From an uncultured Mollicutes bacterium (lineage in GTDB: Bacteria; Bacillota_I; Bacilli_A; Acholeplasmatales; Anaeroplasmataceae): a stretch of DNA of 52,133 nucleotides. The stretch lies in contig CAMWKG010000010.1 in assembly GCA_947174785.1 (NCBI GenBank), positions 1 through 52,133 on the forward strand, in the 5' to 3' direction. Positions 1 to 52,133 of this stretch are shown here, one piece after another. The notes beneath the pieces are model-generated. The model had not been told where the DNA came from. It searched no databases and worked only from the letters and a program-made list of their open reading frames with translations. A program made the position numbers and the translations under genes. Each line of letters starts with the position of its first letter. Within the stretch, counting starts at the first letter, position 1.

Positions 1-45
1 TTAGAAGAGTTACCTGAATACTTAAATAAAAGATTAAAGGAGTAA
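1..45 (+). CDS. 3' end of an unidentified plus-strand gene (partial)
   Basis: The first 45 bases read in frame as LEELPEYLNKRLKE followed by a TAA stop. The acidic/basic helical character fits the C-terminus of a soluble protein, and the stop sits just before a hairpin that would serve as a shared terminator. Too little is present to name the protein; it could also be chance, since only 14 codons are visible. Confidence 0.45.
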   Translation, partial: LEELPEYLNKRLKE

Positions 46-50
46 AAATA

Positions 51-74
51 AAAAGGATTTTTTTAAATCCTTTT
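51..74 (-). terminator. Intrinsic terminator of the suf operon
   Basis: A perfect 10-bp stem (AAAAGGATTT with AAATCCTTTT) encloses a 4-base loop. On the minus strand it is followed by TTTTTATTTTTA, a good U-tract, so it ends the suf-plus-membrane-protein transcript. On the plus strand the following sequence is a poorer U-tract, so termination of the partial plus-strand gene here is less certain. Confidence 0.75.
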
Positions 75-82
75 CATAATCC

Positions 83-469
83 TTAATATCCACATCTCCA
101 TAAAATCATTTTGACAATAGAAGTTACTAGAGTAAATAGACAGCAAACTGCTAAGAAATAATTAAAATATCTTATCCACTTATTATTAGAATGTCTATTA
201 TGCACTGCAACTAAAACTAGTATTAAGCTTGCAATAAGGATGAAAATTGCTAGGACATATGAGAAAATTCCTGCTAGTCCTATGCTTAGCACTACTGCGC
301 CATAATAAATCAGTGCCGCTTCTCCTTCTAATTCTGAATCTGACATAGAATCAGCTGCAGCTTGAAGTGATTCTGTAAGATTAATAGGTATGATGCTTAA
401 TGTCAAAAACATAATGAAGGCTATGAATGCTGTTAATACAATAGTTTGAATAATTTTACTTTCTTTCAT
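83..469 (-). CDS. Small hypothetical membrane protein downstream of sufB
   Basis: This 128-residue protein is not recognised. It has a hydrophobic helix at about residues 8-30, an acidic loop (SMSDSELEGE, about 42-52), two or three more helices between about 53 and 92, a basic stretch (HNRHSNNKWIR) and a final helix to the C-terminus, so probably four membrane segments. An AGAGGTG ribosome site lies 7 bases before the ATG. It starts 22 bases after the sufB stop and ends just before a terminator, so it is probably the last gene of the suf transcript, though nothing in it suggests an Fe-S role. Confidence 0.75.
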   Translation of the reverse strand: MKESKIIQTIVLTAFIAFIMFLTLSIIPINLTESLQAAADSMSDSELEGEAALIYYGAVVLSIGLAGIFSYVLAIFILIASLILVLVAVHNRHSNNKWIRYFNYFLAVCCLFTLVTSIVKMILWRCGY

Positions 470-491
470 AAGCTTACACCTCTATTCTATT

Positions 492-1895
492 TTACCCTAT
501 AGAGTCTGTCATTTCAAGCTTAATCAAACGATTTAGCTCAACTGCATATTCCATAGGTAGCTCTTTTGAAAAAGGTTCAATAAATCCCATTACAATCATT
601 TCTGTTGCTTGAGCTTCTGTTAATCCCCTACTCATCAAATAAAATAACTGTTCTTCATTTACCTTAGATACTGTTGCCTCATGTTCAATATACATATCAC
701 TATTTTTTCCACTATTAGTAGGAATCGTATCTGAAGTAGAAATTTCATCTAGGATCAATGTATCACATTCAATATGACTTCTAGCACCTAATGCCTTAGG
801 TCCACAGGAAGCAGTTCCTCGATAGTTTACCTTACCGCCACCACGACAAATGGATTTAGAAATAATTGTCGAACTGGAGTTTGGCCCTAAGTGAATCATT
901 TTTGCACCCGTATCCTGAATCTGGTTTTCAGCAGCAAAAGCTATAGAAACAGTTGTTCCTTTACTGGAATTTCCTTTTAATACACAGGCAGGATATTTCA
1001 TATTTAATCCAGCACCTACATTACCATCGATCCATTCCATATGACCTTCATCATCAACAATAGCTCTTTTAGTAACTAAATTGACAATGTTATTTGACCA
1101 GTTCTGGACTGTAGAATATCTACAGTGTGCACGCTTGCCTACAAAGATTTCTACTACTGCTGCATGCAAGCTATCCTTAGAATACTGTGGAGCTGTACAG
1201 CCTTCAACATAGTGAATATCCGCATCATCATCCACAATAATGAGTGTTCTTTCAAATTGACCCATACGCTCTGAATTAATTCTGAAATAAGACTGAACTG
1301 GTTTTTTTAGCTTAACACCTTTAGGTACATAAATAAAAGAACCACCACTCCACACTGCTGAATTTAAGGCAGCATATTTATTATCTGTATAAGGAACTAA
1401 CTTACCAAAATACCTCTGCATCAAATCGGAATGTTCTCTTAATGCTGTATCCGTGTCACAAAAAATAACACCAAGTTCATCCAATTCCTTTAAATTATTA
1501 TGATAAACTACTTCTGATTCAAATTGTGTAGAAGATCCTGCCAAATACTTAGCTTCGGCTTCTGGAATACCAAGCTTATCAAAGGTTTCTTTAATTTCTT
1601 CTGGTACATCCTCCCACTTATGCTCTGTCTTTTCACTTGATTTTATATAGTAGGTATACTCGTTAAAATCAATACCAGATAAATCAGGTCCCCAATTTGG
1701 GTTCTTTAAATTTAAAAAGGCATCATAGGAATTTAGACGAAACTCCTTCATCCAAGAAGGTTCCTTTTTCGCATTAGAAATAAATTCTACAACTTCTCTC
1801 GATAAACCCTTACCAGAGGTTAATACCGTTTTGGCATCTGTAGTAAAGCCATACTTGTAATCTCCAACAATATCATCCACCTTGGTCTTACTCAT
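492..1895 (-). CDS. sufB: Fe-S cluster assembly scaffold protein SufB
   Basis: SufB is the core scaffold subunit of the cytosolic SufBCD complex that builds Fe-S clusters. The 467-residue product matches the family length and opening (GDYKYGF, then the conserved [11 protein letters not shown] segment), and keeps the C-terminal beta-helix with the Cys-containing [16 protein letters not shown] region and the closing [21 protein letters not shown]. It overlaps sufU by 8 bases, with its own GGAGGT-type ribosome site inside the end of sufU, which indicates translational coupling. It is the last suf gene in transcription order, as in Bacillus subtilis sufCDSUB. Assignment is secure. Confidence 0.97.
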
Positions 1896-2325
1896 GCTCT
1901 TCTACCTCCTCAATTGCCTTTTCCACACACTTCCAGGCAAGAGTTGCACATTTAATTCTTGCAGGGAAATCACGTACTCCTTTATAGGCAATTGCCTCTT
2001 CAAGCTTGTCCTCATCAGGCAAGTCTTCTCCCTTAACCATAGAATAAAAGCCTTCAATTAAGTTCTTTGCTTCTTCAACTGATTTTCCGATTAAAAGCTC
2101 ACTCATAACTGAAGCAGATGAAAGGCAGATAGAACATCCCTTTCCATCCTGACGCACATCAACAACTTGTCCATCACTTACGATGATTTCAACACGCATA
2201 TCATCACCACAGCTTGGGTTTGTTAAATGCACCATATGATAAGGATCTGTATTCTTTAAACCTTTATTTTTAGGATTTTTATAATGGTCCATAATGACCT
2301 CACGATATAAGGTTTTTAAATCCAT
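1888..2325 (-). CDS. sufU: Zinc-dependent sulfurtransferase SufU
   Basis: SufU receives persulfide sulfur from SufS and passes it to the SufBCD scaffold; it replaces SufE in Gram-positive bacteria. The 145-residue protein has the zinc ligands and acceptor cysteine of the family: Cys39 and Asp41 (NPSCGDD), Cys64 (GKGCSIC) and Cys126 ([10 protein letters not shown]). The 18-20 residue insertion between the second and third Cys regions that separates SufU from IscU is present ([14 protein letters not shown]). An AGGAGG site precedes the ATG. The gene lies between sufS and sufB, which supports the SUF rather than ISC assignment. Confidence 0.96.
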
Positions 2326-2334
2326 AATGACCTC

Positions 2335-3543
2335 CTAAAGAGTACCAAAAAATTCTTGAGCCTCTTTTACACTTTGTACAAATTTTTCTACATCCTCTAA
2401 AGTATTATAAAAATAGAAGGATGCTCTTACTGTTCCAACAGTATTTAACCATTTAATTATAAGCTGTGCACAATGATGACCAGCTCTAATACAAACATCA
2501 TTATTATCAAATACACTTGCAGCATCATGAGGATGAACTCCTTTAATATTAAAGGAAATAATTCCTGTTTCTGCTGATTCATTATATATTTCAATATTCG
2601 GTATTTTCTTTAAGCCTTCTAAAGCTTTTTGTTTAAGGAAGAATTCATATTTTGCAATTTCTTCTAAACCAATACTAGATACATACTCAATTGCCTTGCC
2701 TAAGCCTATAGCGGAAGCTATAATAGGTGTTCCTGTTTCAAAGCGATACGGGGCATCCTTATAGGTCATAGAATGAGGATTAACATCATCTGCCATATCT
2801 CCACCAAATTCTATTGGAGGCATTTTTGATAAAATCCTTTCTTTTCCATAAAGAACACCAATTCCAGTAGGTCCACATAGCTTATGACCTGAAAAGGCTA
2901 AGAAATCACAATCTAACTTCTTTACATCTACAGGCATATGTGGAACAGCTTGAGCAGCATCTAAAACCACTACAGCACCTCTTTCATGAGCAAGTGTGAT
3001 GATTTCATCAATTGGTGTAACATAGCCCATAACATTAGAAACATATGTGATTGCAACTACCTTTGTTTTGTCTGTTAAAACAGATTTAAAGGCTTCTACT
3101 GTAATTCTTCCTTCTTCATTTAGAGGAACATATTTTAAGATAGCACCTGTCTTTTCACAAACATTGATCCAAGGCATACAGCTAGAGTGATGCTCTAGCT
3201 CTGTTGTAATAACTTCATCCCCTGGCTTTAAGGTATTAGCTCCATAGCTTGCAGCAACTAAATTTAAAGCAGAGGAAGCTCCTCTTGTAAAGACAATTTC
3301 ATCAAAGGATGCATTGATAAAGTCAGCGACCTTCCCTCTTGCCTCCTCATATGCATCTGTTGCAAGATAGCTTAGCTTATATACCCCTCTATGAACATTT
3401 ACACCTAATTCTCTATAATACTTATCTACTGCCTCAATAACACAATTTGGCTTTAAGGTAGATGCTGCATTATCAAGATAAGCTAGCTTAGGGTTTTCTT
3501 CTAGTACTGGAAAATCCTTTCTAAGCTTTGCAACATTCAGCAT
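2335..3543 (-). CDS. sufS: Cysteine desulfurase SufS
   Basis: SufS is a PLP enzyme that removes sulfur from cysteine, giving alanine and an enzyme-bound persulfide. The 402-residue protein has the class V aminotransferase layout: YLDNAAST near the N-terminus, the PLP-binding Lys in FSGHKLCGPTG (about residue 220) and the catalytic Cys in RAGHHCAQ (about residue 358). The short active-site loop and the neighbouring sufU mark it as a group II (SufS/CsdA type) enzyme. An AGAGGTG site lies before the ATG and only 4 bases separate it from sufD, so it belongs to the suf operon. Confidence 0.97.
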   Translation of the reverse strand: MLNVAKLRKDFPVLEENPKLAYLDNAASTLKPNCVIEAVDKYYRELGVNVHRGVYKLSYLATDAYEEARGKVADFINASFDEIVFTRGASSALNLVAASYGANTLKPGDEVITTELEHHSSCMPWINVCEKTGAILKYVPLNEEGRITVEAFKSVLTDKTKVVAITYVSNVMGYVTPIDEIITLAHERGAVVVLDAAQAVPHMPVDVKKLDCDFLAFSGHKLCGPTGIGVLYGKERILSKMPPIEFGGDMADDVNPHSMTYKDAPYRFETGTPIIASAIGLGKAIEYVSSIGLEEIAKYEFFLKQKALEGLKKIPNIEIYNESAETGIISFNIKGVHPHDAASVFDNNDVCIRAGHHCAQLIIKWLNTVGTVRASFYFYNTLEDVEKFVQSVKEAQEFFGTL

Positions 3544-3547
3544 GAAA

Positions 3548-4345
3548 TCACCTCTTCATTAATTCTTCTATTTTTTGATTCACTCTTAATTTTAGCTTTT
3601 CATCCGTTATTTTTTCAATGAATGGATGAACAATTCCTTCTAATATAAGAAGAAATGCCTCTTGTTTTGTTAAGCCTCTACTCATCAAGTAAAATAAGCT
3701 TTCATCAGACATTTTACCAATAGAGGCACCATGATTGGCTATAACATCATATTCATCAATCAAAAGAATTGGTTTTGATGTAACACTTGAAACGTCATCC
3801 ATAACAATTCCTTTTGAAAGCTGAACACATCTAGATTTACTCATACCCTTTTCTATTTTACCAGTTGTATCAAATACAACATTTCCTTCATTCAAGGCAA
3901 CTCCAAAATTAGAAATATTTGAAGTTGTTTCCTTTGCCTTATGCACTATTTTCTGCATAAATTCTAAAGGAGAACGATTAGCTAAGGAGAGTAACTCAAC
4001 ACGAGCATTTGCATGCTCAGTTAATAGCTCAATATTTAAGCTTTCTTTACTTGCCTCTAGGCAAATTTCAGTAATATAAACCTCACCTAAACATTCTATT
4101 TTTCTGGTAGAGTTTGTAGAGTTTATAATCTGATAGTCTAGATTAGCATTCTTTTTTATTTGAATCTCTATATTCTGATGAATTGTAGTATCTAGCAGCT
4201 TTGCAGAAATGCCTTCCTCAATAATCACTTTAAGACTACAATCCACAACAAGAAAATCATCTAAAGATTTTTTTATGGTAAGAATATTGTTTTGAAGGGA
4301 AAGACCATTACCTTCTTTTCCTACCAAGGAATTCAAATATAGCAT
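3548..4345 (-). CDS. sufD: Fe-S assembly protein SufD, compact form
   Basis: SufD is the SufB paralog that completes the SufBC2D complex. This version has 265 residues, well short of the roughly 430 of Bacillus or E. coli SufD, because the N-terminal helical region is missing. The C-terminal beta-helix core is kept, including the functionally important His in IANHGASIGKMSDESLFYL and the terminal SRGLTKQEAFLLILEGIVHPF segment that mirrors the SufB C-terminus. The start overlaps the sufC stop by one base (TAATG), so translation is coupled. There is no sign of a frameshift upstream; the short length appears real. Confidence 0.9.
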   Translation of the reverse strand: MLYLNSLVGKEGNGLSLQNNILTIKKSLDDFLVVDCSLKVIIEEGISAKLLDTTIHQNIEIQIKKNANLDYQIINSTNSTRKIECLGEVYITEICLEASKESLNIELLTEHANARVELLSLANRSPLEFMQKIVHKAKETTSNISNFGVALNEGNVVFDTTGKIEKGMSKSRCVQLSKGIVMDDVSSVTSKPILLIDEYDVIANHGASIGKMSDESLFYLMSRGLTKQEAFLLILEGIVHPFIEKITDEKLKLRVNQKIEELMKR

Positions 4346-5169
4346 TACTTATTCCCGCTATTATGAGCACAAGAGCCTAAAAGAACATGGGTCTTTTCAT
4401 CATCTTCTTCTTTTTCAATTTCAATACCAAGCTCTTCTTTTACCCAATCATAGCCATTTTGGTCGATTTTGGCGATTAATTCCTTACCGCCTGTTAAAAC
4501 TATTCTACCATTAATCATTATATGTACAAAATCTGGTTGGATATAGTCTAATAGTCTCTCATAATGTGTAATTAATAGACAACCCAAGTTTTCATCTATC
4601 ATATTGCTGACATTTTCACCAACAATCCTTAACGCGTCTACATCCAGTCCAGAGTCAATTTCATCTAAAATTGCAAACTTAGGCTTTAGCATTTTCATCT
4701 GAAGAATTTCATTTCTTTTCTTTTCTCCACCTGAAAATCCTTCGTTTAAATATCTGTGAGCTAAATCCTCTGGCATTTTTAATTCTCCACAAGCCTTCTC
4801 ATAGTTCTTAATAAAAGAAAATAAAGAAACATCCTTACCACTACAAGCCTTCATTGCTGTACGGATAAAATCACTATTGGTAACACCAGGTACCTCTGCA
4901 GGATACTGATAAGCTAAAAAGATTCCTTTTCTAGCACGCTCATCGACTGCCATTTTTAAAAGACTTTCCTTATCCATAAGGACATCACCAGAGGTCACCT
5001 TAAATTTAGGCTGCCCCATAATGACAGAGGATAAAGTAGATTTACCTGTTCCGTTAGGTCCCATAATTGCATGAACCTCACCTGTTTTAATCGTTAGATT
5101 AACACCCTTCAATATTTCTTTACCATCTATACCTGCATATAAATCTTTAATTTCTAAAACATTTGCCAT
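4345..5169 (-). CDS. sufC: Fe-S assembly ATPase SufC
   Basis: SufC is the ABC-type ATPase that drives conformational change of the SufBD scaffold. It shows Walker A (GPNGTGKST), the SufC-specific signature (GFSGGEKKRNEI), Walker B (FAILDEIDSGLD) and the switch His (LLITHYERLL). I place the start at the second ATG (MANVLEIKDL) because GGAG lies 8 bases before it, while an ATG five codons earlier has no ribosome site. The C-terminus carries an extra tail ending in LLGSCAHNSGNK beyond the usual SufC end. It is the first gene of the suf operon. Confidence 0.97.
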   Translation of the reverse strand: MANVLEIKDLYAGIDGKEILKGVNLTIKTGEVHAIMGPNGTGKSTLSSVIMGQPKFKVTSGDVLMDKESLLKMAVDERARKGIFLAYQYPAEVPGVTNSDFIRTAMKACSGKDVSLFSFIKNYEKACGELKMPEDLAHRYLNEGFSGGEKKRNEILQMKMLKPKFAILDEIDSGLDVDALRIVGENVSNMIDENLGCLLITHYERLLDYIQPDFVHIMINGRIVLTGGKELIAKIDQNGYDWVKEELGIEIEKEEDDEKTHVLLGSCAHNSGNK

Positions 5170-5202
5170 CGCTTTCAACTCCAATTCTATAAAGCATTAT
5201 GT

Positions 5203-5208
5203 ATTATA
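5203..5208 (-). promoter_or_regulatory. Candidate -10 box of the suf operon promoter
   Basis: The minus strand reads GTGGTATAATAC 34 bases before the sufC start. The -10 hexamer is perfect (TATAAT), but the matching -35 position, within AAGATTAATTTT upstream, is a poor TTGACA match. The 47-base gap between the FUSC-HAD stop and sufC is the only room for a suf promoter. No operator palindrome was seen. Confidence 0.45.
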
Positions 5209-5216
5209 CCACAAAA

Positions 5217-6644
5217 TTAATCTTTTTTTCCATATTTAGCTAAATTATAATGATAGATTCTTTGAACCTCTTTAAATAATTTTTCCGGATTATCCTTTGG
5301 TAATATTTTTGTACAATATTTTCTATAATCCTCATCTAAAGAATCCAAAGCTACACTATATTTGCTGTGAACTAGTAAATGCTGTGCATGATTAGATGAG
5401 GTTAAGCCAACAATATCTAATCCTTCTGCCTCACAATACTTCTTTACTATTGCAAGATTCTCAATGCTTTTATTATATATTTTAACATACTTTAAATCAG
5501 GTGCTTGATTTGGTTCAAACACATCATAAACTAAAATAGAAAGCTTTGCAGATAAAGCTTCATTCCTATGAATATCTTCTATTAGTCTTTGTACTACATC
5601 TTCTTTTTCTACAATTAAAAAGTAAATAATTTCATCCTTCGGTGCAGGACCAGGTACATAACTACAAAATGCAGCATTCTTCTTGTCCTTTGCATAGATT
5701 TTTTCTCCATCATTATCTAAGCTCTCGTTATAAGTAAATAAAACATCCTCATGAATTTGATTGACAAATGGGGAAATATTATTTCTTTTTAAAACCTGAT
5801 ATATTTCTTCTGAGGTTTCTACATCAATCATTTCTGTTGCAATATAATGCTCTTTTTTTGCATCATACAATGCCGCTCCTGACATACACACTACAGGATG
5901 TGTAATTTTAACATCCTCTAATAGAGGCATAAAGGTAGTAGGTGTCCTTGTAGTAAATAAGGTTACATTGGCTCCAATTCGATTTAAATAATTCATCTTG
6001 TATTGCATAAAGCCTCTAAATCGATCACTATCCTTTAATAACATTCCATCAATACCGACACAGAATAAAAGATTCTTATTTTTAAACTTATGTGGGAGAC
6101 AGAATAGATTGACTCCTAATGCGATTAAAACACCAACTATAGTAGATAAGATACGATTTGTACCAAACTGCCACTGCCAGTAACCAACATTTATATTTGG
6201 ATTCACGGTAACAGATAAGAATGTAAGTATAGCAACAAATACTGCCTGATGCTGTTTTAAAGATACTCCTGTCACAACAACCGCAACCGTAAAGATAGAA
6301 ATAAGTAAATAAGGAATAACAAAATTAAATGTCTCTAAACTGACTGACTGAAGATTAGGCCATTTGCCACCACAAAGCTCATAGAAAGTAATTAAAAGGA
6401 TTCCTATTCCACCACCAATAACAGATGCCACACATCGGTTTTTAGCTTGATTTAAGCTTGCTTCCTTGCTAGCATGAACAGAATATGCAGTTGCAAGACC
6501 TGCAAAAAAAGGATTATACCAGGAAAACGCAAAATTATCAGGAACTCCTGGAATATATTCAAATAATTTCAAAATGATAAAAACTAGAAGGCAACAAAAT
6601 ACACAAATCGCTGTCTTTATCGTTCTTAATCCTATTTTTTTCAC
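5217..6644 (-). CDS. FUSC/ArAE-like membrane protein fused to a degenerate Cof-type HAD domain
   Basis: Residues about 1-185 form an aromatic-acid-exporter-like (FUSC/ArAE_1) module with about five membrane helices and a basic start (MKKIGLRTIKTAI). Residues about 195-470 follow the Cof-type HAD fold, but the catalytic positions are gone: motif I reads VGIDGMLL at about residue 198, so the nucleophile Asp of DxD is Gly, and motif IV reads VGLTSSNHAQHLL at about 413 in place of GDxxND. Motif II (LFTTRTP) is still recognisable. The product is therefore probably a transporter with a non-catalytic, perhaps ligand-sensing, HAD domain. The start codon is GTG with GAGGTG 10 bases upstream. Confidence 0.8.
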   Translation of the reverse strand: MKKIGLRTIKTAICVFCCLLVFIILKLFEYIPGVPDNFAFSWYNPFFAGLATAYSVHASKEASLNQAKNRCVASVIGGGIGILLITFYELCGGKWPNLQSVSLETFNFVIPYLLISIFTVAVVVTGVSLKQHQAVFVAILTFLSVTVNPNINVGYWQWQFGTNRILSTIVGVLIALGVNLFCLPHKFKNKNLLFCVGIDGMLLKDSDRFRGFMQYKMNYLNRIGANVTLFTTRTPTTFMPLLEDVKITHPVVCMSGAALYDAKKEHYIATEMIDVETSEEIYQVLKRNNISPFVNQIHEDVLFTYNESLDNDGEKIYAKDKKNAAFCSYVPGPAPKDEIIYFLIVEKEDVVQRLIEDIHRNEALSAKLSILVYDVFEPNQAPDLKYVKIYNKSIENLAIVKKYCEAEGLDIVGLTSSNHAQHLLVHSKYSVALDSLDEDYRKYCTKILPKDNPEKLFKEVQRIYHYNLAKYGKKD

Positions 6645-6670
6645 TTTTGCATCACCTCTTTACCACAAAC

Positions 6671-6696
6671 ATAGGAAGCGAAAATTCGCTTCCTAT
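6671..6696 (-). terminator. Hairpin between the HAD phosphatase and FUSC-HAD genes
   Basis: A perfect 12-bp inverted repeat (ATAGGAAGCGAA with TTCGCTTCCTAT) is separated by 2 bases. It lies 15 bases after the stop of the HAD gene. The minus-strand sequence after it, GTTTGTGGTA, is a weak U-tract, so it may only partly terminate transcription or may stabilise the mRNA end. Confidence 0.55.
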
Positions 6697-6710
6697 CTAT
6701 TCAATAATTT

Positions 6711-7319
6711 CTATAAATAGTTTAAAATTTCAGAAATGGAACTGACAACTATCTCTGGTTTATGCTCTAAAGAATCTACATTTGCATCTGCGAAAATTCC
6801 CTGCTTTACCCAAATTGTATGCATATTGAGTTGACTTGCAGGCTCAATATCATTATCCAATCTGTCTCCTATCATACAAGCTTGTTGAGGAAGACATCCG
6901 GCAGAGGATAAAGCCATTTCAAATATTTTGAAAGAAGGCTTTGCAAATCCAATCTCTGCAGAAGATATAATAACATCAAAAAAGCTTCTAATACCATATT
7001 GTATCAAACGTTCTTCTGTTCCAAGACTTTGGTTGGCAATAATCCCTAATTGATATTTCTTTTTAAGCTCCTTAAGAATAAAAGGAACATCAGGATAGAG
7101 CTTTTCTAAATGAACTGGCCACTCTTTTTTTTCCAAATGGAATTCTTTTATAATTGCTTTATACGGAGACTGATTCTTAGAAATATATTCTCTATACTTT
7201 TCAATCAAAGCCTCTCTTGTTAACTTTGATTGTGTTAACAAATCAGAAAAACGATTCTTTTCACAATCCGTTTCATCGATCAGGGTGGATCCTAAATCAA
7301 AAAACAACCACTGTATCAT
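6711..7319 (-). CDS. HAD superfamily phosphatase (subfamily IA)
   Basis: The 202-residue protein has all four HAD motifs: FFDLGSTL at residue 6 (nucleophile Asp), LGIIANQS (motif II), FAKPSFKIF with the motif III Lys, and CMIGDRLDNDIEPA (motif IV). The second motif I position is Gly rather than Asp, as in several subfamily IA groups, and does not by itself mean inactivity. The alpha-helical cap between residues 16 and 80 fits subfamily IA. The substrate cannot be inferred. The gene follows leuS by 35 bases and is probably cotranscribed with it. Confidence 0.88.
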   Translation of the reverse strand: MIQWLFFDLGSTLIDETDCEKNRFSDLLTQSKLTREALIEKYREYISKNQSPYKAIIKEFHLEKKEWPVHLEKLYPDVPFILKELKKKYQLGIIANQSLGTEERLIQYGIRSFFDVIISSAEIGFAKPSFKIFEMALSSAGCLPQQACMIGDRLDNDIEPASQLNMHTIWVKQGIFADANVDSLEHKPEIVVSSISEILNYL

Positions 7320-7354
7320 TTTCTATTCCTTTACTTTAAAAGGTATAAATCCTT

Positions 7355-9763
7355 TTATTTTATTACAATGTTCACAAGCTTTGAAGGCACATAAATTGTT
7401 TTTATAACCTCATGTCCTTCTGTAAAGCTTTTTATTTTCTCTAATGCTAGAGCTTGTGAAATAATCTCTTCCTTTGATGCATCCACAGGAACCTCTAGCT
7501 TATCTCTAAGCTTACCATTGACTTGAACAACTAAAGAAAGATTCTCTGAAGCTAGCATTGCCTCATCATATGTAGGCCATGCTTCAAAGGTAATTGTTCC
7601 CTTATGTCCTAAATCGCTCCATAGTTCTTCTCCAATATGTGGACAAACTGGATAAAGAAGCTTGACAAAGCTTTCCATATAAGGACGATAAATAGATTTA
7701 GCTTTATAAGCCTCATTTAAGAAGGTCATCATTTGAGCTATAGCTGTATTAAAATTCAAGCTATCAAAATCTGAGGTTACCTTCTTTACAGTTTGATGAT
7801 ATATTTTATCTAATTCACGAGAATTTGTATCACTAAATTTAGATGTATATTCCTCCTGATGGTAAAATCTCCATACACGGTCTAAGAACTTACGTGCACC
7901 TTCTAATCCCTTGCTGCTCCAAGGTAGAGATGCCTCAAGAGGACCCATAAACATTTCATAAAGACGTAAGGTATCTGCCCCATATTCTTTAGCAACATCA
8001 TCAGGGTTTACAACATTTCCACGAGATTTACTCATCTTCTCATTATTCTCTCCTAAAATCATTCCTTGATGGAATAGCTTTTGGAAGGGCTCTTTAACAG
8101 GGACAAGTCCTTTATCATATAAATAATTTGTCCAGAATCTAGAATATAATAAATGTCCTACAGCATGTTCAGACCCACCTAAATATAAATCTACAGGTAG
8201 CCAGTGTTTTAACAAATCATAGTCTGCAAAGCTCTTCTCATTTTGTGGATCAATATATCGCATGAAATACCAGCTTGAGGCAGCAGAACCTGGCATTGTA
8301 TTTGTTTCACGAACACAAGTCTTTCCTTTATAGGAGGTATGTACCCAGTCATAGGCATTTTCTAGAGGTGCTGCCCCACTCTTCTTTGGCTTATAGTCAT
8401 CTAATACAGGAAGTACAAGTGGTAAATCCTTATCCTCTAAAGCCTCACTTGTTCCATCCTCATAAAATACAACTGGAATTGGTTCTCCCCAATATCTTTG
8501 ACGAGCAAAAATCCATTCCCTTAAACGATAGGAAATCTGCTTAGAACCACATTTGTGCTCCTCTAGCCAGCTAATCATTTTTGTGATAGCATCTTCCTTA
8601 TTCAAGCCATCTAGGAATCCAGAATTGATATGAAGACCATCTTCTGTATAGGCTTCGACTTCTACATTTCCTCCTGCAAGAACAGGAATGATTTCCAACT
8701 CGAATTTTTTAGCAAAGGCATAATCACGCTCATCATGAGCAGGTACTGCCATAATAGCTCCAGTACCATAGCTTGCAAGAACATAATCTGAAATCCAAAT
8801 AGGTACTTCCTTTTGATTAACAGGATTAATCGCATAGGCCCCCGTAAATACACCTGTTTTTTCCTTATTCAGTTCTGTACGCTCCAAATCACTTTTCATA
8901 CTACAAGCCTTTTGATAAGCTTCTATAGAACTTCTTTGTTCAGATGTAGTGATTTGATTCACTAACGTATGCTCAGGTGAAAGTACACAGTAGGTACAGC
9001 CAAATAAGGTATCACAGCGTGTAGTAAACACTGTAAAATCTAAATTCGTATTTTTAACCTTAAATACTACATGCGCACCAACAGATTTTCCAATCCAGTT
9101 TTTCTGCATTTCTTTTGTAGAGGATGGCCAGTTCAAATGATCAAGTCCTTCTAATAGTCTATCAGCATACTTAGGAATATCAAGTACCCACTGCTTCATA
9201 TTCTTACGGACAACAGGATATCCTCCACGTTCACTTTTACCATCAATAACTTCATCGTTTGCTAAAACGGTTCCTAATTCCTCACACCAGTTAACAGGCA
9301 TCTCCACCTGTTTTGCAAGTCCATCCTTATAAAGTTGTTTAAAAATCCACTGTGTCCATTTATAATACTTTGGATCACAGGTAGAGATTTCCTTGGTCCA
9401 GTCATAGGAAAAGCCAAGCATTTTTAATTGTCTTGTAAAATTTGCAATATTTGCTTTTGTGAATTCTTCTGGATGATGTCCAGTTGTAATAGCAAACTGC
9501 TCTGCAGGAAGACCAAAGGCATCCCATCCCATTGGATGGAGAACATTGTAGCCCTCCATTCTTTTTTTACGACAGACAATATCTGTTGCAGTATAGCCTT
9601 CGGGATGTCCTACATGAAGTCCTTGACCAGATGGGTAAGGGAACATATCTAAAGCATAAAATTTAGGTTTAGAAAAATCCTTTGTATCTGTTACAAAGGT
9701 ATGATGCTCCTCCCAATACTTTTGCCATTTTGCTTCTATTTCAATATGATCATAATTTTTCAT
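7355..9763 (-). CDS. leuS: Leucyl-tRNA synthetase
   Basis: LeuS charges tRNA-Leu in the cytoplasm. The class I signatures are present: [15 protein letters not shown] (HIGH region) near residue 42 and EKMSKSRGN (KMSKS) near residue 576, with the CP1 editing domain between them including the conserved TTRCDTLFG segment. The length of 802 residues is typical of bacterial LeuS. I start it at [10 protein letters not shown], where AGGAG lies 7 bases upstream; a 22-codon longer reading frame overlaps the preceding gene and has no family support. No T-box leader precedes it: the upstream gene ends inside the leuS ribosome site. Confidence 0.98.
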
Positions 9764-9773
9764 AATAACACTC

Positions 9774-10196
9774 CTATTTATTTCTAATAATTTTAGGACC
9801 CTGTCCATCTTTAGAATTTTTATCTGCATTCCAAGTTAAAATCTTAAATATGATATATGGCACTGCAAAGGCCATTAAAACAAGGCCATACCATAAGGCA
9901 ATTGTATTCGCAAAAACAAAAGCAACATGGAAAAAGCAATACCACATCAGACATCCTAGTAAAATTGTCAAAATCATACATAACGGCATAAATCTTGGTG
10001 CTTCATAATCTAAAATCATAGATGTCTTAACGACCATCATAATTAAATAAATGAGAGGATGTCCTAATAGAATTGTAGCTAAAACTGTGATAAAGGTATC
10101 CGGAGATTCAAACCCTTGAATAAATCCTATAATAGGTATAACCGCAATGTCTAAAATTAAAAGGATAATATGGATAACATTTAATTTTTTAAGCAT
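9774..10196 (-). CDS. Hypothetical four-helix membrane protein
   Basis: This 140-residue protein is not recognised. Hydrophobic segments lie at about residues 6-26, 36-58, 70-92 and 96-120, and the tail is polar ([19 protein letters not shown]). Its TAG stop is part of the leuS ribosome site, so the two genes are coupled. It sits at the end of a row of small membrane-protein genes but shows no clear similarity to the YcxB-like pair further upstream. Confidence 0.75.
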
Positions 10197-10207
10197 AATA
10201 CTCCTCC

Positions 10208-10485
10208 TTAATTTTCATTAGATTTATTCGAATATTTCATTATTTTCTTTTCCTTAAGGAAAATATAAAGTGCTGATATTCCTATCCATATAAGGATAAT
10301 ACAAGGAGTACCAATAGATAAATATAAATATACATTATCCTTTTTAAGAAAATAAATGATTAAATAAATAATAAAGGCTAAAGCTCCTACAATCAATAAA
10401 AAGATTTGTTCTTTAAAAAATTTCTTCCAGAAATATTTATTTTTTGAGACTTTTCTTCTTTTATAGATTCTTCTTTTTCTTCCAT
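10208..10485 (-). pseudogene. Frameshifted YcxB-like membrane protein fragment
   Basis: An ATG at 10485, with AGGCGG upstream, opens MEEKEESIKEEKSQK and then runs out of frame. One base back, the frame continues NKYFWKKFFKEQIFLLIVGALAF and then two membrane helices to the stop at 10208. The FWKKFFK segment lines up with REFWKKCLKKS and AFWINYLKKS in the two neighbouring genes, so this is their paralog. The break lies at a run of six T on the plus strand (10440-10445); one more base would restore a protein of about 92 residues. The C-terminal domain of the neighbours is also missing. A sequencing slip or programmed slippage at the A-run is the alternative. Confidence 0.6.
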
Positions 10486-10498
10486 AAATATTTCCGCC

Positions 10499-11020
10499 TT
10501 ATTCCTTTTCTTGAGAAAAAAGTGTGGATAAAAATTCAAAGGTTTCTTCTTTTATATCGCTTTTTTCCAAACTAAAATAATCTTTTTTTTTCGCTTCAAA
10601 TCTTATTTCTTCTTTATTAGCTTTATAATAAATTCTATTTAAGCTTTCATAAGGATACTCTTGAACGTAATTCATTCCATTTACATTGTTTTTGAATACG
10701 ATTCGAGTAGTATAAATAGATATCAGAAGCGTCTTCAGATTTTTTTCTAAAGCTTTTACATACTTAATATTTTTATAAGTTCCCTCTGCAAGGAAGTAAA
10801 TCAGCATTAATATCGGATAAAATATGGATGCATAAAAAGGAAAGGCAAGTCCTGATGAAATGAAATATAGGACAACAAAAAAAATAGTAAAGCCAACTAC
10901 AATAATATAAATTGACCATGATTTTTTTAAGTAGTTTATCCAAAAAGCAATGGAATTTTTTCTTTTATCTATCTTATTATCTAGATTGACCTCTTCAATT
11001 AAAACATCTTCTTGAGTCAT
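10499..11020 (-). CDS. YcxB-like membrane protein, paralog 2
   Basis: The 173-residue protein has a charged N-terminus, two membrane helices at about residues 37-57 and 62-83, and a soluble C-terminal region in which ISIYTTRIVF, YPYESLNRIYYK and ETFEFLSTLF fit the pattern of the YcxB-like C-terminal domain (strand, Y..l..iy, closing eFl helix). It is clearly paralogous to the next gene upstream, which has HIYTTHISLTN, FPYKNLKKIYFK and ETFSFLQTLFD at the same places. Family function is unknown. It follows that gene by 17 bases in the same transcript. Confidence 0.75.
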   Translation of the reverse strand: MTQEDVLIEEVNLDNKIDKRKNSIAFWINYLKKSWSIYIIVVGFTIFFVVLYFISSGLAFPFYASIFYPILMLIYFLAEGTYKNIKYVKALEKNLKTLLISIYTTRIVFKNNVNGMNYVQEYPYESLNRIYYKANKEEIRFEAKKKDYFSLEKSDIKEETFEFLSTLFSQEKE

Positions 11021-11037
11021 ATATAGCGCCTCTTTTT

Positions 11038-11529
11038 CTAATCAAATAAAGTTTGTAAAAATGAGAAGGTTTCGTATGATATATCATCTCTATCTACAAC
11101 AATAAAATCATTATTTTTTTCAAATACTATCTCATTTGTTTTTTCCTTGAAATAAATTTTCTTTAAATTCTTATAAGGAAAATGCTCTGTATATATGGTT
11201 CCTTTCAGCATATTTGTTAAGGAGATATGTGTAGTATAAATATGAATTGCAGTGATGGATTTATACTTATCAAAGCAACGCTTATACTGATAAATTCCAT
11301 CAACGAGCATGATAAAAGACAAGATTAATGGACATGCAATACAATAATATAACAGCATAACAGAAGGCATATTTATATACCAAACGACAAATGCTGTTGT
11401 GAATAAAAGGATTATAATTGATCCTAATATAGATTTTTTTAAGCATTTTTTCCAAAATTCTCTTGTATGAACTTTTTTATAATTTGATGACGTTTGAATT
11501 TTTTCTATTAATTCCATTTTTCTTTCCAT
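11038..11529 (-). CDS. YcxB-like membrane protein, paralog 1
   Basis: This 163-residue protein has the same layout as its downstream paralog: a basic leader (about 1-33), a helical hairpin in the membrane (about 35-80) and a YcxB-like C-terminal domain (about 90-163) with IYTTHISLTN and the terminal SFLQTLFD. It is the first gene after a strong promoter at 11546-11573 and probably heads the transcript that carries the two following paralogs, the four-helix protein, leuS and the HAD phosphatase. The biochemical role is unknown. Confidence 0.75.
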   Translation of the reverse strand: MERKMELIEKIQTSSNYKKVHTREFWKKCLKKSILGSIIILLFTTAFVVWYINMPSVMLLYYCIACPLILSFIMLVDGIYQYKRCFDKYKSITAIHIYTTHISLTNMLKGTIYTEHFPYKNLKKIYFKEKTNEIVFEKNNDFIVVDRDDISYETFSFLQTLFD

Positions 11530-11545
11530 ATTAAACTACCCCACT

Positions 11546-11573
11546 ATTATACTATTATACAATAAATTGTCAA
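11546..11573 (-). promoter_or_regulatory. Consensus sigma-A promoter for the YcxB-leuS operon
   Basis: The minus strand carries TTGACA (11568-11573), a 16-base spacer and TATAAT (11546-11551). A second TATAAT lies inside the spacer (11554-11559) but is too close to the -35 box to be used with it. The start codon of the first YcxB-like gene is 16 bases after the -10 box. Confidence 0.8.
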
Positions 11574-11583
11574 AAATAAAAAG

Positions 11584-11603
11584 TCCTAAGATAAATCTTA
11601 GGA
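11584..11603 (-). terminator. Second terminator downstream of uxaC
   Basis: A 9-bp stem (TCCTAAGAT with ATCTTAGGA) is followed on the minus strand by CTTTTTATTTTTG. It lies 84 bases after the uxaC stop and just before the YcxB operon promoter, so it would back up the first terminator and insulate the two units. Confidence 0.65.
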
Positions 11604-11658
11604 AATTTCTGTCATATAATTTCTACAATTATGGTTATAACTTATGAAAATAAAGAAA

Positions 11659-11681
11659 TTAGCCTCCAAAATGGAGGCTAA
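11659..11681 (-). terminator. Terminator of the uxaBAC operon
   Basis: A perfect 10-bp stem (TTAGCCTCCA with TGGAGGCTAA) has a 3-base loop and is followed on the minus strand by TTTCTTTATTTTC. It begins 7 bases after the uxaC stop codon. Confidence 0.85.
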
Positions 11682-11687
11682 ATCATA

Positions 11688-13100
11688 TTAAAATCCAAAG
11701 AATTCCTTTGCATTATTGTAGCAAACATCTTCTACAATCTTACCAAGTGTATCTAGTTCTTCAACTGGATATTGTCCAGACTCAACTAAATTACCTAGCA
11801 TTTGACATAACAAACGACGATAGTATTCATGACGAGGATATGCTAAGAAGCTTCTAGAATCCGTTAGCATACCTACTGACTGTGCAACTAGTCCTACCTG
11901 CATCAAAGTTTCTAAATTTTGACGCATACCATCCTGTTGGTCTAAGAACCACCAAGCAGTACCTACCTGAACACGGCCCTTTACGCCTTCCTTTTGGAAG
12001 CATCCGGAAAGAACAGTTAAAGCATAATTGTCTCTTGGATTTAAACAATAAAGAATAGTCTTAGGTAATTCATCTGTTTCATCTAAAGCACCTAATAAAG
12101 CAGATAGCTTAGCCATATAGTTTTGATCTTCAATTGCATCAAAGCCAGTATCTGGTCCAATCTTCTTAAGCATTGATTTTGAGTTGTTTCTTAAAGCACC
12201 AATATGATATTGCTGAACCCAGCCATGTTTATGGTATTCTTTACCTAAGAAGACTAATACATAGCCCTTATACCAATCCTGTTCAAGCTCACTCACTTCT
12301 TTACCAGCCATACCTTTTTTAAATACAGCATTAGCCTGGTCATATGTACAAGGTGCATAGTGAACAACATCAAGTGCATGGTCAGATAGACGAGAGCCCA
12401 TTTCATGGAAGAAATCAATTCTTTCAGCTAAAGCCTTCTCTAAATCCTTTAATTCCTTAATCTTATAACCTACAACACCTGCAAGCTGATTTACCCAGTC
12501 AGCAAACCAAGATAATTCAACATTAATTGCCTTATCAGGACGGAACGCAGGACGAACATGAACCTTAAGTGTATCATCTGCATTCATCTTCTTATGCCAT
12601 TCAAGGCTATCCACAGGGTCATCTGTTGTACAAACAGTATCTACCTTAAACTTATACATCATTTCTCTTGCAGTTAAGGTTTCTAGTTTTTTGTTTGCAG
12701 CATCCCAAATTTTCTTTGCATTTTTTTCATTGATGATATCTTCAATATCAAAGTATCTTCTCATCTCAAGATGAGACCAGTGATATAATGGATTTCCTAC
12801 AAAATAAGGCATAGACTCAACAAATTGCATATATTTTTTATAGTCATCATCTGGACCAGAAATAGAGTCCTCTTCATAGCCTCTTGCACGTAGGCTTCTC
12901 CACTTGTAGTGATCGCCATAACGATCACCAGCACCAAGCCAAACCTCAGCTAAATTGCGGAATTTTTTATCCTCATAAATTTCCTTTGGCTGAAGATGAC
13001 AGTGATAGTCAATAATTGGCATATGCTCTGCATGCTTATGATAAAGCTTTTTTGCTGTTTCTGTAGTTAATAAGAAATCCTTATCCATAAATTCTTTCAT
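11688..13100 (-). CDS. uxaC: Uronate isomerase UxaC
   Basis: UxaC isomerises galacturonate to tagaturonate and glucuronate to fructuronate, the first step of uronate catabolism. The 470-residue protein has the amidohydrolase-like metal site IIDYHCHLQPKEI with His33 and His35, and the family segments AGDRYGDHYKWRSLRARG, TTDDPVDSLEWH, and TDSRSFLAYPRHEYYRRLL near the C-terminus. AAGGAGG precedes the ATG. It is the last gene of the uxaB-uxaA-uxaC unit, 12 bases after uxaA, and is followed by a strong terminator. Confidence 0.97.
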   Translation of the reverse strand: MKEFMDKDFLLTTETAKKLYHKHAEHMPIIDYHCHLQPKEIYEDKKFRNLAEVWLGAGDRYGDHYKWRSLRARGYEEDSISGPDDDYKKYMQFVESMPYFVGNPLYHWSHLEMRRYFDIEDIINEKNAKKIWDAANKKLETLTAREMMYKFKVDTVCTTDDPVDSLEWHKKMNADDTLKVHVRPAFRPDKAINVELSWFADWVNQLAGVVGYKIKELKDLEKALAERIDFFHEMGSRLSDHALDVVHYAPCTYDQANAVFKKGMAGKEVSELEQDWYKGYVLVFLGKEYHKHGWVQQYHIGALRNNSKSMLKKIGPDTGFDAIEDQNYMAKLSALLGALDETDELPKTILYCLNPRDNYALTVLSGCFQKEGVKGRVQVGTAWWFLDQQDGMRQNLETLMQVGLVAQSVGMLTDSRSFLAYPRHEYYRRLLCQMLGNLVESGQYPVEELDTLGKIVEDVCYNNAKEFFGF

Positions 13101-13112
13101 TTTTCTTCCTCC

Positions 13113-14591
13113 TTATAATACAACACCGTCTTTGAAAATTGAAATCTCACGGAAGTTGTTTTGTTCATTCTTAGCTTGTTTTTTACCAGAGGCAATATCA
13201 CATAATAAATCAATGAAATCCTCTAAAAGCTCATCCATATCCTTTTTATCTACTAAATCTCCTGCATTAAAATCAATCCAGTTAGATTTCTTAGTAGCTA
13301 AAGCTGTGTTTGTTGCAATCTTAACCGTTGGAATAAAACCACCAAATGGTGTACCTCTACCTGTAGTAAATAATACCATCTGGCAACCACTACAACCTAA
13401 GGTTGTTGTTGCAACCAAGTCATTTCCTGGAGTACATAATAGGTTAAGACCTGTAGTTCTGATTCTTTCACCCATCTTTAATACATCCTGAACTACGGCA
13501 GCACCAGCCTTTTGAGTACAGCCTAAAGACTTATCCTCTAAAGTTGTAATACCACCCTTTTTATTTCCTGGAGATGGATTATCGTATATGACCTGATTAT
13601 GATTTTTAAAATATATTTTAAAATCATTAATTAATTCCACAATCTTTTCAAATGTTGGTGTATCCTTAGCACGTGCCATTAAAAGCTTTTCAGCTCCAAA
13701 CATTTCAGGCACTTCACCTAAAACTGTTGTTGCACCATTTAAAGATAAGAAGTCAGAGAAACGTCCTAAAAGTGGATTAGCAGTAATACCTGACATACCA
13801 TCAGAACCGCCACATTTTAAACCAATGCGAAGTACAGATAAAGGCTTTGTAACACGTTTATCATGTTTCATTTGGTCATATAATTCTTTAAGAAGCTTAG
13901 TTCCTTCTTCCACTTCATCCTCAACCTCTTGAGCAATTAAGAATCTTGTTCTTTTCGTATCATATGCTCCTAAGGTTTCTTTGAAAGTTGAAACTAAATT
14001 TTCCTCACAACCTAAACCTAACACTAAAACGCCACCAGCATTTGGATGCTTAACCATATCCTGTAAAAGTGTTCTAGTTAATTCTAGGTCAGCCCCCATC
14101 TGGCTACAGCCAAAAGGATGCTGGAAGGTATAAACTCCATCGATTCCCTCAGTCCCATATTTTGCCTTAAAGTTTTCAATCATATCCTTAGCCATACCAG
14201 AAACACAGCCTACAGTTTGAATGACCCAAAGCTCATTACGAATACCATATTCTCCTGTAGAACGCTCGTAAACCTCAACAGTACGATCAGATTTATAGCC
14301 TAACACCTCAGGATATTTTGGTTCATAGGAATAGGTTATTACATCGTCTAGGTTCGTAGCTACATTATGTGTATGAACATGCTCTCCAGGCTTTACATCA
14401 GCAGTTGTATGACCAATAGGAGAACCATACTTGATTACATTTTCACCCTTTTTGATAGGCTTTAATGCTACCTTATGTGCTTGAGGAATGTCCTCTAATA
14501 ATACAACACCCTCTACTGCTTCACCCTTAGAAAATGGGCGTAATACGACTGCCACATTGTCTATAGGATTAATGATGATATAATCTTTCAT
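13113..14591 (-). CDS. uxaA: Altronate dehydratase UxaA
   Basis: UxaA dehydrates altronate to 2-keto-3-deoxygluconate. The 492-residue protein joins a small SAF-type N-terminal domain (about residues 1-90, with KGENVIKYGSPIG and HVHTHN) to the large catalytic domain with conserved Cys clusters: TFQHPFGCSQMG, LGLGCEEN, GLKCGGSDG and STLGCSGCQMVLFTTGRGTPFG-like sequence near the C-terminus (here TTLGCSGCQM). These Cys and the GGSDG motif are family hallmarks, including for the iron site. It lies 20 bases after uxaB in the same operon. Confidence 0.96.
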   Translation of the reverse strand: MKDYIIINPIDNVAVVLRPFSKGEAVEGVVLLEDIPQAHKVALKPIKKGENVIKYGSPIGHTTADVKPGEHVHTHNVATNLDDVITYSYEPKYPEVLGYKSDRTVEVYERSTGEYGIRNELWVIQTVGCVSGMAKDMIENFKAKYGTEGIDGVYTFQHPFGCSQMGADLELTRTLLQDMVKHPNAGGVLVLGLGCEENLVSTFKETLGAYDTKRTRFLIAQEVEDEVEEGTKLLKELYDQMKHDKRVTKPLSVLRIGLKCGGSDGMSGITANPLLGRFSDFLSLNGATTVLGEVPEMFGAEKLLMARAKDTPTFEKIVELINDFKIYFKNHNQVIYDNPSPGNKKGGITTLEDKSLGCTQKAGAAVVQDVLKMGERIRTTGLNLLCTPGNDLVATTTLGCSGCQMVLFTTGRGTPFGGFIPTVKIATNTALATKKSNWIDFNAGDLVDKKDMDELLEDFIDLLCDIASGKKQAKNEQNNFREISIFKDGVVL

Positions 14592-14611
14592 AAATTATCT
14601 TCCTTTTTAAA

Positions 14612-16069
14612 TTATTTTACCATTTTAGCTAATGCTTCACGCATAGAGCTTGATGTAATTTCATATAAGCAGTTTGTAACAAAATCTAATACGCCATCAT
14701 ACTTAGTCAAATCTGCTTCCCAATGAGATTCTAAACTCAATACATGCTTTGCAATTTTTTGGCAAGCAGCCTTAGAACCATCAAAGCCAGCCCATAATTC
14801 TTTAAACATATCTAATGCCCAAGCATCATCTGCAAGCTTAATATCTTCTGCACCACGTTTTCCTCTATAGAATACCATTAATGCTGCCAAGCTAAATAAT
14901 GCATGATCAGGGAAATGCTTTAAATCCTCTAGATTTTGTAAAACAGTAGGTAAAATTCTTGTCTTATATTTTGTAACAGAGTTTAAGGCAATACTCATTA
15001 ATTCATGACGTACAAATGGGTTTCCATAACGTTCTAATACACTATTTGCATAAGAATCCATTTGATCTCTTGGAATATTAATAGTTGGTACGACTTCGTT
15101 AAAAATGAAATCTAAAACAAATTTATTTAATTGTTTATCCTCAATAGTTTCACGTACTGTGTCAATTCCAGATAAATAAGAAACTGGAACTAAGCAAGTA
15201 TGAGAACCATTTAAAATCTTAACCTTTCTTTCCTTGTAAGGCTTAATAGATTCAACAAATAATACATTTAAATCAGCTTTCTTTGTAGGAAGCTTCTTCT
15301 CTAAATCCTTAACTGTCTTACCATCAATTACCCATAAATGGAAAATTTCACCTACAACCATATTGTTATCAATATAGCCTAATTGACTCCATAATTCTTT
15401 ATCCTCATTTCTAGGATATCCTGGAACAATACGGTCAACTAAAGTATTGTAGTAACGGTTAGCATTTTCAACCCAGCTAATAAATTTTGCATCCATATGG
15501 TTATGGTTTGCAAGCTTAACTAAAGTTTCCTTTAAGGTATCACCATTATGATCAATCAATTCACAAGGAATGATTTCTAAACCCTTAGAAGCATCTCCTT
15601 TAAAGTGGTCATAACGTGCCTTTAAGAAAGCAAGTAGCTTACCTGGGAAGCTGTTTGGTGTCTTAGAAAAATCAGTATCGTTTGGATCAAAGGCAATACC
15701 AGCCTCAGTCGTATTTGAAATAACGTACTCTAAATCCTCACTCTTTGCATAATCTAAATATTTTTGATATTCTGTAAATGGATTAATAAAGTCCTCTAAG
15801 CAATCAATAACCTGATGAGTTTTTACAGTTTGTCCATTATTTATACCTTGTAGGTATAAAGTATATAAACCATCTGCCTCACTTAGTTCTTTAACACGGC
15901 CAAAGGGCATAGGCTGTACAACGACAACACCTGCATTAAAGTTTGCTTTTTTGTTCATAGAATCTACAATCCAATCAATAAATGCTCTTAAGAAGTTCCC
16001 TTCTCCAAATTGCATAATTTTCACTGGATGTGTAACTTTTTTTACAATCTTACTACTAATATTTTCCAC
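14612..16069 (-). CDS. uxaB: Tagaturonate reductase UxaB
   Basis: UxaB is an NADH-dependent reductase that turns tagaturonate into altronate. The polyol dehydrogenase (mannitol dehydrogenase family) fold is shown by the N-terminal nucleotide-binding IMQFGEGNFLRAFIDW, the conserved catalytic-region sequence KILNGSHTCLVP and the downstream C-terminal helical domain. The leading FGEGNFLRAF is typical of UxaB rather than of fructuronate reductase UxuB. I prefer a GTG start at 16069 because GGAGG lies 8 bases before it; an in-frame ATG at 16084 has no ribosome site. It is the first gene of the uxa operon. Confidence 0.93.
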   Translation of the reverse strand: MENISSKIVKKVTHPVKIMQFGEGNFLRAFIDWIVDSMNKKANFNAGVVVVQPMPFGRVKELSEADGLYTLYLQGINNGQTVKTHQVIDCLEDFINPFTEYQKYLDYAKSEDLEYVISNTTEAGIAFDPNDTDFSKTPNSFPGKLLAFLKARYDHFKGDASKGLEIIPCELIDHNGDTLKETLVKLANHNHMDAKFISWVENANRYYNTLVDRIVPGYPRNEDKELWSQLGYIDNNMVVGEIFHLWVIDGKTVKDLEKKLPTKKADLNVLFVESIKPYKERKVKILNGSHTCLVPVSYLSGIDTVRETIEDKQLNKFVLDFIFNEVVPTINIPRDQMDSYANSVLERYGNPFVRHELMSIALNSVTKYKTRILPTVLQNLEDLKHFPDHALFSLAALMVFYRGKRGAEDIKLADDAWALDMFKELWAGFDGSKAACQKIAKHVLSLESHWEADLTKYDGVLDFVTNCLYEITSSSMREALAKMVK

Positions 16070-16127
16070 TGTTCTTTCCTCCATTACACTTTGTATTTTT
16101 TAAAAAAAGTGTCCATAATATAACTTA

Positions 16128-16156
16128 ATTTTACCACGCTAAAACCAAATAGTCAA
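16128..16156 (-). promoter_or_regulatory. Promoter of the uxaBAC operon
   Basis: The minus strand carries TTGACT (16151-16156), a 17-base spacer and TAAAAT (16128-16133). Transcription would begin about 50 bases before the uxaB start. The leader contains a run of A/T (TTTTTTTAAAAAA) but no clear operator or cre-like box was identified. Confidence 0.75.
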
Positions 16157-16188
16157 CGAATAAGCGCCTAAAAATGAAAGCCCTTTAC

Positions 16189-17586
16189 TTAAACTTGAAT
16201 TTGAAGCCATTTTTTCTGGCTAAACCGCCAAATATTGAGTCCCATTCGAAGTGCCTGATCAATTAACATACCAATCCAAGCACCCATTACACCTAACCCA
16301 ATGGGATAACATAATAAATAAGAAACCAAAGGTCTTATGCATGTCACACTGACTAAAGAGCTTGTAGCAGTAAACTTTGTATCTCCACTTCCTCTTAAAA
16401 TTCCCGTGATGACCCACTGAATATTCTGAGGCAAGGTTGTAAAGGCAGCAATAATCATTATAATTGATGCCATATGAGCACGTTCTTTCGTTTCAGGTTT
16501 ATACATACTGATGAGTAAATCTCTTGCTGAAAACATAAAAATGCAAGTGATGATTGCACAGAATAACGATATGGTCATGCTCACCTTGGCATAAACAATA
16601 GCTAAATCCTTCCGTTTTTCTCCAAGACGGTGCCCAACAATAGCTGCTGTACCTATGGAAAAGCCATCCGCTAGTGTAAACATTAAGGAGTTTAAATCAT
16701 TACAGATTCCATGGACATAGGTTGCATCATCACCTAGGTAATTGACAATTAAAGCAAATAAAATAAAGCCAATTCTCATAAAAATTTGATCAATAAAACA
16801 AGAGGGTAAAATATGACCAATATCCTTTAAGGTATCCTTATCTAACTTAAACAGCTGCTTAAATTGAAGCTTTAAATATCCTTTAGGGAGTAAAATAGTA
16901 ACCAAACAAATCAAAAAGGCTACGGCATTACCAATCACTGTAGCAATGGCAGCACCGCCAATTCCTAACCTTGGAAAGCCCCAATGCCCTTCTATCAAAA
17001 GATAATTCAGTCCAATATTCACAACATTCGCTACAAGGTTTGTCCACATGGATATTTTTGTTTTCCCGATACCTCGTTGACAAGCATTAATGGTTAACCT
17101 TAAACCATTAAAAATAAAGCCTGAAGCAATAATCGTTAAGTAGGTAGTTGCATAATCGATTGTATTGGAGGTTGCCCCCATAAACTGACACAAAGGACGA
17201 GCCAAACAGGCAACCAAGATACTCAAAACTACAGAGATACCAAAGCATAGCTTTACCCCTTCATGAAGTGTTCTATTTACTGCTTCTTGATTTTTAGCAC
17301 CAAATCTTCTTGAAACAATAGCTGTTAAAGCAATATTTAAAGCTGTAATAAAGCAAATCATAAAATAGATGGGCTGTTTTGTGATGGTTACAGCTGAATT
17401 TGCATCATTTCCTATAGTTGATACCATAATTCCATCAAACATAGTAACTAAAGCGACTAAAAAGCCTTCCACCATAGAAGGCCAAACAATTTTCATTACA
17501 TCCTTAGTAACCTTAGAATATTTAGGGATTTCTCCTTGCTTATCTGCATCTTTGACTAATCGTTGTGTATCAAATAGTCTTATCAA
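16189..17586 (-). CDS. MATE family efflux transporter
   Basis: The protein has about 12 membrane helices and the MATE layout: an N-terminal half beginning KIVWPSMVEGFLVALVTMFDGIMV and a C-terminal half with DGFSIGTAAIVGHRLGEKR, a classic MatE signature. MATE proteins export drugs or metabolites using Na+ or H+ gradients; the substrate cannot be told. I use a TTG start at 17586 because GAGG lies 8 bases upstream; a GTG three codons earlier is part of that ribosome site. It follows rlmH by 12 bases, and probably shares its transcript. It reads toward the uxaB promoter without a strong terminator between. Confidence 0.92.
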   Translation of the reverse strand: MIRLFDTQRLVKDADKQGEIPKYSKVTKDVMKIVWPSMVEGFLVALVTMFDGIMVSTIGNDANSAVTITKQPIYFMICFITALNIALTAIVSRRFGAKNQEAVNRTLHEGVKLCFGISVVLSILVACLARPLCQFMGATSNTIDYATTYLTIIASGFIFNGLRLTINACQRGIGKTKISMWTNLVANVVNIGLNYLLIEGHWGFPRLGIGGAAIATVIGNAVAFLICLVTILLPKGYLKLQFKQLFKLDKDTLKDIGHILPSCFIDQIFMRIGFILFALIVNYLGDDATYVHGICNDLNSLMFTLADGFSIGTAAIVGHRLGEKRKDLAIVYAKVSMTISLFCAIITCIFMFSARDLLISMYKPETKERAHMASIIMIIAAFTTLPQNIQWVITGILRGSGDTKFTATSSLVSVTCIRPLVSYLLCYPIGLGVMGAWIGMLIDQALRMGLNIWRFSQKKWLQIQV

Positions 17587-17598
17587 AACAATCACCTC

Positions 17599-18069
17599 TT
17601 ATTTATGATAGGTTTCATGATTCAAAATCTTAAAAGAGCGATAAATCTGTTCTAAAAGAATGACCTGCATTAATTGATGAGGAAAGGTCATTTTAGAAAA
17701 GCATAAATGATAGTCCATCTTTTTTAAAAGCTCCTCTCCTAATCCTAAAGAGCCTCCTATTACAAAAACAATATGAGAATTGTAATAGGAAAATATATGA
17801 GATATTTTTTCTGCAAGTTCAGGACTAGTAAGCATTTCTCCTTTTAGATTTAACGCAATTTTATATGAATTTTCAGGCATTTTAGCAAGAAGCTTTACTG
17901 CTTCTTTGTTTTTAATGTCTGTTTCACTCGTATTATCACTGATAACTTCATCTGCAACTGATATAAACTCCACTTTACAAAATTTAGATATTCTTTTTGA
18001 ATATTCCAAAATAGCATCCTTTAGATACTTTTCTTTAATATTCCCTACACTTAGTATGGTTATTCTCAT
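17599..18069 (-). CDS. rlmH: 23S rRNA pseudouridine-1915 N3-methyltransferase RlmH
   Basis: RlmH is a SPOUT methyltransferase that modifies helix 69 of 23S rRNA in the assembled 70S ribosome. The 156-residue length, opening ITILSVGNIKEKYLKD, the knot segment VFVIGGSLGLGEELL and the closing FPHQLMQVILLEQIYRSFKI with terminal NHETYHK match the family very closely. Its start overlaps the walJ stop in ATGA, so the two genes are translationally coupled, an arrangement known from Bacilli where rlmH lies near the walR-walJ region. Confidence 0.98.
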   Translation of the reverse strand: MRITILSVGNIKEKYLKDAILEYSKRISKFCKVEFISVADEVISDNTSETDIKNKEAVKLLAKMPENSYKIALNLKGEMLTSPELAEKISHIFSYYNSHIVFVIGGSLGLGEELLKKMDYHLCFSKMTFPHQLMQVILLEQIYRSFKILNHETYHK

Positions 18070-18893
18070 AAGCTATACACCTTCGTAGGAAGTGGAGATG
18101 TAATGACAAATTCCACCTTAGATGTATCCATACCTAAGTCTTCCATAACTTTTTTTCTTGTTAACTCTATAATTTCTGACAAATTGCATTCCTGAGAGAT
18201 ATGAGCATAAAATACAAGTTTAGTCTTATCTCCCATAATTTTAGCTAATGTTACAGCAGCATCCTCATTCGATAAATGCCCGTGGTCTGATAAAATACGC
18301 TGTTTTAAAGCATAGGTTCTATCAGAAGACATCAAGATATATGGATCATGATTAAACTCTAAAACATAACAATCTGCATTAGAAATAGTTTCAAATAAAG
18401 AATGATGAACGTATCCTGTATCTGTAATATAAACTAAAGTTTGATGATTATCTTTAATTTTATAGCCTACAGATTCTAAGGCATCATGAAACGTAGGCAA
18501 GACTTCAACCAAAGTTTTATCTAAAGAAATTGACTCATAAAGTATAGAATTGTCCAACCTATTTAATAATATAATACTGCCTGAGGATAATTTTTCCTGT
18601 AGTACAGGCTTTAAGGATTCATTTTTTCCATTTAAAATGGCTTGATATGTTCCCTTTGTCATATAGCAGGTGAGGTTACCCTTTTTTAAAACCGTACATA
18701 AGGAACGAATATGATCCTCATGCTCATGTGTTATAAAAAGCGTATCAATTTGTGAAAAATCTAAAGAAAGCTTGTTTAATTCCATATCTATACATCTTTT
18801 GCTGATGCCTGTATCAATTAAAATTTTATGATCTTCTGTCTCAATATAGGTACAATTTCCTGTAGAGCCACTAGCCAGTACTTCAATACGCAT
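18066..18893 (-). CDS. walJ: MBL-fold metallohydrolase WalJ (YycJ family)
   Basis: WalJ is a metallo-beta-lactamase-fold nuclease-like protein that, in Bacilli, belongs to the WalRK cell-wall regulon and influences coordination of division with replication. The 275-residue protein has the zinc-binding motif THEHEDHI (His56, His58, Asp60, His61), the leading LASGSTGNCTYIET typical of YycJ, and later metal ligands in FHDAL, and DHGHLSNEDAA. No walRK-walHI genes are present upstream here, so the cluster is reduced to walJ-rlmH. A good promoter lies directly upstream. Confidence 0.93.
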   Translation of the reverse strand: MRIEVLASGSTGNCTYIETEDHKILIDTGISKRCIDMELNKLSLDFSQIDTLFITHEHEDHIRSLCTVLKKGNLTCYMTKGTYQAILNGKNESLKPVLQEKLSSGSIILLNRLDNSILYESISLDKTLVEVLPTFHDALESVGYKIKDNHQTLVYITDTGYVHHSLFETISNADCYVLEFNHDPYILMSSDRTYALKQRILSDHGHLSNEDAAVTLAKIMGDKTKLVFYAHISQECNLSEIIELTRKKVMEDLGMDTSKVEFVITSPLPTKVYSL

Positions 18894-18919
18894 TATAGTT
18901 CACCTCAAAAACATAATTG

Positions 18920-18948
18920 ATTATAGCACACTTCGACTTTTATTGCAA
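18920..18948 (-). promoter_or_regulatory. Promoter of the walJ-rlmH-MATE unit
   Basis: TTGCAA (18943-18948), 17-base spacer, TATAAT (18920-18925) on the minus strand, with TGC directly before the -10 hexamer (extended -10). The walJ start is 26 bases downstream of the -10 box and is preceded by GAGGTGAA. Confidence 0.75.
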
Positions 18949-18955
18949 AGAAAAA

Positions 18956-18971
18956 AGCCGAGAACTCGGCT
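18956..18971 (-). terminator. Terminator of the YjcZ-like micro-gene
   Basis: The inverted repeat AGCCGA-GAAC-TCGGCT is followed on the minus strand by TTTTTTCTTTGC. It lies 22 bases after the stop codon of the micro-gene and overlaps the upstream edge of the walJ promoter, so the two units are insulated. Confidence 0.85.
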
Positions 18972-18993
18972 AAAGAGTATATTCAAGGAAGCC

Positions 18994-19086
18994 TTATGCT
19001 AACCAAGCTGCACCAATAATGACAAGTAAAATAAATAATACTAAAATTAATGCATATCCATATTCATTAGAATTACAGTTTGCCAT
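18994..19086 (-). CDS. YjcZ-family small hydrophobic protein
   Basis: A 30-residue reading frame encodes MANCNSNEYGYALILVLFILL... and ends in VIIGAAWLA. The G-(F/Y)-A-L-I-x-V-L-F-I-L-L-x-I-I-G-A pattern is that of the YjcZ family of tiny one-helix proteins, named after a Bacillus sporulation-associated gene. An AGGAGGTG ribosome site lies 8 bases before the ATG and a strong terminator follows, so it is a stand-alone gene. Family function is unknown. A sequence CATAATATA at 19117-19125 (minus strand) resembles a late sporulation sigma -10 box, but this is weak evidence. Confidence 0.85.
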   Translation of the reverse strand: MANCNSNEYGYALILVLFILLVIIGAAWLA

Positions 19087-19196
19087 AGATGTGGCACCTC
19101 CTTTCCTTTCTACTACTATATTATGAAATAATATAAATTAATTTAGTATTATTTGCCTATATATGGAATTATTTTTATTGAAAATAAAGTTATTTA

Positions 19197-19225
19197 TTGC
19201 AATTTGATTTCAATAATGTTATTAT
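19197..19225 (+). promoter_or_regulatory. Promoter of the giant lipoprotein pair
   Basis: TTGCAA (19197-19202), 17-base spacer, TATTAT (19220-19225) on the plus strand. The first start codon is 49 bases downstream, preceded by AAAAAAGGAG. Confidence 0.7.
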
Positions 19226-19273
19226 ATATAGTGCTATGGTTTGAAATTCTAATAAAAAAGGAGTTATCGATAT

Positions 19274-22200
19274 ATGTTTAAAAAACTAAAATCTAAATCA
19301 CGAAGATTGAGTTTAATCGCATCCTTCTTCGTTTTAATTATAGCACTGTCAGGGTGTAGTTCAGCAGGTAAACCAACAGGAAACCTAGATAAGGACGCAG
19401 TTTATTTGTCTGCAGGTGATCAAAAAGTCACTAAAGGTGAACTTTGGAATGAGCTTCGCTGGAGTGCAAGCAGTGTATTAACAGACAAAATTACAGAAGT
19501 TGTTATGAAAGACTATGTGGAAAAAGTAAGTCTTATCATGGACAAGTCTTATACTGATCTTACAGATGATCAAAAGAAATTATTTGCAGATGAATTTTCT
19601 AATGCAGACTATGACAAATTGAAAGAGTCTTATGAAAGTCGTCTAGAAGATTATGTGATTGAAGATATTTACAATTTCAATTACGATTCAACCAATAGCT
19701 ATGATTCAGTAAAAGATGTAAATACATATGATGCTAAAAAATTAATCATTCAATATTGTGATGAAATTTATACAAATTACAATTTGAAAGAGATTAATAA
19801 TCAGCCTCTTCAAAATTTCGTTACTGAAGCTGTTGATAAAAGAGAAAATTATGTAACTATAGCAAAAGAATTAAAAACTATATACTATCTATCTTTAGCT
19901 AAGGAATTATTAGCATATTCTGTATTAGAAGATGATATCAAGGAAGCTTATGACAATAGAGATACAGATAATGAAGATGATTTAGGTTATTTTACAAAGT
20001 CTGAATATACAAATAAGTTTAAATCAGATTTTGCAAATCAATCTGACTTAAATTTGATTCTTATTCATTTCTCTACAGAACAAGAGTTCACTTCTACACT
20101 TCGTTCCTTTGGATTAAAGGTATATGATAACAATCTAGTTTATATACCATATCCTGAGGATGTTGAGACATTTGCAGATTATTGTAGCTATTATGATGAT
20201 ATGTCAACAAGCGATGTTAGAGATAGTCATCAAAGCTTAAACACTTTGGCTATTGCTCAAATCTACATTCAAATGTATAACTATCTATATGGCGGATATC
20301 GTGATTACTTATATGATGATTCCTATGCAAGCTACTTTAATAATGTAGAAGATTTAATTAAGATTACTTCTTCTATTCGTGACCAGTCACAATTGCTTGC
20401 AGCAAATGAAGAGGTTGAAATCAATAAGATTCGTGATGCTTTAATTGAGAAAAAGGATTCCTATGATGTTGACTCTATCTATACTAGAGAAGAAATAGAT
20501 AACATTTCCACTTCTTTCTCTACTTATTTATATGAGACTTTATGCTTACCATTCAAGGCCGAAGCAGATGATGATAGTCTTTGTTATTCTACTTCTACTC
20601 AAAGCTATAATAGTTCTTATTGGATTGCATTTAAATTCGGACAAGATGTAGATCAATATGAAGACATCTACAATAAGAGTACAGTTGATGATGATTTATA
20701 TGATAGCATTGCTGCAGATGAAGAATTAAAGGCAGCTATAGAAGAGCTTTTAAAGCAAGACAAAATGACTGATTCTAAAATTACTGCTGCAGTTAAAGAA
20801 AGAACTGATGAAGTTGAAGTTAAGATTTATGATGAAGCTTTAGAGATTTCTTATGCTACAAGCCATTCAGATTATTCTAAAACCTATGGTAAAGCTCCTA
20901 ATAGTAATGTTATTGCAACATTAAAGTATGACAAGAAGACATGGAATTTAAATATCGTTGAAAATAAAGAGGATGAAAAAGCATTAAATGATGGTGTTTA
21001 TGATATTCTTGAAAGACAAAACGGTATAACAACTGCTATTGATATTTTAAGTAAAAAGGTTGTTAAGCAAACACAGGCTTATAAGGATACAGCAAAAGAT
21101 ATCGATGATTATAAAACAACTATAGAATATGTATTGGCTGCATTCTCTAATGATTATTATGCTTCAAGTGGTTATTCTTCTTCTATTGGTAAATATAATT
21201 TCATGATGCTTTATTTCCATTCTGTAGATATTAACTTTATTGTTACTGAAATTTATCGTGTGAATGGTGCGGCAGCAAAAATATTAACAAACTATAACTC
21301 TAATAAACTATTAGAATTCTTCAAATCTTATTCCGATAATATTTATAATAACTATTTTTCAATAGGTGGTAAAAGATTAGTTGTTTACCTTGATGCTGAT
21401 GATGATTCTGAAAAGGATGAAGTTACAGAGTGGCGCGATGATCAAAAGCTATTAGCTCAAAAGCTGATTCGCCAAATTTATAACGAGGTTGCTTCTACTA
21501 CTGGTTCTCATGCAGATGCTCTATCCTCAATTGTTAGTGAAATCAATGAATCAGCACGTGCTAAATTTGAAAATAATCCAATTGCTCCAGAAAACAAATG
21601 GGCTGAATATCGTAAAGCAGGATTAAATGTAGAAATGGAAGACATTTCTGCAGATAATAGTACTACTTCTTTAGATTTTGCATTAAAGGCTAGATTATTA
21701 GAAATTTTCAAATCTTCTTCTTATAGTATAAATAATACTACTCCAACGGAGTATATGGAAGATTTACAAGATCCTAACACTGAAATATTACAAACAAAAG
21801 ATGGTTATAACCTACTTCTTGTAACCTCAGCTGATTTCCAAACTTCTGCTGAATTTAAAGAAGAGGATGATAAACTAGGTGTATTTAAAGATTTATCTGT
21901 TTATTATAATGAAGAATACCATCAGGTTGGAAGTGTTTATAACAACAATAAGCTTTTAACTATTGAACAAATTCGTTTATATGTTCTAGAATATGTTTCT
22001 AGTCAAACATCAAACCTTTCTCCATCTGCTATTTCTGCTGCGTTAGATAGCTTCTTATCTCCTGTAATTACAAGATATACAGCAAATGAAACTCAGAGAG
22101 ATATTGTTATTTACTTAATTGAAACAAAAGCTGGAGCTCTTAACTTTAGCGAGAATAAAGATCGTTTTGAAAAGATTTTAGAAATCAATCATAATGCTGC

Positions 22201-22327
22201 AGATGAGTATATTTCTATCTATTATGAGGAAGATTCTACAAACACTCTAAAAACTTATGAAAACTGGTGGAAGGATCTTCAAGAAATTGTTGCAGATATT
22301 CTATTAACGGAAGGAGAGAATGCATAA
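19274..22327 (+). CDS. Giant lipoprotein A, divergent parvulin/SurA-like foldase
   Basis: The 1017-residue protein has a basic start, a hydrophobic helix and the lipobox LSGC at about residues 25-28, so it should be lipidated at Cys28 and face outward. The mature start (YLSAGDQKVTKGELWNEL) resembles the N-terminal helix of SurA/PrsA-type chaperones. A degenerate parvulin-like region can be traced from GGKRLVVYLDADDDSEKDE (about residue 697) to DGYNLLLVTSA (about 843); the His normally found in the HILV motif is absent. It is rich in Tyr, Asp and Ser and has an acidic mature part. The downstream gene is a paralog with a better-kept parvulin motif. Foldase function is an inference; a structural role is possible. 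Confidence 0.7.
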   Translation: MFKKLKSKSRRLSLIASFFVLIIALSGCSSAGKPTGNLDKDAVYLSAGDQKVTKGELWNELRWSASSVLTDKITEVVMKDYVEKVSLIMDKSYTDLTDDQKKLFADEFSNADYDKLKESYESRLEDYVIEDIYNFNYDSTNSYDSVKDVNTYDAKKLIIQYCDEIYTNYNLKEINNQPLQNFVTEAVDKRENYVTIAKELKTIYYLSLAKELLAYSVLEDDIKEAYDNRDTDNEDDLGYFTKSEYTNKFKSDFANQSDLNLILIHFSTEQEFTSTLRSFGLKVYDNNLVYIPYPEDVETFADYCSYYDDMSTSDVRDSHQSLNTLAIAQIYIQMYNYLYGGYRDYLYDDSYASYFNNVEDLIKITSSIRDQSQLLAANEEVEINKIRDALIEKKDSYDVDSIYTREEIDNISTSFSTYLYETLCLPFKAEADDDSLCYSTSTQSYNSSYWIAFKFGQDVDQYEDIYNKSTVDDDLYDSIAADEELKAAIEELLKQDKMTDSKITAAVKERTDEVEVKIYDEALEISYATSHSDYSKTYGKAPNSNVIATLKYDKKTWNLNIVENKEDEKALNDGVYDILERQNGITTAIDILSKKVVKQTQAYKDTAKDIDDYKTTIEYVLAAFSNDYYASSGYSSSIGKYNFMMLYFHSVDINFIVTEIYRVNGAAAKILTNYNSNKLLEFFKSYSDNIYNNYFSIGGKRLVVYLDADDDSEKDEVTEWRDDQKLLAQKLIRQIYNEVASTTGSHADALSSIVSEINESARAKFENNPIAPENKWAEYRKAGLNVEMEDISADNSTTSLDFALKARLLEIFKSSSYSINNTTPTEYMEDLQDPNTEILQTKDGYNLLLVTSADFQTSAEFKEEDDKLGVFKDLSVYYNEEYHQVGSVYNNNKLLTIEQIRLYVLEYVSSQTSNLSPSAISAALDSFLSPVITRYTANETQRDIVIYLIETKAGALNFSENKDRFEKILEINHNAADEYISIYYEEDSTNTLKTYENWWKDLQEIVADILLTEGENA

Positions 22328-25149
22328 TGAGAAAGCATAACAAATTATTTCTAGTATGTAGTGCTGGATTATTAGCACTTTCTGTGGCTTCTTGTGGTAA
22401 AAAAGAAGTTAGAAATACCTCTATTCCTCTTGGAAATATTAATACTTCTGCTGTAGTTGCCTCTAATGGTGATGCAGTATTAAAAAATGATTTATTCTAT
22501 TCTAGACTTCGTTCTAAAGGATATAACACTGTTTTAAATCAAATTAAAAAATCTTTATTTGCTGAAGAATATGAATTTGTAAAATCTCAAATTAATTTAT
22601 CTGATTCTACTGTTACAGATGAAGAACAAGATTTATTTGATTCTTATGCAATGGATATCTTTGGATCTTCTTCTGCTACTCAAATCAAGAATTTAGAAGA
22701 AAAAGATAAAGACAAAGCAATTCAAAAGTATATAGACAATGTTTATCTAAGAGGTATAACTGTAACAAAAGAAAATTGCTTAAGCTATACTTTAGAACAG
22801 GAAAAAATCAAATTTTCCTATATTCCTCAAGAAATTATCGAGGAGAAGCTACTTTCCATTGCTCAAGATAAGGCAACTAAGGATGCTTTAGATAAGATTG
22901 TTGATGAAGAAAAGATTACTGATGATGATGACAAGTTAGTTGTTAATAGTAACTATATTTCTGAAACAAACTACTCTAATTATTATAATACCCATCAACA
23001 AACCTATGGTACATATCGTGCCATCATCATTCAATTTAACAATTTGAATGAAGCTCGTAATGTTATTGCTTCTGTAGAACAAAGAATGGGACATACACTT
23101 ACAGGTAGTAATGCTGATGATTATGCCCTATCATTCTATGTGAACCTATATAATACTTATTATAATTACAGAACTCCATTAGATGTACAAAATCCATTTA
23201 GCAATACTAGTGAAGATTCTAAGACTGTATTTGTTGTAAATAAGGATAAAAATGAGTTATCTGATATGTCTTCTTCTATATCTAATTTAGTTACTAAAAC
23301 TTTAGATGTAGATGGATCATACATTAAGCAGCCATTCAATCAAAACAATAAATATGTTATGATTTATAGAGGTGCTACAGAATTCGAATTAAACAAGAAA
23401 TATAATATCACTCCATACAGTGAACAAATTGAATGGAACGATTTAAAAGAGCATGAAATTGCTTTTGAAGAAGTAAAGGCAGAGGTTAGAGACAATTTAA
23501 TCGATAACAAAATAAGCTCTTATTCTACAACAGTATTAGAAAAGAGACTTAAAAATGCTGATATTGAAATCTATGATCCTTACTTTGAATATCAATTCAG
23601 AAATTCTTATTCTGATTATTATGAATTAATTACTCCATCAAAATTCAATAATAACCTTATATTTAAGTTAACATACACTAATCCAGATACTAAGGTTTCT
23701 TCTACTACTGAATATACAGTAGATGATTTCTATCAAGAACAATTCAAGCAAAGCGCATTATCTATTGTTGTAGAACACTTTAGATTAGAGTTTGTTTATA
23801 ACTTCAGAAACCTATTATTAGAAGATGATCAGATTAGTGATATTGAGGAAGAATTGAATAAGTCAATTACTGCATTTAACAAAAATGAAAATGCTGCTTA
23901 TCCTTCTTCTGTTGGATTGGAAACATATTTACTTGGAAACTTTGGTTATACAACAAAGGAAGATGCTTTAAAATATTATAAGCTTGCTTCTAATGCTGTA
24001 TTAAATAAGTATTTAAGTCAAAGTGTATTTGATGAATGGGCTGAAAAGCTAGAAGATGGTACATATCCAGATTCTCACACTATTGATACTACAAAATTAA
24101 ATATATTAAAAAATATATTAGATGCTGGAAACAAGAATTATTCAAACCTTTTCTCTATCAATATTGATCATATCTTAATTTACATAGATGATGATGGAGA
24201 TGGTAGTCCAGATGATCCTAAGGATTTTTTAAAGAACTTCAGTGATGCTCAAAAAGAAGAGTTCAATCAATCCTTATTAGCTTTAGCAAATGCAATTTAT
24301 GATGAAGCAAACTGTGAAGAATTGACTAAATCCAACTCTATATTAGATATACTTAAATATATCGTTGGAGCTTATAACCGTAATGAAAAATTATTCTCTC
24401 ATCCTGATCAAACTTGGGAAACCTATAAAAAGTATAATTTCCTATTAACTGCTGAGTCTCTATCTTCTAGTGGAGATACAACGCAAAGTAATGTAGGTAA
24501 TTATGTTGAGGAATTTGGAACTTACGTAAAAGAGCTTTATAAAAAGGCTGTTGAAAATGATTTAAAGATTGAAGATAAGAAATCTACATTCTACTTTACT
24601 GAAAGCCTTAATAAAAATCCAAGCAAATTTGAAGATTTATGTGCAACTCAATTTGGTTATCATATGATTGTAGTAAATAGCTATACAAAGCCTTCTACTA
24701 CTAGAAGCTTAGCTTCTTCAGATCAATATGGTTATTATAAGGACATTGAAATATTATTAAATGAAAAAGACACAGATACAACAGATGATAACATCTTTGT
24801 AACTATTTCAGATGTTTATAATGATTTAGAAGATACTGCTACAATGAACCAGTTATTTGTATACTACGTACAAAAACAAAAAGCTGCTACTTCTTCATTA
24901 GATTCATCTTTACGTCAAGTATTAAGTTCTATGTTTGATGATGCTATATCTCGTTATACTTCATCTTCTTTCCAAAATTTCTTATTATTCAAAGAATTAA
25001 ATATTGTTTCAGATTCAACTACATTAACTGAACAATTAGCAGATTATGAGGGATATTTAAAGCGTATTTCTCAAGATTATAAGACTGATGATGATTTTGA
25101 TTCATGGTATAATAATACTTTAGATTGGTCTAGACCATACGAAGATTAA
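22327..25149 (+). CDS. Giant lipoprotein B, parvulin-like (PrsA/SurA type)
   Basis: Its start overlaps the stop of lipoprotein A (TAATG), so the pair is coupled; a longer reading frame starting inside gene A is not used because the signal peptide begins at MRKHNKLFLV. The lipobox is SVASC (Cys at about residue 23). The 940-residue protein shares with A the pattern W-x-x-Y-K/R and a parvulin-like region: DHILIYIDDDGDGSPDDP (about residues 611-628) then GYHMIVVNSY (about 776-785), which match the start and end strands of parvulin prolyl isomerases (HILV, GYHI). The acidic DDDGDGSPDD insert right after the His motif looks like a calcium-binding loop. Probably an extracellular folding factor. Confidence 0.7.
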   Translation: MRKHNKLFLVCSAGLLALSVASCGKKEVRNTSIPLGNINTSAVVASNGDAVLKNDLFYSRLRSKGYNTVLNQIKKSLFAEEYEFVKSQINLSDSTVTDEEQDLFDSYAMDIFGSSSATQIKNLEEKDKDKAIQKYIDNVYLRGITVTKENCLSYTLEQEKIKFSYIPQEIIEEKLLSIAQDKATKDALDKIVDEEKITDDDDKLVVNSNYISETNYSNYYNTHQQTYGTYRAIIIQFNNLNEARNVIASVEQRMGHTLTGSNADDYALSFYVNLYNTYYNYRTPLDVQNPFSNTSEDSKTVFVVNKDKNELSDMSSSISNLVTKTLDVDGSYIKQPFNQNNKYVMIYRGATEFELNKKYNITPYSEQIEWNDLKEHEIAFEEVKAEVRDNLIDNKISSYSTTVLEKRLKNADIEIYDPYFEYQFRNSYSDYYELITPSKFNNNLIFKLTYTNPDTKVSSTTEYTVDDFYQEQFKQSALSIVVEHFRLEFVYNFRNLLLEDDQISDIEEELNKSITAFNKNENAAYPSSVGLETYLLGNFGYTTKEDALKYYKLASNAVLNKYLSQSVFDEWAEKLEDGTYPDSHTIDTTKLNILKNILDAGNKNYSNLFSINIDHILIYIDDDGDGSPDDPKDFLKNFSDAQKEEFNQSLLALANAIYDEANCEELTKSNSILDILKYIVGAYNRNEKLFSHPDQTWETYKKYNFLLTAESLSSSGDTTQSNVGNYVEEFGTYVKELYKKAVENDLKIEDKKSTFYFTESLNKNPSKFEDLCATQFGYHMIVVNSYTKPSTTRSLASSDQYGYYKDIEILLNEKDTDTTDDNIFVTISDVYNDLEDTATMNQLFVYYVQKQKAATSSLDSSLRQVLSSMFDDAISRYTSSSFQNFLLFKELNIVSDSTTLTEQLADYEGYLKRISQDYKTDDDFDSWYNNTLDWSRPYED

Positions 25150-25156
25150 CAATATT

Positions 25157-25183
25157 AAAAACCTGTACTTGTTACAGGTTTTT
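25157..25183 (+). terminator. Terminator of the giant lipoprotein operon
   Basis: An 11-bp perfect stem (AAAAACCTGTA with TACAGGTTTTT) with a 5-base loop begins 8 bases after the stop of lipoprotein B and runs into TTTTTTCTTTT. Confidence 0.88.
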
Positions 25184-25210
25184 TCTTTTCGTCTAATTCC
25201 AAATGAAAAA

Positions 25211-25234
25211 AGATGGTATTTTTATATACCATCT
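25211..25234 (-). terminator. Terminator of tex
   Basis: The inverted repeat AGATGGTAT / ATACCATCT has a 6-base loop and is followed on the minus strand by TTTTTCATTT. It lies 26 bases after the tex stop, so tex and the lipoprotein operon converge with separate terminators. Confidence 0.8.
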
Positions 25235-25260
25235 CAAGAAATCTTTGTCTTTTAATCTAT

Positions 25261-27429
25261 TTACATCTTATATAAGGATAAAGCCATCTTATGCTTATCA
25301 TAATCAATATCAATGACATGTACATGGATCTCATCACCCACATTTAAAATGTCTGCTGGGTGATTTACCTTTTGAGTAGACATTTTAGAAACATGTAATA
25401 GTCCATCATATTTCACTCCACAATCGATGAAAGCACCGAAATCAACAACATTTCGAACAATTCCATCTAACTCATCACCGATTTTAACATCCTCAAAATG
25501 CATTATATCGCTTCTTAGCTTTAAGCCTGGATAACTATCACGAATATCTCTTAAAGGCGCTACAAAGGCATCTAAAATATCATTTAGGGTATACATATCA
25601 ATGGAGAATTCTTTATGCAGTGCCTCTCTATCTAGATTAGCGACTGCCTCTGCCATCTCCTCACTACCAATATCCTTAGGACTTAAATTTAGCTTCTTTA
25701 AAATCGCTTCAGCCTTATCGTAGCTTTCAGGATGAATTGGAGTCATATCAAGCGGATTTGCTCCTTCAAGAATTCTTAGGAAGCCCACACACTGTTCATA
25801 TGTTTTAGGTCCTAATTTTGCAACCTTCTTCAATTCCTCACGACTATGAAATTTATCATTTTTCTCACGATAATCGATGATATTCTTAGCTACTCCCTTA
25901 GACAATCCAGATACATAGCTTAAAAGGGATGGAGAGCAGGTATTTAAGTTTACTCCAACCTTATTAACTGCATCTACAACAACATCCTCTAAAGATTTAC
26001 TTAATCTATTTTGTGCAATGTCATGCTGATATTGTCCTACACCAATTGACTTTGGCTCGATTTTAACTAGCTCTGCCAAAGGGTCTTGTATTCTTCTAGC
26101 AATAGATATGGCTGAACGCTGTTCTACAGATAAATCTGGGAATTCCTCCATAGCCAAAGGAGATGCTGAGTACACAGAAGCACCTGCTTCACTAACTACA
26201 ACATATTTAGCTGATAGATGATTTTCATTAATAACCTCTGCAATAAAGCTTTCTGTTTCTCTGCTCGCTGTACCATTTCCTATCGCAATAATTTCTACCT
26301 TATATTTTGTAATCAAATCAATAATAGTTTTCTTTGATTTCTCTAACACTCTTGGATCTATTGTAGCTCCCTTTGCCTTTTCATTTGGATAGATGACTCC
26401 AATCTCAAGAACCTTAGAGCTTGGAGAAATGACTGCCAACTTACAGCCTGTACGGAAAGCAGGGTCCACACCTAACACAACATGTCCTTTCATAGGTGCC
26501 TGTAATAATAAATGCTGTAGGTTAATAGAGAAAATATGAATCGCTTGTTCCTCTGCCTTTTCTGTTAATATTACACGAATCTCTCTTTGGATAGATGGAG
26601 CAATTAAGCGTTTATAGGCATCTTGAATGGAATCCACTAGCTCTTCATTAAAGATAGAGTTATAATTATGAGTTACATTATAACGAATATGCTCGATGTC
26701 ACGTTCTGGCTGTAATCCAACAGTTACTGTGATAACATCCTCATTTTCAGCACGATTAATCGCAAGAACTCTATGAGGCTTAATAAAAGCTAGTTTTTCT
26801 GTAGCCTCATAATAATTTTTATACTTTTCTTCTGGATCTAAATCATTATTTTTCTTTTTACAGCTAATTGTTCCATACTTTAAGGAAGCCTCTCTGATGT
26901 GCTTACGATACTCTGCATTATCAGAAATTTTTTCAGCAACAATGTATTTTGCCTGAGTTATAGCCTCTTCAACTGTAGGTACCTTTTCTGTAATATATTC
27001 TTTAGCAATTTCATATTTATCTCCCGTACGTGGTAAGCTTAACATAATATCTGCCAAAGGCTCTAGACCAAGGGCTATAGCAGTTGTAGCTTTCGTTTTT
27101 TTCTTTTCTTTATAAGGACGATATAAATCTTCTACCTCAATCAGCTTAGAAGCTTTAAGTATTTCTTCTCTTAATTCATCTGTCATTAGACCCTTTTCAT
27201 CAATTAAGCGAATGACATCATCCTTACGCTTTTGTAAGGAAAGACCATATTGATATTCATCATCAATAACACGAATCTGTTCCTCATCTAACCCACCTGT
27301 TACCTCTTTACGATATCTAGCGATAAAAGCGACTGTGGCATCATTTTCCAATAGCTCTAAAACGGCCTTAACCTGTTCTTCCTTTACCTTTAATTCTTTT
27401 GCTATACTTTTGATAATTTCTTCGTTCAT
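25261..27429 (-). CDS. tex: Tex family RNA-binding protein (YhgF-like)
   Basis: Tex is a conserved cytoplasmic nucleic-acid-binding protein thought to act in transcription or RNA metabolism. The 722-residue protein has the N-terminal helical region, the YqgF/RNase H-like domain at about 320-450 (VLGVDPAFRTGCKLAVIS, IAIGNGTASRETE), the helix-hairpin-helix pair (VGVNLNTCSPSLLSYVSGLS, REELKKVAKLGPKTYEQCVGFLRI) and a C-terminal S1 domain (IVRNVVDFGAFIDCGVKYDGL). All match the family in order and length. GAGGAGG precedes the ATG. It lies downstream of the membrane-anchored thioredoxin-like gene with a modest hairpin between. Confidence 0.96.
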   Translation of the reverse strand: MNEEIIKSIAKELKVKEEQVKAVLELLENDATVAFIARYRKEVTGGLDEEQIRVIDDEYQYGLSLQKRKDDVIRLIDEKGLMTDELREEILKASKLIEVEDLYRPYKEKKKTKATTAIALGLEPLADIMLSLPRTGDKYEIAKEYITEKVPTVEEAITQAKYIVAEKISDNAEYRKHIREASLKYGTISCKKKNNDLDPEEKYKNYYEATEKLAFIKPHRVLAINRAENEDVITVTVGLQPERDIEHIRYNVTHNYNSIFNEELVDSIQDAYKRLIAPSIQREIRVILTEKAEEQAIHIFSINLQHLLLQAPMKGHVVLGVDPAFRTGCKLAVISPSSKVLEIGVIYPNEKAKGATIDPRVLEKSKKTIIDLITKYKVEIIAIGNGTASRETESFIAEVINENHLSAKYVVVSEAGASVYSASPLAMEEFPDLSVEQRSAISIARRIQDPLAELVKIEPKSIGVGQYQHDIAQNRLSKSLEDVVVDAVNKVGVNLNTCSPSLLSYVSGLSKGVAKNIIDYREKNDKFHSREELKKVAKLGPKTYEQCVGFLRILEGANPLDMTPIHPESYDKAEAILKKLNLSPKDIGSEEMAEAVANLDREALHKEFSIDMYTLNDILDAFVAPLRDIRDSYPGLKLRSDIMHFEDVKIGDELDGIVRNVVDFGAFIDCGVKYDGLLHVSKMSTQKVNHPADILNVGDEIHVHVIDIDYDKHKMALSLYKM

Positions 27430-27451
27430 TTTATTTCCTCCTCATAAAAGA

Positions 27452-27472
27452 AAGCCTCCATAATGAAGGCTT
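27452..27472 (-). terminator. Weak terminator between the thioredoxin-like gene and tex
   Basis: A 9-bp imperfect stem (one G-U pair) AAGCCTCCA / ATGAAGGCTT-type with a 3-base loop lies 11 bases after the stop of the upstream gene. The minus-strand tail TCTTTTATG is a short U-tract, so read-through to tex is plausible. Confidence 0.55.
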
Positions 27473-27482
27473 ATTTGATATC

Positions 27483-28187
27483 TTATAAAGTCTTTATATA
27501 ATTCATTGCATATCGGATAGATGAATTTAAAACATCTGTCCAAGAACTTGTAGAAATGATATGACTCTGTTTACCAGCATCAGCATCTTCATATTCAACC
27601 TTTTGTTGATATTTGCCATCCTTGATATAAATAAATGCAGGTTCATAATTTAATGCATCATCTGAATAAAGACGTCCAAATACAGAATCCATGAGAATAT
27701 CAGCATTCGTAGCATTATCTACTGCAACATCAACGACATATAGTTCAATAGATACACCCTTTGCCTTAGCCTTATCAACTTCTAATTGAAGCTGAGCTAA
27801 ACGTGTGATAAGTTCTACATAGTCCTTATTATAATTCTTCTCATCTTCCTCATCAGCATAAAATGCCTTACCATCATATACAAAAATGAAAATTTCCTCT
27901 GCATTATCTCCACGATCTAAATGTCTTACGATTGCTTGATAATTTTCTTTGTTAAATTTAATTTTATTTTCATTATCTACTAATACTTCTTCATTAAAGT
28001 ATACTTTATTAGATACGTAGGTATTATCCTTCTTGGTGCCATAATATACTCCAAGTCCTACACCTAATCCTATACCAATCACTAAAACTATGGATAAAAT
28101 TATAATTAACAATTTTTTATTGATTTTACTTTCTTTTTTTTGGTCCTTCGTTGTTGCACGAGATACCTTACGAACTGCTCTTGCCAA
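27483..28187 (-). CDS. Membrane-anchored protein with thioredoxin-like domain lacking CxxC
   Basis: The 234-residue protein has a basic cytoplasmic tail (residues 1-24), one membrane helix (about 25-49, rich in I/V/G) and an outer domain. That domain follows a thioredoxin-like pattern: a strand EEIFIFVYDGKAFYAD where the active-site CxxC would stand, a helix, the strand IELYVVDVAVD, and EPAFIYIKDGKYQQ, which resembles the cis-Pro strand of thioredoxins. There are no cysteines, so it cannot act as a redox enzyme. The start codon is TTG with AGGAGGG 8 bases upstream. The fold assignment is an inference from pattern only. Confidence 0.6.
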   Translation of the reverse strand: MARAVRKVSRATTKDQKKESKINKKLLIIILSIVLVIGIGLGVGLGVYYGTKKDNTYVSNKVYFNEEVLVDNENKIKFNKENYQAIVRHLDRGDNAEEIFIFVYDGKAFYADEEDEKNYNKDYVELITRLAQLQLEVDKAKAKGVSIELYVVDVAVDNATNADILMDSVFGRLYSDDALNYEPAFIYIKDGKYQQKVEYEDADAGKQSHIISTSSWTDVLNSSIRYAMNYIKTL

Positions 28188-28219
28188 GGTGAATCCCTCC
28201 TATATTTTACATCTAATAT

Positions 28220-28248
28220 ATTATAAAATAAAATGGCAAAAATTTCAA
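28220..28248 (-). promoter_or_regulatory. Promoter of the thioredoxin-like gene
   Basis: TTGAAA (28243-28248), 17-base spacer, TATAAT (28220-28225) on the minus strand, 33 bases before the TTG start of the 234-residue protein. Confidence 0.75.
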
Positions 28249-28299
28249 GAAAAAAGACTATTTTTCATTTATAAGTTTAAAATATTTTTTATCAAGTAA

Positions 28300-28328
28300 A
28301 AAAGACACTCCATTTTAGAATGTCTTTT
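28300..28328 (-). terminator. Terminator of the LolA-like lipoprotein gene
   Basis: An 11-bp stem with one G-U pair (AAAAGACATTC / GAGTGTCTTTT on the minus strand) and a 7-base loop is followed by TTTTTACTTG. It begins 7 bases after the stop codon. Confidence 0.82.
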
Positions 28329-28334
28329 AAAAGC

Positions 28335-29288
28335 CTAAGCTAAAGTTATACTATTTGCAACATTAATGTAATCATCAGTTGTAAGCTGATTTGAAAAGAT
28401 TGTAATTTCATAATTTCCGTTATAGAACTTCATTGTGTTTTCATTGATGAAGCCTAAACCACATTCAAGGAATTCTATACTATCATATGTATCAATAGCA
28501 ACAACCTCATCAGTTACCTCAACTAAGGATACAATAATGGTATATGCACTTTCTCCACTATAGCATAGAATTGTTGTATCATCTTTTTTGCTGGAAGAGG
28601 CAAGCTGGCTTCCTTCAACAACATATCCAGCAGTTAGAGTTAATGAAGTTTCCTCTTCACTTGGCTTCTCTTCCTGTGCACCTAAATATTTCTTTTCGTT
28701 GAAATTATCTTTTCCTAGATTACTGTTTGGAGTGAAGGTATCAAAATCTACTACGATACATTCCTCATTTTTATCATTTAGGAATACTGTCTTTTTTGGC
28801 TTATAGCTTGAATCACAGGTATATTTCATTTTATTTAACTTTTGATTTGTCTTATGTGCTATCTTACATTCAATGACAATATCTGTACCATCTTGACTTC
28901 CTGTAGCATCTGCATCTGCCTTGATGTCCTTGTTGATAGCTTCTAGCAAATAGGCATGAGAACTATTTAATGGCCAATTGCTGTCAAAACGGAATTCCTT
29001 GTTTAAGGAAGGCGTAATTACATAAACACCCGTATCATTCTTGATAATCAATTGCTCATTATCTCCTTTAAAGCTTACCTTATAATAAGCTGGAGATAAA
29101 TAATCCACTGCAACATTGACACTTACATTTTTGTCTGGTCTCTGGATTGTCATCTTAGATGTCAAACTATAAGAACTTAAACCAGATAGATAGTTGGTAA
29201 CTCTCGTAACCTCATCAATATTGTCTTTGTTTTTACATCCTACTAATACTAATAAACTCAATAAAATTAAACCAAATATTTTTTTCAT
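28335..29288 (-). CDS. LolA-like lipoprotein (YdcC/GerS-like fold)
   Basis: The protein starts MKKIFGLILLSLLVLVGC, a clear type II signal peptide with the lipobox at Cys18. The mature part fits the LolA/LppX-like fold: TSKMTIQRPDKNVSVNV, then LSPAYYKVSFKG, LIIKNDTGVYVITPSLNKEF and DFDTFTPNSNLGKDNF, the pattern seen in YdcC of Bacillus and GerS of Clostridioides, both linked to sporulation or germination. The C-terminal 100 residues form a separate acidic domain. I place the start at the second ATG (29288), which is preceded by GGGTGG; a first ATG four codons earlier has no ribosome site. Role here is unknown. Confidence 0.7.
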   Translation of the reverse strand: MKKIFGLILLSLLVLVGCKNKDNIDEVTRVTNYLSGLSSYSLTSKMTIQRPDKNVSVNVAVDYLSPAYYKVSFKGDNEQLIIKNDTGVYVITPSLNKEFRFDSNWPLNSSHAYLLEAINKDIKADADATGSQDGTDIVIECKIAHKTNQKLNKMKYTCDSSYKPKKTVFLNDKNEECIVVDFDTFTPNSNLGKDNFNEKKYLGAQEEKPSEEETSLTLTAGYVVEGSQLASSSKKDDTTILCYSGESAYTIIVSLVEVTDEVVAIDTYDSIEFLECGLGFINENTMKFYNGNYEITIFSNQLTTDDYINVANSITLA

Positions 29289-29396
29289 TTTTCCACCCAT
29301 CTTTTATAATCACTAAACAATATGCTTTAATCTAATGAACTATGCATAAAGTTACTTCTTTTCGTTAAAACTATGTATAAAGGAGGAAGTAAAGAT

Positions 29397-29609
29397 ATGT
29401 CTATAATACAAAAAATAGCCCTTGTATTCACCATTATCGGTGGTATAGCATGGGCTGTAGTAGGAATATTTAATTTTAATATTGTTACATGGTTATTTCA
29501 AGAAGGCTCTGTTCTAACAAGAATTGTATATATTTTCATTGGAATTTGTGCTTTATTCAATATTGTAGCTTTATTCTTACCTAATCGTCATCACTTAATG
29601 GAAGAATAG
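29397..29609 (+). CDS. DUF378 family membrane protein
   Basis: A 70-residue two-helix membrane protein of the DUF378 family (YuzA-like): IIQKIALVFTIIGGIAWAVVG, the conserved FNFNIV stretch and LTRIVYIFIGICALFNI are typical. GGAGG lies 10 bases before the ATG at 29397, which makes this start better than an in-frame ATG eight codons earlier. Its last 29 bases overlap the end of acpS on the opposite strand. It is the only plus-strand gene among minus-strand genes in this part. Function of the family is unknown. Confidence 0.85.
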   Translation: MSIIQKIALVFTIIGGIAWAVVGIFNFNIVTWLFQEGSVLTRIVYIFIGICALFNIVALFLPNRHHLMEE

Positions 29610-29922
29610 CCACAGCAACACTATAATTATCTGTATGAGATAAGCTTAAGCTTAATTCTACCTTCTTATCTTTGATAAGAGCGTAGGGAGCACCAAGCTC
29701 ATCATTGAGGATAGTTATATCTTGAAATGCTACTCCTGTTCGATAGCATTTGAAGATTGCCTCTTTACAGGCAAAACGAGAGGATAGATATTCTATCCTT
29801 CTTTTTTTATTCGTAATCCTATTATAATAGGATAATTCTTGTTCAGTAAGTATATGCCTTATAAAACGCTCATCCTTATGTTCTAAATCCTTATGCTCAA
29901 CTAGGTCTATTCCAACACGCAT
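29581..29922 (-). CDS. acpS: Holo-[acyl-carrier-protein] synthase
   Basis: AcpS transfers phosphopantetheine from CoA to acyl carrier protein, activating fatty-acid synthesis. The 113-residue protein has the two Mg/CoA motifs: VGIDLVE with Asp6, and SSRFACKEAIFKC with the conserved Glu. SLSLSHTDNYSVAVAI near the C-terminus is also typical. It begins 1 base after the whiA stop, as the last gene of the hprK-lgt-whiA unit. The stop lies inside the DUF378 gene on the opposite strand, so the two mRNAs share a complementary 3' end. Confidence 0.95.
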   Translation of the reverse strand: MRVGIDLVEHKDLEHKDERFIRHILTEQELSYYNRITNKKRRIEYLSSRFACKEAIFKCYRTGVAFQDITILNDELGAPYALIKDKKVELSLSLSHTDNYSVAVAILPLSDDD

Positions 29923-29923
29923 A

Positions 29924-30859
29924 CTATTCTTCCTTTCTTGCCTTGTAATCTAAGGCAATTTCTTTTATTTTACGGAATCTGTGGTTTAAACCTGACTTCG
30001 TGATTTGATCATTATAGGTTACGTTTATCATATCTACAAGCTCGTTTAAAGAAGCCTCTGGGTTTTCTTTCCTGACCTTCATTACAAGTAAAAGCTTTGA
30101 ATCTAAACGCTCTAAAGGATAATTATACTCTAAATAGGTAATGTATTTCATCTGTTCAACAGAGCTACGATTTGTTTTTTGCTGATTTGCCACATCTGTA
30201 TTTAAGGTTCTGTTGATATTTGCTGAAATTTCACGTTTAATAATTTCATTTTCAAATTCATTCATCGTGACATTAGCACCTATACGTCTTAAAAATTCCA
30301 CAATGCGATCCTTTTCCTTAATATATATAATAAGGTGATTTCTTCTTTTCGCAATACGGGCATTCAGATTAAAAAGATTCATAAGTCTCTGTATAAATAG
30401 AGCCTCAAGCTCCTTGTCCGTTGAAATCTCTAAATGATAATTGGATGTGCTTGGATCATTGACACTCCCTTTAGCTAAAAATGCACCTCGAAGATAAGCA
30501 AGGGATAGCTTCGTTTCACTTATGATTTCATCCTTATGGATAGATATCGGCTCTAACAAGCTAATATCTTCTACAATGGTCTGGGCTGAAGCTTCAATAA
30601 TACAAGAATAAATCGTTTTACGGTTTAATTTTTGTTGTTGCTTAGAAGCAATTTCAAAGCTTGTATTACTATACAGCTGTTTTAAAATTCCAACATAGTA
30701 TCTAAGAATATGGAGGTTTGTACTCGAAAAAACGAGACGAATTGGATTTAAATAAATTTCTCCAACAAGTCTTAACCAACCTTCAAGCTCCACAAGATGT
30801 GAGGAAGCATCCATATTCACTTTTAAAATATCTTCCTTTACATCAAATGAAAAGCTCAT
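29924..30859 (-). CDS. whiA: DNA-binding protein WhiA
   Basis: WhiA is a conserved Gram-positive protein that combines a LAGLIDADG homing-endonuclease-like fold with a C-terminal helix-turn-helix; in Bacillus it affects cell division and chromosome segregation. The 311-residue protein shows KLSLAYLRGAFLAKGSVNDPSTSNYHLEI-type sequence (here the LRGAFLAKGS core), the second LAGLIDADG half, and the C-terminal ANQQKTNRSSVEQM and LNELVDMINVTYNDQITKSGLNHR. The start is 3 bases after the lgt-ppaX stop. Confidence 0.95.
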   Translation of the reverse strand: MSFSFDVKEDILKVNMDASSHLVELEGWLRLVGEIYLNPIRLVFSSTNLHILRYYVGILKQLYSNTSFEIASKQQQKLNRKTIYSCIIEASAQTIVEDISLLEPISIHKDEIISETKLSLAYLRGAFLAKGSVNDPSTSNYHLEISTDKELEALFIQRLMNLFNLNARIAKRRNHLIIYIKEKDRIVEFLRRIGANVTMNEFENEIIKREISANINRTLNTDVANQQKTNRSSVEQMKYITYLEYNYPLERLDSKLLLVMKVRKENPEASLNELVDMINVTYNDQITKSGLNHRFRKIKEIALDYKARKEE

Positions 30860-30862
30860 ACT

Positions 30863-32329
30863 CTACTCCACTAAAATTGTTATCATATCATTTAAACTAC
30901 GAATTGTATAGGTAGGCTCTGCAGCTATAATCTGTTCCTTACGGTCGGAATATAGGACGCCTACAGTGTCAATGCCAGCATTTTTTCCTGCTTCAATATC
31001 TCCAACACCATCGCCAACATACAAGGCCTTTTTACTATGAAGCATCTCCATAGCCCTTAAAATCCCCTCAGGATCTGGTTTAGGATTCTTTACATCCTCT
31101 TCACCAATAACCACTCGTACATTATCAAGCATACCAAAAAGCTCCAAGCCATGTTCTACTAAATCGGTCTTCTTTGAGGATACCACTCCAACCTTATACC
31201 CTTTTCTAGCTAAGGTCTTAATCAAACTCTTGGCTCCTGGAAAGGCAGTAACCACTTCATCATGCATAGCAACATTATACTCTCGATAATATTTTACCAT
31301 CTCTTCAATCTCTTTTTCATCCTCACTATATCTAGAGAAGGTTTGACGTAAGGAAGGTCCAAAGAAGGAATCCAATTCTTCATCTGTCAATACCTTTTCA
31401 GGACGGAAATGCTCAAATGTATGGACAAAGCTTCTATTAATCAATTCTCTAGTATTTAGAAGTGTTCCATCTAAATCAAATAAAACTGTATCATAGCGAT
31501 TTTCTTTTATCGTTTTCATTAGCTCATGATAATTTACTCTAGGTCCCACAAAGCGTTTTGCAACCAATAGGGCAATACCACAAACAATAAAGATAATACT
31601 AATTAAAATTGACATTGGTACTGGACCTGCCATAAGGATTTCATTTGCTCCACTATTACTTCTTAAAAGCTCAATTGGAATTCTAACCAGTCCATACCAA
31701 ACTAGATACCCACCAATCAAATCTCCTGATTCTAGCTTTTTAAATTTTCTTCTTGCAACTAGCATTAGGACGAGCCCTACTAAATTTAATAAAGACTCAT
31801 ATAAGAAGGTCGGGTGACGATATTCCCCAGCTATATACATATTTTCTGTAATAAAGCTTGGAAGTAAATTTTTAAATACTTGAACATTTTTAACTACAGG
31901 TCCATAAAGCTCATGGTTACAAAAATTTCCCCAGCGGCCACAAATTTGACCAATTAGAAACCCAGGAGCTACAACATCTAAAATCCTATAAAAGGAAAAC
32001 TTACGTACTCTACAATAAAGATATATCGTAAGTAACGCAGCTAAGACACCACCCTGTATAGCTAGTCCACCATCCCATACTGCAAAAATATCTGTAAAGG
32101 AATGGATTTTGTCTGCATTAAAAATATCCCACCAAATACGGGCTCCTAAGATGGAACAAGGAAGTACAATCACAACACCCGTATAAATATAATCACTAGG
32201 AATTCCGATTTTTTTGCCTTCTCTTACTCCAGCAATTACCGCAAGAATTACACCAATCAAGATGCATACTGCATACCAGTGGATTTCCAGTCCAAAAAGA
32301 GAAAAGGATGGATTTATATAATTAATCAT
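30863..32329 (-). CDS. lgt: Prolipoprotein diacylglyceryl transferase fused to PpaX-like HAD phosphatase
   Basis: Residues 1 to about 270 are Lgt, the seven-helix membrane enzyme that adds diacylglycerol to lipobox cysteines; the signature GRWGNFCNHELYG is at about residue 131 and RHPTFLYESLLN at about 170. Residues about 280-488 are a complete HAD enzyme of the PpaX pyrophosphatase type: FDLDGTLLNT (about 285), VGVVSSKKTDLV, NPKPDPEGI and YVGDGVGDIEAGKNAG. In Bacillus subtilis hprK, lgt and ppaX are separate neighbouring genes; here the last two are one reading frame. PpaX removes pyrophosphate made by HprK dephosphorylation of HPr. The start overlaps hprK by 8 bases. Confidence 0.95.
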   Translation of the reverse strand: MINYINPSFSLFGLEIHWYAVCILIGVILAVIAGVREGKKIGIPSDYIYTGVVIVLPCSILGARIWWDIFNADKIHSFTDIFAVWDGGLAIQGGVLAALLTIYLYCRVRKFSFYRILDVVAPGFLIGQICGRWGNFCNHELYGPVVKNVQVFKNLLPSFITENMYIAGEYRHPTFLYESLLNLVGLVLMLVARRKFKKLESGDLIGGYLVWYGLVRIPIELLRSNSGANEILMAGPVPMSILISIIFIVCGIALLVAKRFVGPRVNYHELMKTIKENRYDTVLFDLDGTLLNTRELINRSFVHTFEHFRPEKVLTDEELDSFFGPSLRQTFSRYSEDEKEIEEMVKYYREYNVAMHDEVVTAFPGAKSLIKTLARKGYKVGVVSSKKTDLVEHGLELFGMLDNVRVVIGEEDVKNPKPDPEGILRAMEMLHSKKALYVGDGVGDIEAGKNAGIDTVGVLYSDRKEQIIAAEPTYTIRSLNDMITILVE

Positions 32330-33257
32330 TGTCTTCCCCTCCCTTGGATGCTTTCTTATCTACCTTTTGAATAAACTCTAATGCTGCATTATGACCTAAT
32401 AGCTTTAGCTTTTCATTCATTGCAGCAGATTCTACTAATAAAGAAACCGTTCTACCAGGTAAGACAGGTATGGTAATTTTAGTTATCTCTGTATTGAAAT
32501 ATTTTATCTTCTGTTCCTCTAGTCCTAATCTATCGTAATATTTATCCTCATTCCATGCCTCAAGCTCTACAACAAGGCGTAAATTCTTACGTTCTCTGTA
32601 CGCACCTGCACCAAACATAGTAACAACATCGACAATACCAATTCCTCTAATTTCCATATAGCGCTTCAAAATTTCAGGAGCTCTACCGATTAAATTTCCT
32701 GGTTCCTTCTCCATAATTTCAACTAAATCATCAGCAATAAGCTGATGTCCTCTTTTAATCAAATCCAGAGAGGTTTCAGATTTACCTATTCCACTTTTTC
32801 CTATAATCATTGTTCCCATACCATTGATATCTAGGAATGTTCCATGAATAGAAATGGTTTCTGCTAAATGATCTTGTAAATAATTATAGATTTTAGAGGA
32901 CGTTGGTGTGGTTCTTAAATTACTCTTAAGAACACAAATTCCATATTCATCCCCAAATTTTCTAAAAAGCTCAGGAACAACTACCTTCGTACTAAAAATA
33001 ATACAAGGTGGCTTATATTCAAAGATTTTACGAACATTTTTTTCACTGATTTCAGGATCCTGTTTACTTAAAAAGGTTGCATCCTTAGAGCCAACTAAAA
33101 CAACACGTTTTGGGTCGAAATAATCAAAAAATCCAGAGAATTCAAGACCAGGTCGAGCTATCATATCCTCAACACAATGTCTAGAAAGTCCTTCTGCACC
33201 ACTAATCAGCTCTAATTTATTATCTACCATAAGCTGTTCAATCGTAATATAATCCAT
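32322..33257 (-). CDS. hprK: HPr kinase/phosphorylase
   Basis: HprK phosphorylates and dephosphorylates HPr at Ser46 and so controls carbon catabolite repression. The 311-residue protein has the N-terminal regulatory domain, the Walker A GKSGIGKSETSLDL near residue 156 and the HprK signature region EILKRYMEIRGIGIVDV. The C-terminal helix with KLLGHNAALEFIQK is also typical. It is followed, with 8 bases of overlap, by the lgt-ppaX fusion. A 182-residue membrane protein precedes it in the same transcript. Confidence 0.97.
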   Translation of the reverse strand: MDYITIEQLMVDNKLELISGAEGLSRHCVEDMIARPGLEFSGFFDYFDPKRVVLVGSKDATFLSKQDPEISEKNVRKIFEYKPPCIIFSTKVVVPELFRKFGDEYGICVLKSNLRTTPTSSKIYNYLQDHLAETISIHGTFLDINGMGTMIIGKSGIGKSETSLDLIKRGHQLIADDLVEIMEKEPGNLIGRAPEILKRYMEIRGIGIVDVVTMFGAGAYRERKNLRLVVELEAWNEDKYYDRLGLEEQKIKYFNTEITKITIPVLPGRTVSLLVESAAMNEKLKLLGHNAALEFIQKVDKKASKGGEDND

Positions 33258-33268
33258 ACATTCAACTC

Positions 33269-33817
33269 CTACATTTTTAAATATATTTTTTGTGTTACTA
33301 GCAAATCTACTACTATAGTTACAATGAGTAACACAGTCGCCATCAATAAGGATTTATCTAAGCTACTACATAAATGAATACACATATTATCTAAAAAAGC
33401 TAAACCTATAATTAGAATAATGCCGAAAAATAGCATAGAAAATAAAGGTTGTTTGATTGCTTTATTACTGATGTAATTTAGCACTCGAAGCGCTATAAAT
33501 AAAACTAGTGAGGTTAAAGGAAGAATGGTGATAAACTGCATAGATGGAATAGGGCTTAGTAAAGAATGGGAAAATCCAAAAACTACAGCAACAGCTATGG
33601 TACAAAAGACATATGCTAAAACAAAAAACAATAACAGCTTAAATAATAATCCTACACTAGATTGTGGCTTATTCATATTTAACATATCATCCATTTTTTC
33701 TATCATGAATTCTAAATCTTCATAGTTTCCATCTGGATTTTTTGATTTTAATTCTGCAAGCTGCTTCTTTGCAAGCTCCAAATTGTGTTTGATTTGATTT
33801 TTTTTATTCTCATTCAT
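33269..33817 (-). CDS. Hypothetical membrane protein at the head of the hprK operon
   Basis: This 182-residue protein is not recognised. Residues 1-45 are hydrophilic and helical (NENKKNQIKHNLELAKKQL, then a negatively charged stretch) and could form a coiled coil; about five membrane helices follow from residue 60 to the end. I use the ATG at 33817; AGGAGGTGAGG stands upstream and an in-frame GTG is part of it. It is the first gene after the promoter at 33859-33887 and ends 11 bases before hprK, so it is cotranscribed with it. Confidence 0.75.
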   Translation of the reverse strand: MNENKKNQIKHNLELAKKQLAELKSKNPDGNYEDLEFMIEKMDDMLNMNKPQSSVGLLFKLLLFFVLAYVFCTIAVAVVFGFSHSLLSPIPSMQFITILPLTSLVLFIALRVLNYISNKAIKQPLFSMLFFGIILIIGLAFLDNMCIHLCSSLDKSLLMATVLLIVTIVVDLLVTQKIYLKM

Positions 33818-33858
33818 CTTTTTCCTCACCTCCTAATAAAAATTAAGCATACCTTATT

Positions 33859-33887
33859 ATTATATAATAATAATTCTGTTTTAGCAA
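33859..33887 (-). promoter_or_regulatory. Promoter of the hprK-lgt-whiA-acpS operon
   Basis: TTGCTA (33882-33887), 17-base spacer, TATAAT (33859-33864) on the minus strand, about 42 bases before the first start codon of the unit. Confidence 0.75.
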
Positions 33888-33920
33888 ATAAATTTGCCCA
33901 ATCTAAAGATGTGATAAGAA

Positions 33921-33944
33921 AAAATCTCTAAAAATAGAGATTTT
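33921..33944 (-). terminator. Terminator of the ligA-uvrA operon
   Basis: A 10-bp stem (AAAATCTCTA / TAGAGATTTT) with an AAAA loop begins directly after the uvrA stop codon and is followed on the minus strand by TTTTTTCTTATC. Confidence 0.87.
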
Positions 33945-33945
33945 C

Positions 33946-36756
33946 TTACTTTAATAGTGGCTTCAAATACTGTGCTGTATAAGAATTGCACTTCTTGACG
34001 AGTTCTTCTGGAGTCCCCTCAAATTGTACAGTACCTCCACGATTTCCTCCTTCAGGTCCTAAATCGATAATATAATCTGCAAGCTTGATAACATCTAGAT
34101 TATGCTCAATGATAATGACTGTAGCTCCAGCATCTGCTATTCTTGAGATGACCTCCATTAAACGCTTGATATCATCCACATGTAACCCTGTTGTTGGCTC
34201 ATCAAGAATATATAAAGACTTAGGAGATATTTTAGAATGCAATTCATAGGCCAGTTTAACACGTTGTGCTTCTCCTCCTGATAAGGTGGTTGAGGATTGT
34301 CCTAGCTTAATGTAGCCTAATCCTACATCATATATTGTTTGAAGCTTTGCCTTTATTTTAGGGAAGGCATCAAAAAACTCTACTGCATCCTCTACTGTCA
34401 TATCAAGTACATCGGCAATATTCTTTCCCTTAAATTTCACATCTAAAGTTTCCTGTTGATATCTTGTTCCATGACATACCTCACAAGGAACAAAAACATC
34501 TGGTAAAAAATGCATAGAAATTCTTTTCACACCATCTCCACAGCATGCCTCACAACGACCTCCTTTAACATTAAAAGAAAACCTGGATTTATCATATCCT
34601 TTTATTTTTGCATCTGTAGTTTGACTAAATAAATCACGAATATCATCAAATACACCTGTATATGTTGCAGGATTACTTCTAGGGGTACGTCCTATAGGCT
34701 GCTGAGAAATATGAACGATACGGTCTATATTTTCTAATCCCTCTATTTTCTTAACTTCCCCTGGTGATACCTTCTTTGCAGAATAAAGTCGAACATAAGC
34801 GTTCTTATATAATACTTCATTTACCAATGTAGATTTTCCTGAACCAGATACGCCAGTAACGCAAGTAATCACGCCAAGAGGGAAGGTCACATTAATATTC
34901 TTTAAATTATTTTCCTTAGCGCCAATAATCTTTATAGACTTCCTGTTTCCTTTTCTTCTAGTTGTAGGTACATCGATCTTCATACGACCTGATAAATAGG
35001 CTCCTGTGATACTATCTGGGCTTTGCATAACCTCTTCTGGTGTACCTTTAGCTACAACCTCACCACCATGGATTCCAGCTCTTGGTCCAATATCCACCAA
35101 GTAATCACAGGCTTTCATTGTTTCATCATCATGCTCAACAACAATTAACGTATTTCCTAAATCACGCATTTCCTTTAAGGTGTTGATTAATCTGGCATTG
35201 TCTCTTTGGTGAAGTCCAATAGATGGCTCATCCAAAACATATAGTACACCTGTGAGTCTGGATCCTATTTGTGTAGCTAAACGGATTCTTTGAGCTTCCC
35301 CACCTGATAAGGTTTCTGCCGAACGACTCAAGGTTAAATATTCTAAGCCAACATTTTTAAGGAAGGTTAATCTATCACAAATCTCTTTAATGGCAAGCTT
35401 AGAAATCACTTGTTTTTCTTCGCTCAAATTTAACCCCTTAAACCAGTCATATAATTCATCTATAGGCATAGAACAAACATCATAAATATTTTTATCATCT
35501 ATATAAATATTTAATATACTCGGATTTAATCTTGCACCCTTACAGCTAGAACATTGATGTTCTACCATATAGCCTTCAATCCAATCTCTTATCCAATCAC
35601 TATTTGTTTCTACATATCTTCTTTGGAAGTTTGTGATAATGCCTTCAAAGTAATCTTTTTTATCGTGTACTCGTCCACTAGTAGAACGCAATTTAAAGCT
35701 GATTAAATCCTTTGAACCATATAAAATAACCTTCTTTTGTTCTTCTGTTAAATCCTTAAAAGGTTTCTTCATATCGATATGATAATAGCTACAAGTCTGT
35801 TCCAGCATAGCGTTATTTAAATTTTCCTTGTCTTGATTTCGATAAGGAACTATGCATCCCTTTTCTAAAGACTTATCACTATCAATGACTAAATCAGGAG
35901 AAACTGTAAGCTTCTTTCCTAGTCCATTACAATCTGGACATGCTCCTAAAGGGTTATTAAAGGAAAAAATTCTGGGCTCTAGAGTTGCAAGAGAATATCC
36001 ACACTCTGGGCAGGCATGAACTGTAGAATAAAAGGTTGGCTCATTATTTGAATAAACCTGAACATAGCCCTTGGAATATTTTACCGCAAGCTCTACTGCC
36101 TCTGCAATTCTACTGCGAACACCTTCCTTTAGAATTAAACGCTCTACAACAATTTCTATAGTATGCTTCTTTGTCTTTTCTAAAGAAACAGGCTGATCTA
36201 ATTCTATGGTTTCACCATCTACAATAGCTCTTACAAACCCCTCCTGTAAATACTTTGAAAAAACAGATTTATGTTCTCCCTTCTCTCTAAAAACAACAGG
36301 AGATGTAATAAAGATTTTAGTACCCTCTGGCAACTCTAAAATTTTATTCACTATTTGCTCATTAGAAAAGGAGGAAATAGGAATATGGTGTGTAGGACAA
36401 TAAGGTGTTCCAACTCTTGCAAAAAGGACACGCAAATAGTCATAAATTTCTGTTACAGTACCGACAGTAGAACGAGGATTATGACTTGCAGATTTCTGGT
36501 CAATGGAAATAGCAGGAGATAATCCCTCAATGCTATCTACATCGGGTTTATCCATTGAACCAATAAACTGTCTAGCATAGCTAGATAAAGATTCAACAAA
36601 TCGTCTTTGTCCCTCCTGATAAATTGTATCAAATGCCAAGGAGGATTTGCCTGAACCTGATAAACCTGTCATTACTATAAATTTGTTTTTAGGAAGCTCT
36701 ATGGAGACATTTTTTAAATTGTTCTCGCGAGCTCCCTTAATCGTAATATAATCCAT
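33946..36756 (-). CDS. uvrA: Excinuclease ABC subunit A
   Basis: UvrA recognises DNA damage and loads UvrB in nucleotide excision repair. The two ABC modules are visible: Walker A GLSGSGKSSLAFDT near the N-terminus and GVSGSGKSTLVNE in the second half, each with a LSGGEAQRI/V signature, plus the zinc sites CPECGYSL...CPDCNGLG and CEACCGDG...CEVCHGTRY. I start it at MDYITIKGAREN (36756), where GAGGTGGAG stands upstream; a frame extending 29 codons further overlaps ligA and lacks family similarity. With that start, ligA ends 16 bases upstream. The length of 936 residues is standard. Confidence 0.98.
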   Translation of the reverse strand: MDYITIKGARENNLKNVSIELPKNKFIVMTGLSGSGKSSLAFDTIYQEGQRRFVESLSSYARQFIGSMDKPDVDSIEGLSPAISIDQKSASHNPRSTVGTVTEIYDYLRVLFARVGTPYCPTHHIPISSFSNEQIVNKILELPEGTKIFITSPVVFREKGEHKSVFSKYLQEGFVRAIVDGETIELDQPVSLEKTKKHTIEIVVERLILKEGVRSRIAEAVELAVKYSKGYVQVYSNNEPTFYSTVHACPECGYSLATLEPRIFSFNNPLGACPDCNGLGKKLTVSPDLVIDSDKSLEKGCIVPYRNQDKENLNNAMLEQTCSYYHIDMKKPFKDLTEEQKKVILYGSKDLISFKLRSTSGRVHDKKDYFEGIITNFQRRYVETNSDWIRDWIEGYMVEHQCSSCKGARLNPSILNIYIDDKNIYDVCSMPIDELYDWFKGLNLSEEKQVISKLAIKEICDRLTFLKNVGLEYLTLSRSAETLSGGEAQRIRLATQIGSRLTGVLYVLDEPSIGLHQRDNARLINTLKEMRDLGNTLIVVEHDDETMKACDYLVDIGPRAGIHGGEVVAKGTPEEVMQSPDSITGAYLSGRMKIDVPTTRRKGNRKSIKIIGAKENNLKNINVTFPLGVITCVTGVSGSGKSTLVNEVLYKNAYVRLYSAKKVSPGEVKKIEGLENIDRIVHISQQPIGRTPRSNPATYTGVFDDIRDLFSQTTDAKIKGYDKSRFSFNVKGGRCEACCGDGVKRISMHFLPDVFVPCEVCHGTRYQQETLDVKFKGKNIADVLDMTVEDAVEFFDAFPKIKAKLQTIYDVGLGYIKLGQSSTTLSGGEAQRVKLAYELHSKISPKSLYILDEPTTGLHVDDIKRLMEVISRIADAGATVIIIEHNLDVIKLADYIIDLGPEGGNRGGTVQFEGTPEELVKKCNSYTAQYLKPLLK

Positions 36757-36772
36757 ACTCCACCTCGAAAAT

Positions 36773-38761
<1,989 letters not shown>

Positions 38762-38786
38762 TTATTATTTTTTCTAAACCAGTAAG

Positions 38787-38792
38787 ATTATA
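38787..38792 (-). promoter_or_regulatory. Candidate extended -10 promoter for ligA-uvrA
   Basis: TATAAT preceded by TGG on the minus strand, 38 bases before the ligA GTG. The -35 position is a poor match, but TGn before the hexamer can compensate. Confidence 0.5.
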
Positions 38793-38806
38793 CCATAAAA
38801 TGGAAA

Positions 38807-38831
38807 AATTGTGGTTATTTTAGCCACAATT
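38807..38831 (-). terminator. Terminator of nrdD-nrdG
   Basis: An 11-bp stem with one G-U pair (AATTGTGGCTA / TAACCACAATT on the minus strand) has a 3-base loop. It overlaps the nrdG stop codon and is followed by TTTCCATTTTA. Confidence 0.75.
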
Positions 38832-39351
38832 AATCGAAATTTATTATTGTTATTTGGTTAGTAGCCAAAGACTTTTTCAAATCAATTACTCTTTGATTGG
38901 AGGAACCCCTAAACTTTAAGGTAAGATCCTTAAGCTCTTCTACAAACTTTCCATCTACTAATACATCTATCATCGATAAAATATCATCTGTAATATCAAT
39001 ACGTGCTCTTCCTACTAATAAGTCTGTCTCTAATGTATAGCCAGTATAACACCATATATCTTTATTAGGAGCTTCGTTTTTTACACGCTTCAAAAAGTTA
39101 TGTAACCCTCTTTGATTTTGAGGCTCCATAGGCTCTCCACCTAACAAAGTTAATCCTGTAATCATAGGTTGTTTCAAAGCTGAAATGATTTCATCCTCTA
39201 CCTCTTTAGTAAAGAGATCTCCATAATTAAAATCCCAAGCTACAGCATTGAAGCAATTCTTGCAATGATGAGTACAGCCACTGACAAATAAAGAAACTCG
39301 AACTCCTAAGCCATTGGCTATATCATATTTCTTTATTGTTGCATAATTCAT
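38830..39351 (-). CDS. nrdG: Anaerobic ribonucleotide reductase activating protein
   Basis: NrdG is the radical-SAM enzyme that installs the glycyl radical on NrdD. The 173-residue protein has the CxxxCxxC cluster motif at Cys26, Cys30 and Cys33 (SGCTHHCKNCFN), and the SAM-binding TLLGGEPMEPQN. Its ATG overlaps the nrdD stop (TAATG), so the two are coupled and made together. The terminator stem begins in its stop codon. Confidence 0.97.
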   Translation of the reverse strand: MNYATIKKYDIANGLGVRVSLFVSGCTHHCKNCFNAVAWDFNYGDLFTKEVEDEIISALKQPMITGLTLLGGEPMEPQNQRGLHNFLKRVKNEAPNKDIWCYTGYTLETDLLVGRARIDITDDILSMIDVLVDGKFVEELKDLTLKFRGSSNQRVIDLKKSLATNQITIINFD

Positions 39352-41564
39352 TATAGGTGAAGAACTCTTTCCTTAATTTCTTGAGTTCTACCTTGATTCC
39401 AGAACTGTGTACCAATGTAGCCACAGGTACGACGTGCAACATTCAATTTAGATTCATCTGTATTTCCACAGTTTGGACACTTCCAAATTAACTTATCATC
39501 AGCATCTGTTTCAATTACAATTTCACCAGTATAACCACAGCACTGACAGAAATCACTCTTTGTGTTTAACTCAGCATACATAATTGTTTCATAAATATGT
39601 TGCATTAAAGCAATAACTGCAGGTATATTATTTTGTAAATTTGGAACTTCAACATAGCTTACAGCTCCACCTGGAGAAAGCTTTTGGAATTTAGATTCTA
39701 ATGTCAACTTACTAAAAGCGTCAATTTCCTCTGTTACATGGACATGATAGCTGTTTGTAATATAGTTCTTATCTGTAACACCTGGAATGATTCCAAAGCG
39801 TTTTTGAAGGCATTTTGCAAACTTATAAGTTGTTGACTCAAGTGGTGTACCATATACACTAAATGCAATATTCGTATCCTTACGCCATTTAGCACAAGCA
39901 TCATTTAGCTTTTGCATAATCTGTAAGCCTAGCTTAGAGCCTTCTTCTGTTGTATGAGATTCACCGATTAAATATTTAACACATTCACTTAAACCTGCAT
40001 AGCCTAAAGAAATTGTAGAGTAGCCATCAAATAATAGACGATCAATGACTTCCCCCTTCTTAAGTCTTGCAAGTCCACCATGCTGCCAAAGAATTGGAGC
40101 CACATCAGAAGGGGTTCCAAGTAATCTCTTATGACGACACATTAAAGCACGATAGCAAAGCTCTAGACGCTCTTCCATCAATTGCCAGAACTTATTCATA
40201 TCCTTACCTGAAGAACAAGCAATATCAACTAAATTTAAAGTAACTACACCCTGATTAAATCTTCCGTAATACTTTCCCTTGCCTTCAACATAATTTAGAG
40301 CGTTGGCAATATTTCCTAAATGAATTGTAGAATCTGGAGTTAGGAAGGAACGACATCCCATACATGGATAGCAATCTCCTTCACCATTTTCATTAATCTT
40401 TAAGTTCTTCATTACCTTCTCAGAAATATAGTCTGGAACCATTCTCTTTGCAGTACATTTTGCAGAAAGCTCAGTTAAATAATAATATTCTGATTCTGGA
40501 TAAATGTTGTTTTCTTCTAAAACATATATTAATTTAGGGAAAGCTGGAGTAATATAAACTCCTTTTTCATTCTTAACACCAAGAATTCTTTGATGAAGCA
40601 TCTCTTCTATAATCATAGCTAGATCATCTCTAAGTCTTCCTGCTGGAACTTCATTTAAATACATATATACAGTTACAAAAGGAGCTTGACCATTTGTAGT
40701 CATTAAGGTTACCACCTGATACTGAATCATTTGACAACCTTTTTTCACTTCATTTCTAACACGCATTTCTGCAACCTTTGCAATTTGTTCCTCAGAAGCA
40801 TTAATGCCTTGTTCTTTAAACTCTTCACGAACTTCTCTAATAAGCTTTTGTCTAGAAATATCTACAAATGGGGCCAAGTGAGATAAAGTAATGGACTGGC
40901 CACCATACTGGCTAGAAGCAACCTGAGCAATAATCTGAGTTGCAACATTACAAGCTGTAGAAAAGCTCTTTGGCTTCTCAATCATAGTTTCACTAATAAC
41001 TGTTCCATTTTGTAGCATATCCTCTAGATTCACTAAACAACAGTTATGCATATGCTGTGCAAAGTAATCTGAGTCATGAAAGTGAATGATACCTTCTTCA
41101 TGTGCCTTTACAATTTCTTCAGGCAATAAAAAACGCTTTGTGATATCCTTACTAACTTCACCTGCCATATAGTCTCTTTGCACACTATTTACAGTTGGGT
41201 TCTTATTAGAATTTTCTTGTTTTACTTCTTCATTATTACACTCTATCAAGCTTAAGATTTGTTCATCCGTAGAATTTGACTTACGGATTAATGCTCTTTT
41301 ATAACGATAAGTAATATATTTTCTTGCGACATTATATGCATGGATACGCATTAATTCATTTTCTACTAGGTTTTGAATCTCTTCAACTCCTAATGCATAC
41401 TTTGCTTTTTTACAAGCCTTTAATACATTATTAGAAAGTTCTAAAATGGTTTCATCATCTAATTGTTCCTTTTCCATAACCTCACTATTTGCCTTACGAA
41501 TAGCTTCAGTTATCTTTTTAATATCAAATTTAACTTCTGTTCCACTTCTCTTGATGATTTTCAT
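39351..41564 (-). CDS. nrdD: Anaerobic ribonucleoside-triphosphate reductase
   Basis: NrdD reduces ribonucleotides to deoxyribonucleotides without oxygen. The 737-residue protein has an N-terminal ATP-cone (KIIKRSGTEVKFDIKKITEAI to about residue 95), the catalytic barrel with HDSDYFAQHMHNCCLVNLEDM, the zinc site CQCCGYTG...CPNCG near residues 670-700, and the glycyl radical loop RRTCGYIG at about residue 715. GGAGG precedes the ATG. It has a promoter with an 18-base spacer and a leader of about 120 bases with a tandem repeat. Confidence 0.97.
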   Translation of the reverse strand: MKIIKRSGTEVKFDIKKITEAIRKANSEVMEKEQLDDETILELSNNVLKACKKAKYALGVEEIQNLVENELMRIHAYNVARKYITYRYKRALIRKSNSTDEQILSLIECNNEEVKQENSNKNPTVNSVQRDYMAGEVSKDITKRFLLPEEIVKAHEEGIIHFHDSDYFAQHMHNCCLVNLEDMLQNGTVISETMIEKPKSFSTACNVATQIIAQVASSQYGGQSITLSHLAPFVDISRQKLIREVREEFKEQGINASEEQIAKVAEMRVRNEVKKGCQMIQYQVVTLMTTNGQAPFVTVYMYLNEVPAGRLRDDLAMIIEEMLHQRILGVKNEKGVYITPAFPKLIYVLEENNIYPESEYYYLTELSAKCTAKRMVPDYISEKVMKNLKINENGEGDCYPCMGCRSFLTPDSTIHLGNIANALNYVEGKGKYYGRFNQGVVTLNLVDIACSSGKDMNKFWQLMEERLELCYRALMCRHKRLLGTPSDVAPILWQHGGLARLKKGEVIDRLLFDGYSTISLGYAGLSECVKYLIGESHTTEEGSKLGLQIMQKLNDACAKWRKDTNIAFSVYGTPLESTTYKFAKCLQKRFGIIPGVTDKNYITNSYHVHVTEEIDAFSKLTLESKFQKLSPGGAVSYVEVPNLQNNIPAVIALMQHIYETIMYAELNTKSDFCQCCGYTGEIVIETDADDKLIWKCPNCGNTDESKLNVARRTCGYIGTQFWNQGRTQEIKERVLHL

Positions 41565-41596
41565 AATTATAACCTCCTAAAAATTTCTTCGCTTGA

Positions 41597-41624
41597 TAAA
41601 AGTACCTCAATAATAGCACCTCAA
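41597..41624 (-). repeat. Tandem 14-bp repeat in the nrdD leader
   Basis: Two adjacent copies, TAAAAGTACCTCAA (41597-41610) and TAATAGCACCTCAA (41611-41624), differ at 2 of 14 positions. They lie 33-60 bases before the nrdD start and well after the promoter, so they would be in the mRNA leader or serve as a DNA operator. The spacing of 14 bases is not a whole helical turn. Confidence 0.7.
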
Positions 41625-41692
41625 TATAATGAAAACAATATGTAAATAACATTATTATTCTATTTAATTTTTTTCCATCTTTCCATAAATAA

Positions 41693-41722
41693 ATTTTATC
41701 GGTTTTTGTCTTGACAAGTCAA
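41693..41722 (-). promoter_or_regulatory. Promoter of nrdD-nrdG
   Basis: TTGACT (41717-41722), 18-base spacer, TAAAAT (41693-41698) on the minus strand. The -35 box is part of the near-palindrome TTGAC-TT-GTCAA, which could bind a dimeric regulator. No convincing NrdR box pair was found. Confidence 0.6.
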
Positions 41723-41846
41723 ATGTAAGGTAAACTATACTGAAAAACGCCTATATTATAGTAATTTTGACATTTTCACCTATGAATTCTATAAATTTTA
41801 TTTATAATGCCTTTTTCACTATTTTTTCAAATAAAAGCAAACAAAA

Positions 41847-41866
41847 AGGCAGGGAAAACCCTGCCT
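41847..41866 (-). terminator. Terminator of the 1711-residue repeat protein gene
   Basis: An 8-bp GC-rich stem (AGGCAGGG / CCCTGCCT) with an AAAA loop is followed on the minus strand by TTTTTGTTTGCTTTTATT. It begins 12 bases after the stop codon. Confidence 0.9.
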
Positions 41867-41878
41867 AATTTATACATT

Positions 41879-44800
41879 TTACAATGATAGTGATATAGAT
41901 TGTATTGTATACTGTAAAGCTAGAATATCTAGTTTCTCACACACAATTTTAGAATCAGTAAGAAGTTTAAACGAAGTATATACTTGTTTTGTAGATACTG
42001 GATAATTGATATTATATCTTCCTGGAATTAAAGTACTTGCCTGATATGTATAAAGTACGTCGTTAATATTTTCAGTTTGAGAGGTTGTCGTAAACCACTG
42101 ATATGCCTTTACTCCAGAACCCTTATCCTCACCTAATGTTTGAGATATGATATATTGGTAGACATCTGAATTAGAAATGGCCTCTAAGACAATTTCTTTA
42201 TTTGTCATCAATAAAATTTCTCCTATATCTAAAACAAGATGATCAAAGGAACCATTATCAGGGTTTAGAAGCTCAATACCTCTAATAATATTCAATATTT
42301 CAGGCTTGCTTAATATACCTACAGAATCATTATCACAATGCTTGCTAGTATCTAAATTTGTACTATTTACATCTATACTAACCGTATCTTGATTTAAAAC
42401 CTTTTGAGAAATCGTCGTTCTAATAATTTCACTATTTACTAACGCTTGTTTTTCTGCCTCAGTAGTAGGTACAGCAATTTCATCAAAGCTTAAATTTGTA
42501 GGATCATCCATACCAATTCCTATAGTTAATGCTAGTAATAGGTTAGACAATTCCTCCTGCTCAATATATTTTTCTATTGAGCTTTGATATTGATAAGTAT
42601 ATGGAACCTTCAATTCATCTATGATGCAAACAGATGAGGTATCCACCATAATCTTACTTGATAATGTAGAAGATACAATTATAGATGCAGTCATTACATC
42701 TGCTTCTGTCTTAGTTCTTGGTAATGTCAAATGGCTAAGCTCAAAATTGCTTGCATTAATAGAATCCTCTGTTGTTGCAAAAAGTGCATTAAAGAAGGCC
42801 TTGAATTCCTGCTTATCGATTTGATTCTTTGTTTCATTTTTCAAAGTATCTACTGGTTGGATTACTATATTTGGAATCACAAGATCTTGAATTGTCACAA
42901 ATTTCTCTGATAATGTTAATTGAAGAATTTGAGATTCTAAGATGGTATCTGTCTTTGAAGAGGTAAGCTCAATATTTTCCAAATTAGAATTTAAATTTGA
43001 CATTTCAAGCTGGTCTGTATCAAACAATACAAACATAGCAGATAACACACTTTGTAGCTCTGTTGTTGCAATCAAATTCTCGATTTGATTTTGAATAGAC
43101 ATTTCTTCTGTTGTAATGCTTCTTGGAATGGATAATTCATCCATACCTCCTAGTTTATGAGAAATGGTTGCCGTAATAATATTAGAATCTAACAATACTG
43201 CTAAATCCTTTTTAGTTATAGTTAAAGAAGCAAATTCCTCACCGATAGTATCAACAACAATAGAGTCATCCCCTAAGATAATAAACATTAAATTTAGTAA
43301 TTTGGTCAATTCTTCTGTATCAATATTATTAATCATCATTCCATTAATTATTTGTTCTTTTGTTGCATATTTATCCAAAATTACAATTTGATTATTCTCA
43401 GATAATTTTGATGATACAGTTGCATTTAAAATACTAGATTGAGTTATATAAGGTATAGATTCTTTTTTAATCATCAAGCTTGTAAGCTGATGATCCAAAT
43501 CATTAACCATGATTACATCTGATTCTAATAGCTTAAACATTGCTTCAAATAGATTAGTTAATTCATCCTTATTCACAATATGTCCTGATTCTTTATTAAC
43601 AAAATCTGATGCTTTCGCACAAGATAGCGGAACATAAATCTGATGTAATTTAGACATTTTATTAGTTATCGTAGCACGAAGGATGGAAGAATTTAAAATG
43701 ATTGGAGTTGCATCTGCCCTAAAGGTTAAATCAAATAGGTCATCATCTAATTCTTTAACAACAATTTCACTTCGATTAAATAGTTTAAATACAGCTTTAA
43801 ATAAATCATTAAGAGCCTGCTGCTCAACAAGATTATTATTATAAAGCTCAGTAGGAACATGGAAAATTTGAGTTATTTTATTGCTTAAGGAAGCATTTAA
43901 AATTGCTGAAGCACAGATATCATCTATTCCGTTTTCTCTTAATTTTAAATCATCTTGCAACGTTTCAAAATTAAACTCAGCTGGAATTTTTCCATTTTCA
44001 TCCTTATCAATAAAGGTTTCAACAGCCTTTAACATTAAATAGATTTCATCATCTAATGTGTCATCTGAATCACCAAGCCACTTATTTCCTGTTAAATCTA
44101 AGTCTGTCTTAAATTTCTCAAAATCTATTTGATATGGCTCTGGAATAACTAAAAAGCCTTCTTCATTCTTGTCTAGCATTAATTGAATTAATGTGGCTGT
44201 AATAGTTTTACTCTTGCTTAATTCAGCCTTATTTTCAAATATCGCATTATAATTAATTTTCATTTCTTTTGACTCATCAAAGAAAACAATTTGTTGAATG
44301 TCAACAAAAATATCGCGAAGCTCTGTAGCCTGGATAACATTTACACATTTTTCTGTAGTAGTTGGTGCATTTACTTCCTCTAAAGAAGCTCTTGCAACAA
44401 CAATTTGAAAGCCATCTAAATCAGTGACCATATCACTTATTGTGTATCTTAAAACCTTAGAAGAACAAATTTGATTCAATGTTTCTTTATCTAGATTCAG
44501 AAGATCAGAAGGTTGGATGTTACCATTTAGTAATTCATTTATTAAATACTTTTCTTCTTCTACTTTCACTTCAGCAATACTATGTATAGCTTCAATTAGA
44601 ACACAAATTTCTCCATCGCCACTCTCACTAATCCATCTTTCAGGATCATCATAGGTCATAGGTAAAATAATCTGTTCTTGTGAAGAAGAAACTCCAATAA
44701 TAACATTGGCAAGTGTTCCTTGTAACAATAAAGATTCTTTGAGCTTCAAATCAATATAATCATTTGAGAAGATATGAGCATAATCAATATTATCTGGATG

Positions 44801-47014
44801 ATCCATAACTTCTACAATTAAATCTTTACAGTTAGAAAGCAAATCAGCAATGATTTCAATTTCACTATGCTTAATGATTTTACAGCCTTCTTTTATTTCT
44901 ATTATATCTTCTGGTAAATAGAGCTTAAAACCACCATTACCAAAATCAGCATAAGTTAAATAGGTAGATAAAATGTAATATACTAATTTAGAATTGATTA
45001 TATTTTTAATCAGTGTTGTCTCTGTCCCATCCACTGTAATTGTCTTAGTCAAAACCTCTAGCATTTCCTTAATCTGTTCTGACTGAACACTACCCTCACC
45101 ATTTTTCGTCATAGCAATGAGCAAAGGTCCTCCGCCATTTTTAAGGAGAAGCTTTACTGTGGAAAGTAATATACTACACTCTCCATCCTTACCAACATAA
45201 TCAATGTCCTTAGGAATCCTAACATTTTCATCTTTTGCAATATCAACAACGATTTTATCAATTTCTTTTCCTACAATTGAAGATTTAAACACAACATCTA
45301 ATAACAAAGATGATTCTAGTTGTTCAGTTAGTTCATCAAATGCTGTTTCCATATCCTTTGCATTTTCTCTTTCGAAAATATATGCAAGATTTTCAATCAT
45401 CTTATCATTATCCTTGTCATATACCTCATAAGCAATAGAAAGTAAAGGATCACATGCATTTAACAAAATATTAAATTCCTTTATCCAATCGATATCGTCA
45501 GGGACTTCAAATTCTATTTCTTCTTCAATTAAAGAAGTTGATGCATATGTATATAAACCTTTTATAATCTTATTTCCAATAGTAGCTCTTGAATCAAATA
45601 AGGATAATTTTTGAATGGTAGGAATAAAATTCTTAGCTATTAGAATCATTTGCTTATTAGAAACAAGCTTTGATTCTTCTTCACTTGTATTCAATTGTGG
45701 TTTTTCATTTTGGGCAGCATTTACTTCTGCAACAACCTGAACTAATCCTTTGAATAAATTCTTCATATCAGCTTCAGTTGCTAAATCTGTCACCTTTATT
45801 CCATCTTCACTTTTAAATAATTGATTTACAAGACCAACGATTCTTTCATCAGAAACAACAATATCAATATGATTTACTAATGAAGTTAAGGAGGATAAGC
45901 ATAAATTTGACATAAAGGTTTTACCGTCAAATTCATCAATCAATTTAGAAAATTCTTCTGCAAATCCCTCATTGCCCATAGTAGATATTAAAATCTGCAT
46001 CTGCCTGTCATTATCTACACCTGCAACTAAATCCTCTATATCCTTTGTTTCTCCATATTTTAACATCAAAGCAAAGGTGCTATTGATAAAATGAACGTAT
46101 TCTCCTATTTCATCTCTTAAATAAAACTTTTCATTTTCTACACCAAGATTTTCATCATTAAGTCTACCTTGCAAAACAATATCAGCAAAATAAAAGTAAA
46201 ATGGTGTGTGACTTGTGTCCTTTATAGAATTCAGTATCTGGAAAATACCTGTATTTCCCATGGCACACACATAGCTATAATAATCATATGCTTCATTCCA
46301 TGTTTTATCCTGAAACTCAACAGTCTGTTCATCTTTTAACTGGTCTCTTTGAGGTAGGTTTGTTCCACCTGTTACAATATAGATTAAGCTTCCCAAAAAA
46401 GAAAAACAAATGATTGCAGTAAATGTAGATCTCACCCCACCAATTAAACTTCCCAAAAGTCTTCTTCGCTTATATGGATGATTTACCTCACCATTTTGAT
46501 ACTTTCTTGTTTCTTTTCTAATCTTCCTTCTTACAGGGTACGCAATTAAATAAATAATATATAAGAAGAATAATAAGAAACCATATAAAATATAGCATAG
46601 GATTGCAATGACAAGATGGTAAGCCATATCTACTAAAGTATTGATATAAGCTGCATTTTCCACTATCAAATAATATGGTATAGATTGCTTATCACTTATC
46701 TCTTCTGCAATCTTCTGTAAAAGCATTTCATGCAAGGTTAGAAAGTCCTTATTTACTGATAGGATACTTTGTAGGCTTGTTCCAAATTTTCCTAATATTC
46801 CATTTATAAATTTAACCATATTCGCATCTAGATTAGGATTATTTACAATGCATAAATATACAATTAAACAAATTACACCAGCTGCCAACATGTGAATAAA
46901 CAATATCAAACTCTTTCTAAATCCACGAATACAACCAACTAAAATCCCACATAAAACTGTGAAGATAAATAGAAAGGTTGGTCCCCATGTAATAAAGAAT
47001 TTTATCATGTCCAT
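41879..47014 (-). CDS. Giant membrane protein: CvpA-like domain plus about 12 repeats
   Basis: The 1711-residue protein has about four membrane helices at roughly residues 9-33, 37-57, 128-160 and 192-215. The motif RRRLLGSLIGGVRSTF before the last helix and GILVGCIRGFRKSL after the first resemble CvpA-type proteins. The rest, about 1490 residues, is predicted to lie outside the cell. From about residue 660 to 1640 it is built of degenerate repeats of about 85 residues, each with a helix like ELTNLFEAMFKLL, then SSILNATVSSKL and a strand ending in IP. Earlier, weaker copies reach back to about 480. No anchor, signal peptide or enzyme motif was seen. GAGGAGGTG precedes the ATG. Confidence 0.85.
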   Translation of the reverse strand: MDMIKFFITWGPTFLFIFTVLCGILVGCIRGFRKSLILFIHMLAAGVICLIVYLCIVNNPNLDANMVKFINGILGKFGTSLQSILSVNKDFLTLHEMLLQKIAEEISDKQSIPYYLIVENAAYINTLVDMAYHLVIAILCYILYGFLLFFLYIIYLIAYPVRRKIRKETRKYQNGEVNHPYKRRRLLGSLIGGVRSTFTAIICFSFLGSLIYIVTGGTNLPQRDQLKDEQTVEFQDKTWNEAYDYYSYVCAMGNTGIFQILNSIKDTSHTPFYFYFADIVLQGRLNDENLGVENEKFYLRDEIGEYVHFINSTFALMLKYGETKDIEDLVAGVDNDRQMQILISTMGNEGFAEEFSKLIDEFDGKTFMSNLCLSSLTSLVNHIDIVVSDERIVGLVNQLFKSEDGIKVTDLATEADMKNLFKGLVQVVAEVNAAQNEKPQLNTSEEESKLVSNKQMILIAKNFIPTIQKLSLFDSRATIGNKIIKGLYTYASTSLIEEEIEFEVPDDIDWIKEFNILLNACDPLLSIAYEVYDKDNDKMIENLAYIFERENAKDMETAFDELTEQLESSLLLDVVFKSSIVGKEIDKIVVDIAKDENVRIPKDIDYVGKDGECSILLSTVKLLLKNGGGPLLIAMTKNGEGSVQSEQIKEMLEVLTKTITVDGTETTLIKNIINSKLVYYILSTYLTYADFGNGGFKLYLPEDIIEIKEGCKIIKHSEIEIIADLLSNCKDLIVEVMDHPDNIDYAHIFSNDYIDLKLKESLLLQGTLANVIIGVSSSQEQIILPMTYDDPERWISESGDGEICVLIEAIHSIAEVKVEEEKYLINELLNGNIQPSDLLNLDKETLNQICSSKVLRYTISDMVTDLDGFQIVVARASLEEVNAPTTTEKCVNVIQATELRDIFVDIQQIVFFDESKEMKINYNAIFENKAELSKSKTITATLIQLMLDKNEEGFLVIPEPYQIDFEKFKTDLDLTGNKWLGDSDDTLDDEIYLMLKAVETFIDKDENGKIPAEFNFETLQDDLKLRENGIDDICASAILNASLSNKITQIFHVPTELYNNNLVEQQALNDLFKAVFKLFNRSEIVVKELDDDLFDLTFRADATPIILNSSILRATITNKMSKLHQIYVPLSCAKASDFVNKESGHIVNKDELTNLFEAMFKLLESDVIMVNDLDHQLTSLMIKKESIPYITQSSILNATVSSKLSENNQIVILDKYATKEQIINGMMINNIDTEELTKLLNLMFIILGDDSIVVDTIGEEFASLTITKKDLAVLLDSNIITATISHKLGGMDELSIPRSITTEEMSIQNQIENLIATTELQSVLSAMFVLFDTDQLEMSNLNSNLENIELTSSKTDTILESQILQLTLSEKFVTIQDLVIPNIVIQPVDTLKNETKNQIDKQEFKAFFNALFATTEDSINASNFELSHLTLPRTKTEADVMTASIIVSSTLSSKIMVDTSSVCIIDELKVPYTYQYQSSIEKYIEQEELSNLLLALTIGIGMDDPTNLSFDEIAVPTTEAEKQALVNSEIIRTTISQKVLNQDTVSIDVNSTNLDTSKHCDNDSVGILSKPEILNIIRGIELLNPDNGSFDHLVLDIGEILLMTNKEIVLEAISNSDVYQYIISQTLGEDKGSGVKAYQWFTTTSQTENINDVLYTYQASTLIPGRYNINYPVSTKQVYTSFKLLTDSKIVCEKLDILALQYTIQSISLSL
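42100..45110 (-). repeat. Protein-level repeat region in the giant membrane protein
   Basis: Twelve copies of the pattern S-x-I/V-x-x-x-T/S-I/L-S-x-K are spaced by about 235-295 bases, centred near 42160, 42415, 42670, 42925, 43170, 43415, 43665, 43900, 44195, 44455, 44715 and 44980. Examples are NSSILRATITNKM, QSSILNATVSSKL, DSNIITATISHKL, ESQILQLTLSEKF and NSEIIRTTISQKV. Two more likely copies lie near 45285 (KSSIVGKEIDKI) and 45575. At the DNA level the copies have diverged, so this is an old duplication array rather than an active tandem repeat. Confidence 0.8.
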
Positions 47015-47046
47015 AAAAGCACCTCCTCCATAGACAATATATCACT

Positions 47047-47075
47047 ATTGTACCAAAAAAATATCTAATCAACAA
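47047..47075 (-). promoter_or_regulatory. Candidate promoter of the giant repeat protein
   Basis: TTGTTG (47070-47075), 17-base spacer, TACAAT (47047-47052) on the minus strand, about 33 bases before the start codon. Both hexamers are imperfect. Confidence 0.5.
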
Positions 47076-47124
47076 TAATAAAATTAAATAAAAAAGAAAA
47101 ACACACCATCTTTTTAAAAAACAT

Positions 47125-47153
47125 TTGCAAAATGCTTAAATCTATGCTATACT
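47125..47153 (+). promoter_or_regulatory. Promoter of the tRNA-Trp gene
   Basis: TTGCAA (47125-47130), 17-base spacer, TATACT (47148-47153) on the plus strand, 15 bases before the tRNA 5' end. Confidence 0.75.
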
Positions 47154-47168
47154 TTTCTATGCATAAAT

Positions 47169-47243
47169 AGGGGTATGGTGTCAATGGTAGCACGCGGGTC
47201 TCCAAAACCTTTAGTGTGGGTTCGAATCCTACTACCCCTGCCA
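47169..47243 (+). tRNA. tRNA-Trp (anticodon CCA)
   Basis: The 75-base gene folds as a tRNA: acceptor stem AGGGGTA with TACCCCT (47233-47239), discriminator G, encoded CCA end (47241-47243), T-arm with GGTTCGAATCC and anticodon loop CTCCAAA, giving CCA for Trp. The sequence closely follows Bacillus tRNA-Trp. The outermost anticodon-stem pair (27-43) is a C-T mismatch and the next a G-U pair, which is a little unusual. A promoter and a terminator flank it, so it is transcribed alone. Confidence 0.95.
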
Positions 47244-47255
47244 ATTATAAAATTC

Positions 47256-47286
47256 AAAAGGAGAGACTTTCTCTCCTTTTTTGTTT
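47256..47286 (+). terminator. Terminator of tRNA-Trp
   Basis: An 11-bp stem (AAAAGGAGAGA / TCTCTCCTTTT) with a CTT loop runs into TTTTTTGTTTTT, 12 bases after the tRNA 3' end. Confidence 0.9.
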
Positions 47287-47319
47287 TTATTGTTTTAAAT
47301 ATGGCTTTTTGAAAATATC

Positions 47320-48660
47320 TTATTTCGTCAACCAATATCCAGTTTTATTAGAACCTATTCGTTCTACTAAATCCTTTTCCTTTAATGATTTAATAGTTCT
47401 TTCAATCGTTCTTAAAGTTAAAGAACATTGCTTTGCAATATCTTCCATAGTAAAATTTTTATTTGTTTGAATTGCTGCAAGGACCTTTTGTTCAGTTTTG
47501 TTCAATTTTATCCCGACATTTATCCCGACATTTATCCCGACATTTAATTCATGTGCGACCAAGTTTCTACTATTAATAACTTCTTTATCAAAAGGCAAAA
47601 CCACATTAATATAATTTTCTTCTATATCAAAAGCATCTTTTCCATAGATCTTAATCACATCTGGTATACCATGACCTGTTTGTTCAACATAATCCAAGTC
47701 AGATAAGATTCTCATCAAAGATTTGTTTCTAGGTGTGCTTACTCCTTTAAAAAACATTTCTTTTGTTTGACCTTGTGGAAGTCCACCATGAGAAATAATT
47801 TCTATTCTATCACTAAAAATATAAACTGCTGGCTCAACCTTTGTCCAATCGTTATGAGCAATAGCATTGATAAAAATTTCTCTCAAAGCATCTTGATTAA
47901 GCAATCTCTTATCTACTCTCTGAGCTCCTTGAATTACAGACATAGTATAATTTTCTGCTTCTAAACGATTAATCATCCTATCTATAGCAACCAATAAGCA
48001 TTGATATCCATATTCGCTTTTTTCTACCAGTTCAGATTTATCTATACCTCTAAATCTAGCTATTTTAATAGAAATTCTATTCTCATCAGATAGTAATTCG
48101 GCTAATAAATTATACTTACCATTTCTTGTTTTCAAATCAAGATTATCTTCAAATGTGTCATCAGAAAGATGAAATTTCTTTTCACCATAATATATTTTTA
48201 ATTGCTTAAAACTTAACTTAGTGCGGTTGCTTTCAATCTGTGTTATATCATTGTTAGATAAATAAATTGAACCAAATTTATTTTCAATTTGCTGTTCAGT
48301 CATACTTCTACAGCTTGTACCAACTCTAATATAACACCCCTTAGAACTTCTGCCATACTTTTTAATATAATATAACGAATCGCCCTTAGATACCTTTACT
48401 TCAATAATCATCTTACCAGCTTCATACTTAGCAGAAACTTCTATGAGTTCTTGAGGGTTTGGCAATATTCCATTAGAGATAATGTCTGCAATATTCTTCA
48501 TCACTTCATCTAATTTATTTACACCTACAACCATTCCATCATCTTCGACCCCAATATAAATAACACCATTATGGGTATTAAGAAAAGCTACTACTTCCTT
48601 TTCAAATGTTTCATTAAGATTTCTTTTTAATTCAATGCTTTCTGTTTCTTGAAAAATCAT
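47320..48660 (-). CDS. AlbA_2 / HATPase_c_4 / winged-helix transcriptional regulator
   Basis: The 446-residue protein has an AlbA_2 (Schlafen-like) DNA-binding domain (residues 1 to about 115; ESIELKRNLNETFEKEVVAFLNTHNG, YIGVEDDG), a GHKL-type ATP-binding domain (about 255-345; LREIFINAIAHNDW, DRIEIISHGGLPQG, TGHGIPDV) and a C-terminal winged helix (about 388-446; TMEDIAKQCSLTLRTIERTIKSL). A linker with NVGI repeats (about 372-384) joins the last two. Such proteins are common in mobile and defence-rich regions and are thought to be stress-responsive regulators; the target is unknown. It has its own promoter, which overlaps the end of the next gene. Confidence 0.88.
   Translation of the reverse strand: MIFQETESIELKRNLNETFEKEVVAFLNTHNGVIYIGVEDDGMVVGVNKLDEVMKNIADIISNGILPNPQELIEVSAKYEAGKMIIEVKVSKGDSLYYIKKYGRSSKGCYIRVGTSCRSMTEQQIENKFGSIYLSNNDITQIESNRTKLSFKQLKIYYGEKKFHLSDDTFEDNLDLKTRNGKYNLLAELLSDENRISIKIARFRGIDKSELVEKSEYGYQCLLVAIDRMINRLEAENYTMSVIQGAQRVDKRLLNQDALREIFINAIAHNDWTKVEPAVYIFSDRIEIISHGGLPQGQTKEMFFKGVSTPRNKSLMRILSDLDYVEQTGHGIPDVIKIYGKDAFDIEENYINVVLPFDKEVINSRNLVAHELNVGINVGINVGIKLNKTEQKVLAAIQTNKNFTMEDIAKQCSLTLRTIERTIKSLKEKDLVERIGSNKTGYWLTK
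47508..47543 (-). repeat. In-frame 12-bp tandem repeat in the AlbA_2 regulator
   Basis: Three perfect copies of TTATCCCGACAT stand in a row, with a partial fourth, inside the coding region. They encode NVGI repeats between the ATP-binding domain and the winged helix. Because the unit is 12 bp, gain or loss of copies keeps the frame and would only change linker length. Confidence 0.95.
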
Positions 48661-48682
48661 CTGGTATCTTTCCTTTCTTCGA

Positions 48683-48719
48683 CTATATATAGTATATCAT
48701 TTTTTAGTATTGATAGCAA
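48683..48719 (-). promoter_or_regulatory. Promoter and palindrome upstream of the AlbA_2 regulator
   Basis: TTGCTA (48714-48719), 17-base spacer, TATACT (48691-48696) on the minus strand, with the perfect palindrome CTATATATAG (48683-48692) overlapping the end of the -10 box. The palindrome stands where an autoregulatory operator would be expected. The promoter overlaps the last 16 bases of the upstream gene. Confidence 0.65.
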
Positions 48720-48961
48720 AATGTATTTAATAAATTTTCTTCATTATCTCTTTTATACAAGATAACAAAGGTTTCATTAACTGGACTATCTCCATTTAGA
48801 GAGAATTTAGCCATATGTCTTTGAATTATCTTTTCACTTCTCCAGACTTCTCTATTGTTTTCTTTGACTTGATGTTGAGATTGGACGTCTTGTTCTTCTA
48901 CTTGAATTTTTAAAAAGTTTCCTTTGCCTCCAAACTCATACTTCATTGTTATTTTTGACAT
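48704..48961 (-). CDS. Small hypothetical protein (85 residues)
   Basis: Not recognised. The protein is hydrophilic and looks like a small beta-rich soluble domain: KITMKYEFGGKGNFLKIQVE, a polar Gln/Glu-rich middle (QDVQSQHQVKENNREVW) and MAKFSLNGDSPVNETFVILYK. AAGGAGG lies 7 bases before the ATG, good support for real translation. It ends only 43 bases before the AlbA_2 regulator and could be read into it, although that gene has its own promoter. Confidence 0.65.
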   Translation of the reverse strand: MSKITMKYEFGGKGNFLKIQVEEQDVQSQHQVKENNREVWRSEKIIQRHMAKFSLNGDSPVNETFVILYKRDNEENLLNTFCYQY

Positions 48962-49062
48962 AGCTTGTCCTCCTTAGGGTTTTATATTTCTTCACCCTTC
49001 TGGACAACTTCCTATATAAACGCAAGTATAAAAGATAAAAAAATTCTAAAAAAATAAAAAAA

Positions 49063-49084
49063 ACTTGGGTTTAAATGCCCAAGT
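49063..49084 (-). terminator. Strong terminator before the 85-residue gene
   Basis: A stem ACTTGGG(C) / (A)CCCAAGT on the minus strand, with a loop of about 6 bases, is followed by TTTTTTTTATTTTTTT. It lies about 260 bases after the TIR gene stop, and may serve a separate short transcript. Confidence 0.8.
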
Positions 49085-49189
49085 AAGGTAAAATTATTTA
49101 ATTTTTTATGTTTTACTCACTATTATTACTATCTCCGACATTGTATGGTATATTGTATAACAAAATGAAATACTATGGTGTTAGAAAAT

Positions 49190-49226
49190 AAAAAAAGCCG
49201 TTTACAGAGTTCAATCTGATAACGAC
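49190..49226 (-). terminator. Complex hairpin and U-tract after the TIR gene
   Basis: On the minus strand GTCGTT and AACGGC pair (one G-U), a 2x2 internal loop follows, then CAGA pairs with TCTG around a 6-base loop, and the stem runs into seven T. It is a workable terminator for the TIR gene 120 bases upstream. The preceding sequence also looks like the 3' part of a tracrRNA; see findings. Confidence 0.65.
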
Positions 49227-49346
49227 TATAATAGTGTATTTTAATAACTTTAGTTTTTTAGGTTTGTACCAGTTCAAAAAAAGACAGTAATGCCCTCAAA
49301 GTATTGTATAATATTCTGCTTAATATTATTTGCTATAACCTTCTTA

Positions 49347-50888
49347 TCAAATATTTATATTCTTACATTTTATAATAAAATATTTTTTGAGATTATTATG
49401 TTCTTCAACCTGTATTTTTGATTTATTTAATCTAATTAGAGGAACTATACCACCATTTGTATAAATAACCAAATCTTCACGTATCTCATTAAATTTGTTA
49501 CCACAAATAAATTTTGAATCAATAATATTATCACCATCTGCTTTATCTTTTAAAATCCATTCATAATTACTATCATAAGAATACACTCCCTGACATAGTG
49601 CATAATCAGTAGCATTAATTCTGTTTCTTTTTTCGGACATCAAATGTTTTTCTACATCATCTGCACTAACTAATGATACTCCAAATTCTTTATCAAGAAG
49701 TTCCCTTTCTTCCGTATTAAAAGCACAATCAAAAAATGTAGTATTTAACCAGGTTTGAATGAAAGATCCTTCAAACACATTTGCAACTCTGGAATTGATT
49801 AATTCATCGTATGTCATATTAGAAAATGGCTGAGAATCTATAATATCCTTTGTGCATAAATATATATAACTTCTATCTTCATATAATTTTCTCCATACTA
49901 ATGGTTCATATAAAAAATAGTAATTTGTGTTAATACTAAACTTATTTTTAAATTGATAACTATTAGGCAAGCCAGATACTAAGCAAGGTCTAAATCGAGT
50001 AAATTTCACAGCACGTATCTGCTTATTCTTTAAATCAATATATTTCATATAGTCTTCAATTTTACCATTATAGCTATATTCATAGGAAGTCCATTTATCA
50101 AATTCTGGAACCTCTACATTCAAATCTTTAATTTCATCATCTAATAGTTTATTTTGGGGATAGTGCCCGAATAAATAAAAATCTTCATCTACTAGTATTG
50201 GTTCAACCGAAGCTAAAACACGTTCAAAAAAAGAAACTTCATCTCCTTGTCTAACATTAAAATCGTTAATATTATTACCTTTTGTTATGAATTCTACCAT
50301 TTCCTGTTTTTGAGATTCAGAATAGTTGTTACTTAATAATTGCTTTATCCTATCATTATCATAATTATTTAGCTCAATATAATCATTTCGCAACTTCAGC
50401 TCTAATTCATTTTTATTTTCAATTATCTTAATTACTTCTTCAGATAAGTACTGCTCATTAATGAAATCTCTAAAATTATAACCATTTACATTTATTATAA
50501 TAATTTTAGGCTTGCTTTCCCTCTCTAATAAATACTTTATTTCATGTGCTGTTACACAATTTTCATTTATTTCATTTTTATCATTTGTAAAATTAACAGT
50601 GAAATTTTTATCTAAAAAAATAATAAAATAATTAATAGAATCAATTAATTTTTTTAATGCTTCATAATCAGTATATCTTCCACAAGCAATATAATCTGAA
50701 TAATATACATTTCCAAAATATCTAGTGTCATATAAGGATACATTTATTTTTTGTATATAGTCATAAAAATTTCTAGCTAATATTGCTGTTGAATCTCTAT
50801 AACATAGAAATATATTATATTCTTTTGATAAATCAACTTTAAATTTATCTTTTATTTTTTTTTCTAACTCTTCATCTATGTTTTTCAA
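49347..50888 (-). CDS. TIR domain-DUF6273 fusion protein
   Basis: Residues about 20-145 follow a TIR domain: strand YNIFLCYRDS, helix, SLYDTRY, then INYFIIFLDKNF, and the Glu-containing helix CVTAHEIKYLLERE, where the catalytic Glu of NAD-cleaving TIR domains normally lies (about residue 117), followed by KPKIIIINV. Residues about 235-470 match DUF6273: FYLFGHYPQN, VWRKLYEDRSYIYLCTKDIIDSQPF, FIQTWLNTTFFDCAFNTEERELL and a region with ATDYALCQG. I use TTG at 50888, with GGGG 9 bases upstream; a TTG three codons earlier has none. TIR proteins in such regions often act in phage defence; that role is inferred. Confidence 0.8.
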   Translation of the reverse strand: MKNIDEELEKKIKDKFKVDLSKEYNIFLCYRDSTAILARNFYDYIQKINVSLYDTRYFGNVYYSDYIACGRYTDYEALKKLIDSINYFIIFLDKNFTVNFTNDKNEINENCVTAHEIKYLLERESKPKIIIINVNGYNFRDFINEQYLSEEVIKIIENKNELELKLRNDYIELNNYDNDRIKQLLSNNYSESQKQEMVEFITKGNNINDFNVRQGDEVSFFERVLASVEPILVDEDFYLFGHYPQNKLLDDEIKDLNVEVPEFDKWTSYEYSYNGKIEDYMKYIDLKNKQIRAVKFTRFRPCLVSGLPNSYQFKNKFSINTNYYFLYEPLVWRKLYEDRSYIYLCTKDIIDSQPFSNMTYDELINSRVANVFEGSFIQTWLNTTFFDCAFNTEERELLDKEFGVSLVSADDVEKHLMSEKRNRINATDYALCQGVYSYDSNYEWILKDKADGDNIIDSKFICGNKFNEIREDLVIYTNGGIVPLIRLNKSKIQVEEHNNLKKYFIIKCKNINI

Positions 50889-50987
50889 TTTTACCAACCC
50901 CTATTACAAAAACTCTTTTCTATATACTAATATTAACAATACTATTTTTTAATAGTATCATATTTTTCGTCAATAAATAACAAAATC

Positions 50988-51010
50988 GTCCGACAAAGTT
51001 CGACATTATA
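50988..51010 (-). promoter_or_regulatory. TIR gene promoter with tandem 10-bp boxes
   Basis: On the plus strand GTCCGACAAA (50988-50997) and GTTCGACATT (50998-51007) stand head to tail, 8 of 10 bases alike and spaced one helical turn. They overlap a TATAAT -10 box (51005-51010, minus strand) upstream of the TIR gene. The -35 match (TTACTT) is weak. The arrangement is that of an operator for a DNA-binding regulator. Confidence 0.5.
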
Positions 51011-51105
51011 CATAGTGTAGAATATGATAAGTAAACTATTTGGCATCTTTACATCCTCTTATTATATAAATTCTCGCTTAAAGAATGATCACGGAAATAT
51101 TCATT

Positions 51106-51666
51106 TTATTCTGTTGGTGGATTCATTTGATTTTTCTTTTTTTGAACATTCTTTTTAGTTGTACGAAGTAACCAGTTAGTTTTTTCATTGTCAGTAGTAA
51201 TAAGTTTTAAACAATCTAATGAAGATGTTTTCTTTATTTTATCCATTATATTAGAGTTGCAAATATTGTGTAACATCTCAAGTGTATTCTTTGACAAAAC
51301 ACTGCAACTATCAATTTTCTCACTATTATGCACTATCAAGAACAAATCTAAATAAAACAAACTATTTTCTTCTGAATTATCATAAGACAAAATAAAACTC
51401 ATTGTTGGAGAAACTAAAAATTTTTTTATAAACTCAACTTCACTTTCTAGTGATAATCCATCTTGCAAATGCTTTATTCCTGATTTAATACAAATTGAAT
51501 TTAGATTCCCTTCTAGTAATAATAAATCTTTAATAACTTCATCCTTTATTTTATAATCAGTCGATGTGTCTTTTCTTGACCAAAAATAAAGTAAGAAGGA
51601 TATACTTGCAGAAAAAATGATACTTATCAAAGAGATAATTAATGTTGCAATTTCAGAACCAGTCAT
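51106..51666 (-). CDS. Single-pass membrane protein, unknown
   Basis: Not recognised. The 186-residue protein has one N-terminal membrane helix (about residues 6-29, ATLIISLISIIFSASISFLL) followed by RKD, so it is probably anchored with the rest in the cytoplasm. The soluble part is mostly helical, with four cysteines and a basic C-terminus (TKKNVQKKKNQMNPPTE). It has its own promoter. It lies between the TIR-DUF6273 gene and a DUF2971 gene, a setting where small membrane effectors are sometimes found, but no domain supports such a role. Confidence 0.7.
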   Translation of the reverse strand: MTGSEIATLIISLISIIFSASISFLLYFWSRKDTSTDYKIKDEVIKDLLLLEGNLNSICIKSGIKHLQDGLSLESEVEFIKKFLVSPTMSFILSYDNSEENSLFYLDLFLIVHNSEKIDSCSVLSKNTLEMLHNICNSNIMDKIKKTSSLDCLKLITTDNEKTNWLLRTTKKNVQKKKNQMNPPTE

Positions 51667-51690
51667 AATTCCACCCCCAATTTTTTATTA

Positions 51691-51718
51691 ATTATATCAT
51701 ATATAGAGTTCAAGTCAA
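51691..51718 (-). promoter_or_regulatory. Promoter of the single-pass membrane protein gene
   Basis: TTGACT (51713-51718), 16-base spacer, TATAAT (51691-51696) on the minus strand, 25 bases before the ATG, which is preceded by GGGGGTGG. Confidence 0.75.
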
Positions 51719-51924
51719 GGATAGTATGTTCTACTATTATAAAATATAAAAAAGAAGTAAGTTAGTTTCTTGAGTTCCTCTACATCTCATAAATGTAGAT
51801 CATTTTTATATCATTATAAAGTTTTTGTTAATCTTCAAAAGGCTCAATATCATTTGGATAATCATTTATCTTAATATCTTTTCCAAGCATTATATCTATA
51901 TTCCTTTCACTTTTTAGTTCTAAC

Positions 51925-52133
51925 TTAATTTCTTTCTATCAACTTAATATCCATTTTCTTACAATATTCCATCATCTTAATCTTATTTTCTTTAGATACA
52001 TTTTTGCCTAAATAGATTGCTATTATTTTGGGTGCAATTGGTTTTTCTCCTGCATCTCCAATCAATCTCCATTCTCGCTGATATTTCCATTGTGTGTTTT
52101 TGGTTAGAAATAATCTTAAATATTGTGTTATAT
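51925..52133 (-). CDS. DUF2971 protein, C-terminal part (cut by window edge)
   Basis: The minus strand is open from the window edge to a TAA at 51925-51927, giving about 68 residues. The segment TQWKYQREWRLIGDAGEKP is the W-x-Y-x-x-E-W/Y-R hallmark of DUF2971 proteins, followed by PKIIAIYLGKNVSKENK. The family is of unknown function and is common in accessory regions. After the stop, a shifted frame continues with KLELKSERNIDIMLGKDI and ends at 51828, so the true C-terminus may be longer and disrupted by a frameshift. The 5' part lies outside the window. Confidence 0.7.
   Translation of the reverse strand, partial: ITQYLRLFLTKNTQWKYQREWRLIGDAGEKPIAPKIIAIYLGKNVSKENKIKMMEYCKKMDIKLIERN

What the first reader, a model, noticed from the sequence alone, without database searches (positions are those of the whole stretch)
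41879..47014. 1711-residue CvpA-like protein with a long array of about 85-residue repeats
I do not recognise this architecture: a four-helix CvpA-like membrane domain followed by about 1490 extracellular residues, most in at least 12 degenerate repeats with the pattern S-x-I-x-x-x-T-I-S-x-K then a strand ending in IP. It has its own promoter and terminator and is the largest gene in the window. Such a rod or ring-forming protein could bridge the membrane and the wall or surface. Function is inference; the repeats are visible in the sequence.
Basis: partly seen in the sequence, partly recalled or inferred. Interest (0 to 1): 0.78.

Follow-up and report, generated by a model that had tools for sequence, protein, structure and literature searches.

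The report
Giant membrane-anchored repeat stalk protein
The gene encodes a very long protein held in the cell membrane by a small four-helix base (a CvpA-type domain) that pushes out a chain of about a dozen repeated units; the same design, not listed in the domain libraries searched, recurs in a large branch of Bacilli that includes both walled and wall-less bacteria, and its job is still unknown.

Summary
Confirmed. 41879..47014 (-) encodes 1711 aa, the largest ORF in the window. Residues 1-215 are a CvpA-like four-helix membrane domain. The rest (net charge about -121) is predicted outside the cell. A repeat of period 84 fills residues ~620-1648: 12 units by profile, 8 clear in a leave-one-out test. 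The full-length protein matches no Pfam or NCBIfam family; neither AlphaFold model has a significant PDB match. Relatives with names are Anaeroplasmataceae and other Acholeplasmatales. The N-terminal module heads ORFs of ~1,000-6,000 aa in 101/160 genomes of the order and 133/395 of the class (a few weak class hits are short CvpA). A repeat profile trained on the window protein alone also finds the array in other families of the class (up to 22 units), and in no shuffled or neighbouring protein. Repeats are kept unit-for-unit between species (dN/dS ~0.12). A two-TM partner, also without a Pfam family, lies just downstream in 23 loci. The giant occurs in genomes with and without the SEDS wall polymerase, so a membrane-to-wall bridge is not its general role. 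Best reading: a CvpA-anchored surface stalk or envelope scaffold. The architecture is well supported; the function is inferred.

The parts
41879..47014 (-). giant CvpA-headed repeat protein, 1711 aa, whole coding sequence with stop
   Evidence: single copy in its genome; dN/dS about 0.12 against a relative with 82% protein identity
46370..47014 (-). residues 1-215: CvpA-like membrane domain, four TM helices, N-out/C-out
   Evidence: weak PF02674 match in 11 of 26 family members, best 6.6e-5, window 0.02; a class member passes the Pfam cut-off, 31.4 against 29.3 bits; hhalign to canonical CvpA prob 83, E 8.5e-6 over columns 14-54; topology; AF2 pLDDT about 75-90
45155..46369 (-). residues 216-620: membrane-proximal helical region; residues about 216-305 are the part best kept across the class
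   Evidence: alignment A1; class matches mostly cover model columns 10-305; AF2 mostly helical
42071..45118 (-). residues 633-1648: array of 12 repeats, period about 84 aa; model per unit: helix, strand-helix, strand-helix, helix, beta hairpin
42341..44635 (-). residues 794-1558: stretch that holds the 8 units significant in the leave-one-out test (the unit at 877-965 within it is degenerate)
43973..44008 (-). residues 1003-1014 DKDENGKIPAEF: a single EF-hand-like loop (position 12 not canonical)
   Evidence: ion binding not tested
41882..42070 (-). residues 1649-1711: C-terminal tail, low confidence; no TM segment or sorting signal seen
47022..47029 (-). Shine-Dalgarno GGAGGAGG
   Evidence: read
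47047..47075 (-). putative promoter: -10 TACAAT 47047-47052, -35 TTGTTG 47070-47075, spacer 17
   Evidence: read by eye; not called by the scanner
41847..41866 (-). intrinsic terminator after the gene

Best explanation
A CvpA-anchored extracytoplasmic stalk or scaffold. The four-helix CvpA-like domain is the membrane base, with both ends outside. A conserved helical collar sits next to the membrane, and an acidic array of about 12 alpha/beta repeats of 84 aa projects outward with a free C-terminus. The length differs between species because middle repeats are duplicated or lost while the first and last units stay fixed. It probably works as a spacer or scaffold at the cell surface that presents or holds other surface components, in lineages that use neither sortase anchoring nor, often, a murein wall. 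In Anaeroplasmataceae it probably acts with a two-TM partner protein encoded next door. Shown by computation: gene, CvpA-like base, repeats, conservation, spread, partner synteny. Inferred: extracellular location (charge rule), rod shape (AlphaFold), scaffold role, physical contact with the partner.
For: Real repeats, also found by the same window-only profile in giants of other families, while no shuffled giant and none of 434 neighbouring proteins passes 30 bits. Consistent N-out/C-out charge pattern in 26 homologues; acidic exported part, about -38 and -83. Repeats match unit-for-unit between species at both ends, with shifts in the middle; dN/dS 0.05/0.67 in the membrane domain and 0.14/0.89 in the repeats, so kept by purifying selection with a gradient away from the membrane. 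Confident models, mean pLDDT 80.9 and 82.2, many repeat stretches near or above 90. Spread: 101/160 genomes of the order, 133/395 of the class. Kept where SEDS is absent; no sortase in the own genome. The literature reports loss of sortases and repeated loss of peptidoglycan in this part of Bacilli (PMC10868615). Partner gene just downstream in 23 loci.
Against: No experiment places it outside the cell. No ligand, catalytic or wall-binding domain is visible. The partner is not next to the gene in the window genome (it is on another contig) and was not clearly found in Acholeplasmataceae giants, so it is not an obligatory neighbour. pTM is only 0.61-0.64, so the overall rod geometry is uncertain.
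Confidence: 0.55

Rival explanations
1. Adhesin: the repeats are a fibre that binds host mucus, feed particles or other microbes.
For: Membrane-proximal part more conserved than the distal repeats; several named relatives are gut or rumen MAGs; giant repeat surface proteins of lactic acid bacteria are proposed adhesins (PMC12863079).
Against: No tip domain, beta-solenoid, Ig-like or lectin domain found; repeats are individually conserved rather than phase-variable or homogenised; one copy per genome as a rule; spread over many genera and families, which suits a housekeeping part of the envelope better.
Confidence: 0.2
2. Bridge between membrane and peptidoglycan.
For: The window genome has a SEDS protein and three penicillin-binding transpeptidases.
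Against: Giant present in SEDS-less genera and in single-contig genomes without SEDS such as G038, G052 and G061; no LysM, SH3b or other wall-binding domain matched; no sortase in the own genome.
Confidence: 0.1
3. Envelope transport machine: the CvpA domain, perhaps oligomeric, forms a membrane passage and the repeats are a conduit or docking arm for proteins, lipids or glycans.
For: E. [quoted passage not shown] conserved two-TM partner, which in several genomes is followed by galU, a nucleotide-sugar gene.
Against: No groove-type fold match; Foldseek finds nothing at E <= 0.001; lengths from about 1,000 to 6,000 aa do not suggest a fixed gap to span.
Confidence: 0.1
4. Ordinary CvpA protein with a passive extension (stress sensor or protease-like relative such as MarP).
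For: Four TM helices plus an exported domain has precedent in MarP-type proteases (PMC4992679).
Against: No protease domain; the genome also has a separate canonical 243-aa CvpA; a repeat array kept by purifying selection is not passive.
Confidence: 0.05

Closest known systems
CvpA / Colicin_V family, Pfam PF02674 (E. coli CvpA; here the 243-aa CvpA of the same genome)
   Same: four TM helices, G-x-x-RGF-x-K/E motif after TM1, LG-x-x-x-G-x-x-R motif before TM4; weak to significant profile matches
   Different: an exported part of about 1,490 aa with repeats; the window protein itself is below the Pfam cut-off (15.3 against 29.3 bits); own conserved membrane-proximal region
MarP (Rv3671c and its M. 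avium homologue), four-TM periplasmic serine protease
   Same: four N-terminal TM helices followed by an exported domain (PMC4992679)
   Different: no protease domain; four times longer; repeats
Giant1-5 surface proteins of Apilactobacillus kunkeei (PMC12863079)
   Same: very large extracellular repeat proteins of Bacilli; rods with alpha-helical repeats
   Different: those carry an N-terminal beta-solenoid and C-terminal SH3b-like domains and are described as loosely attached; here a four-TM membrane base and alpha/beta repeats. Not compared by sequence here
Canonical sortase-anchored surface proteins
   Same: presumed surface display
   Different: anchored at the N-terminus in the membrane; no sortase in the genome

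Membership tests
CvpA / Colicin_V (PF02674) | profile match above the curated cut-off | tested here: inconclusive
   window protein 15.3 bits against 29.3; 11 of 26 relatives match weakly; one class member of the same family reaches 31.4 bits
CvpA / Colicin_V (PF02674) | four TM helices with the RGF-x-K/E and LG-x-x-x-G-x-x-R motifs | tested here: met
   motif set from own knowledge plus alignment A6
CvpA / Colicin_V (PF02674) | profile-profile similarity to canonical CvpA | tested here: met
   hhalign probability 83, E 8.5e-6, but over 41 columns only
MarP-type membrane protease | trypsin-like protease domain after the four TM helices | tested here: not met
   no Pfam protease match in the whole protein
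sortase-anchored surface protein | signal peptide, C-terminal LPXTG-type signal and a sortase in the genome | tested here: not met
   no C-terminal sorting signal in the sequence; no sortase in G000
wall-binding anchor protein | murein-binding domain (LysM, SH3b, PG_binding, OmpA-like) | tested here: not met
   no match up to E = 1 in Pfam
HEAT/ARM or other known solenoid repeats | fold match to a solved repeat protein | tested here: inconclusive
   top Foldseek rows are helical solenoids but at E 0.2 or worse and probability 0.08 or less; no VIA-align match at Z >= 2 for the repeats

The most novel reading that the evidence does not exclude
A class-wide but undescribed envelope structure: a CvpA-based membrane platform carrying an extracellular rod of an unregistered repeat family, working with a two-TM partner, retained in Bacilli that remodelled or lost their murein wall.
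Probability: 0.3. Interest if true: 0.78.

Novelty: new variant of a known kind. Interest (0 to 1): 0.55.

Why it matters
Bacilli of the Acholeplasmatales and related orders lost sortases and, repeatedly, peptidoglycan (PMC10868615); how they organise their surface is poorly known. One large gene found in about a third of sampled genomes of the class, with a membrane base, a repeat family absent from Pfam, NCBIfam and PDB matches, and a candidate partner, is a concrete target. It would also give the ill-understood CvpA domain a well-defined context: an export-facing anchor. The repeat profile makes the family easy to annotate.

Tried and rejected
Whole-protein Pfam and NCBIfam scans: only chance-level rows. 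BLASTP self-comparison found no repeats; the profile approach was needed. Profiles of both halves against PDB sequences: nothing. Foldseek against PDB: no E <= 0.001. VIA-align: best Z 5.6 for the N-terminal model on unrelated helical proteins, taken as noise; none for the repeats. The large multi-repeat models weaken these fold searches, so a new fold is not claimed. HDOD, RNase_H and SIM_C rows in class giants were taken as chance. Calcium-binding repeats: considered because of one EF-hand-like loop, dropped because it occurs in a single unit. Wall-lessness of the window species was my first guess from taxonomy; it is not supported, as SEDS and PBPs are present. Searching genome contigs with the diverse alignment A1 failed, so only close relatives have names. 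Paper searches for giant CvpA proteins found none.

Full report
What was claimed and what is there. The ORF 41879..47014 on the minus strand starts with ATG behind a strong Shine-Dalgarno sequence, encodes 1711 aa and is the largest ORF of the window. A convincing intrinsic terminator follows; the promoter is plausible but weak and was read by eye. A divergent tRNA-Trp gene lies upstream at 47169-47243. Downstream are nrdD and nrdG by their sequences, then ligA and uvrA; these look like unrelated neighbours.

The membrane base. Four hydrophobic segments occupy residues 10-215. In 26 homologues the TM1-2 loop (net +3.2) and TM3-4 loop (net +7.2) are basic and all other segments are not, so the N-terminus and everything after TM4 are predicted outside. 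The window protein scores 15.3 bits against PF02674 (cut-off 29.3), 11 of 26 relatives match weakly, and a relative from another family of the class (L139) reaches 31.4 bits. hhalign with the canonical CvpA of the same lineage gives probability 83 and E 8.5e-6 over TM1-2. The canonical 243-aa CvpA is encoded elsewhere in the same genome. I call the base CvpA-like and do not file the window protein as a formal Pfam member.

The repeats. A profile built from 12 hand-anchored units shows units from about 633 to 1648. Because that is circular, each unit was left out in turn. The unit at 794-882 and all seven units between 978 and 1558 score 21-50 bits against at most 15.6 for 1000 shuffles each. 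The units at 617-705, 702-790, 877-965 and 1558-1646 are at or near shuffle level alone, but they match the equivalent unit in the relatives. Hydrophobicity autocorrelation peaks at 84 and 168. Units 1-5 and the last two of the window protein match the same-numbered or equivalent end units in the relatives, while units 6-9 shift in register in the more distant ones, so the array changes length in its middle. dN/dS is about 0.12 overall, with the lowest dN in the membrane domain. The repeats are thus old and individually constrained.

Structure. AlphaFold2 with eligible relatives gave mean pLDDT 80.9 for residues 1-800 and 82.2 for 790-1711. Residues 216-640 are almost all helical. Each repeat is helix, short strand-helix twice, helix, then a beta hairpin that leads into the next unit. 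pTM of 0.61-0.64 means the long-range shape is uncertain. No PDB sequence or fold match was significant; since the models are long, this does not prove a new fold.

Who has it. The closest named loci are Anaeroplasmataceae, Anaeroplasma and other Acholeplasmatales MAGs. With the N-terminal profile, 101 of 160 genomes of the order (23 of 28 genera) and 133 of 395 genomes sampled over the class match, mostly at the head of an open frame of 1,000-4,500 aa and once 6,056 aa. Some weak hits are short CvpA proteins. No match was seen in the listed genomes of the small-genome genus g24 of the same order, which I take to be phytoplasmas (inference). The window-only repeat profile then finds arrays in giants of other families: 22 or more units in L136, 22 in L141, 19 in L138, 15 in L140, 10 in L139. 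As a control, 35 of 70 giants (some loci appear twice) score above 30 bits, against none of the shuffled giants and none of 434 other proteins. In Acholeplasmataceae giants the repeats are mostly beyond this profile.

A partner. A protein of about 370-540 aa with a TM helix at each end of an exported domain and a charged cytosolic tail, without a Pfam family, lies 50 bp to 2.2 kb downstream of the giant in 23 loci. It is present in all 11 genomes of the genus searched, including the window's own (G000:C31:21347-22561), where it sits beside galU and apart from the giant. The four strongest hits outside the order are also in genomes with a giant. A functional link is inferred from synteny.

Wall or no wall. 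The own genome has a SEDS protein and three penicillin-binding transpeptidases, in line with the report that 40-60% of Anaeroplasmataceae genomes carry peptidoglycan genes (PMC10868615). But only 21 of 160 genomes of the order have SEDS, and many with the giant have none, including single-contig genomes. A murein partner can therefore not be the general rule. The own genome has no sortase.

Reading. The best-supported account is a CvpA-anchored surface stalk or scaffold of adjustable length. Adhesin, wall bridge and transport platform remain as rivals with lower odds. Novelty lies in the combination: a CvpA-type base, an unregistered repeat family, and class-wide conservation. A four-TM base with an exported domain is known from MarP (PMC4992679), and giant surface rods are known from other Bacilli (PMC12863079), so I rate it a new variant of a known kind.

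Noticed in passing
window 19274-22327 and 22267-25149, + strand: Two tandem large proteins with lipobox-like N-termini (1017 and about 942 aa), no Pfam, NCBIfam or PADLOC match in the libraries tried for each; the start of the first mature part (VYLSAGDQKVTKGEL) resembles PrsA/SurA-type foldases by eye.
   Followed up: partly
window 49347-50897, - strand: 516-aa protein whose N-terminus looks like a TIR domain by eye, no Pfam or PADLOC match; near a Schlafen/AlbA_2 transcription-regulator-like gene (47320-48660).
   Followed up: partly
L141:2650-11475 and 11582-12499; L135:2-8383 and 8665-11661: Two CvpA-headed large proteins in tandem in genomes of other families of the class (second one in L135 judged by eye), so the gene may have been duplicated locally.
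   Followed up: no
L116:9030-10562 (G000:C31): In the window genome the partner protein ends in a long Lys/Ala/Thr-rich histone-H1-like cytosolic tail (KPAAKKSTASKSTTAKKPTTKK), whereas other lineages have acidic tails.
   Followed up: no
window 30863-32329, - strand: Prolipoprotein diacylglyceryl transferase fused to a HAD-type hydrolase in one 488-aa ORF.
   Followed up: no
L137:2948-10861: In one family of the class the giant sits between ribosomal protein genes (rplU, rpmA) and an obgE-like gene.
   Followed up: no

What the first reader, a model, noticed from the sequence alone, without database searches (positions are those of the whole stretch)
49347..50888. TIR domain joined to DUF6273: candidate defence or signalling protein
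The N-terminal part has TIR strands and a conserved-position Glu; the C-terminal part matches DUF6273, a domain often found in extracellular or lectin-like contexts. No transmembrane part is seen, so the protein is probably cytoplasmic. TIR domains that cleave NAD or make cADPR isomers trigger cell death in several anti-phage systems; here DUF6273 may be the sensor. Neighbouring one-pass membrane and DUF2971 genes may be partners, but each has its own promoter.
Basis: partly seen in the sequence, partly recalled or inferred. Interest (0 to 1): 0.65.

Follow-up and report, generated by a model that had tools for sequence, protein, structure and literature searches.

The report
Immune-type TIR enzyme with lectin-like sensor
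A wall-less gut bacterium carries a gene that joins an immune-type TIR domain to a lectin-like domain otherwise seen mostly on cell surfaces, which looks like a one-protein infection alarm whose trigger and activity are still untested.

Summary
The minus-strand gene 49347-50888 (513 aa, TTG start) joins an N-terminal TIR-like domain (about residues 23-168) to a C-terminal DUF6273 domain (about 234-489). Neither passes its Pfam cut-off directly. TIR evidence: profile comparison with six other TIRs of this genome (87%), and a low-confidence model whose 12 best aligned structures are all TIRs. Glu116 falls on the catalytic glutamate of TIR-1/SARM1 and is kept in the four relatives aligned. DUF6273 evidence: E 1e-19 to secreted DUF6273 proteins of the same family. 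DUF6273 is a C-type-lectin fold and a known target of diversity-generating retroelements, but this genome has no reverse transcriptase hit.

New here: the nearest relative of this TIR heads a TIR-NACHT-LRR (NLR-like) protein in Anaeroplasma bactoclasticum. The window's genome has a TIR-NACHT-LRR gene too, and a NACHT-LRR-like gene cut by a contig end with a cytosolic DUF6273 gene 14 nt downstream. That locus shares a 429-bp, 96% identical flank with the window gene. Best reading: a mobile, single-protein immune effector in which DUF6273 replaces NACHT-LRR as sensor. No second TIR-DUF6273 protein was found. Trigger, NADase activity and phage defence are inferred.

The parts
49347..50888 (-). 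TIR-DUF6273 gene, 513 aa, TTG start, TGA stop; GC 0.245
   Evidence: own-genome search finds no second full-length copy
50385..50822 (-). TIR-like domain, residues about 23-168
   Evidence: no Pfam TIR hit
50541..50543 (-). codon of Glu116, the position of the TIR catalytic glutamate
   Evidence: invariant in the 4 sequences of A2; profile A5 puts this column on the Glu of TIR-1 (8p2m)
49422..50189 (-). DUF6273 (C-type-lectin-like) domain, residues about 234-489
   Evidence: sub-threshold in Pfam
50898..50902 (-). AGGGG, likely ribosome-binding site 9 nt before the TTG
   Evidence: read directly
48769..49196 (.). 428 bp that recur at 96% identity (429-column alignment) in contig C39 of the same genome, just downstream of its DUF6273-DUF3800 genes
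   Evidence: blastn
48704..48961 (-). 85-aa ORF, truncated copy of the 120-aa ORF in C39 (92% identity over 71 aa)
   Evidence: no family in Pfam or PHROGs
51106..51666 (-). neighbour with one N-terminal membrane stretch, 186 aa; partnership not shown
51925..52131 (-). end of a DUF2971-like gene cut by the contig end (PADLOC candidate model PDC-S31, E 9e-11); partnership not shown

Best explanation
A cytosolic, mobile, single-protein immune effector. The C-terminal DUF6273 domain, a C-type-lectin fold taken over from the surface proteins of these bacteria, binds an infection-linked ligand. Binding lets the N-terminal TIR domains assemble, and the TIR then consumes NAD+ or makes an NAD-derived signal through Glu116, stopping the infected cell. 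DUF6273 stands where the closest relative has NACHT-LRR. Shown: both domains at sequence level, the Glu, no membrane stretch, kinship of the TIR with a TIR-NACHT-LRR protein, a second cytosolic DUF6273 gene beside a NACHT-LRR-like gene, and a shared flank of the two loci. Inferred: origin from surface proteins, sensing, assembly, NADase activity, role against phages.
For: TIR kinship and fold: (control 80). Closest TIR is the head of a 1388-aa TIR-NACHT-LRR protein. Own genome: a further TIR-NACHT-LRR gene next to a TIR gene and six TIR_2 hits, five over the cut-off. DUF6273 ORF 14 nt behind a 5'-cut ORF that matches the helical-LRR part of the TIR-NACHT-LRR protein, 32% over 702 columns. Shared 429-column flank, 96%; AT-rich stretch, GC about 0.24 against 0.32 for the window. 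DUF6273 as lectin-type binding domain: PMC10743442 and PMC11792537, passages. TIR effectors with C-lectin sensors in putative conflict systems: PMC10907252 and PMC7159879, passages.
Against: No Pfam TIR hit, and the own-genome TIR_2 search does not ring here. The position four before Glu116 is Val, not Trp. Structure confidence is low and Z below 8 can be a common arrangement. No second TIR-DUF6273 protein: 2 of 395 class genomes and 2 of 160 order genomes have the TIR, both times the own genome and the TIR-NACHT-LRR one, so conservation of Glu cannot be tested among orthologs. No PADLOC system matched (two candidate models at E 0.013 and 0.019 only). No experiment.
Confidence: 0.5

Rival explanations
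1. A TIR toxin for contest between bacteria or against a host: DUF6273 directs the protein to a target after release or injection.
For: DUF6273 is mostly found on exported proteins (28 of 36 complete-start ORFs have a hydrophobic stretch before the domain), and Anaeroplasma is host-associated (recalled).
Against: No signal peptide or membrane stretch, no secretion gene recognised among the near neighbours scanned and no immunity-like partner shown; the closest TIR sits in an NLR-like protein.
Confidence: 0.1
2. A scaffold or signalling adaptor: the TIR domain is catalytically dead and joins other TIR proteins of the genome (six further TIR hits) to a DUF6273 sensor.
For: Trp at -4 replaced by Val; several TIR and TIR-NACHT-LRR proteins in the same genome.
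Against: Glu116 is kept in all four aligned relatives.
Confidence: 0.25
3. A decaying relic of a mobile element: an accidental fusion without present function.
For: Single copy known, long branch of its DUF6273 domain (2.79 against a median of 0.91), truncated gene next door, very AT-rich.
Against: Intact 513-aa frame with ribosome-binding site and the catalytic-position Glu kept.
Confidence: 0.15

Closest known systems
TIR-NACHT-LRR protein of Anaeroplasma bactoclasticum (L034, JAMPGQ010000067.1)
   Same: closest TIR found, 30-31% identity, same NENC-x-TA-x-E motif
   Different: carries NACHT and BspA-type LRR instead of DUF6273
Bacterial NLRs and NLR-related bNACHT proteins (PMC12169576, passages)
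   Same: effector in front, recognition module behind; relatives in the same genus have NACHT and LRR
   Different: the window protein has no NACHT NTPase; TIR and sensor are joined directly
C-lectin sensors of conflict systems varied by diversity-generating retroelements (PMC10907252, PMC7159879, passages)
   Same: C-terminal C-type-lectin fold with TIR or other effector domains in front
   Different: no reverse transcriptase hit in this genome; DUF6273 rather than the FGE/FGS type
DUF6273 receptor-binding proteins of gut phages, 'tentaclins' (PMC10743442, passages)
   Same: DUF6273 domain, C-type-lectin fold
   Different: phage proteins with Ig domains, no TIR
Secreted DUF6273 proteins of the same bacterial family (L014 and others)
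   Same: same domain over its whole length, E 2e-25
   Different: signal peptides or lipobox and InlB-type repeats in front; exported

Membership tests
TIR domain | match to Pfam TIR models over the cut-off | tested here: not met
   no TIR family in Pfam scan at E 10; TIR_2 search of the genome silent here
TIR domain | profile kinship with accepted TIR domains | tested here: met
   A4 against A7, 87.4%, E 3.7e-6; control 0.1%. In a plain HMM search with A7 it reached only E 0.18, though first of 219 ORFs
TIR domain | TIR fold | tested here: inconclusive
   model pLDDT 44.7; VIA best Z 7.8 to SARM1 TIR, 126 residues, rmsd 4.1, first 12 rows all TIR; Foldseek none at E 0.001
TIR domain | catalytic glutamate | tested here: met
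   Glu116, invariant in A2, on the Glu column of TIR-1
TIR domain | Trp four residues before the glutamate (WxxxE; motif recalled) | tested here: not met
   Val112 here, Ile in the other three rows of A2
TIR domain | NAD+ cleavage | not testable with these tools
   needs an assay
DUF6273 (PF19789) | match over Pfam cut-off | tested here: not met
   13.3 bits, cut-off 23.5
DUF6273 (PF19789) | homology to accepted members over the whole domain | tested here: met
   L014 (95.9 bits for PF19789): E 2e-25, residues 240-488; L009 E 1.2e-19
DGR variable protein | reverse transcriptase in the genome | tested here: not met
   RVT_1: 0 of 1 genome (96.3% complete); the same search rings in 3 of 14 control genomes
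DGR variable protein | template and variable repeat | not tested
   no repeat search was run
Bacterial NLR / bNACHT | NACHT NTPase domain | tested here: not met
   no NACHT in the window protein; present, under the cut-off, in its TIR relatives
Known anti-phage system | match to a PADLOC model | tested here: inconclusive
   only PDC-M35B at E 0.013 and 0.019, residues 166-238

The most novel reading that the evidence does not exclude
Anaeroplasma keeps an NLR-like immune repertoire built by swapping the recognition modules of its own surface proteins (BspA-type LRR and DUF6273 C-lectin) behind TIR or TIR-NACHT effectors. In TIR-DUF6273 the lectin-like domain acts as an integrated decoy: a cytosolic copy of a surface or phage adhesin domain that is bound by the same phage protein or ligand and so sets off the TIR.
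Probability: 0.08. Interest if true: 0.85.

Novelty: new variant of a known kind. Interest (0 to 1): 0.5.

Why it matters
If right, it is a minimal immune receptor: a TIR effector joined straight to a C-type-lectin-like sensor, without NTPase and without a retroelement to vary it, in a genus whose relatives of the same TIR carry NACHT-LRR. It would show LRR and lectin-like modules of bacterial surface proteins being reused as interchangeable sensors of cytosolic TIR proteins, and offers a small protein in which DUF6273 ligand recognition can be tested.

Tried and rejected
Led nowhere: viral-contig scans with the full protein, the TIR alignments and the DUF6273 alignments (patterns matched, no relative confirmed). 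Genome-contig scan with the full protein found none; with A2 it found one locus, L034. Plasmid and phage records gave only DUF6273-level matches, 2 and 1 records, none covering 80% of the query. First structure job, full protein alone, was useless (pLDDT 34.7). PDB sequence search with the protein alone and with A4 gave no TIR; with A5, which includes two other TIRs of the genome, TIR-1 at E 0.0016. PDB search with the DUF6273 alignment A6 gave nothing relevant.

Rejected: retroelement-varied sensor; DUF2971 and the membrane gene as partners (no shared synteny shown; DUF2971 not searched in relatives); A4 against A5 as evidence (one search is circular, as A5 holds the window and L034); A3 bit scores of the window and C39 domains as independent evidence (both are rows of A3). 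The DUF6273 tree is the quick one; the careful search did not finish. It joins the window and C39 domains with weak support and warns of long branches, so no claim on kinship rests on it. The phylum search largely repeated the genomes of the class search.

Results against my reading: small DUF6273 ORFs without an export signal also exist elsewhere (L075, L077; L076 and the fragment L078 unclear), so a cytosolic DUF6273 domain is not unique to this genome.

Full report
What is there. The ORF 49347-50888 lies on the minus strand, 513 aa, TTG start with AGGGG 9 nt upstream. The window is the whole contig C10 (52133 bases) of a 1.84-Mb genome, 96.3% complete.

The N-terminal domain. Pfam finds no TIR and the TIR_2 model rings at six other places of the genome, five over the cut-off, but not here. 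The case for TIR rests on weaker signals: a relative in 2 of 395 class genomes, the own one included, and 2 of 160 order genomes, both times the own genome and G042; profile comparison of window plus this relative (A4) with six TIRs of the own genome (A7), 87.4%, E 3.7e-6, control 0.1%; and a two-row AlphaFold2 model of pLDDT 44.7 and pTM 0.43 for which the 12 best VIA rows are all TIR domains, best Z 7.8 to human SARM1 over residues 23-168. Foldseek gave no match at E 0.001, with TIRs at E 0.017 and 0.027 near the top among unrelated AAA proteins. Glu116 sits in the sequence NENCVTAHEIKYLLE and falls on the catalytic Glu of C. elegans TIR-1 in the A5 profile (that this Glu is the catalytic one is recalled); it is invariant in four rows. 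The residue four before is Val, not the usual Trp.

The C-terminal domain. The single-protein search of 55 family genomes gave matches in 12, all but the own gene from about residue 184 on, best E 1.2e-19 outside the own gene. One match, L014, scores 95.9 bits for PF19789 and aligns to the window over residues 240-488 at E 2e-25. With the profile A3, 45 of 395 class genomes have a match. Of 56 distinct domain ORFs in the loci fetched, 20 run off the 5' end of the locus; of the other 36, 28 have a clear hydrophobic stretch before the domain (15-residue mean of 1.9 or more). The other eight are L014 (a lipobox by eye), the window, the C39 ORF, a broken second half (L048), and L075, L076, L077 and L078. 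Of 219 ORFs in these loci, only the window's matches the TIR profiles A4 or A5 at E 0.001, which is expected because the window is a row of both; the point is that no other does. For the 20 ORFs that run off the locus, only the part held was tested. DUF6273 resembles a C-type lectin and is hypervaried by retroelements in gut phages (PMC10743442 and PMC11792537, passages).

Relatives in the genus. The TIR relative is the head of a 1388-aa protein with a NACHT domain (19.7 bits, under the cut-off of 26.7) and BspA-type LRR (188.8 bits). In the own genome, contig C20 holds a TIR gene (359 aa) and a 1302-aa TIR-NACHT-LRR gene (TIR_2 31.2 bits, NACHT 21.7 under the cut-off, LRR 336.9). Contig C39 begins inside a gene that matches the helical-LRR part of the 1388-aa protein (32% identity, 702 columns); its N-terminus, and so whether it has NACHT or TIR, is missing and was not found elsewhere in the genome. 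Fourteen nt behind it starts a 243-aa DUF6273 ORF (E 4e-17 to the window protein), then a DUF3800 gene.

Mobility. Window 48769-49196 recurs at 96% over 429 columns in C39 4196-4622, just downstream of the DUF3800 gene there as it is downstream of the TIR-DUF6273 gene here. It covers part of a small ORF, 120 aa in C39 and truncated to 85 aa here. The last 3 kb of the window have GC about 0.24, against 0.32 for the window; a tRNA-Trp gene lies at 47169-47243. This fits two cargo loci of one kind of mobile or recombining element, but no integrase or ends were sought.

Mechanism. TIR domains of defence proteins cleave NAD+ (established knowledge; PMC7159879 passage on TIR). C-lectin domains at the C-terminus of conflict proteins, with TIR or NACHT in front or nearby, are proposed antigen sensors (PMC10907252 and PMC7159879, passages). 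I therefore read the window protein as sensor plus effector in one chain. The steps of sensing, assembly and NAD+ loss are inference.

What is known. Bacterial NACHT-LRR proteins are described as bona fide bacterial NLRs (PMC12169576, passage). In the library searched, DUF6273 appears in 5 papers; I read its passages in two, and no title or abstract start of the five speaks of TIR. A search for TIR with C-type lectin, NADase and sensor domain gave one review (listing only). A search for BspA, leucine-rich repeat and NACHT together gave five papers, three listed, none on bacterial NLRs by title. Within these searches I saw no report of a TIR-DUF6273 protein.

Verdict. It is a new variant of a known kind: TIR effector with C-lectin-like sensor.

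Noticed in passing
L038:2260-6168 (own genome C20) and L034:412-4578: TIR-NACHT-BspA-LRR proteins of 1302 and 1388 aa: an NLR-like layout, with a separate 359-aa TIR gene before the first.
   Followed up: partly
L037:1-4149 (own genome C39): NACHT-LRR-like gene cut by the contig end, then a cytosolic DUF6273 gene and a DUF3800 gene, a possible three-gene system.
   Followed up: partly
own genome C3, about 1149-40706: An open frame listed as 16337 aa with many LRR matches, and another of 5792 aa, in a 1.84-Mb genome: a giant protein.
   Followed up: no
L039:5545-8682 (own genome C7 end): Two TIR genes in tandem; the second (592 aa or more, cut) also matches the IF-2B family (E 8e-9).
   Followed up: no
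L042 (Aristaeella lactis plasmid NZ_CP069422.1): A DUF6273 gene in a row with FHA, AAA ATPase, protein phosphatase and protein kinase genes.
   Followed up: no
window 47320-48660: AlbA_2 (Schlafen-type) gene with a RecG-like C-terminal ATPase part and winged helix, beside tRNA-Trp.
   Followed up: no
window 41879-47014: 1711-aa protein with hydrophobic N-terminal stretches (by eye) and no Pfam family over the cut-off.
   Followed up: no
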